Part shown: piece after piece, positions 1 through 64,000 of the stretch
Numbering within the stretch: the first letter of the stretch is position 1
Layout of the letters: every line of letters starts with the position of its first letter
Assembly (NCBI GenBank): GCA_015680905.1
Contig: CM027382.1
Location: forward strand, 2,170,001 to 2,234,000
Length of the DNA stretch: 64,000 bases
Direction: 5' to 3'
Origin: Coptis chinensis
Lineage: Eukaryota > Streptophyta > Magnoliopsida > Ranunculales > Ranunculaceae
Notes under the pieces: generated by a model
The model's database searches: none
Seen by the model: only the letters and a program-made list of their open reading frames with translations
Told to the model about the DNA's origin: nothing
Program-made: the position numbers and the translations under genes

Positions 1-192
1 CTAGCGTAACCTTGTAGTTTATATTGAAGAAACTATAGAGAAGGTGTTCAGTTGATTCAGAGTTTTAGATAGATTCGTTCTCTTTACTAACAAAAACAGG
101 TAAATTTCAGTTCGGTCATGGTTAACACAATTCCAACATGTAGTCATTTTGTGTTCCTTATTATAATCCATATCATTTTGTGTACCTTGTAT

Positions 193-619
193 CATAGTAC
201 AAAATATCCCGATATATCGCAATATTTGGGGATATTTATCCGGATTTCAGAAAAAAATATATAAATATCATGATATGTTTAGAAATATATACATCTGTAA
301 ATATCGATGATATTTTGACGATATTTGTGATATATGTGATATTTGGAGATATTTTGTGATATTTGGAGATATTTGGCGATATTTTATGTATATAACAATT
401 TTATTTAATATTTAATATTATATTTCAAATAAATATAAATAATGTATCATGATATATTAAGAAATATCTACAATATCATATTTGTCGATATTTTGAATAT
501 ATCTACGATATTTGCATGTGAAACAATGTTAAATATCTCCAAAGAGGGGCATATATCCACGATACATATCCAGAAATTGAATATCGATAAATACCCATAT
601 TCTGATATTTTGTACTATG
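193..619. mobile_element. hAT-type MITE, CATAGTAC family, copy 1
   Basis: The element has inverted ends CATAGTACAAAATATC / GATATTTTGTACTATG and an AT-rich interior built from 'gatattt' runs. It is flanked by 8-bp direct repeats that match at 7 of 8 positions (CCTTGTAT at 185-192, CTTTGTAT at 620-627). An 8-bp duplication is typical of hAT elements. Two more copies lie at 2752 and 54434. It has no coding capacity; short ORFs inside are chance. Confidence 0.85.
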
Positions 620-627
620 CTTTGTAT

Positions 628-1493
628 GACTTGGAAATCAGGGAAGGAAGAAACAATTCGACATAGTACAAAATGCCACAAAATGTCATTGAATATCTCG
701 GTTTTTCTTCCGAAAACCGGATAGCCATATTCTTCGGAATTTTGATTTGATAGAGTCGGCAGTCCAATTATGTGTCCATCCTAATTTAGTTACACTAGTA
801 GTGAGAGCACAGGAACACCGAATGGCAAAATTGTCAAATTACAACAATTAGCTACTAGGGTTTCATATTGGGTTCTCTTATATAATAGGAAGAGCCACTT
901 CCTCAAAAGCCACTTCCCTCGATTCTACAGTTTCAGCATTTTTCATGATTCAGTTTTCTTTTGTAATTATTTTTAGTGCTATGAAGATTTTTCAAAGTCA
1001 CGCACCACTCTGAGATTATTTCTTAATAGTCTGTGCTGATTATGACTCAAAACCCATTTTTATCTGAGCACTCTTTTATTACATATTATTAATTTATTTT
1101 TTATTCAAAATTGTAATGTTTATTTGGAGGAGCCAAGTGATGCGGTCTTATAAAGGCCAACCATGATGCGGACCGTACAGTGTTTTAATTAACGCTTTTG
1201 GGGATAAATTTTGGTTTCTGATGGTTCCTTATATTTAACCTTAATTATGTTTCTAAGATTCAATTTTTTGATTTTGTGGTAGAAATGGATCTTATCTTTA
1301 TTCATATTATTGTAGTGTAGTAATATGGAATGATGAATTTCTTATGCTTGAGCTAGCATCAATTTTTGATGCAATGAACTAAGCAATCCACACGAGATTT
1401 CTGACTCATTTTATTTGTTTATTTATATTTAATAATAACTTTTAGATTTCGGTATTTGGTTTATTATTTTTGTCACCGTATGATATAAGTAGT
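628..1493. other. Unassigned AT-rich intergenic DNA
   Basis: I recognise no gene, terminal repeats or tandem structure in this stretch. It lies left of the segment that is shared with 22.6-24.7 kb. Confidence 0.5.
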
Positions 1494-1736
1494 CCTCTTT
1501 TTGGTTTAATATTGCATGGAATACGAGAAAAAAATTCGAAGGGAGAACTTGTCTGGAAAAGCTTATTAGGTAAAATTCTTTAATCTTCACTAAAAGATAG
1601 CCAATTAATTGAAAGCTACTGAAAATTTTAAGGTAGGTTTACTAATGTTTTAGGGATTTTGATTTGGCAATTCTGTAAGTTCTGAAATAAGCTGTTCAGC
1701 ATTGTTTGAAATTCATCGGGTATGGATGAATTCAGA

Positions 1737-2420
1737 TTAGTGGTGTCAAATGGGTTGCCCGGCCCTAAACAATGAAGCCTTTATACTTTGAGGGCCGGGC
1801 CAACTCTACTCTCATTTATCTCGAGAGTCGGGTCGGGTTGGGCCAATGCTTAAGTCTCGAACCCTTTACCCGTTCCTTAGCCCTCGGCTTGAGGGCCAAA
1901 CGTGAGGGTTGGACACTATGTTCTACATTTGATTTACAAAATAATTTAGAAACATTAGTTAAAAATGATAAAATTCTACATTTGATTTACAAAATAATTT
2001 AGAAACATTAGTTAAAAATGATAAAATTGTATTTCATAATTAAACCTTCAAACTATTAAAAAAAACTTGTTAAAGTTGTATTAGTTAATTAAAATCAGTT
2101 AAATTTGTTTAATAAATATTATAATGAAATTATAAGCAAATTTAATAGATAAATGTTCTTTTAAGTGATTTTTGATATATAAATGCTAAAATAAAATATA
2201 TTATAAAAAAAAATTATTAAAATATATGTAATAAATGTTGAGTGTCTAATGAGGGCCAGACGTGAGGGAAGGCTTAAGTTTCAAAATCTAGGCTTTTATT
2301 CTCTCCTCAAAGGCTTGAGGGCTGGGGTAGGGCCCACGAATGTGTGGGGGTTTTATTTTGAAGGCTTTTTTGGCCCATGAGCAGGGTGAGTGAGGGTTTG
2401 AGGGTTATTTTGACACCCAT
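1737..2420. mobile_element. Non-autonomous hAT-like element with GC-rich ends
   Basis: The ends are imperfect inverted repeats (TGGTGTCAAA at the left, TTTGACACCC at the right). They are flanked by a perfect 8-bp duplication AATTCAGA at 1729-1736 and 2421-2428. The outer parts are GC-rich 'gggccggg' sequence and the core is very AT-rich. A related copy lies at about 39151-39834. The core holds a tandem duplication of about 53 bp (1923-1975 and 1976-2028). Confidence 0.8.
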
Positions 2421-2751
2421 AATTCAGACTGGACTAAATGGATATGTATTCAGGCCTTGTGTAGATCGATTTATGTCAATAGTCAATGTACGTCCAAATC
2501 ACAAAATATTGGCAAGGCTAGCACTGGCTGGGGTCCAAAGACGAGTGTAGATAATGGAGTTTCTCAGGGTTCTTTAGAGGTGTTGCAAACTTGCAATTGA
2601 CGGGTCCAAAGCCCGAGTATAGGTAATGGAGTTTCTCAGGATTCTTTAGAGGTGTTGCAAACTTGCAATTGACGAGTAAAAAATTGATATCAACCTAAAA
2701 ATAGTAGATCGTTCAACGAGTTCTTCATCGAACCGAAACTATTGACTGTAC

Positions 2752-3078
2752 CATAGTACAAAATATCAAAATATGGATATTTATTGATATTTTTATTTCT
2801 GGATATATATTGTGGATATATTTAAAATATCGATAAATATTGTAGATATTATAGATATTTTTTGATATATCGTGATATATTATTTATATTTATTTAAAAT
2901 ATAATAGTAAATATTAAATAAAATTGTTATATACATAAAATATCTCTAAATATTATAAATATCACAAATATTGTTGAAATATCATCGATATTTGTAGTCG
3001 TATATATCTTTGAATATATCGTGATATTTATATATATTTTTTTGAAATCTGGATAGATATCTCCAAATTTATACTATG
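2752..3078. mobile_element. hAT-type MITE, CATAGTAC family, copy 2
   Basis: The left end is CATAGTACAAAATATC and the right end is ATACTATG. A perfect 8-bp target duplication GACTGTAC lies at 2744-2751 and 3079-3086. Segment A copy 2 keeps the uninterrupted site near 23010 ('attgactgtccaccc'), which directly shows the insertion. Confidence 0.92.
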
Positions 3079-3457
3079 GACTGTACACCCTCACAAATGC
3101 AATCAATTAACTGACCATACTTCTTGAAAAACATACTTAGAGAGGTCGAGTAACACATTTTTTGAATTTTCAAAGGCCTACTTGTGGTGAGCACGCGGTA
3201 CTTTTTCAAGTCCTTTGTTATCTCTCTTTTGGGTTTTTGGGTTGCGAAATGGTTGTTGTGGGAGTTATTTATAGCAGAAAGTGGAGAAACCCATTTGCTG
3301 TAACGGACTAACGGGTTCTAAGCAATAGCGGGTCAAACACTAATAAATGGGAAATTAGAGGGAAATGGGTGCAAATGCAACCAATTGCAGTGAACCAAGC
3401 AAAGCATATAGACTGTATTTCATTCCAAAGTCTTGAACACAAAATCTTATTTCCAAT

Positions 3458-4392
3458 GGTAAAACATTTAGGTTCTGAGCCTCTCCTGCGGGCGAAAGCA
3501 GTGTTTCTCCTCCACTTACCAACCTAGATCTATCTCTTTCTCAAACCCTAGTCTCTCACACTCAAATCTTACCTCTCCTACAACCTAAACCTCGTAGACT
3601 ATTTTCGATCTCCCAACTGGAAGTGATGAAGAAGAAGAAAAAGAAAAAAAGCTTCTCTTTTTTCGTCTTCTATGTTTGTATATAGGGGTTTCTCTAACCC
3701 TTTGGAAGATCGGCATTGGTCTTGTTATGCAGTTTCTTGAGATCTGGGTTCTCCGATTTTTGAAGATCTTATCTTGTATGAAGACCATGAATAAGCCATA
3801 TCTAGGTTATTGTGGGTGTTCTGTTGGTGGTGTTTGGTTCAAGCTGGTTCCTCTAAGTCTAGCATCTCTCAATCGGCGTCAATGTCATGGGTTCAGCCCT
3901 TTGAGTCCGTTTTTCTGGTTTGGTTTTAGAATTTGTTTGTCCAAAGCCATGGCTCTCTCCCTTTATCTATCCCCTCTCCGGATTGCTGGATTGGGTACCT
4001 TGGTTAGGCCACCGCTCATTTATTGGGCTTATGGTGGGGCGTTCTTTTTTGGAATTGCTAATCTGCCGCCTTTGTCGTGGAGTTTTATACTGTGCGATTT
4101 GTTTGTGGAGACTTTCGAGTCTTTACTCTGGGAGATCCAACACGGTGGAGGTAATGAGCAAGTTTGAAGTCGGGTCAGGAAAAGATGGGGTTTCCAATGT
4201 GGTTTTGTTTGTTCTTTGTTGGGTGCTTGGATTAGGTGGAGTTTATGTTGAGAAGACAGGATGTTTAGTGTTCTTGTTTGCTACAGTTGTACTGATTACA
4301 TCCTTGTTTTTCTTGCTTGCAGCTTATTGTCCTGAATGTAATGTTCTTATCTTTGAATGAATACAATCAGGCAATTATCAAAAAAAAAAAAT
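3458..4392 (+). mobile_element. Poly(A)-tailed retroposed insertion (truncated LINE or retrogene-like)
   Basis: About 935 bp is inserted between 13-bp direct repeats TCTTATTTCCAAT (3445-3457 and 4393-4405) and ends in a run of A at about 4380-4391. These are the marks of target-primed reverse transcription. Segment A copy 2 has the site without the insert (near 23285). The left part is pyrimidine-rich and resembles a 5' leader ('aaaccctagtctctcacac'). Open frames of 163 and 146 codons (3676-4167, 3920-4360) overlap in different frames and I recognise neither. It could be a non-autonomous LINE derivative or a processed transcript. Confidence 0.8.
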
Positions 4393-4511
4393 TCTTATTT
4401 CCAATAGGGCTATTTGTTACGAAATGGACTACATTTCATTCCAAAGTCTCGAATGCAAAATTAGTAGCCTCATCTAGGCAAGTTGTTTTATTTTGAAGGG
4501 GTTTTTAGACG

Positions 4512-4662
4512 TACCTTTTTTATAATTTGGAATTAGACATAATTTCTCACTCTAATTTTCTTTAGACACTCTCCACTTTAAAGATGGGGCGGGTGGGGTG
4601 GGGCATATCTAAAAAAAATTAGAGTGGAGAGCTATGTCTAATTCCCAATTATAAATGGGGTA
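4512..4662. mobile_element. Small MITE (about 150 bp), segment A copy 1
   Basis: The left arm (TACCTTTTTTATAATTTGGA) is an imperfect inverted copy of the right arm, which reads 'tccc aattataaatggggta' on the plus strand. The arms run for about 45 bp around a G-rich centre. The terminal TA could be a TA target duplication. It is also present at 23412-23569, so it predates the segmental duplication. Confidence 0.65.
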
Positions 4663-5083
4663 TTATTTTTAATCACGGCAAAAATTGTGTTTTCCTTGAT
4701 CCGAGTAACGAAAGGCATATTAGCACATGACATGACCCAATTTGGCAACCTACTAGCAAAAGTAGCAAGCTAAATTTATTGGGGACCACTGTCACATAAA
4801 AGGAAAAGAAAAATAAGAAGAGAGAAAACGGAGACTAAACAGACCATCTCTCTTTTCCACTTGACAAGTATTAAATATAACAAAAACAACCAATAGAAAA
4901 ATTGAAGAAAACATATAGCTTATGCACATATTTTACAATCCTTTTTGCATGTGTGCTTGTTCTGATTTTTCCATTTTGTTCAGCATATGATATGAGGGCA
5001 CAAAACTCTTTTGACAAACTGAAACATTAGGCAAGAAATTTTCGCTCTATGCTGTCTCAAATGTATTTGATTTCAAGTATTAC

Positions 5084-5349
5084 CAAGCCAGCTCTGAGGG
5101 CAGGCCAACTAGGCGGGCTGCTTAGGGCACCCAACTTGTTGGTCAAAATTTGGGCCCCCAAGTATAATCTTATACCAATTAGGCCACATGTAAAGATTGT
5201 TCAGTCTAGTCCAGTCAAATTATATGTAGTCCAGTCTACTCAAACATTGGCCCATGACACCTTGTGTAAAAGACTTGTTTTTTTCTCAATAATATAGGCC
5301 CATTTTAAGAAACTCGTCTTGGGCCCCTCAAAATTCAGAGCCCGCCCTG
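5084..5349. mobile_element. Short hAT-like MITE in segment A copy 1
   Basis: This 266-bp insertion is flanked by a perfect 8-bp duplication AGTATTAC (5076-5083 and 5350-5357). The ends carry related GC-rich motifs (CTCTGAGGGCAGGC at the left, GAGCCCGCCCTGAG at the right). Segment A copy 2 has the uninterrupted sequence 'caagtattacataacac' near 23960. Confidence 0.85.
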
Positions 5350-6248
5350 AGTATTACAGAACGCTTTCACATGCGAGCACCCAAGTTCTTTATCAAATCT
5401 ATCTAGAATCTCACTATTTAAATTAACTATTCGAAATTTGATGCATAATCAGTCGGGAATTCCCAGTTATTCTTCCACTCATCTTTCTTGAAACTTTACC
5501 AACCAACGTTAACTATTTCAAGTTCTTTGAATTTGATTAGTTGGAATTGATGAATAAATCAAAGAAAGCATGTTAAAAAGAGATTTTGAATAGATAGAAG
5601 AGAAGAGACGAAATTGGTCAGAAACTATTGACGTCGTTGATCACCGTTCATAGATAAAAAAAAAAATAAAAAAAACAAAAAGTTGTTAGGTTTAGTTTCC
5701 AGTTTCTATCTAGTCTCCGTTTTCTCTTTCCTTATTTTTCCTTTTGTTTTATTCCCTGCCCACGCATTCAATCCAACAAATCAAAATTGACTTGGTAATT
5801 TTTTTGCCTCACTGGCCATGTGTGCCAAATTTATTTCCCATTGGACTGGAATTAGCACTTATCGAGTTGTTCGGACCCAATCAGTAGGGGTATTGAAACA
5901 TCTCTATTCTCGCAACGATTCCAAAATTCCCCCGTCTTCCTCTACTCCTCTCACTTGTTTGTACAGCGACAATTAGGGAAATGGTAATATGGCATAACAA
6001 TATAACATAGATGAGCAGATGCAAAGTCACACTTCAATACGGAATTTTACAGTGGATCTGGTATATTGGCACATGTCTTAAACGGATATACTAAAGACAA
6101 TGTTTTATAAAACGAACTGGTAGTGTAAATCTCGAACCGGGAATAGTCAGCTATGCTAATATTATACGTTTATTTCACTTCAAATAAGGTTTATGGTCTG
6201 CACACGCATATATTTTTTGTGTGGAAATTGTACGTTCCTTGAAGCAGC

Positions 6249-6285
6249 CACGTGAAGACGGATTTTATAATTTTATCTATATAAA
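6249..6285 (+). promoter_or_regulatory. G-box and TATA box of pathogen-related gene copy 1
   Basis: A perfect G-box CACGTG (6249-6254) lies 24 bp before a TATA box TATATAAA (6278-6285). The start codon is 78 bp after the TATA box. The same layout is present before the other two copies, but the G-box is broken in copy 2. Confidence 0.7.
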
Positions 6286-6363
6286 CCTGCTCCTTTGCTC
6301 TCTTCATGTCATATCTTTCTTCTCTTGTTAAGACAACTAGTCATTGTTATTAACTAGCTGACT

Positions 6364-7684
6364 ATGGCTTCCGGAAAAGTATCTGAAGTGGTGGTAGAGG
6401 GATATGATAAGTACCGATCATATATATGGGGAGAGGGAGAAAAGAACACCGTTTGGAGGTTCGGTGCACCTCCAACCTATGATATTGTAAACAAGCTCTT
6501 TGAAGAAGGCAGGACCCAGGTAATTTGCTCAACAAATGAGTTACTTGACATAACCATGCACGGTTATTTCATTTCAATCTAAAGTTGTGAATAATTAGCT
6601 AAGCCAGTAGTTAGGTGGGCAACTGTTTTGTTGAGTTTTGAATTGAGCTTCACCATTTCCTTTGTTTGTTCTAGGAATGGGCAGTGGGAACTCTGGAGGA
6701 AAAAGTGCAACGACTGTTGAAGTCATGGGAAATGGAAATATTCCATAAAGTACGACCGCAAGACTTCAAAACCCTGAATCCTGAAACGTTCACATCCAGC
6801 ATTAATGGTACATATCTTGCAAATCCTCGTGTGTACAATTTTTAGTTCTTGTTAAAATTAAGCTAGTATTGTGGCATTTCTAAATAAAGTCCACTGGCAC
6901 GGTTCTAGCCCAAGGTAGTTAAGGACTTGAGGAATGTCAGTGAGCATGTCTGATGCCGCTGATGATGGCATTCGTGCCTAGTTGTACTCAAAATATGTAA
7001 CTAGTGAAAGATAAAAAGAAAGTGATGTGCTCTTTAGAAATTTTACCATGTAATATGCCGGTGATTTTGTGTAGGGAGCCCGGCTGCCAAGCTTGAAGAT
7101 GTACTAGGTATTGGAGGGTACAATGCATTCTTGCAAACTACTCTGCCAGTGAATCTACGTGCATATGATCCAAGCCAAGAAACATCTGAATCATCTCAAC
7201 TTGTATTCAGAGGTACATTCCTACGTGGATTTGCGATTGAAGTTCTTGAAGTTTATTCAGATGCTCCTGAAATTGTCTACAAATTTCGACACTGGGCTTA
7301 CATGGAAGGTCCTTTCAAAGGTCATGCTCCCACTGGAGAGCTGGTAGAATTTTATGGAACTGCCATCTTCACGGTAACGCTATTTCCTTATCTTCTCTTT
7401 CAAGTCCTTATTATATCTCATCCTACTCATTTACAAATAAATATTCGACTCTTTATGTTCTGTACTTTGAACACTAATATAACATTTTGAAGTGTACATA
7501 TTCTTCCTTTTAATTCTTTGGAATTCCTTGGCAGCTTGATGAATCCATGAAACTTGAGAAGGTTCAGATATTTTATGATCCAAATGTCTTACTTGGGCAA
7601 CTTCTGAAGGGTCCTCTTCTTGATGTTGGGGAGGCATCCACAACTAGTACAACTACTTCTGGTTGCCCCTTCTTAAGGTCCTAG
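6364..7684 (+). CDS. Pathogen-related protein (NTF2/SnoaL-like), copy 1
   Basis: Four exons, 6364-6519, 6675-6807, 7075-7373 and 7535-7684, all with GT-AG introns, join into an uninterrupted 245-aa frame. The protein matches the plant 'pathogen-related protein' family first known from barley, which has an NTF2-like (SnoaL-type) fold. Diagnostic blocks are GEGEKNTVWRFGAPPTYD (residues 23-40), the WEMEIFHKV block of exon 2, and YKFRHWAYMEGPFKGHAPTG (165-184). It has no signal peptide or membrane segment, so it is probably cytosolic. The biochemical function of the family is not established; its link to defence rests on induction by pathogens. This copy has G4, S98, D105, L146, E162, Q207 and T232, at which copies 2 and 3 differ. 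It stands beside segment A with no large transposon upstream. Confidence 0.9.
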
Positions 7685-8017
7685 ATTCGGGATATGCCCA
7701 TTCTGGCCCTGGTCATGTGTACTTGTCGTCCTCAAGTGGCCTGGAGAGAATTTGTAAGGCTGATGTTGTCGCCTATCAGAATAAATGTACTTTTTTCTCT
7801 CTTATTATTATTATTTTTTCATGTACAAGTCTCTGTTTAAGTTGTAATTTGCTTTGTTTCTACTGTTTTCTTGTGTCAATTCTTTTTGTGCACAAATGAT
7901 ACAGATAGAATCAGTGTTACTGTATTAACAATAAGAAACATAAATGCCAAAGTGCTATGCCTTCTCCATGTTTGATTTCACTTTAAGCAATTTTGGTATA
8001 TTACCTTGAGAACTTTC

Positions 8018-8767
8018 TGTTGGGAGATTTCACTAGAAAGTCACACCTCAACTTAGTTACTCTGTATCCCAAATGATTTCTCTTGGAGCTCACACCAAAG
8101 TAATCACCTACCCAAGAATTTGGTAGTTATTACAACAAACACGATAAAGCAATAAAAGCTACTACTTAATCCACAAGCAATAAGTATAAGAGCAAATGCA
8201 AAGAGACAAAATTTAAGGTGGTTCGGTAAATGTTACATACGTCCACACAAGAGTCGAATTTACTTTATAGTAAAGATTAGAGAGTTTACAAGAGATAACT
8301 AGAATCAAGAACAAGCCTCACTCAAACCCTAGTTCAATAGAGCTCCCACAATTCCCATGAAATGAATCACTCAAAAGTTATCTCAAAACACCAATCTATT
8401 TCCTTTATATAGGTACACATAAAAAAAATGTGAGAAAAATAGGCTTTGGGCTGAAATATTGACAAACCGTCGAAATTCCAAAAAGTTTCAGAACTTTAGC
8501 TTCAAACGACACCATCAGGTCGTTGGGAGGTAAAACCAGCAACATTACTTCCAAACGGTGCGCGTAGACCGCTCAGTGCTTTTCCCAAACAACTTCGCCA
8601 AGTCGTTTGACTCTCTTCCCACACGATGCCCACATGTTGTTCAAGCTATTTCAAGGAGCATCATTCTCAAACGACCTTGGCAGGTCATAGAGGCTTCGTA
8701 ACATCGACGTTTCAACGTCGACCAAGCTTGCTGGTGAGACACCGAAGCTTCGCTTGATGGTTCCACA
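8018..8767 (-). mobile_element. Truncated copia-type LTR downstream of gene copy 1
   Basis: The sequence from TGTTGGGAGATTTCAC (8018) is nearly identical to the complete LTR at 21383-22160. It stops about 13 bp short of the other LTR end, where it joins a Helitron interior at about 8767. It begins 334 bp after the gene stop, at the same place relative to the gene as in copy 2, so it was there before duplication. Confidence 0.8.
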
Positions 8768-9181
8768 CACAAGGGGTATTTTTCGAGCTCTATTAAAATT
8801 CCATGCCATCTTTTATTAAAATGATAATTTCTCTCCTATTTGAAAAAAATAGGAATTTCTCTTCTATTATAACGATAATTCTTCTCCTATTAAAACAAAT
8901 TCTAACACTTTTAATTAAAGTGAAAATTCTTCTCCTATTAAAATGAGAATTCCCCCCCTATTGAAAATTAAGCGAAAATCTAGCGTATCTAATTAAAACT
9001 AGAATCATTATTCTATTAAAACAAATCTCTATCCCAATTGAAAAAACGGATTTTTAAAACTTTTAAAACAATTTGTTATAAAATTAAAACGGGTTAGCGA
9101 CTAAAATGGTAGTCTCAATTTTCTAAAAAAATATAAATGTTTTCAAAAGAACCGGTGCGTATGCACGGGCCTACAAGCTAG
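8767..9181 (+). mobile_element. Helitron A, 5'-truncated copy
   Basis: This matches 24857-25270, including the right end: a hairpin around CCGGTGCGTATGCACGGG and a terminal CTAG followed by T. Those are features of plant Helitron 3' ends. The first 25 bp or so are missing because the copy is fused to the truncated LTR at about 8767. Confidence 0.75.
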
Positions 9182-9230
9182 TAATACATATGTCACATAT
9201 AAGTAAGTGATATCTACTATCTATATACTA

Positions 9231-11155
9231 AAGCAGAGACTTTTAAAGGAGGATTTTCTCTTTCCTATGTGGCACTCTAATATGAGAGTTAGCTTTTTGT
9301 CTATTCTATGTGGCACTCTAATATGAAAGATAATATTTTCTAATAGCCTACAATCCCACGTACAACTTCTTTTGAGAGTTTGTGTGTATATCTAATTCTT
9401 ATATATTTTATCAAATAAAAAAAAATGCTAAAAAATAGGTGATTTGTATAAGGTAATTTCCTATTAAAAATTAAACATTTTTAGTGTTCCAATTCTTATA
9501 TATTTAGTCAAATAAAAAAAATTGCTAAAAAAGAGGTGATTTGTAGAAATTAATTTCCTATTACAAATCATACAATTTTAGTGTCTATGATAAAACACTA
9601 ATTTATTAATTAATAGAGAAATCAGAATATATATACAACTGCATTAAACTAACCTCAAAAAATAATTAACGAAAAATCAAAACTTGGATGCAAATACATC
9701 AAACTAACATCAAAAAATAATTATCTGAAAATCGGAAACTGGATGCAAATGCATTGAGCTAACCCTCAAAGATTAAATTAACGGGAAATCGAAAACTGGA
9801 TGCAACTGCATTGAACTAACCTCAAAGAAAAATTATTTATAAATTGGAAACATAATGCAAATGTGTGGAACTAATCTTAAAACATAATTAACGGGAAATC
9901 GAAAACCGAATGCAATTGCACTGAACTAATCTAAAAAAATACATTGGATGCAAAACCTCAAGAAATAATTAATGAGAAATCGGAAACTGGTTGCAAATTC
10001 ATTGAACTAACCTCAAATAATATTTAATGGGAAATCAGAAACTGGATGCAAATGCAAGCATTAAATTAATCTTAAAAAGTAATTAATAGAAAATCAGAAT
10101 ATGGATACAACTGCATTAAACTAACCTCAAAGAATAATTAACGGAAAATCAAAACTTGGATGCAAATACATCAAACTAACATAAAAAATTTATTGTCGGA
10201 AAATCAGAAACTGGATGCAAATGCATTGAGCTAACCCTCAAAGATTAAATTAACGGGAAATCGGAAACTGGATTCAACTGTATTGAACTAACCTCAAAGA
10301 AAAATTAATTATAAATTGGAAACATAATGCAAATGCGTGGAACTAATCTTAAAAAATAATTAACGGGAAATCGAAAACTGGATGCAACTGCACTTAACTA
10401 ATCTAAAAAATGAAACTAGATGCAAAACCTCAAGAAATAATTAACGGGAAATTGAAAACTGGATGCAAACTCATTGAACTAAGCTCAAACAATAATTAAC
10501 GAAAAATCAGAAACTAGATGCAAATGCAACTTTATCAAATAATAAACAAGAAATAGGAAACTGGATGCAAATGCAGAACTATTATATATTAATATTATAT
10601 TGATCACTCAACCAAATTTCTTATAACGTGAAAACCTCACTCTCCATTAAAAAAAAAAAAACTCAACTTTGATAAAACCTTTCAACTTCATTTTGTTGTT
10701 TAATAATTGAAGTTTAAAATATTTATCATTATTGTTTTGCCATTATTTTTTTTTTCCATTTTCTATAATATATTTTGTAATGTTATTTTTTGTATAATTG
10801 TTTTTAACTATGTTTTGAGGTCGTGTTAAGAATATATTCAAAATAAGTCGGTGCTTTATCATAGACACTAAAATTGTATGATTTGTAATAGGGAATTAGT
10901 TTATACAAATCACATATTTTTTAGCAATTTTTTTTATTTGATCAAATATATAAGAATTGGAACACTAAAAGTGTTTAATTCGTAATAGGAAATTACCTTT
11001 TACAAATCACCTATTTTTTAGCAGTTTTTTTTTTATTTGATCAATTATATAAGAATTGGAAATACACTCAAACTCTCTAAATATAAAAATTAAAAATACA
11101 CTCAAACTCTCCAAAGAGGTTCTATTAGAGTGCCACATAGGAGAGAGAAAATCCT
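9231..11155. repeat. Inverted-repeat module inside Helitron B
   Basis: Sequence at about 9231-9600 (with 'tatgtggcactctaatatga' and 'gtgtctatgataaaacac') returns in inverted orientation at about 10858-11150 ('catagacactaaaattgtat', 'ctattagagtgccacatagg'). About 1 kb of 55-bp repeats and unique AT-rich sequence lies between. The same arrangement occurs at 25320-27245. Confidence 0.7.
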
Positions 11156-14035
11156 CAAAGATTAAATTAATGGAAAATCGGAAACTGGATGCAACTACAT
11201 TGAACTAACCTCAAAAAAAATTTAAATTATAAATTGGAAACATAATGCAAATGTGTGGAACTAATCTTAAAACATAATTAACAGGAAATTGAAAACCAAA
11301 TGCAACTGCACTGAACTAATTTAAAAAAATACATTGGATGCAAAACCTCAAGAAATAATTAATGGGAAATCGAAAACTGGTTGCAAATTCATTGAACTAA
11401 CCTCAAATAATATTTAACGGGAAATCAGAAACTGGATGCAAATGCAAGCATTAAATTAATCTTAAAAAGTAATTAATAGAAAATCGGAATATGGATACAA
11501 CTGCATTAAACTAACCTCAAAGAATAATTAACGGAAAATCAATACTTGGATGCAAATACATCAAACTAACATAAAAAAATTATTGTCGGAAAATTGGAAA
11601 CTGGATGCAAATGCATTGAGCTAACCCTCAAAGATTAAATTAACGGGAAGTCGGAAACTGGATTCAACTGCATTGAACTAACCTTAAAGAAAAATTAATT
11701 ATAAATTGAAAACATAATGCAAATGCGTGGAACTAATCTTAAAGAATAATTAACGGGAAATCGGAAACCGGATGTAACCGCACTTAACTAATCTCAAAAA
11801 ATAAACTGGATGCAAAACCTCAAGAAAAAATTAACGGAAAATTGAAAACTGGATGCAAACTTATTGAACTAAGCTCAAACAATAATTAACGAAAAATCAG
11901 AAACTAGATGCAAATGCAACTTTATCAAATAATAAACAAGAAATATGAAACTGGATGCAAATACATTAAACTAATCTCACATAATAATTAACATGAAATC
12001 AGAAACTGGATGCAAATGCATTGAACTGACCTCAAAGAACAATTAACATAAAATTGGAAATTGGATGCAAATATATTGAACTAACCGAAAATAATAATTA
12101 ACAAGAAAACAGAAACTATATACAACTGCATTGAACTGATCTCAAAAAATAAATAACGGGAATTGGAAATTGGATGCAACTGCAGTGAACTAACCTTAAA
12201 ATATAAATACTGGAAAATCAGAAACTGGATACAAATGCATTGAGTTAACCTCAAAATATAGTTGGGTTATATGTTGTGGGAATGTCTCGATAAGTATAGT
12301 TTTGCATTTAAAATGGTGTTTATCTTATCCCTTTCCGTATGATTGGGAACTCCTTGCTATTCAAGTAACTTCAATATATATGAGCTTCGCCTTATTAGGC
12401 AATCTCACAAAACTTCAATCAAATTTCTATTATTAAACAACAAAATGAAGTTGAAGGGTTTTATCAAAGGTGAGTTTTTTTTTTTAATAGAGAGTGAGGT
12501 TTTCACGTTATAAGAACTTTGGTTGAGTGATCAATATAATATTAATATATAATAGTTATGCATATTTGCAAATATTTTTCAGAATAATTAATATGACAAC
12601 ACCCGTTCGTAGATAATCTTTGAAGATTCCACATAGTGAGTCATGCATAATTTAAAAAATAATTAACAGAAAATTAGGAACTAGATAATCTTTGATGATC
12701 CCACATAGTAAATTAAGCATAATTTACTTTTTATGTCATGTTTGCAAGGACACTATAGATGGATTAGTAGAAGTTGGTATTGCACACCACATTGGATAAT
12801 TATAAGAAAATCAGAAACTGGATTCAAATACATAACTGAGTTCAAAGAGTAATTAACTGGGAAATCAGAAACTTTATGCAAATTACATTAAACTAACGAC
12901 AGAGAATAACTAACGGGAAATTAGAAATTAGATGTAAGTCTTTGAAAAATATTTAAGAGAAAATCAGAAACAGTATGCAAATACATCAAACAAACCTTAA
13001 ATAATAATTAATGGAAAACCGGAAACTGGATGCAAATGCATTGAACTTAACTCAAAAAATAATTAACAGAAAATCAAAAACTGAATGTAACTGCATTGAA
13101 CTAACCTCACAGAATAATTAGTGGGAAATCAGAAGCTAAATGCAAATGCATTGAAATAACCTCAAAGAATAGTTAATGGGAAATCAGAAACCGGATATAA
13201 TTGTATCAAACTAACCTCAAAGCATAAATAATCAGAAACTAGATGCAGATGTATTGAACTAACATTAAAGAGTTATTAATGGGAAATTGGAAATTGGATC
13301 CAAATGCAATGAACTAATCTCAAAGACTAATTAACGAAACATTGAAAAATAGATGAAACTGCACTGAACTAACCTAAATGAATAATTAACGAGAAATTAT
13401 AAATTTGATATAACTGCATTGAACTAACCTCAAAAAATAATTAACATGAAATCGGAAACTTGATGCAAATGCATTGAACTAACCTCAAAGAACAATTAAC
13501 ATAAAATCGGAAATTGGATGCAACTGCATTGAACTAACCTTAAAGAATAATTAACGGAAAACCAAAAACTGGATGCAACTGCATTAAACTAAAATCAGAT
13601 ATTAACTAACGGGAAATCAGAAATTGGATGCAAATGCATTGAAATAACCTAAAAAAATAGTTAATTAAAAATCGGAAATCGGATTTAACTACATCGCACT
13701 AACCTCAAAGCATAAATGTCCACTTTTTTAGCCTTCTTACATGAGTAATTACGAGTAATTAGGAACCTAAAACGAAAGTGAGTTTATAAAAACACTCTTA
13801 CATGTATGCAAACTGTATAGAAATAGTAAACTATCAAACTAACCTAGAAAAACAATTAACGGGAAATCAGAAACTGGATGCAAATGTATTGAACTAATCT
13901 CAAAGAGTAATTAACAGGAGATTGGAACCTGGATGCAAATGCGATGAACTAATCTTAAAGACTAATTAACGAAACATTGAAAACTGGATGCAACTATACT
14001 ATTGAATTAACCTTAATGAATAACTAACGGGAAAT
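9600..14035. repeat. 55-bp minisatellite array, first composite unit
   Basis: The unit is about 55 bp and contains 'aattaacgggaaatcggaaa', 'ctggatgcaa(a/c)tgcattgaa' and 'ctaacctcaaag'. Clean examples start at 13441, 13496 and 13551. It runs in blocks at about 9600-10575, 11156-12260 and 12790-14035, and resumes at 17511-17740 after the LINE. Units diverge by substitutions and small indels. Non-repeat blocks at about 10575-11155 and 12260-12790 interrupt it. Confidence 0.88.
10573..12558. repeat. Second inverted pair within the minisatellite
   Basis: About 130-150 bp at 10573-10705 ('gatcactcaaccaaatttct', 'aacttcattttgttgtttaa') recurs inverted at about 12405-12558 ('aacaacaaaatgaagttgaa', 'tttggttgagtgatcaatat'). 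It flanks a minisatellite block. The same pair is present in the second composite unit (26671 and 28170 against about 30010-30155). Confidence 0.75.
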
Positions 14036-14293
14036 AATCAAACAACACTCAAGTGAAGCTAAGAGGGGGGAGGCCGCAACATGGTGTGGCCTCTCTAGTT
14101 CTAGTGAGAGAAACCTTATACCCTTTCCATTTCTAGTAATATTTTATCATAGGCTATAAGAGTTCCTACAAAAAAAGCTCCCTTTTTAGGCAAACTTCCC
14201 AAGCTTGACCACCATTGACTCACAACTTCTACTTCTCTGGCCAGGCTCTTTTTGAAGATCTCTCCTCTAAGAATTGATCTATACTCTACCACT

Positions 14294-16440
14294 ATGGAAA
14301 ACCCACTAGCTTCGGTCAATGATTTCCCCCCCTTACTAGCAACATCTCTAACTGTTGCTTGTAATGTTACTCCTCAAAATGCTAACTTGGCCTCTCCTTC
14401 AAATTTCAAGTTAGTACTCATCACGCTAATTCTTCATGGAGCTCTCTCTTTAAAGCGAGTCGCTCTGACAACTCTGTTGCACTAAAGAAGGTGAATGTCA
14501 ACATAGTTGACGGTGTTGCAACAATCCCATCTGAGCTTATCAACAAGGGTATAAATGAGTGGAGCAACTACGTGGTGGGGTTCTTCTTCGGAAGGAGGCT
14601 GCCTTACCCACTAGTAGGGGTGGGAATTTGGCCCTAACGACCCTAACCCGGCCCTGACCGACCCGACCCTAAGCCCTATAAAGCCCTCACAACTAAAGCC
14701 CTCACAGAGTTTAGGGTAGGGCCGGGCCGGGCCTACCCTAATGCCTTCTCTAGTAAGGGGCTAGGCTAAGATTCTAAAACATAGGTCCGACCCTAACCAA
14801 GCCCTAACCGGCCCTGTTTCACACTTTCACTATAAATACACATACCATAATTGTCCAACTCTTTGTTAAATATTTTCAATTAAAATAACATTGTCCTTTG
14901 TAATTTATCACTTACACCCAAGGGTACTTCCAATAACTTGTCTTATATAACAAAAACTTGTCAACTTAATGTACCATGAAGAACAACAATGAGCACTAGC
15001 CTAATAAAAAAATAAGACTTTATTCCTTTGATCATCAAGTCAAAGTCCATAACTTATTATTCTCAATTTCTTTTCTCACTTATTTATTATAAATTATATT
15101 TTTATTCACATCCAAGCCAAGTCTAAAACTAAAGATTTCCTTCCACACCATTAAAGCAAAATACAGAGCACACATTTGTAACATAGAAACCAAAAAACAA
15201 CCTTTGTCAGAAAAATGACATTTGTAATCTCAAACCTTTCTCCATCACTTGTTCAAAAGCCAATATTTTCATTTCCATATACAAAGCTTGAATCACTTTT
15301 AAATTAGAAGAAAGGTAATATTATATTTGTTTGAATCTATTATAGAAATAATTTATGATATTACAAATAGTTTAACAACTTCCATGACCCTTAACCAAAA
15401 CTATTATGTTTCTTCTTTATATCTATTACTTCTTCCTTTAAAATGATAATATAATTATTTGTCTATGTATTTCAATTTAAAATGTAATTTTAGTGAGGTT
15501 TGAGTACAAGGAAGAACAAATTCCGAACTCTCGATGTACTTCAGTTCATTAGATTGTGGATGTGCATTTTAAATTTTTGGACTTATACAAGATTATTACT
15601 AGATTGGTTGGACTTTGAGTTTGTAGATTATTGTACATTTTTGTAATATAAATGAGTTTTAAAACTGATGTAGTAAAAAAAATATATATATATATAGGCC
15701 CGGCCCTAAACCCCGGCCCTAAAGCCTTTAAAGAGGGCTTAGGGTAGGGTAAGGGCTTGAGGTTTAGACTTGTGACCTGGCCCGACCCGGCCCTATGCTT
15801 GACTTTTAGGGGTCGAAATGACCCCCGCCCTAATATTTGAAGGGCTTTAAATGTTTAGGGCTGGGCTAGCCCGACCCGGCCCATTGCCCACCCCTACCCA
15901 CTAGTGTGAGATTTCGTGCAAAAAAACTAGAAACTCAAAGGTGGGTACTCCATCTCTACTGACAAAGATTTATTTTACTTCAAGTTTAGTTTAGTGGAAG
16001 ACATGAGGCAAATCTTAGAAGCAGACCCAATCTATATCATTGGGAAGCTTTTGTCATTCGGGTGGGACACCGGAGGTGGAAGCTCAGAAATCTTCTATCA
16101 AAACACTGCCAATTTAGGTAAAACTGATGAACCTACCCGAACAACTATGGACAGATGATGGACTCGACTATGTAGCAAGTCTAATAGGAAACCCTAAGTG
16201 TATGGACGGGCCACTAAGCTAAGGCAAAGGCTTAACTTTGCAAAGTTTTGTGTTGAGGTTCCAGTTGATCATGAGTACAAGAAATCGAGTTAGGATCAAG
16301 ATGAATGAAAAGGAGATGGACATAGACCTTGAATATCCATGGATTCCGTTACCGCTTCAACTTGCAAAAAATTTGGGCACAAGCGGTCGGTTGTACATCA
16401 AACACTAAAACTGTATGGGTAGTGAAAGAGACCGGTGACA
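14294..16440 (+). pseudogene. LINE ORF1 (DUF4283-type) remnant, copy 1
   Basis: The frame starts at ATG 14294 (MENPLASVNDF) and is soon lost by a frameshift after 'ANLASPS'. It is then split by the hAT insertion at 14615-15896. The DUF4283-like part resumes near 15920 and is again broken by small indels (for example, 'ttttgtcatttggcag' of the other copy is altered near 16050). The motif order (KLKGGYSIS, then VKL.NLP, then RLNFAKFCVEV) is that of L1-type ORF1 proteins of plants. It cannot give a full product. Confidence 0.75.
14615..15896. mobile_element. hAT element (TAGGGGTGGG ends) nested in the LINE
   Basis: Terminal inverted repeats TAGGGGTGGGAATTTGG and CCATTGCCCACCCCTA are flanked by a perfect 8-bp duplication CCCACTAG (14607-14614 and 15897-15904). 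The LINE copy in the second unit keeps the single, uninterrupted CCCACTAG near 33690. The ends are rich in 'ggccctaa' repeats and the interior is AT-rich with no transposase. Confidence 0.93.
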
Positions 16441-16713
16441 AACAGAAAGAGCAAACAGTGAATGTACAAACCGAAGTAGTCGGAAGTCATTAATGTGGTG
16501 GAAAATAACACTACATTTCCGGGACTCGATGTAATTTCTATATCTCCACCTACAGAGCAACCTAGTAAGCCAATTGTGCGTAATGTAAATCCCTTCCAAA
16601 TGATTGAGCAAGAAGAACGGGGAGGAATTAAGTACACCTGTACAAATCAACTATCAACATCAACATCATAGTGATGTAAGAGGTGGCACTTCGCAAGAGA
16701 GGAAGTTTTAGAG

Positions 16714-17274
16714 GTGGCTCGCGCTACTAAAGGTGGAACATCATCTAGAGGTGGCCTAACTGTTAGTATGGGTGCTTCTAACAGAGGAGACTCAACTGGT
16801 AGGGTAGTAGCATATGAGAAAGACCCTATAAATGTCTTGGCAGTTGGGACTCAAGAGATGAACACTTTGGAGTTAGCTAATGCGAGCAAAGGAGAATTAG
16901 AAGATGACCTCCTTGAATCCGAACACGAATTATTTGTAGATCATGTTCCTAAGAGTACATCAGGGTATACAACACAGTCTAAGGATCAAAACGAATGGAG
17001 TGTTGCGAATCCAAAAAGAAGCAAAAGAATACAAGAGCGTTCTTCGGGAGAAGTAGAGCTCACTCTTGCAATGATGAAAAAGGTAAAGTCAATAGTTAAA
17101 AACAAAAAGATGAGGAATCTTGAGGACTACACCAAAGAATTTTGGGATGACACTCTAGGACTCACTTATGTGTGTTGTGCTTGCAAGGGTTTCTTCTGTG
17201 ACTATGAGAAAGCGCAGACTCATCATAGGAAGGATCATCCAAAGATAGTGAAGCAATTAATGGCCAAAAAGTAA
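16714..17274 (+). pseudogene. LINE 3' frame with a C2H2 zinc-finger-like motif
   Basis: An open frame of 186 codons forms the last coding part of the ORF1-only LINE. It is hydrophilic, with a basic KKVKSIVKNKKMRN stretch, and ends with a C-x2-C-x12-H-x4-H pattern (VCCACKGFFCDYEKAQTHH followed by RKDH), encoded at about 17168-17242. It probably continued ORF1 before frameshifts upstream separated it. In the second unit the frame is broken just at the finger (about 34970). No clear ATG start supports it as an independent gene. Confidence 0.6.
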
Positions 17275-18208
17275 GAGAATGAGATAGCATTGCTTGCTAT
17301 CACTTCATTCTTGATCGAGGACCCATTGTGATATGTCTAGCTAGTGAGTAATCTCATCTTTGTCAAGTTTGTTGCGTGTTGCATTTGATTTAGTAAGGAT
17401 TTGTGTGCTTCCCTAATGATCTAACTCTTAGGGAGGCTTTGTAAGGTTCAATGTTCAATAAACACAGGTGGGGGTCTGCCTTAACCCCATAACCATTTCA
17501 AAAAAAAAAAACTAACGGGAAATCATAAAGTGGATGCAATTGCATTGAACTAACCTCAAATAATAATTAACTGGAAATTAGAAACTTAATGCAAGTGCAT
17601 TGAACTAACCTCAAAGAATAATTAATGAGAAATTAAAAACTGGATGCAATGTACGACATTAAACTAACCTCAAAGAATAATTAATGGAAAATCAGAAAAT
17701 TGATGCAAATGTATTGAACTAATAACCTCAAAACATATTTGTATTATATGTAGGGGGAATAAATGTCTCGACAAATATAGTTTTGCATTTTAAATATTGT
17801 TTATTATAATTCTTTTATTATGATTGGGAATGCCTTGCTATTCAAGTAGCTTCAATATTATCTTCGCCACATTGGGCATTCTCACAAAACTTCAATCAAA
17901 TTTCTATTATTAAACCTAACAATAAAAAGAAGTCGATGAGTTTTATCAATGTTTGGTGCTTCCTTTTTATAGAGAGTGGTGCAAAAAATTTAAATGAGTA
18001 ATTAATATAATTTTCATATCTCATAGCTATGCATAGTTGCTAATATTTTTTTAGAATAATTTAATATAATGACACCCGTTCGTAGGACACGTTCATGTCA
18101 TAAATCTTTTCAAGTGTGAGTAGTGTATTCTTTGAGGATATGTAAACAATCAATTTGTTTAAGTGATTTGTATACATTAGTACGTAAGTCGAACGATGAT
18201 GATTTACC

Positions 18209-18860
18209 GCTAAATCACCATAAATCTAATAAAACTATTATACAAGCTAGATCGAGTTTAAGATAATTTCATTTGAAAATTACGGATTAATATTCTAAAC
18301 CACAAAGTGAATATGCTATCTCAATTTGATCCCTTAGTTTCCAAGTACTTATACACCATAATCGCTGCTCATTAACGTATTTCGGTTTATTTTCAATAAA
18401 AATATATTATGATTCTAAAATTTGCCACTAAATCACCATAAATCTAAGAAAACTATTATATAAGCTAGATCGAGTTTAAGATAATTCTATTTAAAAATTA
18501 TGGATTAATATTCTAAACCACAAAGTAAATAGGCTATTTCAATTTGATCATTTAGTTTCCAAGTACTTATGCACCATAATCGCTGCCCATTAACGTATTT
18601 CGATTTATTTTCAATAAAAATATATTTTGATTCAAAAATTTGCTGCTAAATCACCATAAATCTAAGAAAAATATTATACAAGCTATATCGAGTTTAAGAT
18701 AATTTTATTTGAAAATTACGGATTAATTTCCTAAACTACAAAGTGAAGAGGCTATTTCAATTTAATCTATTAGTTTCTATGTACTTATGCACCATAATCG
18801 TTGGTCATTAACGTATTTTGGTTTATTTTCAATAAAAATATATTCTGATTCGAAAATTTG
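18209..18860. repeat. Three 218-bp tandem repeats near the Helitron B 3' end, copy 1
   Basis: The phrase 'taaatcaccataaatcta' starts at 18211, 18429 and 18647, a constant spacing of 218 bp. Each unit continues through 'agctagatcgagtttaagat', 'cttatgcaccataatcgctg' and 'tcaataaaaatatatt'. The array ends about 80 bp before the terminal hairpin. Confidence 0.88.
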
Positions 18861-18939
18861 TGTGAGACATTTTGTAAAGCCTTTTCAACACACAAAATAT
18901 TTAATAGATCCCTGGCGTATGCTCGGGTCCAAAATCTAG

Positions 18940-19330
18940 TAACAATCTAAAACAAAATAAAGTAAAAAAACTACAAGTCTGAGTGGTGGAGTGCTAGTTG
19001 GCCTAAGAGTTTTCTTTGGTGGTTTTTTACTTTTTACGATTTTGATTATTTTTTCTCGGTGAAGCGAAATGCTTTCAATATATAGATTCGTGGGTTTTTA
19101 TTTTTTGGGCTTTTTTGTAGACTTAAATTTAAAAAAAAAACAAAAAACAAACAAACAAACAAAACCTGTAAGCCTATTAATCAGCATATTTTTTATACCG
19201 ATTTTCCGATTAATCGCCGATTAAACAGAAGAAATCGGCCGTTTTATGGCACCCGGTCAGACCTCTAAATTTTTTCTTAATCAGCTTATACACCGATTAA
19301 GTTAGGATTAATAGGCGCTTAAACTGCACA
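18940..19330. mobile_element. Right end of the large outer hAT-like element, copy 1
   Basis: This matches 36729-37098 and ends with GCGCTTAAACTGCACA, the inverted partner of the left end at 24748. Its left end is missing in this unit because of the fusion at 8767. Subterminal 'gattaatcg' motifs repeat within it. The right flank, ATACAGAC, corresponds to the target site GTACAGCG at 5961-5968. Confidence 0.65.
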
Positions 19331-19612
19331 ATACAGACACAATTAGGGAAATAGCATAACAATATAACATAGATGACCAGATGCAAAGTCACACTTCAAT
19401 ACGGAATTTTACAGTGGATCTGGTATATTGGCACATGTCTTAAACGGATATACTAAAGACAATGTTTTATAAAACGAACTGGTAGTGTAAATCTCGAACC
19501 CCGGGAATAGTCAGGTATGCTAATATTATACGTTTATTTCACTTCAAATAAGGTTTATGGTCTGCACACGCATATATTTTTTGTGTGGAAATTGTACGTT
19601 CCTTGAAGCAGC

Positions 19613-19649
19613 CACATGAAGACGGATTTTAGAATTTTATCTATATAAA
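19613..19649 (+). promoter_or_regulatory. Mutated G-box and TATA box of gene copy 2
   Basis: At the position of the G-box this copy has CACATG (19613-19618) instead of CACGTG. The TATA box TATATAAA is kept at 19642-19649. The surrounding promoter is nearly identical to the other two copies. Confidence 0.7.
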
Positions 19650-19727
19650 CCTGCTCCTTTACTCTCTTCATGTAATCTCTTTCTTCTCTTGTTAATACAA
19701 CTAGTCATTGGTATTAACTAGCTGATT

Positions 19728-21048
19728 ATGGCTTCCGCAAAAGTATCTGAAGTGGTGGTAGAGGGATATGATAAGTACCGATCATATATATGGGGAGAGG
19801 GAGAAAAGAACACCGTTTGGAGGTTCGGTGCACCTCCAACCTATGATATTGTAAACAAGCTCTTTGAAGAAGGCAGGACCCAGGTAATTTGCTCAACAAA
19901 TGAGTTACTCGACATAACCATGCACGGTTATTTCATTTCAATCTAAAGTTGTGAATAATTAGCTAAGCCAGTAGTTAGGTGGGCAACTGTTTTGTTGAGT
20001 TTTGAATTGAGCTTCACCATTTCCTTTGTTTGTTCTAGGAATGGGCAGTGGGAACTCTGGAGGAAAAAGTGCAACGACTGTTGAAGTCATGGGAAATGGA
20101 AATATTCCATAAAGTACGACCGCAAGACTTCAAAACCCTGAATCCTGAAACGTTCACATCCAGCATTAATGGTACATATCTTGCAAATCCTCGTGTGTAC
20201 AATTTTTAGTTCTTGTTAAAATTAAGCTAGTATTGTGGCATTTCTAAATAAAGTCCACTGGCACGGTTCTAGCCCAAGGTAGTTAAGGACTTGAGGAATG
20301 TCAGTGAGCATGTCTGATGCCGCTGATGATGGCATTCGTGCCTAGTTGTACTCAAAATATGTAACTAGTGAAAGATAAAAAGAAAGTGATGTGCTCTTTA
20401 TAAATTTTACGATGTAATATGTCGGTGATTTTGTGTAGGGAGGCCGGCCGCCAAGCTTGAAAATGTACTAGGTATTGGAGGGTACAATGCATTCTTGCAA
20501 ACTACTCTGCCAGTGAATCTACGTGCATATGATCCAAGCCAAGAAACATCTGAATCATCTCAACTTGTATTCAGAGGCACATTCCCACGTGGATTTGCGA
20601 TTGAAGTTCTTGAAGTTTATTCAGATGCTCCTGTAATTGTCTACAAATTTCGACACTGGGCTTACATGGAAGGTCCTTTCAAAGGTCATGCTCCCACTGG
20701 AGAGCTGGTAGAATTTTATGGAACTGCCATCTTCACGGTAACGCTATTTCCTTATCCTCTCTTTCAAGTCCTTATTATATCTCATCCTACTCATTTACAA
20801 ATAAATATTCGACTCTTTATGTTCTGTAGTTTGAACACTAATATAACATTTTGAAGTGTACATATTCTTACTTTTAATTCTTTGGAATTCCTTGGCAGCT
20901 TGATGAATCCATGAAACTTGAGAAGGTTGAGATATTTTATGATCCAAGTGTCTTACTTGGGCAACTTCTGAAGGGTCCTCTTCTTGATGTTGGGGAGGCA
21001 TCCATAACTAGTACAACTACTTCTGGTTGCCCCTTCTTAAGGTCCTAG
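19728..21048 (+). CDS. Pathogen-related protein (NTF2/SnoaL-like), copy 2
   Basis: Exons 19728-19883, 20039-20171, 20439-20737 and 20899-21048 give an intact 245-aa protein, with every splice site in register with copy 1 (constant offset 13,364). Relative to copy 1 it has A4, R98, N105, P146, V162, E207, S213 and I232; relative to copy 3 only residues 4 and 213 differ. The conserved family blocks are unchanged. Its upstream DNA is the end of the large hAT-like element, whose boundary lies about 400 bp before the ATG, and its G-box is broken. A copia LTR begins about 335 bp downstream. It is most likely a functional recent duplicate, but expression may differ from copy 1. Confidence 0.9.
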
Positions 21049-21382
21049 ATTCGGGATATGCCCATTCTGGCCCTGCTCATGTGTACTTGTCGTCCTCAAG
21101 TGGCCTGGAGAGAATTTGTAAGGCTGATGTTGTCGCCTAACAGAATAAATGCACTTTTTTCTCTCTTATTATTATTATTATTTTCATGTACAAGTCTCTG
21201 TTTAAGTTGTAATTTGCTTTGTTTCTACTGTTTTCTTGTGTCAATTCTTTTCGTGCACAAATGATACAGATAGAATCAGTGTTACTGTATTAACAATAAG
21301 AAACATAAATGCCAAAGTGCTATGCCTTCTCCATGTTTGATTTCACGTTAAGCAGTTTTGGTATATTACCTGGAGAACGTTC

Positions 21383-22160
21383 TGTTAGGAGATTTCACTA
21401 GAAAGTCACACCTCAACTTAGTTACTCTCTATCCCAAATGATTTCTTTTGGAGCTCACACCAAAAAAATCACCTATCCAAGAATTTGGTAGTTATCACAA
21501 CAAACACGATAAAGCAATAAAGGCTACTACTTAATCCACAAGCAATCAATAGCAAGCAATAAGTATAAGAGCAAATGCAAAGAGACACAAAATTTAAGGT
21601 GGTTCGGTAAATGTTACATACGTCCACACAAGAGTCGAGTTTACTTTATAATAAAGATTAGAGAGTTTACAAGAGATAACTAGAATCAAGAAGAAGCCTC
21701 ACTCAAACCCTAGTTCAATAGAGCTCCCACAATTCCAATGAAATAAATCACTCAAAAGTTATCTCAAAACCCTAATCTATTTCCTTTATATAGGTACACA
21801 TAAAAAAATGTGAGAAAAATAGGCTTTGGGCTGAAATATTGACAAATCGTCGAAATTCCAAAAAGTTTCAGAACTTTAGCTTCAAACGACACCATTAGGT
21901 CGTTGGGAGGTAAAACCAGCAACATTACTTCCAAACGGTGCGCGTAGACCACTCAGTGCTTTTCCCAAACAACTTCGCCAAGTCGTTTGGCTCTCTTCCC
22001 ACACGATGCCCACATGTTGTTCAAGCTATTTCCAGGAGCATCATTCTCAAACGACCATGGCAGGTCATAGAGGCTTCGTAACATCGACGCTTCAACGTCG
22101 ACCAAGCTTGCTGGTGAGACACCGGAGCTTCGCTTGACGGTTTCACAACCACCCCCAACA
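21383..22160 (-). mobile_element. Copia-type LTR downstream of gene copy 2
   Basis: This is a complete LTR of about 778 bp, TG...CA when read on the minus strand (TGTTGGGGGTGG... to ...CTCCTAACA). On the inner side it is followed by a purine-rich tract (minus strand AAGTGAGAGAT, about 22161-22171) and then RNase H coding sequence, so it is the 3' LTR of a copia element. The rest of that element is lost. Confidence 0.8.
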
Positions 22161-22360
22161 ATCTCTCACTTAGAACCTTCAAGATTCTACATGCACATCA
22201 CATCTCAATTGTAACAACTCCATCCAATTTCATTTACCTAATAAAACACTCGGCTCATCCAACATGGTCTTCAAGCAAGAAGACCCACCGAAGTTGAACA
22301 CAACTTTAACTTCTCAGTAGGCACGGTCTTGGTCAACATATTCGCCGGATTCTTACTCCC

Positions 22361-22618
22361 TTAGATATTCTCAAGTGCCAAGACCTCATCCTCTAACAAA
22401 GATCGGATAAAATGATATCGGAGACCAATGTGTTTGGTCCTAGAATGAAAAACAGAATTTTTAGCAAGATGTATAGCACTCTGACTGTCATTGTGTAACA
22501 CATTTCTCTCTTGCTTCATCCCAAGCTTTTCCATCAATCCTTGTAACCAAATTATCTCCTTGCTTGCTTCTGTAACGGCCACAAACTCTGTTTCTGTGGT
22601 AGATCGACAAAGCAACAA
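22361..22618 (-). pseudogene. Copia RNase H fragment (3' end of pol)
   Basis: An 85-codon open stretch on the minus strand carries the copia RNase H signature: STTETEFVAVTEASKEIIWL, then HNDSQSAIHLAKN and RTKHIGLRYHFIR. It is the C-terminal end of gag-pol, next to its polypurine tract and LTR. It is cut at about 22618, where segment A copy 2 begins. Integrase, reverse transcriptase and the 5' part are missing. Confidence 0.85.
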
Positions 22619-22619
22619 T

Positions 22620-24739
22620 CTCTTTTTGGTTTAATATTGCAGAAAACATTATAACCCTAGTAAACTCATTAATCTTAACTATAAAAGATTGAAAATTTTA
22701 ACGTAGGTTTACTAATGTTTTAGGGATTATGATGTGGCAAATCTATAATTTCTAAAATCAGCTCTTCTCCTCCGTTCGGAATTCATCGGGTATGGATATT
22801 TATTCACCGTTTTATGTTAATAGTCAATACCAACTTGCACGCCAAAATCACAAAATATTGGCAAGATTAGCATTGGCTGGGGTCCAGATAATGGAGTCTC
22901 ATCTCAGGGTTCTTTAGAGATGTTGCAAACTTGCAATTGATGAGCAAAAACTGATATAAACCTAAAAATAGTAGATCATTGAAGAAGAACATACTTCAAC
23001 AAACCGAAACTATTGACTGTCCACCCTCACAAATGCAATCAATTAACTGATCATATTTCATGAAAAACATACTTCAAGAGGTCGAGTGACATTTTTGGAA
23101 TTTTCAAAGGCCTACTTGTGGTGAGCACGCATTACCTTTTCTAGTCCTTTGCCATCTCTCTTGCGGCAGATAATAGGAAGTCGTGGGTTGCAAATGAGTG
23201 TTGTGGGAGGCTGGGAGCTATTTATATGCGGACAGAGCATATAGACTGCTTTTCATTCCAAAGTCTCGAACACAAAATCTTAAATCTTATTTCCAATGGG
23301 GCTGTTACAAAATTTTATTACGAAATGGACTGCATTTCATTCCAAGTCTCCAACACAAAATTAGTAGCCTCGTCTAGGCAAGTTGTTTTATTTTTAAGGG
23401 GTTTTTAGACGTACTTTTTTTATAATTTGGAATTTGACGTAATCTTTCACTCTAATTTTCTTTAGATATGCCCTCCACTTTAAAAGATGGGGTGGGTGAA
23501 TGGGGTGGGGCATATCTAAAAAAATTTAGAGTAGGGGGTTATGTCTAATTCTCAATTATAAATAGGGTATTATTTTTAATCACGGCAAAAATTGTGTTTT
23601 CCCTAATCCGGATAACGAAAGGCATATTAGCACATATTAGCACGACATAACATAAGACACAATTTGGCAACCTACTAGCAAAAGTAGCAAGCTAAATTTA
23701 TTGGGACGGAAAACGGAGACTAAACAGACCATCTCTTTTCCACTTCACAAGTATTAAATATAACAAAGACAACCAAGAGAAGAATTGAAGAAAACATATA
23801 GATTATGCACATATTTTACATTCCTTTTTGAATGTGTGTTTGTTCTGATTTTTCCATTTTGTTCAACATATGATATGAGGGTACAAAACTCTTTTGACAA
23901 ACTGAAACATTAGGCAAGAAATTCTCGCTCTATGCCGTCTCAAATGTATCTGATTTCAAGTATTACATAACACTTTTACATGCGAGCACCCAAGTTTTTC
24001 ATTAAATCTATCAAGAATCTCACTATTTAAATTAAACTATTCGAAATTTGCTGCATAATCAGCAAGGAATTCCCAGTTATTTTTCCACTCATCTTTCTTG
24101 AAACTTTACCAACCAACGTTAACTACTTCAAGTTGTTTGAATTTGATTAGTTGGAAACTTGGAATTGATGAATATCAGATTCTAAAAAATCTATTTGAAA
24201 AACAAAATTTCAATTTTTACAGAAAAAACACCCTAAATCAAAGAAAGTATGTTAAAGAGAGATTTTGAATAGATAGAATGGAAGAGAGAGAATTGGTCAG
24301 AAGCTATTGACGTCGTCAATCACCACCATCCGTAGGTAAAAAATAAAATAAAATAAAATAAAAAAGATTGTTTTGTTTAGTTTCCAGTTTCCGTTTCTCT
24401 TTCCTTGTTTTATTCCCTACATTTTTTTGCCCACGCATTCAATCCAACCAATCAAAATTGACTTGGTAATTTTTAGCTTTACTGGCCATGTGTGCCAAAT
24501 TTATTTCCCGGACTGGAATTAACACTTATCGAATTGTACGGACCCAATCAGTAGGGGTATTGAAACACGGCACAATCGACTTTGGACGTTTTTTTTGTGC
24601 TGGGCCATGTGTTTTAGTTCTATCCTTGAAACATCTCTATTCTCGGGCAAGAAATTATCCCCTCCATGCTGAGTGGGAAATGTCTTTTTTTCGATTTTTC
24701 AACGATTCCTAAATTTCCCAGTCTTCCTCTCACTTATTT
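22620..24739. repeat. Duplicated segment A, copy 2
   Basis: It is collinear with 1494-5960 but lacks the insertions found there, so it is near the ancestral form for those sites. It has its own differences, such as extra sequence near 24570-24690. It ends in GTATAGAG (24740-24747), the left target duplication of the large hAT-like element. No gene is recognised in it. Confidence 0.8.
23412..23569. mobile_element. Small MITE, segment A copy 2
   Basis: This is the counterpart of the element at 4512-4662, with the same imperfect inverted arms (TACTTTTTTTATAATTTGGA and 'caattataaatagggta'). Confidence 0.6.
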
Positions 24740-24831
24740 GTATAGAGTTGTGCAGTTTAAACGCTAATCGGGAGCAAGTCACTCCAAGAGCTTATAGCGA
24801 TTAATCGGAATTAATTGCCTTAGTTAACATA

Positions 24832-25270
24832 TCTATATCTTAATATTAAAGCTCCCACAAGGAGTATTTTTCGAGCTCTATTAAAATTCCATGCCATCTC
24901 TTATTAAAATGATAATTTCTCTCCTATTTGAAAAAAAATAGGAATTTCTCTTCTATTATAACAATAATTCTTCTCCTATTAAAACAAATTCTAACACTTT
25001 TAATTAAAGCGAAAATTCTTCTCCTGTTAAAATGAGAATTCCTCCCCTATTGAAAATTAAGCGAAAATCTAGCGTATCTAATTAAAACTAGAATCATTAT
25101 TCTATTAAAACAAATCTCTATCCCAATTGAAAAAACGGGTTTTTAAAACTTTTAAAACAATTTGTTATAAAATTAAAACGGGTTAGCGACTAAAATGGTA
25201 GTCTCAATTTTCTAAAAAAATATAAATGTTTTCAAAAGAACCGGTGCGTATGCACGGGCCTACAAACTAG
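24832..25270 (+). mobile_element. Helitron A (439 bp), complete
   Basis: It starts with TCTATATCTTAATATTAAAG after A. It ends with a strong hairpin (CCGGTGCGTATGCACGGG, GTAT loop) about 11 bp before terminal CTAG, which is followed by T. It has no TIRs or target duplication, as expected for A/T insertion of a Helitron. It is non-coding. Confidence 0.78.
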
Positions 25271-25689
25271 TAATACATATGTCACATATAAGTAAGTGAT
25301 ATCTACTATCTATATAGTAAAGCGCAGAAACTTTTAAAGGAAGATTTTCTCTTTTCTATGTGGCACTCTAATATGAGAGTTAGCTTTTTCTCTATCCTAT
25401 GTGGCACTCTAATATGAAAGATAATATTTTCTAATAGCCTACAATCCCACGTACAACTTCTTTTGAGAGTTTGTGTGTATTTCTAATTCTTATATATTTT
25501 ATCAAATAAAAAAAAAATGCTAAAAAATAGGTGATTTGTATAAGGTAATTTCCTATTACAAATTAAACATTTTTAGTGTTCCAATTCTTATATATTTAGT
25601 CAAATAAAAAAAATTGCTAAAAAAGAGGTGATTTGTAGAAATTAATTTCCTATTACAAATCATACAATTTTAGTGTCTATGATAAAACA

Positions 25690-28600
25690 CTAACTTATTA
25701 ATTAATAGAGAAATCAGAATATAGATACAACTGCATTAAACTAACCTCAAAAAATAATTAACGAAAAATCAAAATTTAGATGCAAATACATCAAACTAAC
25801 ATCAAAAAATAATTATCTGAAAATCGGAAACTTGATGCAAATGCATTGAGCTAACCCTCAAAGATTAAATTAACGGGAAATCAGAAACTGGATGCAACTG
25901 CATTGAACTAACATCAAAGAAAAATTATTTATAAATTGAAAACATAATGCAAATGTGTGGAACTAATCTTAAAACATAATTAACGGGAAATCGAAAACCG
26001 AATGCAATTGCACTAAACTAATCTAAAAAAATACATTGGATGCAAAACCTCAAGAAATAATTAATGAGAAATCGGAAACTGGTTGCAAATTCATTGAACT
26101 AACCTCAAATAATATTTAAAGGGAAATCAGAAACTGGATGCAAATGCAAGCATTAAATTAATCTTAAAAAGTAATTAATAGAAAAATCAATAATATGGAT
26201 ACAACTGCATTAAACTAACCTCAAAGAATAATTAACGGAAAATCAAAACTTGGATGCAAATACATCAAACTAACATAAAAAAATTTATTGTCGGAAAATC
26301 GGAAACTGGATGCAAATGCATTGAGCTAACCCCTCAAAGATTAAATTAACGGAAAATCGGAAACTGGATTCAACTGTATTGAACTAACCTCAAAGAAAAA
26401 TTAATTATAAATTGAAAACATAATGCAAATGCGTGAAACTAATCTTAAAAAATAATTAATGGGAAATCGAAAACCGGATGCAACTGCACTTAACTAATCT
26501 CAAAAAATAAACTGGATGCAAAACTTCAAGAAATAATTAACGGGAAATTGAAAACTGGATGCAAACTCATTGAACTAAGCTCAAACAATAATTAACGAAA
26601 AATCAGAAACTAGATGCAAATGCAACTTTATCAAATAATAAACAAGAAATAGGAAACTGGATGCAAATGCAGAACTATTATATATTAATATTATATTGAT
26701 CACTCAACCAAATTTCTTATAACGTGAAAACCTCACTCTCCATTAAAAATAAAACTCACCTTTGATAAAACCTTTCAACTTCATTTTGTTGTTTAATAAT
26801 TGAAGTTTAAAATATTTATCATTATTGTTTTGCCATTATTTTTTTTTTCCATTTTCTATAATATATTTTGTGATGTTATTTTTTGTATAATTGTTTTTAA
26901 CTATGTTTTGAGGTCGTGTTAAGAATATATTCAAAACAAGTCGGTGCTTTATCATAGACACTAAAATTGTATGATTTGTAATAGGGAATTAGTTTCTACA
27001 AATCACATATTTTTTAGTAATTTTTTTTATTTGATCAAATATATAAGAATTGGATCACTAAAAGTGTTTAATTCGTAATAGGAAATTACCTTTTACAAAT
27101 CACCTATTTTTTAGCAGTTTTTTTTTTATTTGATCAATTATATAAGAATTGGAAATACACTCAAACTCTCTAAATATAAAAATTAGAAATACACTCAAAC
27201 TCTCCAAAGAGGTTCTATTAGAGTGCCACATAGGAGAGAGAAAATCCTCAAAGATTAAATTAATGGGAAATCGGAAACTGGATGCAACTGCATTGAACTA
27301 ACCTCAAAGAAAAATTAAATTATAAATTGGAAACATAATGCAAATGTGTGGAACTAATCTTAAAACATAATTAACGGGAAATCAAAAACTGAATGCAATT
27401 GCACTAAACTAATCTAAAAAAATACATTGGATGCAAAACCTCAAGAAATAATTAATGAGAAATCGGAAACTGGTTGCAAATTCATTGAACTAACCTCAAA
27501 TAATATTTAAAGGGAAATCAGAAACTGGATGCAAATGCAAGCATTAAATTAATCTTAAAAAGTAATTAATAGAAAATCAGAATATGGATACAACTGCATT
27601 AAACTAACCTCAAAGAATAATTAACGGAAAATCAAAACTTGGATGCAAATACATCAAACTAACATAAAAAATTTATTGTCGGAAAATCGGAAACTGGATG
27701 CAAATGCATTGAGCTAACCCCTCAAAGATTAAATTAACGGAAAATCGGAAACTGGATTCAACTGTATTGAACTAACCTCAAAGAAAAATTAATTATAAAT
27801 TGAAAACATAATGCAAATGCGTGGAACTAACCTCAAAGATTAAATTAACGGAAAATCGGAAACTGGATTCAACTGTATTGAACTAACCTCAAAGAAAAAT
27901 TAATTATAAATTGAAAACATAATGCAAATGCGTGGAACTAATCTTAAAAAATAATTAATTGGAAATCGAAAACCGGATGCAACTGCACTTAACTAATCTC
28001 AAAAAATAAACTGGATGCAAAACCTCAAGAAATAATTAACGGGAAATTGAAAACTGGATGCAAACTCATTGAACTAAGCTCAAACAATAATTAACGAAAA
28101 ATCAGAAACTAGATGCAAATGCAACTTTATCAAATAATAAACAAGAAATAGGAAACTGGATGCAAATGCAGAACTATTATATATTAATATTATATTGATC
28201 ACTCAACCAAATTTCTTATAACGTGAAAACCTCACTCTCCATTAAAAATAAAACTCACCTTTGATAAAACCTTTCAACTTCATTTTGTTGTTTAATAATT
28301 GAAGTTTAAAATATTTATCATTATTGTTTTGCCATTATTTTTTTTTTCCATTTTCTATAATATATTTTGTGATGTTATTTTTTGTATAATTGTTTTTAAC
28401 TATGTTTTGAGGTCGTGTTAAGAATATATTCAAAACAAGTCGGTGCTTTATCATAGACACTAAAATTGTATGATTTGTAATAGGGAATTAGTTTCTACAA
28501 ATCACATATTTTTTAGTAATTTTTTTTATTTGATCAAATATATAAGAATTGGAACACTAAAAGTGTTTAATTCGTAATAGGAAATTACCTTTTACAAATC

Positions 28601-31600
28601 ACATATTTTTTAGCAGTTTTTTTTTTTTATTTGATCAATTATATAAGAATTGGAAATACACTCAAACTCTCTAAATATAAAAATTAGAAATACACTCAAA
28701 CTCTCCAAAGAGGTTCTATTAGAGTGCCACATAGGAGAGAGAAAATCCTCAAAGATTAAATTAATGGGAAATCGGAAACTGGATGCAACTGCATTGAACT
28801 AACCTCAAAGAAAAATTAAATTATAAATTGGAAACATAATGCAAATGTGTGGAACTAATCTTAAAACATAATTAACGGGAAATCGAAAACCAAATGCAAC
28901 TGCACTAACTAATCTAAAAAAATACATTGGATGCAAAACCTCAAGAAATAATTAATGGGAAATCGGAAACTGGTTGCAAATTCATTGAACTAACCTCAAA
29001 TAATATTTAACGGGAAATTAGAAACTGGATGCAAATGCAAGCATTAAATTAATCTTAAAAAGTAATTAATAGAAAATCGGAATATAGATACAACTGCATT
29101 AAACTAACCTCACAGAATAATTAACGGAAAATCAATACTTGGATGCAAATACATCAAACTAACATAAAAAATTTATTGTCGGAAAATCGGAAACTGGATG
29201 CAAATGCATTGAGCTAACCCTCAAAGATTAAATTAACGGGAAGTCAGAAACTGGATTCAACTGCATTGAACTAACCTTAAAGAAAAATTAATTATAAATT
29301 GAAAACATAATGCAAATGCGTGGAACTAATCTTAAAAAATAATTAACGGGAAATCGGAAACCGGATGTAACTGCACTTAACTAATCTCAAAAAAAATAAA
29401 CTGGATGCAAAACCTCAAGAAATAATTAACGGAAAATCAAAAACTGGATGCAAACTCATTGAACTAAGCTCAAACAATAATTAACGAAAAATCAGAAACT
29501 AGATGCAAATGCAACTTTATCAAATAATAAACAAGAAATAGGAAACTGGATGCAAATACATTAAACTAATCTCACATAATAATTAACATGAAATCAGAAA
29601 CTGGATGCAAATGCATTGAACTGACCTCAAAGAATAATTAACAGGAAATTGGAAATTGGATGCAAATATATTGAACTAACCGAAAAAGAATAATTAACAA
29701 GAAATCAGAAACTATATACCACTGCATTGAACTGATCTCAAAAAATAAATAACGGGAATTGGAAATTGGATGCAACTGCAGTGAACTAACCTTAAAATAT
29801 AAATACTGGAAAATCAGAAACTGGATACAAATGCATTGAGCTAACCTCAAAATATAGTTGGGTTATATGTTGTGGGAATGTCTCGATAAGTATAGTTTTG
29901 CATTTAAAATGTTGTTTATCTTATCCCTTTCCGTATGATTGGGAACTCCTTACTATTCAAGTAACTTCAATATATATGAGCTTCGCCTTATTAGGCAATC
30001 TCACAAAACTTCAATCAAATTTCTATTATTAAACAACAAAATGAAGTTGAAGGGTTTTATCAAAGGTGAGTTTTTTTTTTAATAGAGAGTGAGGTTTTCA
30101 CGTTATAAGAACTTTGGTTGAGTGATCAATATAATATTAATATATAATAGTTCTGCATATTTGCAAATATTTTTCAGAATAATTAATATGACAACACCCG
30201 TTCGTAGATAATCTTTGAAGATTCCACATAGTGAGTCATGCATAATTTTAAAAATAATTAACAGAAAATTAGGAACTAGATAATCTTTGATGATCCCACA
30301 TAGTAAATTAAACATAATTTACTTTTTATGTCATGTTTGCAAGGACACTATAGATGGATTAGTAGAAGTTGGTATTGCACACCACATTGGATAATTATAA
30401 GAAAATCAGAAACTGGATTCAAATACATAACTGAGTTCAAAGAGTAATTAACTGGGAAATCAGAAACTTTATGCAAATTGCATTAAACTAACGACAGAGA
30501 ATAACTAACGGGAAATTAGAAATTAGATGTAAGTCTTTGAAAAATATTTAAGAGAAAATCAGAAACAGTATGCAAATACATAAAAAAACCTTAAATAATA
30601 ATTAATGGAAAACCGGAAACTGGATGCAAATGCATTGAACTTAACTCAAAAAATAATTAACAGAAAATATAAAACTGAATGCAACTGCATTGAACTAACC
30701 TCACAGAATAATTAGTGGGAAATCAGAAGCTAAATGCAAATGCATTGAAATAACCTCAAAGAATAGTTAATGGGAAATCAGAAACCGGATATAATTGTAT
30801 CAAACTAACCTCAAAGCATAAATAATCAGAAACTAGATACAGATGTATTGAACTAACATTAAAGAGTTATTAATGGGAAATTGGAAATTGGATCCAAATG
30901 CAATGAACTAATCTCAAAGACTAATTAATGAAACATTGAAAAATAGATGAAACTGCACTGAACTAACCTAAATGAATAATTAACGAGAAATTATAAATTT
31001 GATATAACTGCATTGAACTAACCTCAAAAAATAATTAACAGGAAATCGGAAACTTGATGCAAATGCATTGAACTAACCTCAAAGAACAATTAACATAAAA
31101 TCGGAAATTGGATGCAACTGCATTGAACTAACCTTAAAGAATAATTAACGGAAAACCAAAACCTGGATGCAACTGCATTAAACTAAAATCAGATATTAAC
31201 TAACGGTAAATCAGAAATTGGATGCAAATGCATTGAAATAACCTAAAAAAATAGTTAACTAAAAATCGGAAATCGGATTTAACTACATCGCACTAACCTC
31301 AAAGCATAAATGTCCACTTTTTTTAGCCTTCTCACATGAGTAATTACGAGTAATTAGGAACCCAAAGCGAAAGTGAGTTTATAAAAACACTCTTACATGT
31401 ATGCAAACTGTATAGAAATAGTAAACTATCAAACTAACCTAGAAAAACAATTAACGGGAAATCAGAAACTGGATGCAAATGTATTGAACTAATCTCAAAG
31501 AGTAATTAACGGGAGATTGGAACCTGGATGCAAATGTGATGAACTAATCTCAAAGACTAATTAACGAAACATCGAAAACTGGATGCAACTATACTATTGA

Positions 31601-31630
31601 ATTAACCTTAATGAATAACTAACGGGAAAT
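25690..31630. repeat. 55-bp minisatellite array, second composite unit, with 1.5-kb tandem duplication
   Basis: The same 55-bp unit as at 9600-14035 runs in blocks at about 25690-26670, 27245-28169, 28745-29850 and 30370-31630, and again at 35302-35520. The phrase 'agaactattatatattaata' recurs at 26671 and 28170, so a block of about 1,499 bp is duplicated in tandem here but single in the first unit. A 111-bp (two-unit) duplication starts at about 27721 and 27832. Confidence 0.88.
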
Positions 31631-31856
31631 AATCAAACAACACTCAAGTGAAGCTAAGAGGGGGGATGCCGCAACATGGTGTGGCCTCTCTAGTTCTAGT
31701 GAGAGAAACCTTATACCCTTTCCATTTCTAGTAATCTTTTATCATAGGCTATAAGAGTTCCTACAAAAAAAGCTCCCTTTTTAGGCAAACTTCCCAAGCT
31801 TGACCACCATTGACTTACAACTTTACTTCTCTGGCCAGCCTCTTTTTGAAGATCTC

Positions 31857-33330
31857 TGATAAGATCCCAAAACTGTAGTTTTAACCCTGTAACAGTCATA
31901 CTTTTAGACCAATTATGTGAGTAATAATTAAGAGTTAATACTGATTACGTGTTTTTATGCATTTCAGGCTTCAAAGTCCATTATGTACAGAAATGTGTCA
32001 CTTTAGCGAGATAAAGGAGCAAAGCTCGGTTGCTAAGGAGTTCTATGAATAAAGGCCAAGATTGAAGAAGACAAAGCCTTTCTAAAGCCCGGTCATAAGC
32101 TGAAAAGTCGACGTAAAACGTAAACAGACACAAAAGTCGTGAGAACCGAAGGTCGTATCTTTGGACTCAGACCTCAGAATTGGGCCTACCTTATGTCAAA
32201 ACGATCGGCTCGGAAAGAGCTTTCCAATAGTCTAAGCCTTGACCCAATCAGAGGAGCAAAAGTGGACGAAAAGTCTATTGAAGCCAACTGCAGCTGAAGA
32301 GGCCTTTTTGGACTGAAAGAATTGGGTTTTGGGCCTGATTCTCTGGCCCAAAACATGGCTCCAAGCCCATGCACAATTTTTGGATCTGAAAGTATAAAAA
32401 CCAAAGCTTAGCTCTTTGTTAATGGTAGATAGTTAGACCTAGATTAGATTTAGATTAGTTAGCCTCCATTAATGAGTTTTAGAACTTAGTTTTAGAATTT
32501 CATTTCTTATTTTAGATTAATTTCTTGAATCATTGAATATCATTCATTAGATAAATAAAATAGTTATTATTCTTGTCATTTCGATTTTTGTTATTTCAAT
32601 CTATTAGATCTAGTTTTAATTATTGTTGGTTACCATTTCTTAGTTGTTAATTAGAATTTAATTATTGTTTAATTTATAAGATTAGTAAATTGTGAATCTT
32701 GATATTATGTTTAGTTTAGATTCATATGGAAATGATTGCGGAATGATTCAAGGCTAAAACCTCCATTAGAGGGGTTGATGAAGTTTTGATGAAAACTTAG
32801 TGGTATAGTGTAGAAGCATTGTAGAATCTATTCCAGTCTAGAAGGTCGTGATTCGTCATGAGAATGGGTGGACGACCTCACATGCTAGTTAGTATTTGAT
32901 AGAAATGCCATGAACACTAGGGATTAGAACTCGAAATTCTTGCCGTAAGAACGTAAGAATCGAGATACAAGAATCTATGCTAGGTTATTAAGTTGGATTC
33001 GAGGTGGATTCAATTCCCCTCTAATCATTTATCTAGATTCAAAAACAATCATATTTCCATAGCATTCGTAGTTTAAATTCAACGTAATCAATTTCATATT
33101 ATATCGTAGTATAACACTCTTCGTAAGGCTCTCATTAGACTTAAGACTGATAAATTAGATTAGAAAACACTCCATGCTAGAGAACTAGGAGTGAAACAAA
33201 TTTGTTACTCCACTCTATTTCGATAGAATTGAGAGTAGAAACTTTGATAAATATAGACACGTAAATAGTTTTAGTTTACTTACGTTTATCGTTCATTTCG
33301 TAGGTAGACTATCATTTTTATGTTTTATCA
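31857..33330. mobile_element. Solo LTR (1.47 kb) nested in LINE copy 2
   Basis: The insert starts TGATAAGATCCC and ends TTTTATCA, with a perfect 5-bp duplication ATCTC (31852-31856 and 33331-33335). LINE copy 1 has the uninterrupted site near 14257. TG...CA ends plus a 5-bp duplication mean an LTR, and no internal domains are present, so it is a solo LTR. The length would suit a Ty3/gypsy element, but the family is not proved. Confidence 0.85.
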
Positions 33331-33366
33331 ATCTCTCCTCTAAGAATTGATCTATACTCTACCACT

Positions 33367-34216
33367 ATGGAAAACCCACTAGCTTCGGTCAATGATTTCC
33401 CCCCCCCCCCCCTTACCAGCAACATCTCTAACTGTTGCTTGTAATGTTACTCCTCAAAATGCTAACTTGGCCTCTCCTTCAGCTCAAGTTAGTACTACTG
33501 CTGCTAATTCTTCATGGAGCTCTCTCTTTAAAGCGAGTCGCTCTGACAACTCTGCTGCACTAAAGAAGGTGAATGTCAACATAGTTGACGGTGTTGCAAC
33601 AATCCCATCTGAGCTTATCAACAAGGGTATATATGAGTGGAGCAACTACGTGGTGGGGTTCTTCTTAGGAAGGAGGCTGCCTTACCCACTAGTGTGAGAT
33701 TTCGTGCAAAAAAACTGGAAACTCAAAGGTGGGTACTCCATCTCTACTGACAAAGATTTATTTTACTTCAAGTTTAGTTTAGTGGAAGACATGAGGCAAA
33801 TCTTAGAAGCAGACCCAATCTATATCACTGGGAAGCTTTTTGTCATTTGGCAGTGGACACCGGAGGTGGCAACTCAGAAATCTTCTATCAAAACACTGCC
33901 AGTTTGGGTAAAACTGATGAACCTACCCAAACAACTATGTACAGATGATGGACTCGACTATGTAGCAAGTCTAATAGGAAACCCTAAGTGTATGGACCAG
34001 GCCACTAAGCTAAGGCAAAGGCTTAACTTTGCAAAGTTTTGTGTTGAGGTTCCAGTTGATCATGAGTACAAGAAATCAGTTAGGATCAAGATGAATGAAA
34101 AGGAGATGGACATAGACCTTGAATATCCATGGATTCCGTTGCCGCTTTCAACTTGCAAAAATTTGGGCACAAAGCGATCGTCAGTTGTACATCAAACACT
34201 AAAACTGTATGGGTAG
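33367..34216 (+). pseudogene. LINE ORF1 (DUF4283-type) remnant, copy 2
   Basis: This is the better preserved of the two copies. The start ATG is at 33367; the frame is shifted at a C run (14 C here, 7 C in the other copy) but reads on through ANLASPSAQVSTTAANSS to a stop at 33695-33697. A second open stretch (33704-34216) has the DUF4283 core (QKNWKLKGGYSIS, EADPIYITGK, LPVWVKLMNLP, QRLNFAKFCVEVPVDHEYKK). Downstream the frame is lost by indels. The role in the family is RNA or nucleic-acid binding during LINE transposition. Confidence 0.8.
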
Positions 34217-34733
34217 TGAAAGAGACCGGTGACAAAACAGAAAAGAGCAAATAGTGAATGTACAAACCAAGAAGTAGGTGAATTAATGTGGTGGAAAATA
34301 ACACTACAATTTCGGGACTCGATGTAATTTCTATATCTCCGCCTACAGAGCAACCTAGTAAGCCAATTGTGCGAGAATGTAAATCCCTTCCAAATGATTG
34401 AGCAAGAAGAGCGAGGAGGAATTAAGTACACTGCACAAATCAAGCTGTCAACATCAACATCACAAGTGATGTAAGAGGTGGCACTTCCGCAAGAGGAAGT
34501 TTTAGAGGTGGCTCTCGCTACTAAAGGTGGAACATCATCTAGAGGGTGGCCTAACTGTTAGTATGGTGCTTCTAACAGGAGACTCAACTGGTAAGGTAGT
34601 AGCATATGAGAAAGACCCTATAAATGTCTTGGCGGTTGGGACTCAAGAGATGAACACTTTGGAGTTAGCTAATGCGGCGAAGGAGAATTAGAAGATGACC
34701 TCCTTGAATCGAACACCTAATTATTTGTAGATC

Positions 34734-34973
34734 ATGTTCCTAAGAGTACATCGGGGTATACAACCCAGTCCTAAGGATCAAAACGAATGGAGTGTTGTAA
34801 TCCAAAAAAGAGCAAAAAGAATACAAGAGCTGGGAAAAGTAGAGCCCACTCTTGCAATGATGAAAAAGGTAAAGTCAATAGTTAAAAACAAAAAGATGAG
34901 GAATCTTGAGGACTACACCAAAGAATTTTGGGATGACACTCTAGGACTCACTTATGTGTGTGTTATTTTATGA
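34734..34973 (+). pseudogene. LINE 3' frame, copy 2, zinc finger lost
   Basis: An 80-codon stretch corresponds to the later part of 16714-17274. It includes the KKVKSIVKNKKMRNLEDYTK block, then frameshifts exactly at the CxxC part of the zinc-finger-like motif and stops. Confidence 0.6.
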
Positions 34974-36000
34974 GGGTTTCTTTCGTGACTATGAGAGCCT
35001 TGAGAGACTCATCTTAGGAAGGATCATCCAAAGATAGTGAAGCAATTAATGGCCAAAAAGTAAGAGAATGAGATAGCATTGCTTGCTATCACTTCATTCT
35101 TGATCGAGGACCCATTGTGATATGTCTAGCTAGTGAGTAATCTCATCTTTGTCAAGTTTGTTGCGTGTTGCATTTTGATTTTGTAAGGCTTTGTGTGCTT
35201 CCCTAATGATCTAACTCTTAGGGAGGCTTTGTAAGGTTCAATGTTCAATAAACACAGGTGGGGGTCTGCCTTAACCCCATAACCATTTCAAAAAAAAAAA
35301 AACTACGGGAAATCATAAAGTTAATGCAATTGCATTGAACTAACCTCAAATAATAATTAACTGGAAATCAGAAACTTAATGCAAGTGCATTGAACTAACC
35401 TCAAAGAATAATTAATGAGAAATTAAAAACTGGATGCAATGTACGACATTAAACTAACCTCAAAGAATAATTAATGGAAAATCAGAAAATTGATGCAAAT
35501 GTATTGAACTAATAACCCCAAAACATATTTGTATTATATGTACGGGGAATAAATGTCTCGACAAATATAGTTTTGCATTTTAAATATTGTTTATTATAAT
35601 TCTTTTATTATGATTGAAAATGTCTTGCTATTCAAGTAGCTTCAATATTATCTTCGCCACATTGGGCATTCTCACAAAACTTCAATCAAATTTCTATTAT
35701 TAAACCTAACAATAAAAAGAAGTCGATGAGTTTTATCAATGTTTGGTGCTTCCTTTTTATAGAGAGTGGTGCAAAAAATTTAAATGAGTAATTAATATAA
35801 TTTTCATATCTCATAGCTATGCATAGTTGCTAATATTTTTTTAGAATAATTTAATATAATGGCACCCGTTCGTAGGACACGTTCATGTCATAAATCTTTT
35901 CAAGTGTGAGTAGTGTATTCTTTGAGGATATGTAAACAATCAATTTGTTTAAGTGATTTGTATACATTAGTACGTAAGCCGAACGATGATGATTTACCGC

Positions 36001-36650
36001 TAAATCACCATAAATCTAATAAACTATTATACAAGCTAGATCGAGTTTAAGATAATTTCATTTGAAAATTACGGATTAATATTCTAAACCACAAAGTGAA
36101 TAGGCTATCTCAATTTGATCCCTTAGTTTCCAAGTACTTATACACCATAATCGCTGCTCATTAACGTATTTTGATTTATTTTCAATAAAAATATATTATG
36201 ATTCTAAAATTTGCCACTAAATCACCATAAATCTAAGAAAACTATTATATAAGCTAGATCGAGTTTAAGATAATTCTATTTGAAAATTATGGATTAATAT
36301 TCTAAACCACAAAGTAAATAGGCTATCTCAATTTGATCATTTAGTTTCCAAGTACTTATGCACCATAATCGCTGCCCATTAACGTATTTCGATTTATTTT
36401 CAATAAAAATATATTTTGATTAAAAAATTTGCTGCTAAATCACCATAAATCTAAGAAAACTATTATACAAGCTAGATCGAGTTTAAGATAATTTTATTTG
36501 AAAATTACGGATTAATATCCTAAACCACAAAGTGAAGAGGCTATTTCAATTTAATATATTAGTTTCTAAGTACTTATGCACCATAATCGCTGGTCATTAA
36601 CGTATTTTGGTTTATTTTCAATAAAAATATATTCTGATTCGAAAATTTGT
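36001..36650. repeat. Three 218-bp tandem repeats, copy 2
   Basis: 'taaatcaccataaatcta' starts at 36001, 36218 and 36436. The units match those at 18211-18860. Confidence 0.88.
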
Positions 36651-37376
36651 GTGAGACATTTTGTAAAGCCTTTTCAACACACAAAATATTTAATAGATCC
36701 CTGGCGTATGCTCGGGTCCAAAATCTAGTAACAATCTAAAACAAAATAAATTAAAAAAACTACAAGTCTGACTGGTGGAGTGCTAGCTGGCCTAAGAGTT
36801 TTCTTTGGTGGTTTTTTACTTTTTACGGTTTTGATTATTTTTCCACGGTGAAGCGAAACACTTTCAATATATAGATTCGTGGGTTTTTATTTTTTGGGCT
36901 TTTTTGTGGACTTAAATTTTTAAAAAAAAAACAAACAAAACCTGTAAACCTATTAATCGGCATTTTTTTTATACCGATTAATCGCCGATTAAAGAGAAGA
37001 AATCGCCCGTTTTATGGCACCCGTTCAGACCTCTAAATTTTTTCTTAATCAGCTTATACTCCGGTTAAGTTACGATTAATAGGCGCTTAAACTGCACAGT
37101 ACAGAGACAATTAGGGAAATAGCATAACAATATAACATAGATGACCAGATGCAAAGTCACACTTCAATACGGAATTGTACAGTGGATCTGGTATATTGGC
37201 ACATGTCTTAAACGGATATATTAAAGACAATGTTTTATAAAACGAACTGGTAATGTAAATCTCGAACCGGGAATAGTCAGCTATGCTAATATTATACGTT
37301 TATTTCACTTCAAATAAGGTTTATGGTCTGCACACGCATATATTTTGTGTGGAAATTGTACGTTCCTTGAAGCAGC

Positions 37377-37413
37377 CACGTGAAGACGGATTTTATAATT
37401 TTATCTATATAAA
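37377..37413 (+). promoter_or_regulatory. G-box and TATA box of gene copy 3
   Basis: The G-box CACGTG is intact at 37377-37382 and TATATAAA lies at 37406-37413. The end of the large hAT-like element is only about 280 bp upstream. Confidence 0.7.
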
Positions 37414-37491
37414 CCTGCTCCTTTACTCTCTTCATGTCATCTCTTTCTTCTCTTGTTACGACAACTAGTCATTGGTATTAACTAGCTGATT

Positions 37492-38814
37492 ATGGCTTCC
37501 GAAAAAGTATCTGAAGTGGTGGTAGAGGGATATGATAAGTACCGATCATATATATGGGGAGAGGGAGAAAAGAACACCGTTTGGAGGTTCGGTGCACCTC
37601 CAACCTATGATATTGTAAACAAGCTCTTTGAAGAAGGCAGGACCCAGGTAATTTGCTCAACAAATGAGTTACTTGACATAACCATGCACGGTTATTTTAT
37701 TTCAATCTAAAGTTGTGAATAATTAGCTAAGCCAGGAGTTAGGTGGGCAACTGTTTTGTTGAGTTTTGAATTGAGCTTCACCATTTCCTTTGTTTGTTCT
37801 AGGAATGGGCAGTGGGAACTCTGGAGGAAAAAGTGCAACGACTGTTGAAGTCATGGGAAATGGAAATATTCCATAAAGTACGACCGCAAGACTTCAAAAC
37901 CCTGAATCCTGAAACGTTCACATCCAGCATTAATGGTACATATCTTGCAAATCCTCGTGTGTGTACAATTTTTAGTTCTTGTTAAAATTAAGCTAGTATT
38001 GTGGCATTTCTAAATAAAGTCCACTGGCACGGTTCTAGCCCAAGGTAGTTAAGGACTTGAGGAATGTCAGTGAGCATGTCTGATGCCGCTGATGATGGCA
38101 TTCGTGCCTAGTTGTACTCAAAATATGTAACTAGTGAAAGATAAAAAGAAAGTGATGTGCTCTTTATAAATTTTACGATGTAATATGTCGGTGATTTTGT
38201 GTAGGGAGGCCGGCTGCCAAGCTTGAAAATGTACTAGGTATTGGAGGGTACAATGCATTCTTGCAAACTACTCTGCCAGTGAATCTACGTGCATATGATC
38301 CAAGCCAAGAAACATCTGAATCATCTCAACTTGTATTCAGAGGCACATTCCCACGTGGATTTGCGATTGAAGTTCTTGAAGTTTATTCAGATGCTCCTGT
38401 AATTGTCTACAAATTTCGACACTGGGCTTACATGGAAGGTCCTTTCAAAGGTCATGCTCCCACTGGAGAGCTGGTAGAATTTTATGGAACTGCCATCTTC
38501 ACGGTAACGCTATTTCCTTATCTTCTCTTTCAAGTCCTTATTATATCTCATCCTACTCATTTACAAATAAATATTCGACTCTTTATGTTCTGTAGTTTGA
38601 ACACTAATATAACATTTTGAAGTGTACATATTCTTACTTTTAATTCTTTGGAATTCCTTGGCAGCTTGATGAATCCATGAAACTTGAGAAGGTTGAGATA
38701 TTTTATGATCCAAATGTCTTACTTGGGCAACTTCTGAAGGGTCCTCTTCTTGATGTTGGGGAGGCATCCATAACTAGTACAACTACTTCTGGTTGCCCCT
38801 TCTTAAGGTCCTAG
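37492..38814 (+). CDS. Pathogen-related protein (NTF2/SnoaL-like), copy 3
   Basis: Exons 37492-37647, 37803-37935, 38205-38503 and 38665-38814 give an intact 245-aa protein. The only length change against copy 2 is 2 bp in intron 2. It differs from copy 2 at residues 4 (E instead of A) and 213 (N instead of S), and carries R98, N105, P146, V162, E207 and I232 like copy 2. All family blocks are present, including GEGEKNTVWRFGAPPTYD and YKFRHWAYMEGPFKGHAPTG. Unlike copies 1 and 2 it has no copia LTR downstream; homology ends at about 39149, at the exact LTR insertion point. It is likely functional, with the same family role as copy 1. Confidence 0.9.
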
Positions 38815-39150
38815 ATTCGGGATATGCCCATTCTGGCCCTGGTCATGTGTACTTGTCGTCCTCAAGTGGCCTGGAGAGAATTTGTAAGGCTGATGTTTTC
38901 GCCTATCAGAATAAATGTACTTTTTTCTCTCTTATTATTATTATTTTTTCATGTACATGTCTCTGTTTAAGTTGTAATTTGCTCTGTTTCTATTGTTTTC
39001 TTGTGTCAATTCTTTTTGTGCACAAATGATACAGATAGAATCAGTGTTACTGTATTAACAATAAGAAACATAAATGCCAAAGTGCTCTGCGTTCCCCATG
39101 TTTGATTTCACGTTAAGCAGTTTTCGTATATTATCTTGAGAACGTTCTAC

Positions 39151-39834
39151 TTGATTCTCAAATGGGCTGGGCCGGGCCAGCCCGGCCCTCAAATAATGAA
39201 GTCCTCATGTTTTGAGGGCCGGGCCAGCCCTATCCTCATTTACTTCGAGGGCTGGGTCAGGTCGGGCCAATGCTTAAATCTCGGTTTTTTACCCCTCAAC
39301 CCTCCTCGAGAGGGCTTGAAGGGCAGGCTTGAGAGGCCAAACGTGAGGGGCGGATACTATGTTATATATTTGATTTACAAAATAAATTTAGAAACATTAG
39401 TTAAAAATGATAAAATCGAATGCACTTCACAATTAAACCTTCAAACTACTAAAAAAACTTGTTAAAGTTGTATTAGTAAATTAAGATCAATTAAATTCAT
39501 TTCATAAAATATTATAATGAAATTATAAGGTTGGCAAACTTAATAGATAAACGTTTTTTTAAGTGATTTTTAATATATTAATGTTAAAATGAAATATATT
39601 ATAAAAATTTTTATTAAAATATATGTAATAAATGTTGAGGGCCTAATGAGGGCCGGGCTTAAGGGAGGGCTTAAGTTTCGAAGTCTAAGCCCTTACCCTC
39701 TCCTCAAAGGCTTGAGGGACGGGCCGGTCGCCCAAATCACCTAATGTGTGAGGGCCTCATTTTGAGGGCTTTTTCTGCCCATGGGCCGGGTCGGGGCGGG
39801 CGGGCTAAGGGTTTGAGGGCCATTTTTACACCGA
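39151..39834. mobile_element. Degraded hAT-like element related to 1737-2420
   Basis: The GC-rich ends ('caaatgggctgggccgggcc' left, 'gggtttgagggccattttta' right) and AT-rich core align with the element at 1737-2420, including 'taaaaatgataaaat' and 'ataaatgttgag'. I find no target duplication, so an end may be lost or recombined. Confidence 0.65.
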
Positions 39835-39964
39835 TGACCATGCATGCTTTTCATTGTTGTAATATGTTGGAATATGTTGGAAGAAGCTTCACTACTCACT
39901 AGTTTGTGCAAAAATACTTGATACATTTTTTGAATAAGATTTGGGGTCAAGGCAGACTCCTTAG

Positions 39965-40718
39965 TGTTGGGGATTATACTAATACCAATCGATTCCCCCA
40001 CTACACAGATAACTTGTATATGGACACACTTCAACTCCAGACAAATTCTAAATATCACAAACTACCTATACTAACATGCCCAACTCGCTAAACAACTATC
40101 AACAACAAATAATAATGTAAAGCAGTAAAAGCAAACCACAACACAAAGATTTACCGTGGTTCGGCCAATGATGCCTACTTCCACAAGAACCAGTTCTTAA
40201 TAAAGTGGGAAGGAAGATTACAATATCTCCTTTCAGTCTCTCACCTTACTAGATCACTCTTATCTCTTTACAGGGTTGTATCTCTGTAAAAGTTATCTCT
40301 CAATCTTGATAGCTTTCAAGATTGGGTTTCTTTCTCTTTGTTTTAGTCTGGAACTCTGGATTACAATCCTTCTGACTTGGTTGGTTAGGTTTTCCAAAAC
40401 CTTGATTTTGGTTTTATCTCCAAAAAACCAAATTTCGTGGTTATTGTAGCGAAGCCCACGAAAATTAGACTGGCGCTGGTGCGCGCTGGAGCGCTGGTCG
40501 CCAAAACACCGGAGATCGGCGCTGGTCGCTTCAAAAACATCGGAGTCACGAGCGCAGGTGCGCTCTCTCGAGTGCGCGGTCGCTCGAACAACGGATTGAT
40601 TCAAAGGCACGAAGCGGAGCGCGCCTCCCATCAAGCGCCAGCTCGACATATCAACGCCGAATCAGCTCCGTTTCTCTCCAACTCTGTTTCTCTCCTCATG
40701 TGAGGGATAACTCCAACA
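39965..40718 (-). mobile_element. Copia element, 3' LTR
   Basis: TGTTGGGGATTATA to ATAACTCCAACA, about 754 bp. It pairs with 44949-45689. It has a GC-rich variable block near 40465-40630 that differs from the other LTR by indels. Confidence 0.9.
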
Positions 40719-40732
40719 ATCTCCCCCTCCCA
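40719..40732 (-). other. Copia polypurine tract
   Basis: On the minus strand GGGAGGGGGAGAT lies directly before the 3' LTR start TGTTGG. It primes plus-strand DNA synthesis in LTR elements. Confidence 0.8.
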
Positions 40733-41011
40733 AACAATGAGGGGGATACCTCCATGCAATTTCCAAATCGGGAGGAGTTCCGCTACCATTCGGCGTAGCA
40801 CAACAAATATCAAACTTACCTTTCGGTAAGACTTTGGTCATCATATCCGACCCGTTTTTGTCGGTATGGATCTTCTCGATACACAAATACTTGTCTTCGA
40901 AAGTACTTCTAAATCAATGATAACGCGCGTGTATGTGCTTGGATCTAGAATGAAAACTTCGGATTCTTGCTCAAGTGGATGCCTATTTCGTCACATAGAA
41001 CTACAAATTGT

Positions 41012-41452
41012 TTACGCTTTTAGCCCTAGTTCGTCGAAGAACCTCTTCATCCATATCATCTCTTTGCAACACTCAGTGGCTGCAATATACTCGGCTTCTG
41101 TAGTGGAGAGGGCAATACACTTTTGCAACTTAGATTGCCAAGAAACTACTCCCCGCAAAAGTAACCGGATAACCGGGAGGTGGACTTCATCGAAGTCAAC
41201 ATCACCGCCATATGCATCGGTGTAGCCTTCAAGTAAGGGCTTACTTCCACCAAAGCACAAACACGATTTGGAAGTGCCCTTGAGATATCTCAATATCCAC
41301 TTAACACCTTCCCAATGTTCTTTACCCGGATTTTGAAATCGCTTACAACCCCAACGCGAAATCAATATCGGTCTAGTACATACCATGGCATACATCAAAC
41401 GCCGCCTGCGGATGCATAAGGAATCTTTTCCATCGACTCTGCTCATGCTCAC
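41012..41452 (-). pseudogene. Copia RNase H region
   Basis: A minus-strand open stretch carries the copia C-terminal pol motifs: HWEGVKWILRYLKGT, then CIALSTTEAEYIAATECCKE and MIWMKRF. The frame is interrupted just before and after. Confidence 0.85.
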
Positions 41453-41660
41453 CCTTTGGACACATCTCTTTGGTCATGTGGAACTGGCCACCGCGATTAA
41501 CCGCGGGGTTTCGCTTTTGATCCATGTTGAATCTCTTCAACACCTTCTCAATGTAGCTTTCTTGAAAGCCACAACTTCCCACTCTTTTTTCACGAAAGTG
41601 ATCCGCGATCCCAAGTATCCGCTTTTGCTTGACCCAAATCCTTCATCTCAAAGGACTTAC

Positions 41661-42266
41661 TCAAGTCTTTTTCTTCAGCTTGGATATCTTGTTGATGTTT
41701 AGGCCAACTATCAACATATCATCCGCATACAACAATAGCACTATGAAATCCCCATCTGGAAATCTCTGAACAAACGCACAATAATCGAAAGCAGACTTCT
41801 TGTATCCTTGCTTCGCCATAAAGGAGTCAAACTTTATGTACCATCGTCTCGGTGCTTGCTTCAACCCATACAAGCTCTTTATCGGCTTGCATACTAGGTG
41901 CTCCTTTTGCCTTTGACCTCAACCCTGCGGGTTTGGTCCATGTAGACATCTTCTTCAAGGTCTCCATGAAGAAAAGTCGTCTTAACATCTAGTCGCTTTC
42001 AACCTCTAGGTTCATACTTGCGGCCATACCCAATACCACCTGGGATAGAAGTCATCTTCACTACTGAGAGAGAAAATATCATCAAAGTCAATCCCTTTCC
42101 TTTGACCGAATCCTTTCACAACAAAGGCGAGCTTTGTGCCTTGGGTGAGGATTGTTCTCCTCATGCTTGACTTTGTATATCCACTTATTCTTGAGAACTT
42201 TTCTACCTGTGGTTTCTCAACTAACTTCATAAGTGTGATTTTTATGCAAAGAATCCATCTCGTCAT
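41661..42266 (-). pseudogene. Copia reverse transcriptase region
   Basis: Minus-strand pieces include MYGLKQAPRRWYIKF and the catalytic YADD box (LLLYADDMLIVG) at about 41700-41870. Further upstream lie LAFVVKGFGQRKGIDFDDIF and other fragments to 42266, in different frames. Several frameshifts separate them. Confidence 0.85.
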
Positions 42267-43035
42267 GCATGGCCTTCAACCACTTTTCTTTATGCGTACC
42301 TTCAAGTGCCTCTTGATAGTACATAGGTTCTCCACCATCCGATAGTAGTACGCGCATACATATGTGGTGGATACACGGTTGAAGCTAGTCTCCCTCTGTC
42401 GGACCTCCTTTCCCCATCGCGCTGAGTGCACCAAGAGGATGCACTTACGCTTTGCTCGGTGGTGGTTCATGCATCTCATCCGCATCTTCTATACCAATAG
42501 GTTCTATCCCATCATGAGCAATAGGATCCTCATCATGAGCTTCAAACTCATGGTTCTCTGCATTCTCGATGCCTTATACGCGACGTTTCATAGTAGGAAC
42601 TTCTGGTTCTGAATCAACAAGATCATTGGTGAAAGCCTGTAGCTTCTCACCTTCCTCAAAGTCTGCTATGGTTTGGTCTTCTAAGAACACAACATCTCGA
42701 CTTCGGATTACCTTATTGTTAATCGGATCATAGAGTTTGTAACCAAACTTTTCATCTCCATAACCCAGAAAAATGCACTACTTGGCTTTGTCATCAAACT
42801 TGGATCTCTCATCCTTCGGAATATGCACAAATGCCCTGCACCCAAATACCCTCAAGTATCCATAATCAACATCTCTGCCTAACCATACTCTCTCTGGATA
42901 ATCACTATTCAGAGGCTTTGCCGGCGACAGGTTGATCACATGCACGCGGTACCAGCGCGATTGCTTCTACCCGGTAGCTTCTAGGCGAAGCTTAGAGTGA
43001 GATAGCATGTATCTCATCCTCTACAATGGTACGGT

Positions 43036-43440
43036 TCATTCTCTCGCTATTCCATTCTCATTTGTGGTGTCTTGGGAACGCGTTACGCTCATGGCCGAAT
43101 CCCATGACTCGCAATACTCTTCAAATGGCCCAATGTACTCACCCCCATTATCCGGCGAATACACTTCAACAACTTCCCGGTCTCTCTTTCCACCATCTTT
43201 GTGGAATTTCTCAAACACGCCAAGTACTTCATCCTTGGTCTTCGGACTATAGGCCCATATCTTTCTTGACGATCATCAATGAATGTCAAGAAGTACGGCT
43301 CCCCGGTGGGACTTTACTCTCATGGGACCCACATAAGTCGTATTGCACTAGTTCAAGGACGATGTCCTTTCGTGAGGCGGGAATCTTTGGAAAGACACCA
43401 TGTGTTGCTTTCCTACCAAAACGGTGAGTACATGTATTTA
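43036..43440 (-). pseudogene. Copia integrase region
   Basis: Minus-strand fragments show the integrase core context, including YSPDNGGEYIGPFEEYC around 43120-43160. They are split between at least two frames. Confidence 0.75.
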
Positions 43441-43840
43441 AATATGTACCTTTAATGTATGCGCGGCCTTTTGCTTAGCAAGAACTTCCATCCCTTTTAT
43501 GCCCATGTGACCACGGTCTCTTGTGCCACGGTTCGGATGAAGCTTCTTCTTCACACGATTCGTTAAACGCTTTACACAAACTAAACCGTGTTTTGTAAAG
43601 AGAGCAAGTTTTCTTTCCTCGCCGCTACAATGGAACCTCTCGCTTTCGGTTCCATACCCGTTACCAAAGCGAGTTTACAAAGTCATCGTCATCTAATTTC
43701 CGGCCCGAAATTAAAGGCTTAGTCGAATGTCGGGGGACATGTCTTACATCCTTGAGTGTCAAGGTGTAGGCGACATTAGTTTCTATATGAACATCTCCAA
43801 TGCCTATAATCTTTGAGACGCCATGCATCGTTACCCATCC

Positions 43841-44900
43841 TTACTTCACCATATTCACCACGGTAGGTAGTGAAGAATCCCCGTCGGCGATTGTGACGTG
43901 ATAGGATGCTCCCGTATCTATCACCCACTCAGTATCGACATGTGGTACTAAACAAAGACACATCACAATCGACCACAATTCCACTGGGTCGCCGACTAGT
44001 GCGGTAGTATCTCTGCGTGTTTCCGTTCCTCGCACCATGTCTTCATGTACACGGTTATTCTTCTCATCCCTCTTGATTGTCTGCACTCATATCCGGAAGT
44101 GGCCTTTGGTGGCACAATAGTAACATTGCCTCTGCGCCTTAGGAGTTATAGCTCACCCCTAGATTTACTTCATCACATCACCTCTAGAGCGAGATGGTTT
44201 TCTGTTTCGACCTCTCCCCGTTTCTCTGTGAAAAGGATCTCTCGAGTGAGAGGAGAGCGCTTCTTGCACTCCTTCTAGTCTCCTCATTCAACAAAGACGT
44301 GGTAGCCATCTCCATGGTAACAATTCCATCCTTGGCTGCTTCATGTAGAGAAACTGCTAATGTCTCCCAACTTTCGGGTAGAGAGCCTAATAGAAACAGA
44401 ACCTCAACTTCGTCTCCCAAATTGATCTTCATCAAATGCATCTAATTGATGATATTCTGTACTTCATTAAGATGCTCAGACATTGAAGAACTTTCTTGGT
44501 ACTTCGTGTCTACAAACTTCTTAACGACTAGCACTTTGTTTCCACCCGACTTTCTCTCATAAAGGTCTTCGAGTTTCTTCCACAGACTGAAGGCTGTAGT
44601 TTCTTGGGACACATGGTGAAAGACACTGTCGTCAATCCACTGTCGAATGTATCCAATCGCTTTTCTGTCAAGCCTTTTCCACTTTCGACCTCATCGATCT
44701 TTTTCTCGGTTTTACTCCCTCATTCTCAATGGGAAGTGCCAAGTCCTTGCAGTATAGCAAGTCTTCCATCTTGGCTTTCCAGATGGTGTAGTTCTTCCTA
44801 TTCAAACTCATCATGCGAGTGTTCACGGAATGGTCCATCTCTACAAGTTATTTAACCTCAAATTTTCTCTCAGGAATTTCGTCAAACACCTTCTGACCAA
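43841..44900 (-). pseudogene. Copia gag and protease region
   Basis: On the minus strand, the gag part includes LLGSLPESWETLAVSL and TMEMATTSLLNEE (44184-44441). A zinc knuckle CYYCATKGHFR lies near 44090-44115, with its last Cys separated by a stop. The protease active site WVIDTGASYHVT is at about 43890-43930. Frameshifts separate the parts. Confidence 0.8.
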
Positions 44901-44933
44901 GATTCAGATAACACCCTAGGCTATTCTAACCAA

Positions 44934-44946
44934 GGCTCTGATACCA
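44934..44946 (-). other. Copia primer-binding site (tRNA-iMet)
   Basis: The minus strand reads TGGTATCAGAGCC two bases inside the 5' LTR. This is the complement of the initiator methionine tRNA 3' end that is typical of plant copia elements. Confidence 0.9.
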
Positions 44947-44948
44947 CT

Positions 44949-45689
44949 TGTTGGGGATTATATCAATACCAATCGATTCCCCCACTACACAGATAACTTG
45001 TATATAGACACACTTCAACTCCAGACAAATTCTAAATATCACAAACTACCTATACTAACATGCCCAACTCGTTAAACAACTATTAACAACAAATAATAAT
45101 GTAAAGCAGTAAAAACAAACCACAATACAAAGATTTACCGTGGTTTGGCCAATGATGCCTACTTCCACAAGAGCCAGTTCTTAATAAAGTGGGAAGGAAG
45201 ATTACAATCTCTCCTTTCAGTCTCTCACCTTACTAGAACACTCTTACCTCTTTACAGGGTTGTATCTCTGTAAATGTTATCTCTCAATCTTGATAGCTTT
45301 CAAGATTGGGTTTCTTTCTCTTTGTTTTAGTCTGGATTACAATCCTTCTGACTTGGTTGGTTAGGTTTTCCAAAATCTTGATTTTGGTTTTATCTCCAAA
45401 AAACCAAATTTCGCGGTTACTGTAGCGAAGCCCACGAAAATTAGACTTGGTGGTGCTTTCTGAAAGCACGGGTCGGCGCCAAAACACTGGAGAGCGCTGG
45501 TGCCTTTGCGGAGCGGGTCGTGCCCAAACACTGGAGTCACGAAACGCAGTCGCGCTCGAACACCGGGTGATTCAAAGGCACGGCGCCAGGTCGCCTCCTC
45601 GAGCGCCAGCGCCTCGACATATCAACGCCGAATCAGCTCCGTTTCTCTCCAGCTCTGTTTCTCTCTTCATGTGAGGGATAACTCCAACA
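44949..45689 (-). mobile_element. Copia element, 5' LTR
   Basis: TGTTGGGGATTATA to ATAACTCCAACA, about 741 bp, next to the primer-binding site. It is mostly identical to the LTR at 39965, apart from the GC-rich block near 45450-45600. Confidence 0.9.
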
Positions 45690-46147
45690 CTTACCTACCT
45701 GTCTCGTTAAAACTATAACAGATTAACACCTAATTCAGTCAGTATTCTTGCCAAAATCCCCCTGGCTCCCTAAGTATTCTTGAAACAAATTTTCGAAGAT
45801 AGACTATAACAGATATATTCCATTCACATTTTACAAACTTGTTTTCCGTTCCCTTTCTTTGCTTTTTCTGTGTTTTCTTCTTTTGATAAATGATTGGAAA
45901 AGAACCGATTCGTTTATGATTTGTGTGTACAAGAAGTTAGTGTTCTCACAAAATTATACATGTATATCACCACATCGCCAAAAATAGAAATTTAGATGGC
46001 ACAACAGCACAAGTGTACAACAGCATATAATATTTACATACAGAGAAACAAAATCAAAGTCACAAAGGACTGCACTTTTTTTGCATGCGGATTTTGTACA
46101 AGAAACTCTGTTGTTGCGCTTCGGCTGCCTAGATCTTCGATCCTCTA

Positions 46148-48283
46148 TTAGGTGGACTTTAATCTATCCGATCGAAATGTTCTCTGCAAAACCAAAAACA
46201 AAAAGAGTTTGAGAGAGACAGCAACAACAATGGATTGTAACAATCACTACAATAATTTTCATTATTGAAAAATGACTTGAATTTGACTTACTAGAATTGA
46301 ATGAATCTCATCGAGAATAGGCACAAGTACTGAAGTCAAGCTATTCAGTTCCTCTTTTAGTGTGTCATAGTCTCCATCAATGCCCATGAGCAAGCCGATG
46401 AAACTTTTGCTTTCAGGGACCAACTTGAGAGCGACCTACATAGAAGAAAATATGGTACTAAGTAATCACCAAAAATATAAACTACCGAGAGATTCAAAGA
46501 TATATATATATATATATCAGTTTAAAAAGATAAGACATGCGGTTTTCCTTTACTTTGTAAGCAGCAGTTGAAATCCATCCATGCCAAGGCTTCAATGTTA
46601 TCTCATATGACTCCTCTACTGCTTTTCCCATACTTAGGCTAGGATCCTTGACCAGTTTGTCTAACAAAGCTGCTGTGAAATCCATGGACCTACGAGCAAA
46701 CCATAATATATATGTATTTCAGAACGTTAATCAGATATATTCAGATAAACAGAATGAGAATAGACAGAATAATAATTCAATAGTCATAATCACTGGACAT
46801 GGTTTGGGTTGGCATTACTTTACACTTTTTGTTCTCAATGATATAGACTTAAAGAATGGTATCATCACTCTTGTCGGAGTGTTTGTGAAAGTAAAAATGC
46901 TCATGACATTGCAATGGTAATAAAATGCACATCACTTTTATACTATGAACAATACACGTTTGCCTTCAACATCTAAGGGATATCAACAATTTCACTAACT
47001 AAACTTACCTATTGTGATAATTGAACAGTCATAAATTTTTTTCTGTAAATTTTTATTCTAAAGTTTGAACAATTACCTAGTAAGCCAAACCAAGGCTCTG
47101 GTACAGCTAGTGACATGTCTGGAGTTTCCTTCTCGTGCCTCCTTCTTCAGCATCTCTACCAAATTTGAATAAATGGAAGGGTCCGATTCAATGAGCTTTT
47201 CCAACCTCTATCATATCAAACAAGCAATAAATAATTATAGAATTTAGTCATGTTTACGACCCAAGTGATTGACTACGTGCTAAACTATGAAACATGACGT
47301 GTTGTTGGCTTGTGAACAAGATGTACTCATGTACCACTTCTACAAAAGAATCAATTCCGTTCGATCTGTGTCCATGTAAGCAGCTACATAAATCAATCAA
47401 ACTCATTGAATAACGCTAGTGAGTTTCGAACCCTCAACCTTGGGCAAGTGAGGAGTGTACGACCATTTCAGCCAGGTCATGTGCAAATGTTCAATTTGGA
47501 CAATGAAGACAATAGACGATTCTTGAATAATACATAGATGATAGATCCCATCAATAATTTCTCCTTGACATTGACATTTACGTAAACAACCAAAATTTAT
47601 ATAAAATTAAGTAAGAAGGTGTAGTAGTTTCTTCAAATGACGTTGGAATATCGAATATGGCAGTTTTAAGTCAAATCAGATAAAAATTGTCATATGCTTA
47701 CAAGTGGCAAAGCACAAGCGTGAAGTCGGGCGCTGCGGCCAATTCCCTTGCTACACATATTCTAGTTAATTTTGTTTTATTCAAAACATTGAGAAAATAA
47801 ATATACCTGAATATTATGATGTACGTCTTGTCTCAAAACTGCCATTGTTGGGCCAATCTTATCTGTTTAACATGAAGAAAATCTGACCATCAAAACTTTA
47901 GGGAACTAAAGAGTTCATTTCAATTTCAAATGTTCATTTGTATATGTGTAGAGGTGCCGGAGAGGTAAAAGAAAGATCACAAGTCATATTTCCAACTCAA
48001 GAAGCTTGATTAGAGAGTAAAAACGAGCAACTAAAGATGCACATTTCAAATTTCATGACATATATAACTTATATAAGTGCACTTTTAGTGTGCACTTGAG
48101 GTGGAGAGTGTGTGGAGAGAGATAGAGAATGAACTAACCAAGTATATGGATCAGCAAGTTGCAACCATTCAAGAAAGGTTTAGCCATAATACAAGAAGCA
48201 TCAACACTATCACCACTTTGGATTTTGACAATCTTTGAGAGTTCTTCAGTTGCAACACTTATCTCAGACTTGTTATCTTCCAT
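46148..48283 (-). CDS. Glycolipid transfer protein (GLTP) family protein
   Basis: Six exons on the minus strand (48283-48139, 47862-47807, 47207-47077, 46689-46554, 46435-46292, 46183-46148) join to 215 aa with GT-AG introns. This is the usual length of a single-domain GLTP protein. The sphingolipid-headgroup residues of the fold are in place: D61 and N65 (RQDVHHNIQ), R68 in the usual Lys/Arg position, W108 (ALVWLTR) and H147 (KPWHGWI). Family members carry glycosylceramide or ceramide phosphates between membranes from the cytosol; some plant members affect cell death. There is no signal peptide or membrane segment, as expected. The tail RTFRSDRLKST is basic. Which lipid it carries cannot be told from sequence alone. 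Confidence 0.9.
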
Positions 48284-49978
48284 AACTGCTCTTCTCCTTT
48301 TCATTTAAACTCCAATTTTGTTTTGTCTTCTTATATCAAAATTATACACACACACCCACACACACAAGAATGCCTCTTCCTTTTACTGTGCAATACTTTG
48401 TAAGGAGTCAAAGAGATTGATGAGGGAAAGCTTTTTGTAGATTTTGCATTGTTATGGTCGTCAATGCCTTGGTTACAGGTGTGGTGTAAAGACCCAATGC
48501 TACCCTTCTGTTATATATTATTGTCAGGCATCACTGCATCAGCAACACAGATTAAACCCTCCTTATTATTTGGGTTCTTTATCTATTAAACAATGATTGC
48601 GACCTTATATTTGACTTTAGCAAATTATCATCTATCTTCTTACTGTTCCATTGGCTCAATCAGCCTGCAATTATGTGGATATATACTTCTAGATCAATAA
48701 GTTACAACATTAGCAGCTGGCAATTGTTACAGGGAGGCCGGATTTAATTGTATCATAAATTTAATATACTCATTTTACTTCCACTAGACCACTATGATGC
48801 AATGAAATGATATAATTTGTTGTCTGATGGAACTATGGAAGTGATGAACTTGTAAACCTAGTTGACTGGGATGGACATACCTTTGCTTAAGACTTTTAAT
48901 CGTGTTTGAGAGTTAAATGAAATTTGAATAGTATCATTTCGATTATTACAAATGAGATTGGTCCTATAACTTACACCTGACATTTAAAACTACGCCGAGG
49001 TAGAGGCTGAGATTCGTTCTTATACAAAAAATTACTGGGCATTAGGTAATCCTTAGAAACCAGTTTAGTTTATCTGCTGCAGTTGCTGTATTGCAGAATG
49101 TAGACAGATGCAGGTAGAAATAACTGCGGAATCAGATAATCTCCTTCGGATTCTCTTTGAATATTGAAGAATTTACAAGTGACTCATATCTTAAAAATAG
49201 TAAGTCTCATTTGAGAGAGCCAGTATTAGGAATTCATGTTTCTTGTCCTACATCAGACCGCATTTGCATAATTGCATTAGATTCATGAAGTCAATGTATT
49301 CCATTCAGTAATCTTATTTCAGTTACATATATATACTATTCTTATATCCTCTGTTCAGTGTAATCATAATGTCATAGATCTCACTGGAGAGAAAAGAGGG
49401 AGAAAAGAAAATAGTTTGTATTCATAATGTCATAGATCTCATCTAAGATACTTGTATGAATTGTGTATTTTCATTGACGAATAAGCAGATCAAGCACCAA
49501 GCAATGTGCTGATGCAACAAGAAATGGACATTAAGTTGCTCCATGCGCAGTTATACGAATGTCATCATAGATGCCAGGATTATCAATTTAAGATAAAAAA
49601 AACAAAATTCAACTGGAAAAGGTTAACATTTAACAACACATTTATTAGTGTGAATGTCATGGATTCCTGGGGACCAAGCTTATCGGAACATATTAACGTG
49701 ACATTGCTGTACTAAACATTTATTTAAGTACTTGACTTTGGATTAATTATATACAAAATAATCATCAGCTAATCTGGTTCAGTTAATCTCATCTAATCTT
49801 GTTATTTGAAGTCATCTTAGATGCACACTAATTTCTAATTGTTCCAAGGGTACGAATAGCAAAGCCCGTGGGCGCGAAAAATGAAACTGTATGTCCAAGT
49901 AACAGACATGGGGCTTTGGAATGGGCTTTAATTGAACTAGCATGATGCATGTGCTCCGCACATGATGTTTAGTAGTTG
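48284..49978. other. Intergenic region upstream of the GLTP gene
   Basis: It contains the GLTP 5' leader and promoter (a CA-rich microsatellite at about 48346-48366). Further right, 'cataatgtcatagatctca' is directly repeated at about 49367-49385 and 49423-49441. I see no gene. Confidence 0.5.
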
Positions 49979-49981
49979 TTA

Positions 49982-50464
49982 GGACATCTCCAATGGGAGT
50001 GTACAATTACACTTCCACCTAGGCTCCACGTAGGTGTCATTAGGATTTTACACCTCTAATTGTATACTATTATATAGCTTATAAATATCCACACTCTATA
50101 CTCTCTAATGGAGAAGTGTAAAAAAAATAGATTTTAAACTCGGACGTCACTTTAAGTGACGTTAAAGTGACGTTTCTCTTTAATTTAAACTGGGACGACA
50201 CTTTTTCGAGTTAACAAATTATTTTAGAATTAGAAAGGGACGTTACTCCAAATGACGTCTGAAAATTATTTCACTCGGGGCGTCAATTCGAAAGTGTAAG
50301 CCCATGCTTTTTATTAATTAATAGCGAGAGGGAGAATTTTTCACCATCTCTATTAGCTAATACACTATTACCTACGGTATATCACTCAATTGAAGAGAGT
50401 TTTTTTTATATTTGGAGTGTAAAATTTCCACTCTATAAGATTTACACCCCTATTGGAAATACCC
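49982..50464. mobile_element. PIF/Harbinger-type MITE
   Basis: The left end GGACATCTCCAATGGGAGTG (from 49982) pairs with the right end, whose complement is GGGTATTTCCAATAGGGGTG. A TTA duplication flanks it (49979-49981 and 50465-50467). It lies about 290 bp before the start codon of the thioredoxin-like gene. Confidence 0.85.
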
Positions 50465-50750
50465 TTATGTGGTGTGGAAAAAGTGTGTTGAGTCTAAATC
50501 ACATAATTGTCTTTATCATTATTATAAATTTACTTTAATATTTTGATGGAGTGTTTTGTAATTTAATCAAATGGGTATGGACAATTCCGTCCAAATAAAA
50601 TGGTTGAAGAGACCAAGAGTTATATAAAAAAAAATATTAAAATACTGTTGAGGGACTGTAGATAACACCCGGGTTCTTTAAAATATTTTAGATATATTTA
50701 AATTTTTTCTTAAGCTTTAAATTCCAAAAGGTTTACTCGCATTTCTTTTC

Positions 50751-53700
50751 ATGGCCATGGCTTCTGTGGCAACACCACCTTTGTTCCACTCATTGCGAAC
50801 ATTAGCCACAAAGATAAGTTTATGTCATTCCTCATTTCACCTTTCTTCACAACGTAGTTTCTTTCCTTCTCTACAACTCACGAAAGATGTTAATAAACCA
50901 GCAAGAAAACTCATCATTAGAGCTGCAAGAACAGAGTCTAGAAGAGTTTCTTTAGGCTTCAGAGCTCCTGATTTCCAGGTTCTTCTTTCAAGTTTGACTG
51001 AATTCTCGTTTTTGTATTCACTATTTTCTGCATTGTTTGTTCATATAGTGTTTTTTATACTTAGAAAAATTTGTTTGTTCAGCTTTCAGAGCCTCTAACT
51101 GGGAAAATGTGGAAACTGGATGATTTTGAAGCATATCCTGCTTTACTGGTAAATAACCCCACTTCATTTACCTTCGTTTGGAATTGAAATTGTCACTTGT
51201 GGTCATGAATTTGCGAGATGGGCATGAAGTTCTATGAATGTACAGTGTACAAATGATTGAACTATGAACATTAACTTAGTCAATAACGAGCCGACTTGAT
51301 TGAATGTGTTAAACTGAGGTGGCTTGGTTCTTAGTAGAAATGAAAGAGAAATTTCTTTATCGCATTGAGATACCTTTATATCAATATATATTGTTGACGA
51401 ATTGCTCGTGTTAATGATCGTCTTATGTGGCATTACTGAAGTGTTGTGTTTATATGGATGTTATTATTGGGGAAAATGATACCAATCGATCTCCACTAAG
51501 ATAGTTTGCACTTGGACAATCTACTACTCCAATCGAAAATCTAAATTTTAACTACAACCAATAACCATAACCTAAACTATGGATATAACTATTATAAACA
51601 AGCAATAGAAATATGAAGTAAGTAAAATATACCACCACACAAAGATATAACGTGGTTCGGCCAATGATGCCTATTTCCACAAGAGCTAATCCTTTTGTAA
51701 GTATGGGAATGAAGATTACAATCACTCCTCTCAAGTCTCTCCACCTTACTATATCACTCTTTTCTCCTTACAAGTTTTTCTCTTTGCAAGGGTTTTATCT
51801 CAATTTTGATTGCTCTCAAAATTGGGTTTCTATTCAAGACTTGGTTTTCCAAAACCTAACTTATGTTTTTATACTAAATTTGTAATTTCGCAGTTACAAT
51901 AGAAATAGAAACTGACAAGTTTAGGTATGAGCGCGGGCGCGCTCTCTTATTTTCCTAAAAGTCAAAAGTCCAGTAACTTTGTTTCGTGAGAGGCTGAAAA
52001 AAAACTATCTTCTTTTTCATGGCAAGGACGCGGGCACACCTTGGTCACGACCAATCTTAGCGCGTGCTTCTTCACATGAACAATATTGCTTTCTCCCATA
52101 TTCTTCCTCATTCTCATGTGAGGGATAACTACAACAGTTATAGCTCATTATTCTAGTCTTGTGCTTATGACTAAATAAATTCATAATGCCTACTCTCGTA
52201 CTGTCTCGTTGTAGTTAGGAGTATGATAATCTTAACACCTAATTAGGGATGTAAAATGCTGTACACTGTGGAGTGTCAGCATGAGGTGTCAGTCATTCTC
52301 TGATTTCTTGCTTTGCTCCTGCTGCTGCTATTTATTGGTAGTCCATTTGCATAGGAAAAGTTGCGTGAGGTTTGGTGGTGGAGAGATGCATCAAGTGGTA
52401 TTGAAATGACTTATTTTTGCCACTGATCCACTTTTCCAGTTGTTACGAAGAAGGATATTTTTCAGTGCTTTTTTCTGAAGAACGTTTATTTTTGGACTTC
52501 CTCATCTTACCTTGGTTTCACTTTAGAATGCACATGATTCTCCATCTGGATTCACAAATCACAATATTATGTCTGATGCAGGTCATGTTTATTTGTAACC
52601 ACTGCCCCTTTGTTATACACTTGAAGAAAGATATTGTGAAGCTTTCAGATTTCTACATGAAGGTATGAGTATCCTTCCATCTCCTGGGATTGGGAATCGG
52701 AAGTATTATATATTCCATGATTTTACCGAACATTCTGGTATCTCATTCTTCACTATTCGACAGAGTAACCTTTATGTATTGTATACTGCAGAAGGGGCTT
52801 GCAGTTGTAGCGATCTCTTCAAACTCAGTAGTTACTCATCCACAGGTTGTATAGGTCATACTTCCACCTTTGACATGCGTTAATATTGTCATAGTTTTCT
52901 TAAAATTGTAATGGATCTTTACAGGACGGACCTGAATTTATGGCTGAAGACGCTTCGTTTTTTAGATACCCTTTCCCTTATCTTTATGACGAGGTACGAT
53001 TGATGATTCTATCTGATAGCTCTTATTCTCCACACTAAGTCTTTCTACGTGAAATCTGAGAACACGTTACACAATTGCCTGACATTCTGAGTCATTTAAA
53101 ATAGCTGGTCATACTGCTACCTTTCACTATGATTGAACTATCAACCGTTTAGGACTTTCAGGTTCAGGCTCATCTCTACTTCATCCATCTAGTCATGGTG
53201 TTGCTCAATAATATATATGTATGAATAATTGAATACATGCAACATCATTAATGTTATAATAACATTTCTTTCTTTCGTAACTACTTTTGCTGATAAGCAT
53301 GTCCTTACTGCAGTCACAAGATGTTGCTCGAGCTTTTGGAACTGTGTGCACGCCCGAATTTTTTCTCTTCAAAAAGGTGACTACAAATTAACCTTTTCAT
53401 GAATCGTCTCTCATCTTTCTGAAAGCACTGTTGACTAGGCACATTCGGTTATTTGTAGAAATGTGAAAAACCTGTATTTGTAATTTCTAAAACTTAATTG
53501 AGTTATTTTACAACAGGATGGTCGGCGGCCTTTTGAGCTCGTCTATCATGGGCAGTTTGATGACTCACGACCTAGTAATAATTTGCCTGTCACAGGAAGG
53601 TTAGTTCAATGACAATATTATATATAAAACATTTCGCAGTCCATGTTTAGTTCTTAGTATTAACTCTTCCAAGCTACGCTATTTGTTTAGAGACTTGAGT

Positions 53701-53884
53701 GTGGCAATAGATTGTGTTCTAAGTGCACAACCGCTAAAATCAGTTCAAAGACCCAGGTATTGTCCTTTCTTTCCCCTTTGTTGTCTATGTTTTGAATTGC
53801 AAGCTTACACAACTAAAACCACATTCTCTACTCCCCTAAAGTATTGGATGCAGTATAAAGTGGCATCCAGAAAAGAAAATGTAA
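50751..53884 (+). CDS. Chloroplast thioredoxin/AhpC-like (peroxiredoxin-like) protein
   Basis: Nine exons (50751-50978, 51083-51148, 52582-52662, 52792-52845, 52925-52993, 53314-53376, 53517-53599, 53691-53756, 53842-53884) join to 250 aa with GT-AG introns. Residues 1 to about 60 are Ser/Arg/Lys-rich with few acids, like a chloroplast transit peptide. The mature part is a thioredoxin-fold redoxin domain: GFRAPDF, then VMFICNHCPFV with a CxxC pair (C103, C106), a third Cys before the cis-Pro loop (VCTPEF, C178/P180), then DGRRPFELVYHGQFDDSRP and GCSIKWHP. This is the plant AhpC/TSA-like family resembling Arabidopsis At1g21350 (from memory). A thiol redox role is inferred; substrates are unknown. 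Intron 2 (1.43 kb) contains a solo LTR. Confidence 0.9.
51465..52136 (-). mobile_element. Solo copia LTR in intron 2 of the thioredoxin-like gene
   Basis: It is related to the LTRs at 39965 and 44949: it shares 'ggggaaaatgataccaatcg'-type starts, 'cgtggttcggccaatgatgc', and the 'tgagggataactacaaca' end. A perfect 5-bp duplication GTTAT flanks it (51460-51464 and 52137-52141). The terminal TG has mutated to TA. No internal domain remains, so it is a solo LTR left by LTR-LTR recombination. Confidence 0.9.
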
Positions 53885-54425
53885 CATGTCGTCACCGGTT
53901 TCAGTTTCAGAGGGATCATAATCTAACAGTCAGAGTTACATTTATAAGGTGTGTCTTACGGTTTCTCTAAAGTAGCCGATGATTTATAATGTTGAGAAAT
54001 ATTTATATTTTCTTAAGTTATTCTGCTTTACAGCTTCATACTCTTGCAACGGAAAGTTTCAGAGCTTTGGTTGAGGGGTAAGTGGCTGATGTGCAATGTG
54101 AGTTATCCTGTGATTGGAAGGTGGAGAAGGTTTACATCATAAAAAGAATCAAACATTTTGAGCAGTGTGCATGGCCTCACCTCCTGAAAGAGAGAGCTGC
54201 TTATTATGGAGATTTACTAAGATTTTTACCTGTGATGCTTAGGGAGATTCCTCCTCCTTTGTGTTTTTCTCGTCACCCTGTATAAACATGCCTATGCACT
54301 TTGGAGTTTGACGTTCTCCCGTCAATGCATTAGCTTGTAGATCATCATTATTAATTGATTTTACAACATATATTTGTAAATCATACTGATGTAGAACATT
54401 AGTTCGTCCTCGGTATCAAGACATG
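53885..54425 (+). other. 3' flank of the thioredoxin-like gene
   Basis: It probably contains the 3' untranslated region. No second gene is recognised; the open stretch at 54082-54285 matches nothing I know. Confidence 0.4.
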
Positions 54426-54433
54426 GGCGTGCG

Positions 54434-54826
54434 CATAGTACAAAATATCAGGATATGGGTATTTATCGATATTCAATTTCTGGATATGTATCGTGGATAT
54501 ATCTCCCTCTTTAGGGATATTTGACATTGTTTCACATGCAAATATCGTGGATATATCCAAAATATCGACAAATATCGTGGATATTTATTGATATATCATG
54601 ATACATTATTTATATTTATTTGAAATATAATAATAAATATTAAATAAAATTGTTATATATACAAAATATCGCCAAATACCCATAAATATCGCAAATATTA
54701 TCGAAATATAACTGATATTTGCAGTCGTATATATCTCTAAACATATCGTGATATTTAAATATCTTTTTCTGAAATATGGATAGATATCTCCAAATATCGT
54801 GATATATCAGGATATTTTGTACTATG
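54434..54826. mobile_element. hAT-type MITE, CATAGTAC family, copy 3
   Basis: The ends CATAGTACAAAATATC and GATATTTTGTACTATG form perfect 16-bp inverted repeats. A perfect 8-bp duplication GGCGTGCG flanks it (54426-54433 and 54827-54834). It is the best preserved of the three copies. Confidence 0.93.
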
Positions 54827-54950
54827 GGCGTGCGCCCATAGTTTGAGTCCAAGCACACAAGTTGTTTATGCCGCCCTTTAATATTTTCTTTTAGTTGGTT
54901 GTGACACGGGGTGTTACTATTGGTTTATGGTTTATAGGTTTAGTAAAAAT

Positions 54951-55887
54951 TAGGGGTGTCTCTTTTTGCCGAATTTCCGATTTTTCCGAAATCCGACCCG
55001 AAATTGGTCTGGCTCTGGGTGTAGTTTTCATGGGCCGATTTTCCGATTTTCCGATTTCCGAAAATTCCGAAAAAAAATTGGATCGGATTTGGATATAATT
55101 CTAAAATCCGATCCGATCCGAAAATTCCGAAATTTCCGATATTATTGCCAATTTATTCCGAAAATATATACTTCTCTCACTATCCACTTGATTAGATCTC
55201 GACTGTTCATTCATTTCAAAACAAAACAAAAACATAACCTAGCCGCTACTTACCCACTTGAATTGAACCACTCTACTGTCATTACACCGTCTGCCATAAC
55301 AATAATGATATGAAAAAAAATGTCATTGAGTCATACAATGACTTTCAGACCAATCCAAAAGCCAAATTCCAATAGATAGAATATTATGTAAAGCTACTTA
55401 GAGTCCAAGACCATAATCCATTATTTATGCAGACACTTCACGCTTCAATTTTCACACACGAAAAAAGATTGAAACATTACAAATACCCAGACCTCAACAG
55501 AATGCAATGCTTGCTATTGGTGGCTGCAGGTTCTTTTTCTCGTTTTTTCTTGGATCACTTGTTTGAATGAAAATGGGTTTTCTCAGTAAACAAGTGCGTA
55601 TTGTTGTTGGTACATTGGTGTCGTGGACATGACTTTCTCTCCCTACAATGAACATTGGCGTATGATATTCCAAAAATAATTGAAAGTAAATAGATCTTTG
55701 AAAATTTACCAAGTATTCCGAAATTTCCGAGTTATTCCGAAATTTCCAAAAGTTCCAAAATTGGAAATATATTTTGAATCCGAAAAAAAATTGGATCGGA
55801 TTTGGCTAGCATATTAGGTTCCGAAAAAAATTTGGAAAAATTCCGAAGGAGGTTAATCCGATCCGATCCGATCCGAAGTCACCCCTA
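54951..55887. mobile_element. hAT element with TAGGGGTG ends and 'ccgatccg' subterminal repeats
   Basis: The left end TAGGGGTGTC and right end GTCACCCCTA are inverted. A perfect 8-bp duplication GTAAAAAT lies at 54943-54950 and 55888-55895. Both ends hold many copies of 'ttccga' and 'gatccgatccg' motifs, as expected for subterminal transposase sites. It has no transposase frame. Confidence 0.92.
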
Positions 55888-55954
55888 GTAAAAATAAAAG
55901 GGCTTGTAATTAGGGTTATTCAAAGTTATTGTTTATGAATGGTGAGATTCAAAT

Positions 55955-56815
55955 GGGTTAATTAGACGTTTAGACTACACCCCCTATTGTATAATTCCTT
56001 AGACATAAACCCCTGTTCTGTTTTCTCTCTGTCACGCCAATGTTACTATTTCACTTAATATCCTAACTGCCCTTACATAGATCCATCATAGTCTTTTCTC
56101 CAGTTCATCTTCTCCAACTTTATATAAATCTAACAACCTCCATTATGTTTCAGGCTATAAATCTATAAATCTAGCAACTTCCATTCTATTTCACACACTC
56201 CCATTTCTATATAAATCTAGCAATACATACTAACCAAACACATGTCATTAATGCATAGAAACACATTAATAATAAACAATCCATAACACATAACTGCATA
56301 AAACCATTTCACACACGGCTTTAATATAATACAAAATACAAACCAAAAAATTAACAAAATGTTGATTGATTGATAATCATAAACAATATCACATAGCACT
56401 TAATCATTGTGCATATTTGATCCAAACCAAAACTATTAAAGATAATAACAAAAAAAAACACAAAAAACTCATAAATAACTCCATGAAACCACTTGTAGAA
56501 AAATGCCTAAATTACTGCCTAAGAAGACCCTGGTCCTAGCATTTGAGCTTCCACCAATAAAGAAGCCGACAACGAGGTTGTGCAATTGTTGTTGTTGTTG
56601 TTGTTTTTTTTTTTTTTTAATCTAAAAAAACTTTTGTGTCGTAGCTTACCCTAAAAATCTAAAATAATAATATGTAAGGGTAGTTAGGGCATTAAGTGAA
56701 ATACTAACGGTGTGATGGGGAGAAAACAGAATGAGTGTTTATGTCTAAGGAATTATACAATAAGGGATTTAGTCTAAACATGTATATAAAATATGGGATT
56801 TAGTCTAATTAATCG
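55955..56815. mobile_element. Mutator-like non-autonomous element with long inverted ends
   Basis: About 130 bp at the left (GGGTTAATTAGACGTTTAGA ... 'ttccttagacataaac') is repeated inverted at the right ('gtttatgtctaaggaattat' ... 'ttagtctaattaatc'). A perfect 9-bp duplication GATTCAAAT flanks it (55946-55954 and 56816-56824). Long TIRs and a 9-bp duplication indicate a MULE derivative. Confidence 0.85.
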
Positions 56816-56824
56816 GATTCAAAT

Positions 56825-58221
56825 AAAAGAAAGATTTTTATGTCTTCTTTAATTTGTGTTTTAATTAAAGTGTAGATTTTGTTAAACTGAAGCCTCATCT
56901 CCCTATTGTAATTTGACTACTATTTTGCCTTTTTTCCATTGATGGATTGATGCTAAATTGAAATGCAGAATACTTGTTGTTATTTGTTTCCCACATAGAT
57001 AAGAATATATTTGATGAAAAAGATTGAAGAAGAATATATGACCAACGAAGGACCAAACCACATCTGAACTTCTGCCAAAGAACAGTACGTGTATATTATG
57101 GCTAGCAAGTAGCAATGCATGTTGCCAAATCCATCATTTAGGGTCTAAGATTCTAAGGTGCTTCTCATCAAAATTATAAAAAGTGAAAAAAAGAAAAGAA
57201 AAGAAGAATGAAATCCAAGTTTTAGAATAACATCCAGGATTACATGAAAGTGTCAATAAACAATTCAACACGTTAGCATACAGACAAGTCAAAGCAAATA
57301 GCCATTATCAAACTTGCTAATCAGGAAACAAAAGTGAACAGGCAAAAGTCAGTTTTAATGACAATAATCCATAAACCACCCTTACATAAACAAGGCCACA
57401 TAAAAAGGTGAGACCAAGTTATTCACAATTGCATTCAGTTTTCGATAGTAAGTACAACCAAAGCACCTGTCATCTTAGTTTTCCTCTTATGTTCCGAACT
57501 ATTTCACATGTTTTCAATATGTTGAGCGTCTTGTAATGCATATTGCATTGTTATTGATGGTGATGGTGATGCATACCTATGGCTCATTGGAACTTTGGAA
57601 GAGGTTGAAGAGGATCGAGCTGTTCTGTTCCAAGTTCTTATGGAGAAACGTTGAGACGTACAAGCTTTACCTTAAATCGCGTCCACATTTACCACATGTA
57701 CTACGTTTTATCATTATCTTGTTCATGAATTCTTAATGTATGTTTCTTTCATGACATTTGCAGTGCAGTTACGAGCCTCCTACAAGGGTCCCACTTACCT
57801 CATACACCAACAGCTTCATTTGTAGGTTGATTGGCTAATGATATTGAAGTTTGAAAGGGTCCCCTTCTTGGAACAATTCTTCTTTGAGTCTTTATTGGTC
57901 ATATACTCATTTCACTGAGAACAGTATCTTCTTCGTTTGTTACTTTGTTATGAAGTTATGAACTTAATAGATACCATCATTTTGTTAAAAAATTCTCGAT
58001 CAGTCTTCTCTAAATTGAGCTGAAATGAAATCAAATTAGTGCAAGTATCCCTTCCTAACAGTTTCACCTTCTTTACCATATTGTCGAGATTGTAATCTCA
58101 GCATATACATCCAGTATATAGACGACTGTTCTGCAGATTACTAAGTTTAAAAAGGAAATAAAGTAGACGATTGTAAAATTTTGACAGCTGAAAGTGCCGA
58201 TATGTACTAATCTGTTTTATC
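56825..58221. other. Unassigned intergenic DNA
   Basis: No terminal repeats or convincing gene. The 66-codon frame at 57536-57736 has no match I recognise and no splice context. Confidence 0.4.
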
Positions 58222-58627
58222 CAAGGCCCAAAATATCGCCGAGATATCCGAGATATCACTGACATATTTTATTTTTTGGGTACACCGAGATGGAAATATC
58301 CGATATATTTCAACCGAATATTGAATCTATTTTTTCCAATATATTTCACAATTTCTGATATAATGATATATATCGACTGATATATATTATATATCCGACA
58401 TAAATTATTGATTTTGACCGATATTGTTGATTTTGACTAAATATTATTGATTTTGACTAATATATTGATAATATTTCCGATATAATCGACAATATTTTTA
58501 ATACATCGATATACAAAATTAAATTTTGACTGGTCAACAAAAAAATAGATATATCTATGATATTTATGATATATTTTGGTTTTTTAGTACATTGAGATAT
58601 TCACTAAATTCGATATTTTGATCTTTG
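58222..58627. mobile_element. AT-rich MITE with CAAGGCCCAAAATATCG ends
   Basis: The left end CAAGGCCCAAAATATCG and the complement of the right end, CAAAGATCAAAATATCG, match at most positions. Possible 8-bp flanks GTTTTATC and GTTTTACT match at 6 of 8. The interior is full of 'gatatat' motifs, like the CATAGTAC family, but the ends differ. Confidence 0.6.
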
Positions 58628-59008
58628 GTTTTACTTTTACCTTATTTTCTTGCATTGATAAACAACTAAGTACGACTCATTTACAAGCAGTACAACACAA
58701 GAACGAAGTTGGTTCAAGTAACGAGGTCAGATCACAAGGATTTTTATTTCAATCGACTTTCATAATATAAGGGATGTATTTTCTAGTTGAAAAGTACTTA
58801 ATTAGAATATTCCCAGTCACTTAATTTGCTAATTTGCTTACACTTGACACAGTCAACTTCTAATTAGCCTCTCTAAATTTTTGATTACTGATTAAGTGAT
58901 CAATCGGGACATGTCATCCTTAATATATAATTTAATGGCCACTCATAAACATATATATGAAATTAACTCGGCAGAGAATGGAAGTTAGTTTAAGTATATA
59001 TATGGTGT

Positions 59009-60243
59009 GAGGCGGAGCCAGGGTACGCCCCCCTCAGATTTCTCAAAAAAAACAAAAAATATAATTAACACGTACAAAACAAAATCACAACCACGACCGG
59101 TACAAAAAGAAAAAGAAACTCAAAAATCCCTCACGTTCTCTCTACTCTCAACCTTCTTGACTTCTCCCTCTTCCCTCTCTGCTTATATTCTGAAAAAAAT
59201 TGTATCTAAAATTCTAAATGTTGCATTAACTTTCTCATGTAGTTCTGTTTTAGTAGTCATAGAAGTAGGTATAACTCACTCTACGTGAGTTGGTTTGTCC
59301 ATATGTATTAAGAATTTAGGATCATAGGATGCACTCTTCCTCGTATAAAGGGTATATCACCTCTAATTTATTTTTAAATTTAGTATACACTGTGTTTAGT
59401 ATAAAATAATACACTGCTTTGACAGAGAAAGTTTGCACCTAGCCCTAAGATCTGTTAGAAGTTCTGGAAAGCTTTGTGTACAGCAAAAATGTCAATCAAT
59501 ACTTTTAGACAGTTCTTCAAGACATATAGAGGGTTGTACAACAGCCAAGTTGTGCAAAGAACTCATGAATTTTGACTTATTCAGATACTTCGTCAGTGCC
59601 AAATTTGTGCCTCGGCAAGCAAATTCCATTGTAGCTTTTTTGTGTATAGCAAAGTACTGATAAGTTGTTCCTCTCTTTTCAGTTTATACTTCTTTTCGGT
59701 GTTTTAATTTCTAAGTTGGATCAAGTTATATTATATTCATAAAAAATCACGTAAACTCATAGTAGCTCTTTTCTCTATGGACCAACCATCTAAATTTTGA
59801 GGAAATATCTTCTGTACACATTGAGTCCATCCCAAAGTAGTAGCAACTAGCAATAGTCTCAGTTTGGTGTAAAGCAAAAAAATTCAAAACAAAAGATGTG
59901 AGAATGTAATGTTTATACACAAGTTTTATTAGAGAATACAATTTGACTTCCCTTTCTCATCAAATGATAGAGGTGTATGTCCATCAAAACTGTTACAACA
60001 TATCTTTTGTAAGAATTGAAATCGATCTCTTTGGTGACATATAATTGGAGCAAAAACAGAACTAGATCAAACTAAAACATTAGTGTCTTAACATACACCA
60101 AAATAATTGTATGCAATACAATCTCTTAGTTAACATACACCAAAATAATTGTATGCAATACAATCTCTTAGTTTTGTACCAGACAAGGCCTCAAATATTT
60201 CCCTTTTTGTGGCTCACCCTCACTCAAAATCCTGGCTCTGCCA
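59009..60243. mobile_element. Probable DNA transposon with GGCGGAGCCAGG ends
   Basis: The left end GAGGCGGAGCCAGGGT and the complement of the right end, AGTGGCAGAGCCAGGATTT, are imperfect inverted repeats about 1.23 kb apart. I find no clear target duplication. Inside there is a 75-codon open frame (59433-59660) that I do not recognise and a tandem repeat of about 45 bp at about 60090-60180 ('ttaacatacaccaaaataat' twice). Confidence 0.55.
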
Positions 60244-60870
60244 CTGGGTGTCCTCCATGAGACTGTTTTTTCCAGCGTGCACACTGTATTGTCATCACAA
60301 AACATAATAATAGATTTTCCCAGGCTATTCTGATTAACAATAACCCAAAGGGAGATTAACAAGGACATTCAGATAGGAAACATATTGTCATACTGGTACT
60401 GCTACATAACGTCTTAACTTGACGATGAGCTTCTTTGGCCATTTGGGACTTGCCGTGGCATCCCATTTACGAGATACAATGCAGTATACGATTTTGTACA
60501 GCAATTCAACGAATGTAACACTGAAGGCCATTGGCAATTGGCATTAACGTGTACAAGCACTCGACCGCATAAGCTATTTTGTCCGCGGTATAACTCAAAA
60601 TATATTAGTCATAAGCTCATTTTAGAGTCAATATATGGTTGCGTTGTATACCTGTACGCCTTGACCACAATTCTTAGTCTCGCATGTTTTCCCTACAAAT
60701 TTAAAGATTTGTTCCAGAAAAAGATTTAAAATACTAAGATTTTGAAAAAAAAATGAATATTGTGATATTGACTGAATTTCTGTTCTTTAAACTTTATTCT
60801 GATTTTGTAGTAGTTAATTACCTATCGATTTCCTTATAAAATGTGACAATTTTAAACAAGCACATATTTA

Positions 60871-61215
60871 GGGCCTGTTTGTCAAAATTTTAACTAATGG
60901 AAAGAAAATGAAAAAAAATAGAGTGGTCCACTATGAAATGGAATGGAATTGAAACTGTTTTAAAATTGTGTCTGTTTGGTAAACTACAGAAAGAAAAGTA
61001 AATTGTGTTTGTTTTTTTTTTCTTTTCCTTTTCTTAAAATATTTAGGTGTGGAGCATAGACTCAAAACCATTTCTATTTCTCTAATTTTGTTTCCGTACG
61101 GAAAGCAATATTTTCTTTCTATAGACAAACAAACAACAAAAAAACTACGAAAAAAGTAGACTATACCTTCTTTTTTTTTTTTTTTTTTGACATTTTTTCC
61201 AGAACAAACAGACCC
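60871..61215. mobile_element. PIF/Harbinger-type MITE
   Basis: The left end GGGCCTGTTTGTCAAAA and the right end (complement GGGTCTGTTTGTTCTGG) are inverted, with TTA duplications at 60868-60870 and 61216-61218. Confidence 0.85.
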
Positions 61216-61893
61216 TTAGTCGTTATGGACAATATTGTTTTTTAGATAAAGGATATGAACATTGAAATAATTATAAGTAAAGAAAAAAAAGAAATATATG
61301 TGAAGCACTGAAGTTTTATCTACCCTAATTAAAAACCAAAAAATAAAATAAAATTGTTCAAAAGCGACGTGGCATGATTTCTGACGCTCGAGGGTGACCT
61401 GGGAAGTGAGTTTGGGGAAGTCAAACTCATAATAAAATGATAAGTCCCATCGCTCAATTTGTTAAATGTTTATGTTCTAACTTTTTTCTAATCAACATTG
61501 ACTTGATTATGGTATTATTATTAAGTAATACAAGATTACAAGTGCACTCCGATTACCGAAAAAAAAAATTACAAGTATACTCATTTTTTTAAATTTGTAG
61601 TTAAGGGACTCACCATTTCCATGCATCAGTACAATGCACTTGCAATCCCAATCTGTACTCTTGAAGGAGTGAACAGGAAAACTTCAGCAGTGCATGTTAG
61701 TACACTCCTTCCATTCCCACCACAACATACACAAAAAAATCTCCTCACGCCTAATCCCTAGTACAATTGTCCAATATGATGTCCCCACGTATAACACACA
61801 ACGTAGACACAATACATCCGCCTACGGAAGAGTAGCAATTCACATTATTTCTTAGTCCAAAAGGATTCGTCAACTGGCCAATGAAAACCATCA

Positions 61894-61900
61894 TATAAGG
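61894..61900 (+). promoter_or_regulatory. Possible TATA box of the Dof gene
   Basis: 'tataagg' lies about 100 bp before the Dof start codon, in a pyrimidine-rich leader context. It is a position-based guess. Confidence 0.4.
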
Positions 61901-61996
61901 CACCACACACATGCACCCTTCACTCATTCTCATGCACTTTCATATTTTCTCACCTTTAACCACTACTCTTTTCTTACAACGCCACAATTAATAGTG

Positions 61997-62833
61997 ATGA
62001 ATTCCACTGAAAGAGTTGTTTCTACATATTCCGGACCCTTAACGATGGACCGGAGATGGAAAACGAACATCGAAATTGCTCCAAATTGTCCTAGATGTGC
62101 GTCGACGAACACCAAATTTTGTTACTACAATAACTATAGTCTTTCGCAACCTCGATACTTTTGTAAAGCTTGTAGAAGGTATTGGACTAAAGGAGGGTCC
62201 TTAAGAAATGTACCACATGGTGGTGGGTGTCGCAAAACTCGCCGTGGCAAGTCAGCTAGGCTACCTCCATCGGGTTTGGGTCGGGTCGGGTTGTCTTACT
62301 CTTCTTCACATGCTAGTTTTGATAGTAATTCAGGTGGCTCAGATGGCAGTTTTGAAGACCCATTGAGGGAAAATCCTGGTTCTGATATTGATCTTGCTGT
62401 TGTTTTCTCAAAATTCTTGAATCCAGACACATTATCGGATTCCGGGTACGTTGAACCCGGAGTTCAGGACCCGGATTATGTTACCTCATTTTCTCATTTC
62501 CAACAAGAAAATGTCTCATTAGAATCCAATAGGCTGGATATGGAATTTACTGGGCCAATTCCACCCGAATTCGAGGTAATTAACACACAAAGAAGTCCAG
62601 AGTTTATGGATCCGGGTACAGAAATGGGTCTGGAGGGGTTGCAAGAATTTCTAATTAGTGATGGAATTAGTCAAGATATTTTGTGGCCGGAAGCACCAGC
62701 AGTGCCAAATTTTTCATGGCAACAACAGCAGTTGCAAGGATTTGAACCAGTGTTGGATGATCATACAATGTTCCATAGTAATTTCCTACCTGGAAATTGG
62801 AACAGTTTTGATATACCAACTTACGGTGCTTGA
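61997..62833 (+). CDS. Dof-type zinc-finger transcription factor
   Basis: A single-exon gene of 278 aa. I place the start at ATG 61997 because the triplet before it is GTG, not a plant start. The Dof domain spans about residues 26-80 with the C2-C2 finger C31-x2-C34-x21-C56-x2-C59 ([20 protein letters not shown], then [20 protein letters not shown] and [11 protein letters not shown]). It is followed by a basic KTRRGK nuclear-targeting-like patch. Dof proteins bind AAAG core sites and regulate transcription. The C-terminal half is acidic and Ser/Asp/Glu-rich, ending with a Gln-rich WQQQQLQ and a Trp-containing tail, consistent with an activation region. The family member cannot be fixed by eye; it resembles the DOF1.2/DOF3.5 type loosely. 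Confidence 0.93.
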
Positions 62834-64000
62834 ATCTTGATACATAATTTACTGGTCGGTTTCTAACCCTTTTGTCCATTTAGTCTTCGTATTCTTATTA
62901 ATTAATTGATAAGATTGTGTAACATTTCGATGAAAGGAAATGTCTACTATCTATACTTGATAAGATTGTGTAACATTTCGATATAATACAACGAAGACAA
63001 TTTTTTTTTTTTTTTTTTTTGTTTTACCTTCTGTTTATCATCACTCTTCAATAGATTTCACTGCTACTTTTAGTAATGGAATTCACTGATAACTAGAAAG
63101 TCCTAAACATGAATGTCAATATAGAAGTGAAAACCAAAAATTCGTTTTCGGTACTTGGCAAATCATGCCAACCTTTAGGGTGTGTTTGTTTACTGGCAAA
63201 TCTCTAATTGGGAAAATATTAGATTTGCCAGTGTCTTTATAGTGTTTTTGACTGTACTTTTGGACCATGGAGGTGGCCGGCGTACGTGGCCCAGTGGCTG
63301 TATATATGCAGACTGTAAAGAAAGCTAGTCTTCATAGGGCGTGGATATGGATGCAAGAACCAAGTTCAAAATTATCAGCGATCAAAATTAGATATTAATT
63401 TCAGCATTTAAACTCGGCCACTAATTTCATTATTTCGTCATGCATGAATTTTAAACAGAACAATCCGTCATCCACATCATAACAGATTAACCGAAGCAAC
63501 GTAATTGAGTATGTAGGACTAATCCTATATGGGGAGAAGAAAAGAAAAAAGTACGTAGAACTAACTATGCGCACGATCACATGACGACATGCGTGCCTTA
63601 TAGTTCTCTAGCTTTAGCTGTTGAGCACGTTATTGATAGCAACAGATGCATTTGTGCGAGACAAAGAAGGGGACCCTAAACCATCATGATCTCAGCTGGA
63701 GTAATGAAGATTGTGACTCGTGGTGCATGAGTCGGGAAGATTTTGGGATTGTTGGTTACGGAAAAAAAAGAGGATTCTCACAACCACCTTAGGCATCTGG
63801 TAAATTGTTTGCATTATCTCAAGTTCTCAACCAGTAGAATCATAGTTTGAAACTAAGTACGAGTATAGACGACAATCTTCCGAAATCCAATCCAGACTTC
63901 CAGAGTTCCGGTCCTATATTTTCAATATCAGATGAGACTTTGACAGTTGGTCTCAACCTCTCTCACTCTCCTCACGCAACTTCTTAACAAAAAAACTAGT
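62834..64000. other. 3' flank of the Dof gene and intergenic DNA
   Basis: A 28-bp phrase ('gataagattgtgtaacattt') is directly repeated at about 62909 and 62960, followed by a run of T at about 63001-63020. A 12-bp perfect inverted pair (ACTGGCAAATCT ... AGATTTGCCAGT) lies near 63195-63231 and may be a MITE relic. No gene recognised. Confidence 0.45.

Follow-up and report, generated by a model that had tools for sequence, protein, structure and literature searches.

Nested transposons are common in plant genomes. Excerpts from PMC3288121 and PMC12477314 describe the rule for plant Helitrons, with 5' TC, 3' CTAG, a hairpin ahead of the 3' end and an A/T insertion site, as well as a preference for sites near or inside other Helitrons, and AT-richness around Helitron targets is described in a part of PMC4778049. 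Plant Helitrons also form tandem arrays by rolling circle (Xiong et al., 2016, as described in a section of PMC12628747), and Helitrons with internal tandem arrays are described in passages of PMC3833285 and PMC12628747. In this study, a 64,000-nucleotide stretch of Coptis chinensis DNA (the window) was analysed and the host genome (936 Mb) was searched. We found that the 5' flank of gene copy 3 contains a hAT-like element of about 490 bp, split into three pieces by Helitron A and Helitron B (Table 1). The nesting is real and its junctions are known to the base pair. An earlier note, made from the window sequence, had proposed such a composite of two Helitrons inside a hAT-like element, and the junctions, free families and empty sites bear it out.

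Table 1. Positions of features in the window
Feature	Positions	Strand	Remarks
Unoccupied target	5961..5968	.	GTACAGCG, 5' of gene copy 1
Gene copy 1	6364..7684	+	4 exons, 245 aa, open
Composite 1	8768..19330	+	paralogous, without the outer left piece
1,282-bp hAT-type element	14615..15896	.	ends TAGGGGTGGG; duplication CCCACTAG; confined to the LINE of composite 1
Gene copy 2	19728..21048	+	245 aa, open; 5' flank gene-3-type, 3' flank gene-1-type
Left target duplication	24740..24747	.	GTATAGAG; register taken from 13/19 free copies
Outer element, left piece	24748..24831	+	T + TGTGCAGTTTAAACGC...
Helitron A	24832..25270	+	439 bp; TC...CTAG with A before and T after; 3' hairpin
Outer element, middle piece	25271..25301	+	aligned with 19 uninterrupted copies
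Seven extra bases	25302..25308	.	TCTACTA, between outer middle piece and Helitron B
Helitron B	25309..36728	+	at most non-autonomous, 11.4 kb including later insertions, CTAG end then T
55-bp arrays	25699..31630	+	within Helitron B
1.5-kb unit	27243..28743	+	two copies in composite 2, one in composite 1
LINE remnant	31631..35301	+	DUF4283 ORF1, poly-A, holds the solo LTR; empty site in sister copy L081
Solo LTR	31857..33330	.	1,474 bp, TG...CA, duplication ATCTC
55-bp array, resumed	35305..35515	+	downstream of LINE
218-bp tandem unit	35992..36649	+	3 copies, in Helitron B
Outer element, right piece	36729..37098	+	
Right target duplication	37099..37106	.	GTACAGAG
Gene copy 3	37492..38814	+	245 aa, open

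The inverted ends of the outer element read TGTGCAGTTTAA from 24749 and TTAAACTGCACA up to 37098. They are short, as had been claimed, and the bracketing 8-bp duplication is present, with its two window copies alike at 7/8 positions. Free-standing copies extend one base further on each side (Y-TGTGCAGTTTAAGC...TTAAACTGCCCA-R), in agreement with the start proposed at 24748; compared with them, one base is probably missing from the right end in the window. The empty target 5' of gene copy 1 was found where predicted, and the outer right ends, said to lie about 390 bp from the start codons of gene copies 2 and 3, are 397 and 393 bp from these ATGs (19728 and 37492). In the AT-rich window, inverted ends with a near-duplication are by themselves not rare, since 60 shuffles yielded 19 inverted 12-mer pairs with a near 8-bp duplication. 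Such a count would suit chance ends with no outer element at all; however, the whole element lies between the same ends at 19 of 28 other loci, which refutes this explanation and leaves it next to no probability. The case for an outer element is made because homology to the gene-1 flank breaks exactly at the ends and free-standing genomic copies exist.

The genome search for the outer family gave 244 candidates (40 scored, 41 matches), and, as for the Helitrons, the loci examined are the best-scoring portion of a larger family. With the outer right end as query, the 19 non-window loci carried a 479–526-bp version without Helitrons, so that the outer ends do occur apart from the minisatellite; 9/28 held no intact element. 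The separate outer element foreseen by the earlier note thus exists, at roughly 490 rather than 450 bp. Where they reach that far, the uninterrupted copies continue through both Helitron insertion points. Many copies carry TGTGCAGTTTAAGC at one end and TGGGCAGTTTAAGC at the other as terminal inverted repeats. Target duplications of 8 bp with no more than two mismatches flank 13/19 intact copies (the direct register, 0/19), and 6/19 have no matching duplication. Based on the 8-bp duplications and the short inverted ends, hAT-like would be the best class for this element. A Mutator-type 9-bp duplication, which the window flanks permit, was dropped in view of the 8-bp register of the 13 copies.

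Helitron A begins with TC, ends with CTRR and sits in an A^T target without duplication. Its 3' hairpin has six pairs and is weak alone, as 17/200 shuffles fold equally well. The search with Helitron A gave 1,536 candidates (40 scored), and the element occurs alone as a large family whose free single copies have the same ends as the window copy. Head-to-tail arrays were recognized by a fixed rule at 17/28 non-window loci, with the exact 439|7 junction at 15/28. The corresponding search with Helitron B gave 3,528 candidates (40 scored), and this element also occurs alone in a large family. Outer element, Helitron A and Helitron B are therefore three separate repeat families.

Helitron B has A before its TC start and T after its CTAG (CTRR) end in the window, in line with an A^T target, and a CTAG end precedes T in 17/18 other copies. 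Its sister copy L081, 95–97% alike over three long blocks, has G rather than A preceding TC. The palindrome CCCGGGCGTATGCCCGGG of the 3' hairpin is directly readable in several copies; the window hairpin is imperfect, and 38/200 shuffles fold equally well. A further 5' end follows at 5/18 loci. The 55-bp arrays had been taken for a separate minisatellite component; an array is present in all 18 other copies fetched and is internal to Helitron B. Among the three best matches listed per copy it lies upstream of the 3' part in 17/18, the exception being L080, whose listed array matches lie beyond the 3' end. In the window the arrays are split by two inverted copies of the Helitron B 5' region (~26667–27249 and ~28166–28750). 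The bases TCTACTA occur neither in the other outer copies nor at the start of the sister Helitron B. A Helitron B start at 25302, taken from the outer copies, was dropped: the sister copy and the tandem junctions begin at TCTATATA. The longest stop-to-stop frame in composite 2, the composite upstream of gene copy 3, has 172 codons and lies within the LINE, and a scan of 7 of the 20 frames listed for this composite gave no Rep/helicase match. Helitrons A and B are at most non-autonomous.

The LINE and the solo LTR were confirmed inside the composite. The LINE has a poly-A tail, an ORF1 with DUF4283 (E 8.3e-25) and a 13-bp duplication ACTAACGGGAAAT, the right copy of which is one base short; no reverse transcriptase was found among the frames scanned. 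The solo LTR has the ends and the 5-bp duplication of an LTR retrotransposon. Composite 1 lacks it at the corresponding position (near 14258), and for both this LTR and the 1,282-bp hAT-type element the respective other composite preserves an empty site. The LTR, placed by the earlier note within the duplicated block, therefore entered composite 2 after the duplication.

The product of the three gene copies, perhaps a pathogen-related protein, matches Pfam SnoaL below its cut-off (E 0.047). Gene copy 2 has a composite upstream, like gene copy 3; downstream, 21383–22147 matches 8018–8767 of gene 1 (96.7%). The two composites are not both complete: composite 1 begins inside Helitron A at 8768 and its left end is lost. 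At 37 informative sites gene 2 agrees with only one of genes 1 and 3 against the third; before 7768 these favour gene 3 (19 v 6) and after it gene 1 (9 v 3), with a Fisher p of 0.005 for a cut point chosen from the data (70/5000 shuffles with the cut re-chosen). This within-gene signal is modest: opposite-type sites are scattered, and 16 more sites distinguish gene 2. Nevertheless, gene copy 2 looks like the product of a gene 3/gene 1 crossover. If the composite and gene 3 had been duplicated directly in tandem, with no exchange with gene 1, this would account for composite plus gene occurring twice in the same orientation with Helitron parts about 98% alike, but the sequence after gene 2 resembles the downstream flank of gene 1 and not that of gene 3, and toward its 3' end the sites of gene 2 side with gene 1. 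We consider such a duplication quite improbable. Unequal crossing over between gene copies, together with a 2.7-kb deletion, explains the locus better than the simple block copy with the gene that had been suggested; the landing-pad part of that suggestion gained support, as more Helitron junctions were found in the same outer core. Genes 1 and 3 differ at only 38/2,048 sites against 53/654 and 79/593 in the upstream flanks, and therefore either gene conversion took place or the history is more complicated.

Because the window has empty sites for three insertions and the genome for the others, the events can be put in order from the sequence and need not be guessed. One of two paired genes has in its 5' flank a non-autonomous hAT-like element of ~490 bp; Helitrons A and B inserted, between A and T, into the AT-rich core of this element, and the LINE into the 55-bp array that Helitron B carries. 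Unequal crossing over of gene 1 with gene 3 probably then produced gene copy 2, the third of the genes, together with another composite upstream of it, and a 2.7-kb deletion probably removed the left end of this new composite 1. Afterwards the LTR element of which the solo LTR remains entered composite 2 and the 1,282-bp hAT-type element composite 1, and the 1.5-kb unit doubled in composite 2. What is seen directly are the junctions of the insertions, the free families and the empty sites; the history as a whole, from the outer element to the later insertions, is in our judgement very probable. Whether the outer element was empty on arrival belongs, with the crossover and the deletion, to its conjectural part: the empty site at gene 1 fits arrival either empty or with Helitron B. 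Three details run against this history: the 7/8 duplication, the missing right-end base and the seven bases 25302–25308, which have no place in it.

Arrival already loaded is conceivable because other outer copies also have Helitron B at the site it occupies here. At five non-window places its 3' ends adjoin the same outer A^T in the same orientation, and no reverse-orientation case was found at this A^T. The loaded outer copies outside the window are L013 and those at C3:8259204, C5:88558283, C34:77359 and C72:99142. With 90 exact uninterrupted sites, 5/95 exact non-window sites are occupied (four occupied if L085 and L086 go back to one event). Were the 3,528 copies inserted at random into A^T sites, ~0.004 occupied sites would be expected, a value that takes the A^T density from the window and leaves out a general AT-rich preference. 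The outer majority sequence has 41 A^T sites; the junction at one other outer A^T, half a control in that it counts interrupted sites alone, gave 0 matches. A single exact reverse-orientation match was discarded, as the bases before it are not outer sequence and place it outside the outer element. A core hairpin was considered as a cause of the repeated use of this site: the single copy L030 folds well (z -4.2), the majority sequence does not (z -0.9). The shared position and orientation would suit a ~10-kb unit moving as one. In trees, however, the loaded copies (window pair, L013, L083 and L084; the near-identical L085 and L086, probably one event, were left out) do not form one group: a single clade is rejected with AU p 0.020 (p 0.023 without the window), with four state changes on the tree. 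The window and L013 alone pass as a group (p 0.41), yet their Helitrons do not group, a test that would equally fail had the window copy seeded the others. Movement of a loaded unit thus appears unlikely. A single origin is weakly rejected (AU p 0.02), and Helitron B may therefore enter one dinucleotide repeatedly. That it does so, in one orientation, with the small transposon as a docking site bringing large, array-bearing Helitrons near genes, is a tentative proposal to which we give somewhat less than even weight.

Titles and abstract openings from a literature search named neither this composite nor such a hot spot. Compared with non-autonomous, MITE-like hAT elements, the outer element is alike in its 8-bp duplications, 13–15-bp inverted ends, length of ~0.5 kb and many copies. 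Classical hAT ends start with CA, whereas those of the outer element read YTGKGCAGTTTAAGC. Helitrons A and B resemble plant non-autonomous Helitrons in the 5' TC, the 3' CTAG, the hairpin before the 3' end and A/T insertion, but differ in the use of one outer dinucleotide by Helitron B in several copies and in the G before TC of L081. The head-to-tail loci of Helitron A (17/28) and B (5/18) recall rolling-circle arrays; units here are joined via 3' ends that are still CTAG, whereas the review PMC12628747 stresses truncated units. As in the excerpts on Helitrons with internal arrays, a short-repeat array lies inside Helitron B; its 55-bp unit, the plant host and the inverted duplicates of the Helitron B 5' region that separate the arrays set it apart from those described there. 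Most of the arrangement is ordinary and adds another example to known kinds; its one lead is the possible repeated Helitron B target. If true, repeated use of one dinucleotide would offer a testable case of Helitron target choice.

The window (C6:2170001-2234000 of a 936-Mb genome) holds three gene copies and two composites that are related to each other. The exon model was set on gene copy 1 and transferred to copies 2 and 3 by alignment. No composite precedes gene copy 1; there the sequence is continuous through GTACAGCG (5961-5968), the empty target recognized in the earlier note. Gene copies 1 and 2 differ by eight amino-acid-changing and two other codon differences, copies 1 and 3 by seven and one. 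Genes 1 and 3 are 1.9% different right of the insertion point (5961 and 37099, respectively) vs 8-13% in the flanks left of it, and from this jump it looks as though the composite had bounded gene conversion.

Features of the locus (window coordinates)
Feature	Position	Details
Gene copy 1	start 6364	four exons, 245 codons, open frame
Gene copy 2	start 19728	four exons, 245 codons, open frame
Gene copy 3	start 37492	four exons, 245 codons, open frame
Composite 1	8768-19330	upstream of gene copy 2
Composite 2	24748-37098	upstream of gene copy 3
Helitron A	24832-25270	439 bp
Helitron B	25309-36728	
Solo LTR	31857-33330	duplication ATCTC; composite 2, absent in composite 1
hAT-type element, 1,282 bp	14615-15896	TAGGGGTGGG ends, duplication CCCACTAG; composite 1, absent in composite 2
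snoZ221/snoR21b C/D-box snoRNA	976-1071	Rfam match
Short element, CATAGTACAAAA ends	193-619	8-bp duplication; strand opposite to next
Short element, CATAGTACAAAA ends	54434-54826	perfect 8-bp duplication, GGCGTGCG

Inverted ends with a near-duplication are insufficient alone, because 19 such pairs occurred in 60 shuffles. A genome search with the right piece of the hAT-like outer element (36731-37098) found 244 candidates, of which 40 were scored, yielding 41 matches; 30 loci were fetched, two being the window's own. An intact outer element with TGTGCAGTTTAA-/TTAAACTGCCCA-type ends was found in 19 of the 28 non-window loci; by the rule used, it was absent from nine. At 479-526 bp, the intact copies leave no room for either Helitron. 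These copies are 87.5-91.2% identical to that of the window. An 8-bp target duplication (up to two mismatches) lies one base outside the ends in 13 of the 19 and in direct register in none. Uninterrupted copies mostly read TTAACCTA^TAATAC at the Helitron A insertion point and AAGTGATA^TAACAACC at that of Helitron B, with small variations. The free intact copies settle the existence of the outer element and the nesting. Searches for each Helitron alone were likewise positive, with 1,536 candidates for Helitron A and 3,528 for the 3' part of Helitron B (40 scored each). The 11-mer GGCACCCGTTC occurs in composite 2 at 35861 (Helitron B) and 37016 (outer element), and nowhere else in the window.

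Helitron A formed head-to-tail arrays in 17 of 28 non-window loci under a fixed rule, and an exact base 439-to-base 7 junction was present at least once in 15. Inner array units (L033-L060) begin at element base 7; many single copies start six bases earlier, with TCTATA. Among 18 non-window Helitron B copies fetched, 17 end in CTAG followed by T and five continue into another Helitron B 5' end; none carried outer ends, Helitron A or the LINE within the stretch fetched. The 55-bp array was present in all 18 (upstream in 17, among the three best matches listed; only beyond the 3' end in L080), which makes the arrays a component of Helitron B itself, not a separate minisatellite as previously proposed. 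The nearest sister, L081, shares an odd inverted 5' segment with the window Helitron B, is 95-97% alike in long blocks and has a LINE-empty site; the base before its TC is G rather than A, departing from the A^T rule.

At the Helitron B site, CTAG ends directly adjoin the outer element in seven exact places: the two composites, locus L013 and four more, including the near-identical L085 and L086. Helitron B ends were confirmed in L013 and all four small stretches fetched. Exact uninterrupted sites numbered 90, and a junction at one other outer-element A^T gave no matches. Chance insertion of 3,528 copies would be expected to yield about 0.004 occupied sites, a value that leaves any AT-rich preference out of account. 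The Helitron A junction with the outer element was restricted to the window pair; L020 has a Helitron A relative 18 bp from that site, and one more exact match exists for the junction of this relative. Helitron B may have a hot spot at one outer A^T, which we regard as a reasonable possibility falling somewhat short of probable. The occupied sites found share a single orientation, compatible with a hot spot or with common descent of the outer copies holding Helitron B. Descent was addressed by a tree test on 32 outer right pieces, five of them loaded with Helitron B, a group named ahead of the test, yet after a first look at distances. One clade was weakly rejected for all five (AU p 0.020) and without the window (AU p 0.023), whereas the window and L013 as a group stayed unrejected (p 0.41). 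The Helitron B sequences of these two fail to group, but the same would be expected if the window copy were the source of the others.

Gene 2 is of gene 3 type upstream (composite) and of gene 1 type downstream, where the flanks of genes 1 and 2 are 96.7% alike (8018-8767 vs 21383-22147). The observed order, with gene 2 between, is what genes 1 and 3 would yield by unequal crossing over, and a further deletion matching 22148-24855 would have joined 8767 to Helitron A. The shift inside gene 2 can be seen, although it is blurred: Fisher p is 0.005 for a cut picked from the data, and the count was 70 of 5000 when each shuffle was given a new cut of its own. Likeness between the composites is 97.8-98.3% for the Helitron B parts and 94.6% for the right piece of the outer element. 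The LINE 3' part (15897-17508 vs 33688-35302) is 93.7% alike with 21 gap openings, its differences clustered and other parts about 98% alike, a pattern compatible with either gene conversion by other copies or errors in the consensus of a high-copy stretch.

The LINE insertion duplicated 13 bp of the 55-bp array. Since each is present in one composite alone, the solo LTR and the 1,282-bp hAT-type element most likely arrived after the duplication. Composite 2 alone carries a 1.5-kb unit twice; the two inverted parts of this unit differ from each other at 2 of 602 sites, against eight differences each from composite 1 (in 603 and 602 sites).

The core of the earlier note, a nested composite, stands and passed the genome test; its account needs correction in placing the arrays inside Helitron B and the LTR, which composite 1 lacks, most likely after rather than within the block duplicated with the gene. 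In kind the nest is ordinary, though the evidence for it is unusually complete.
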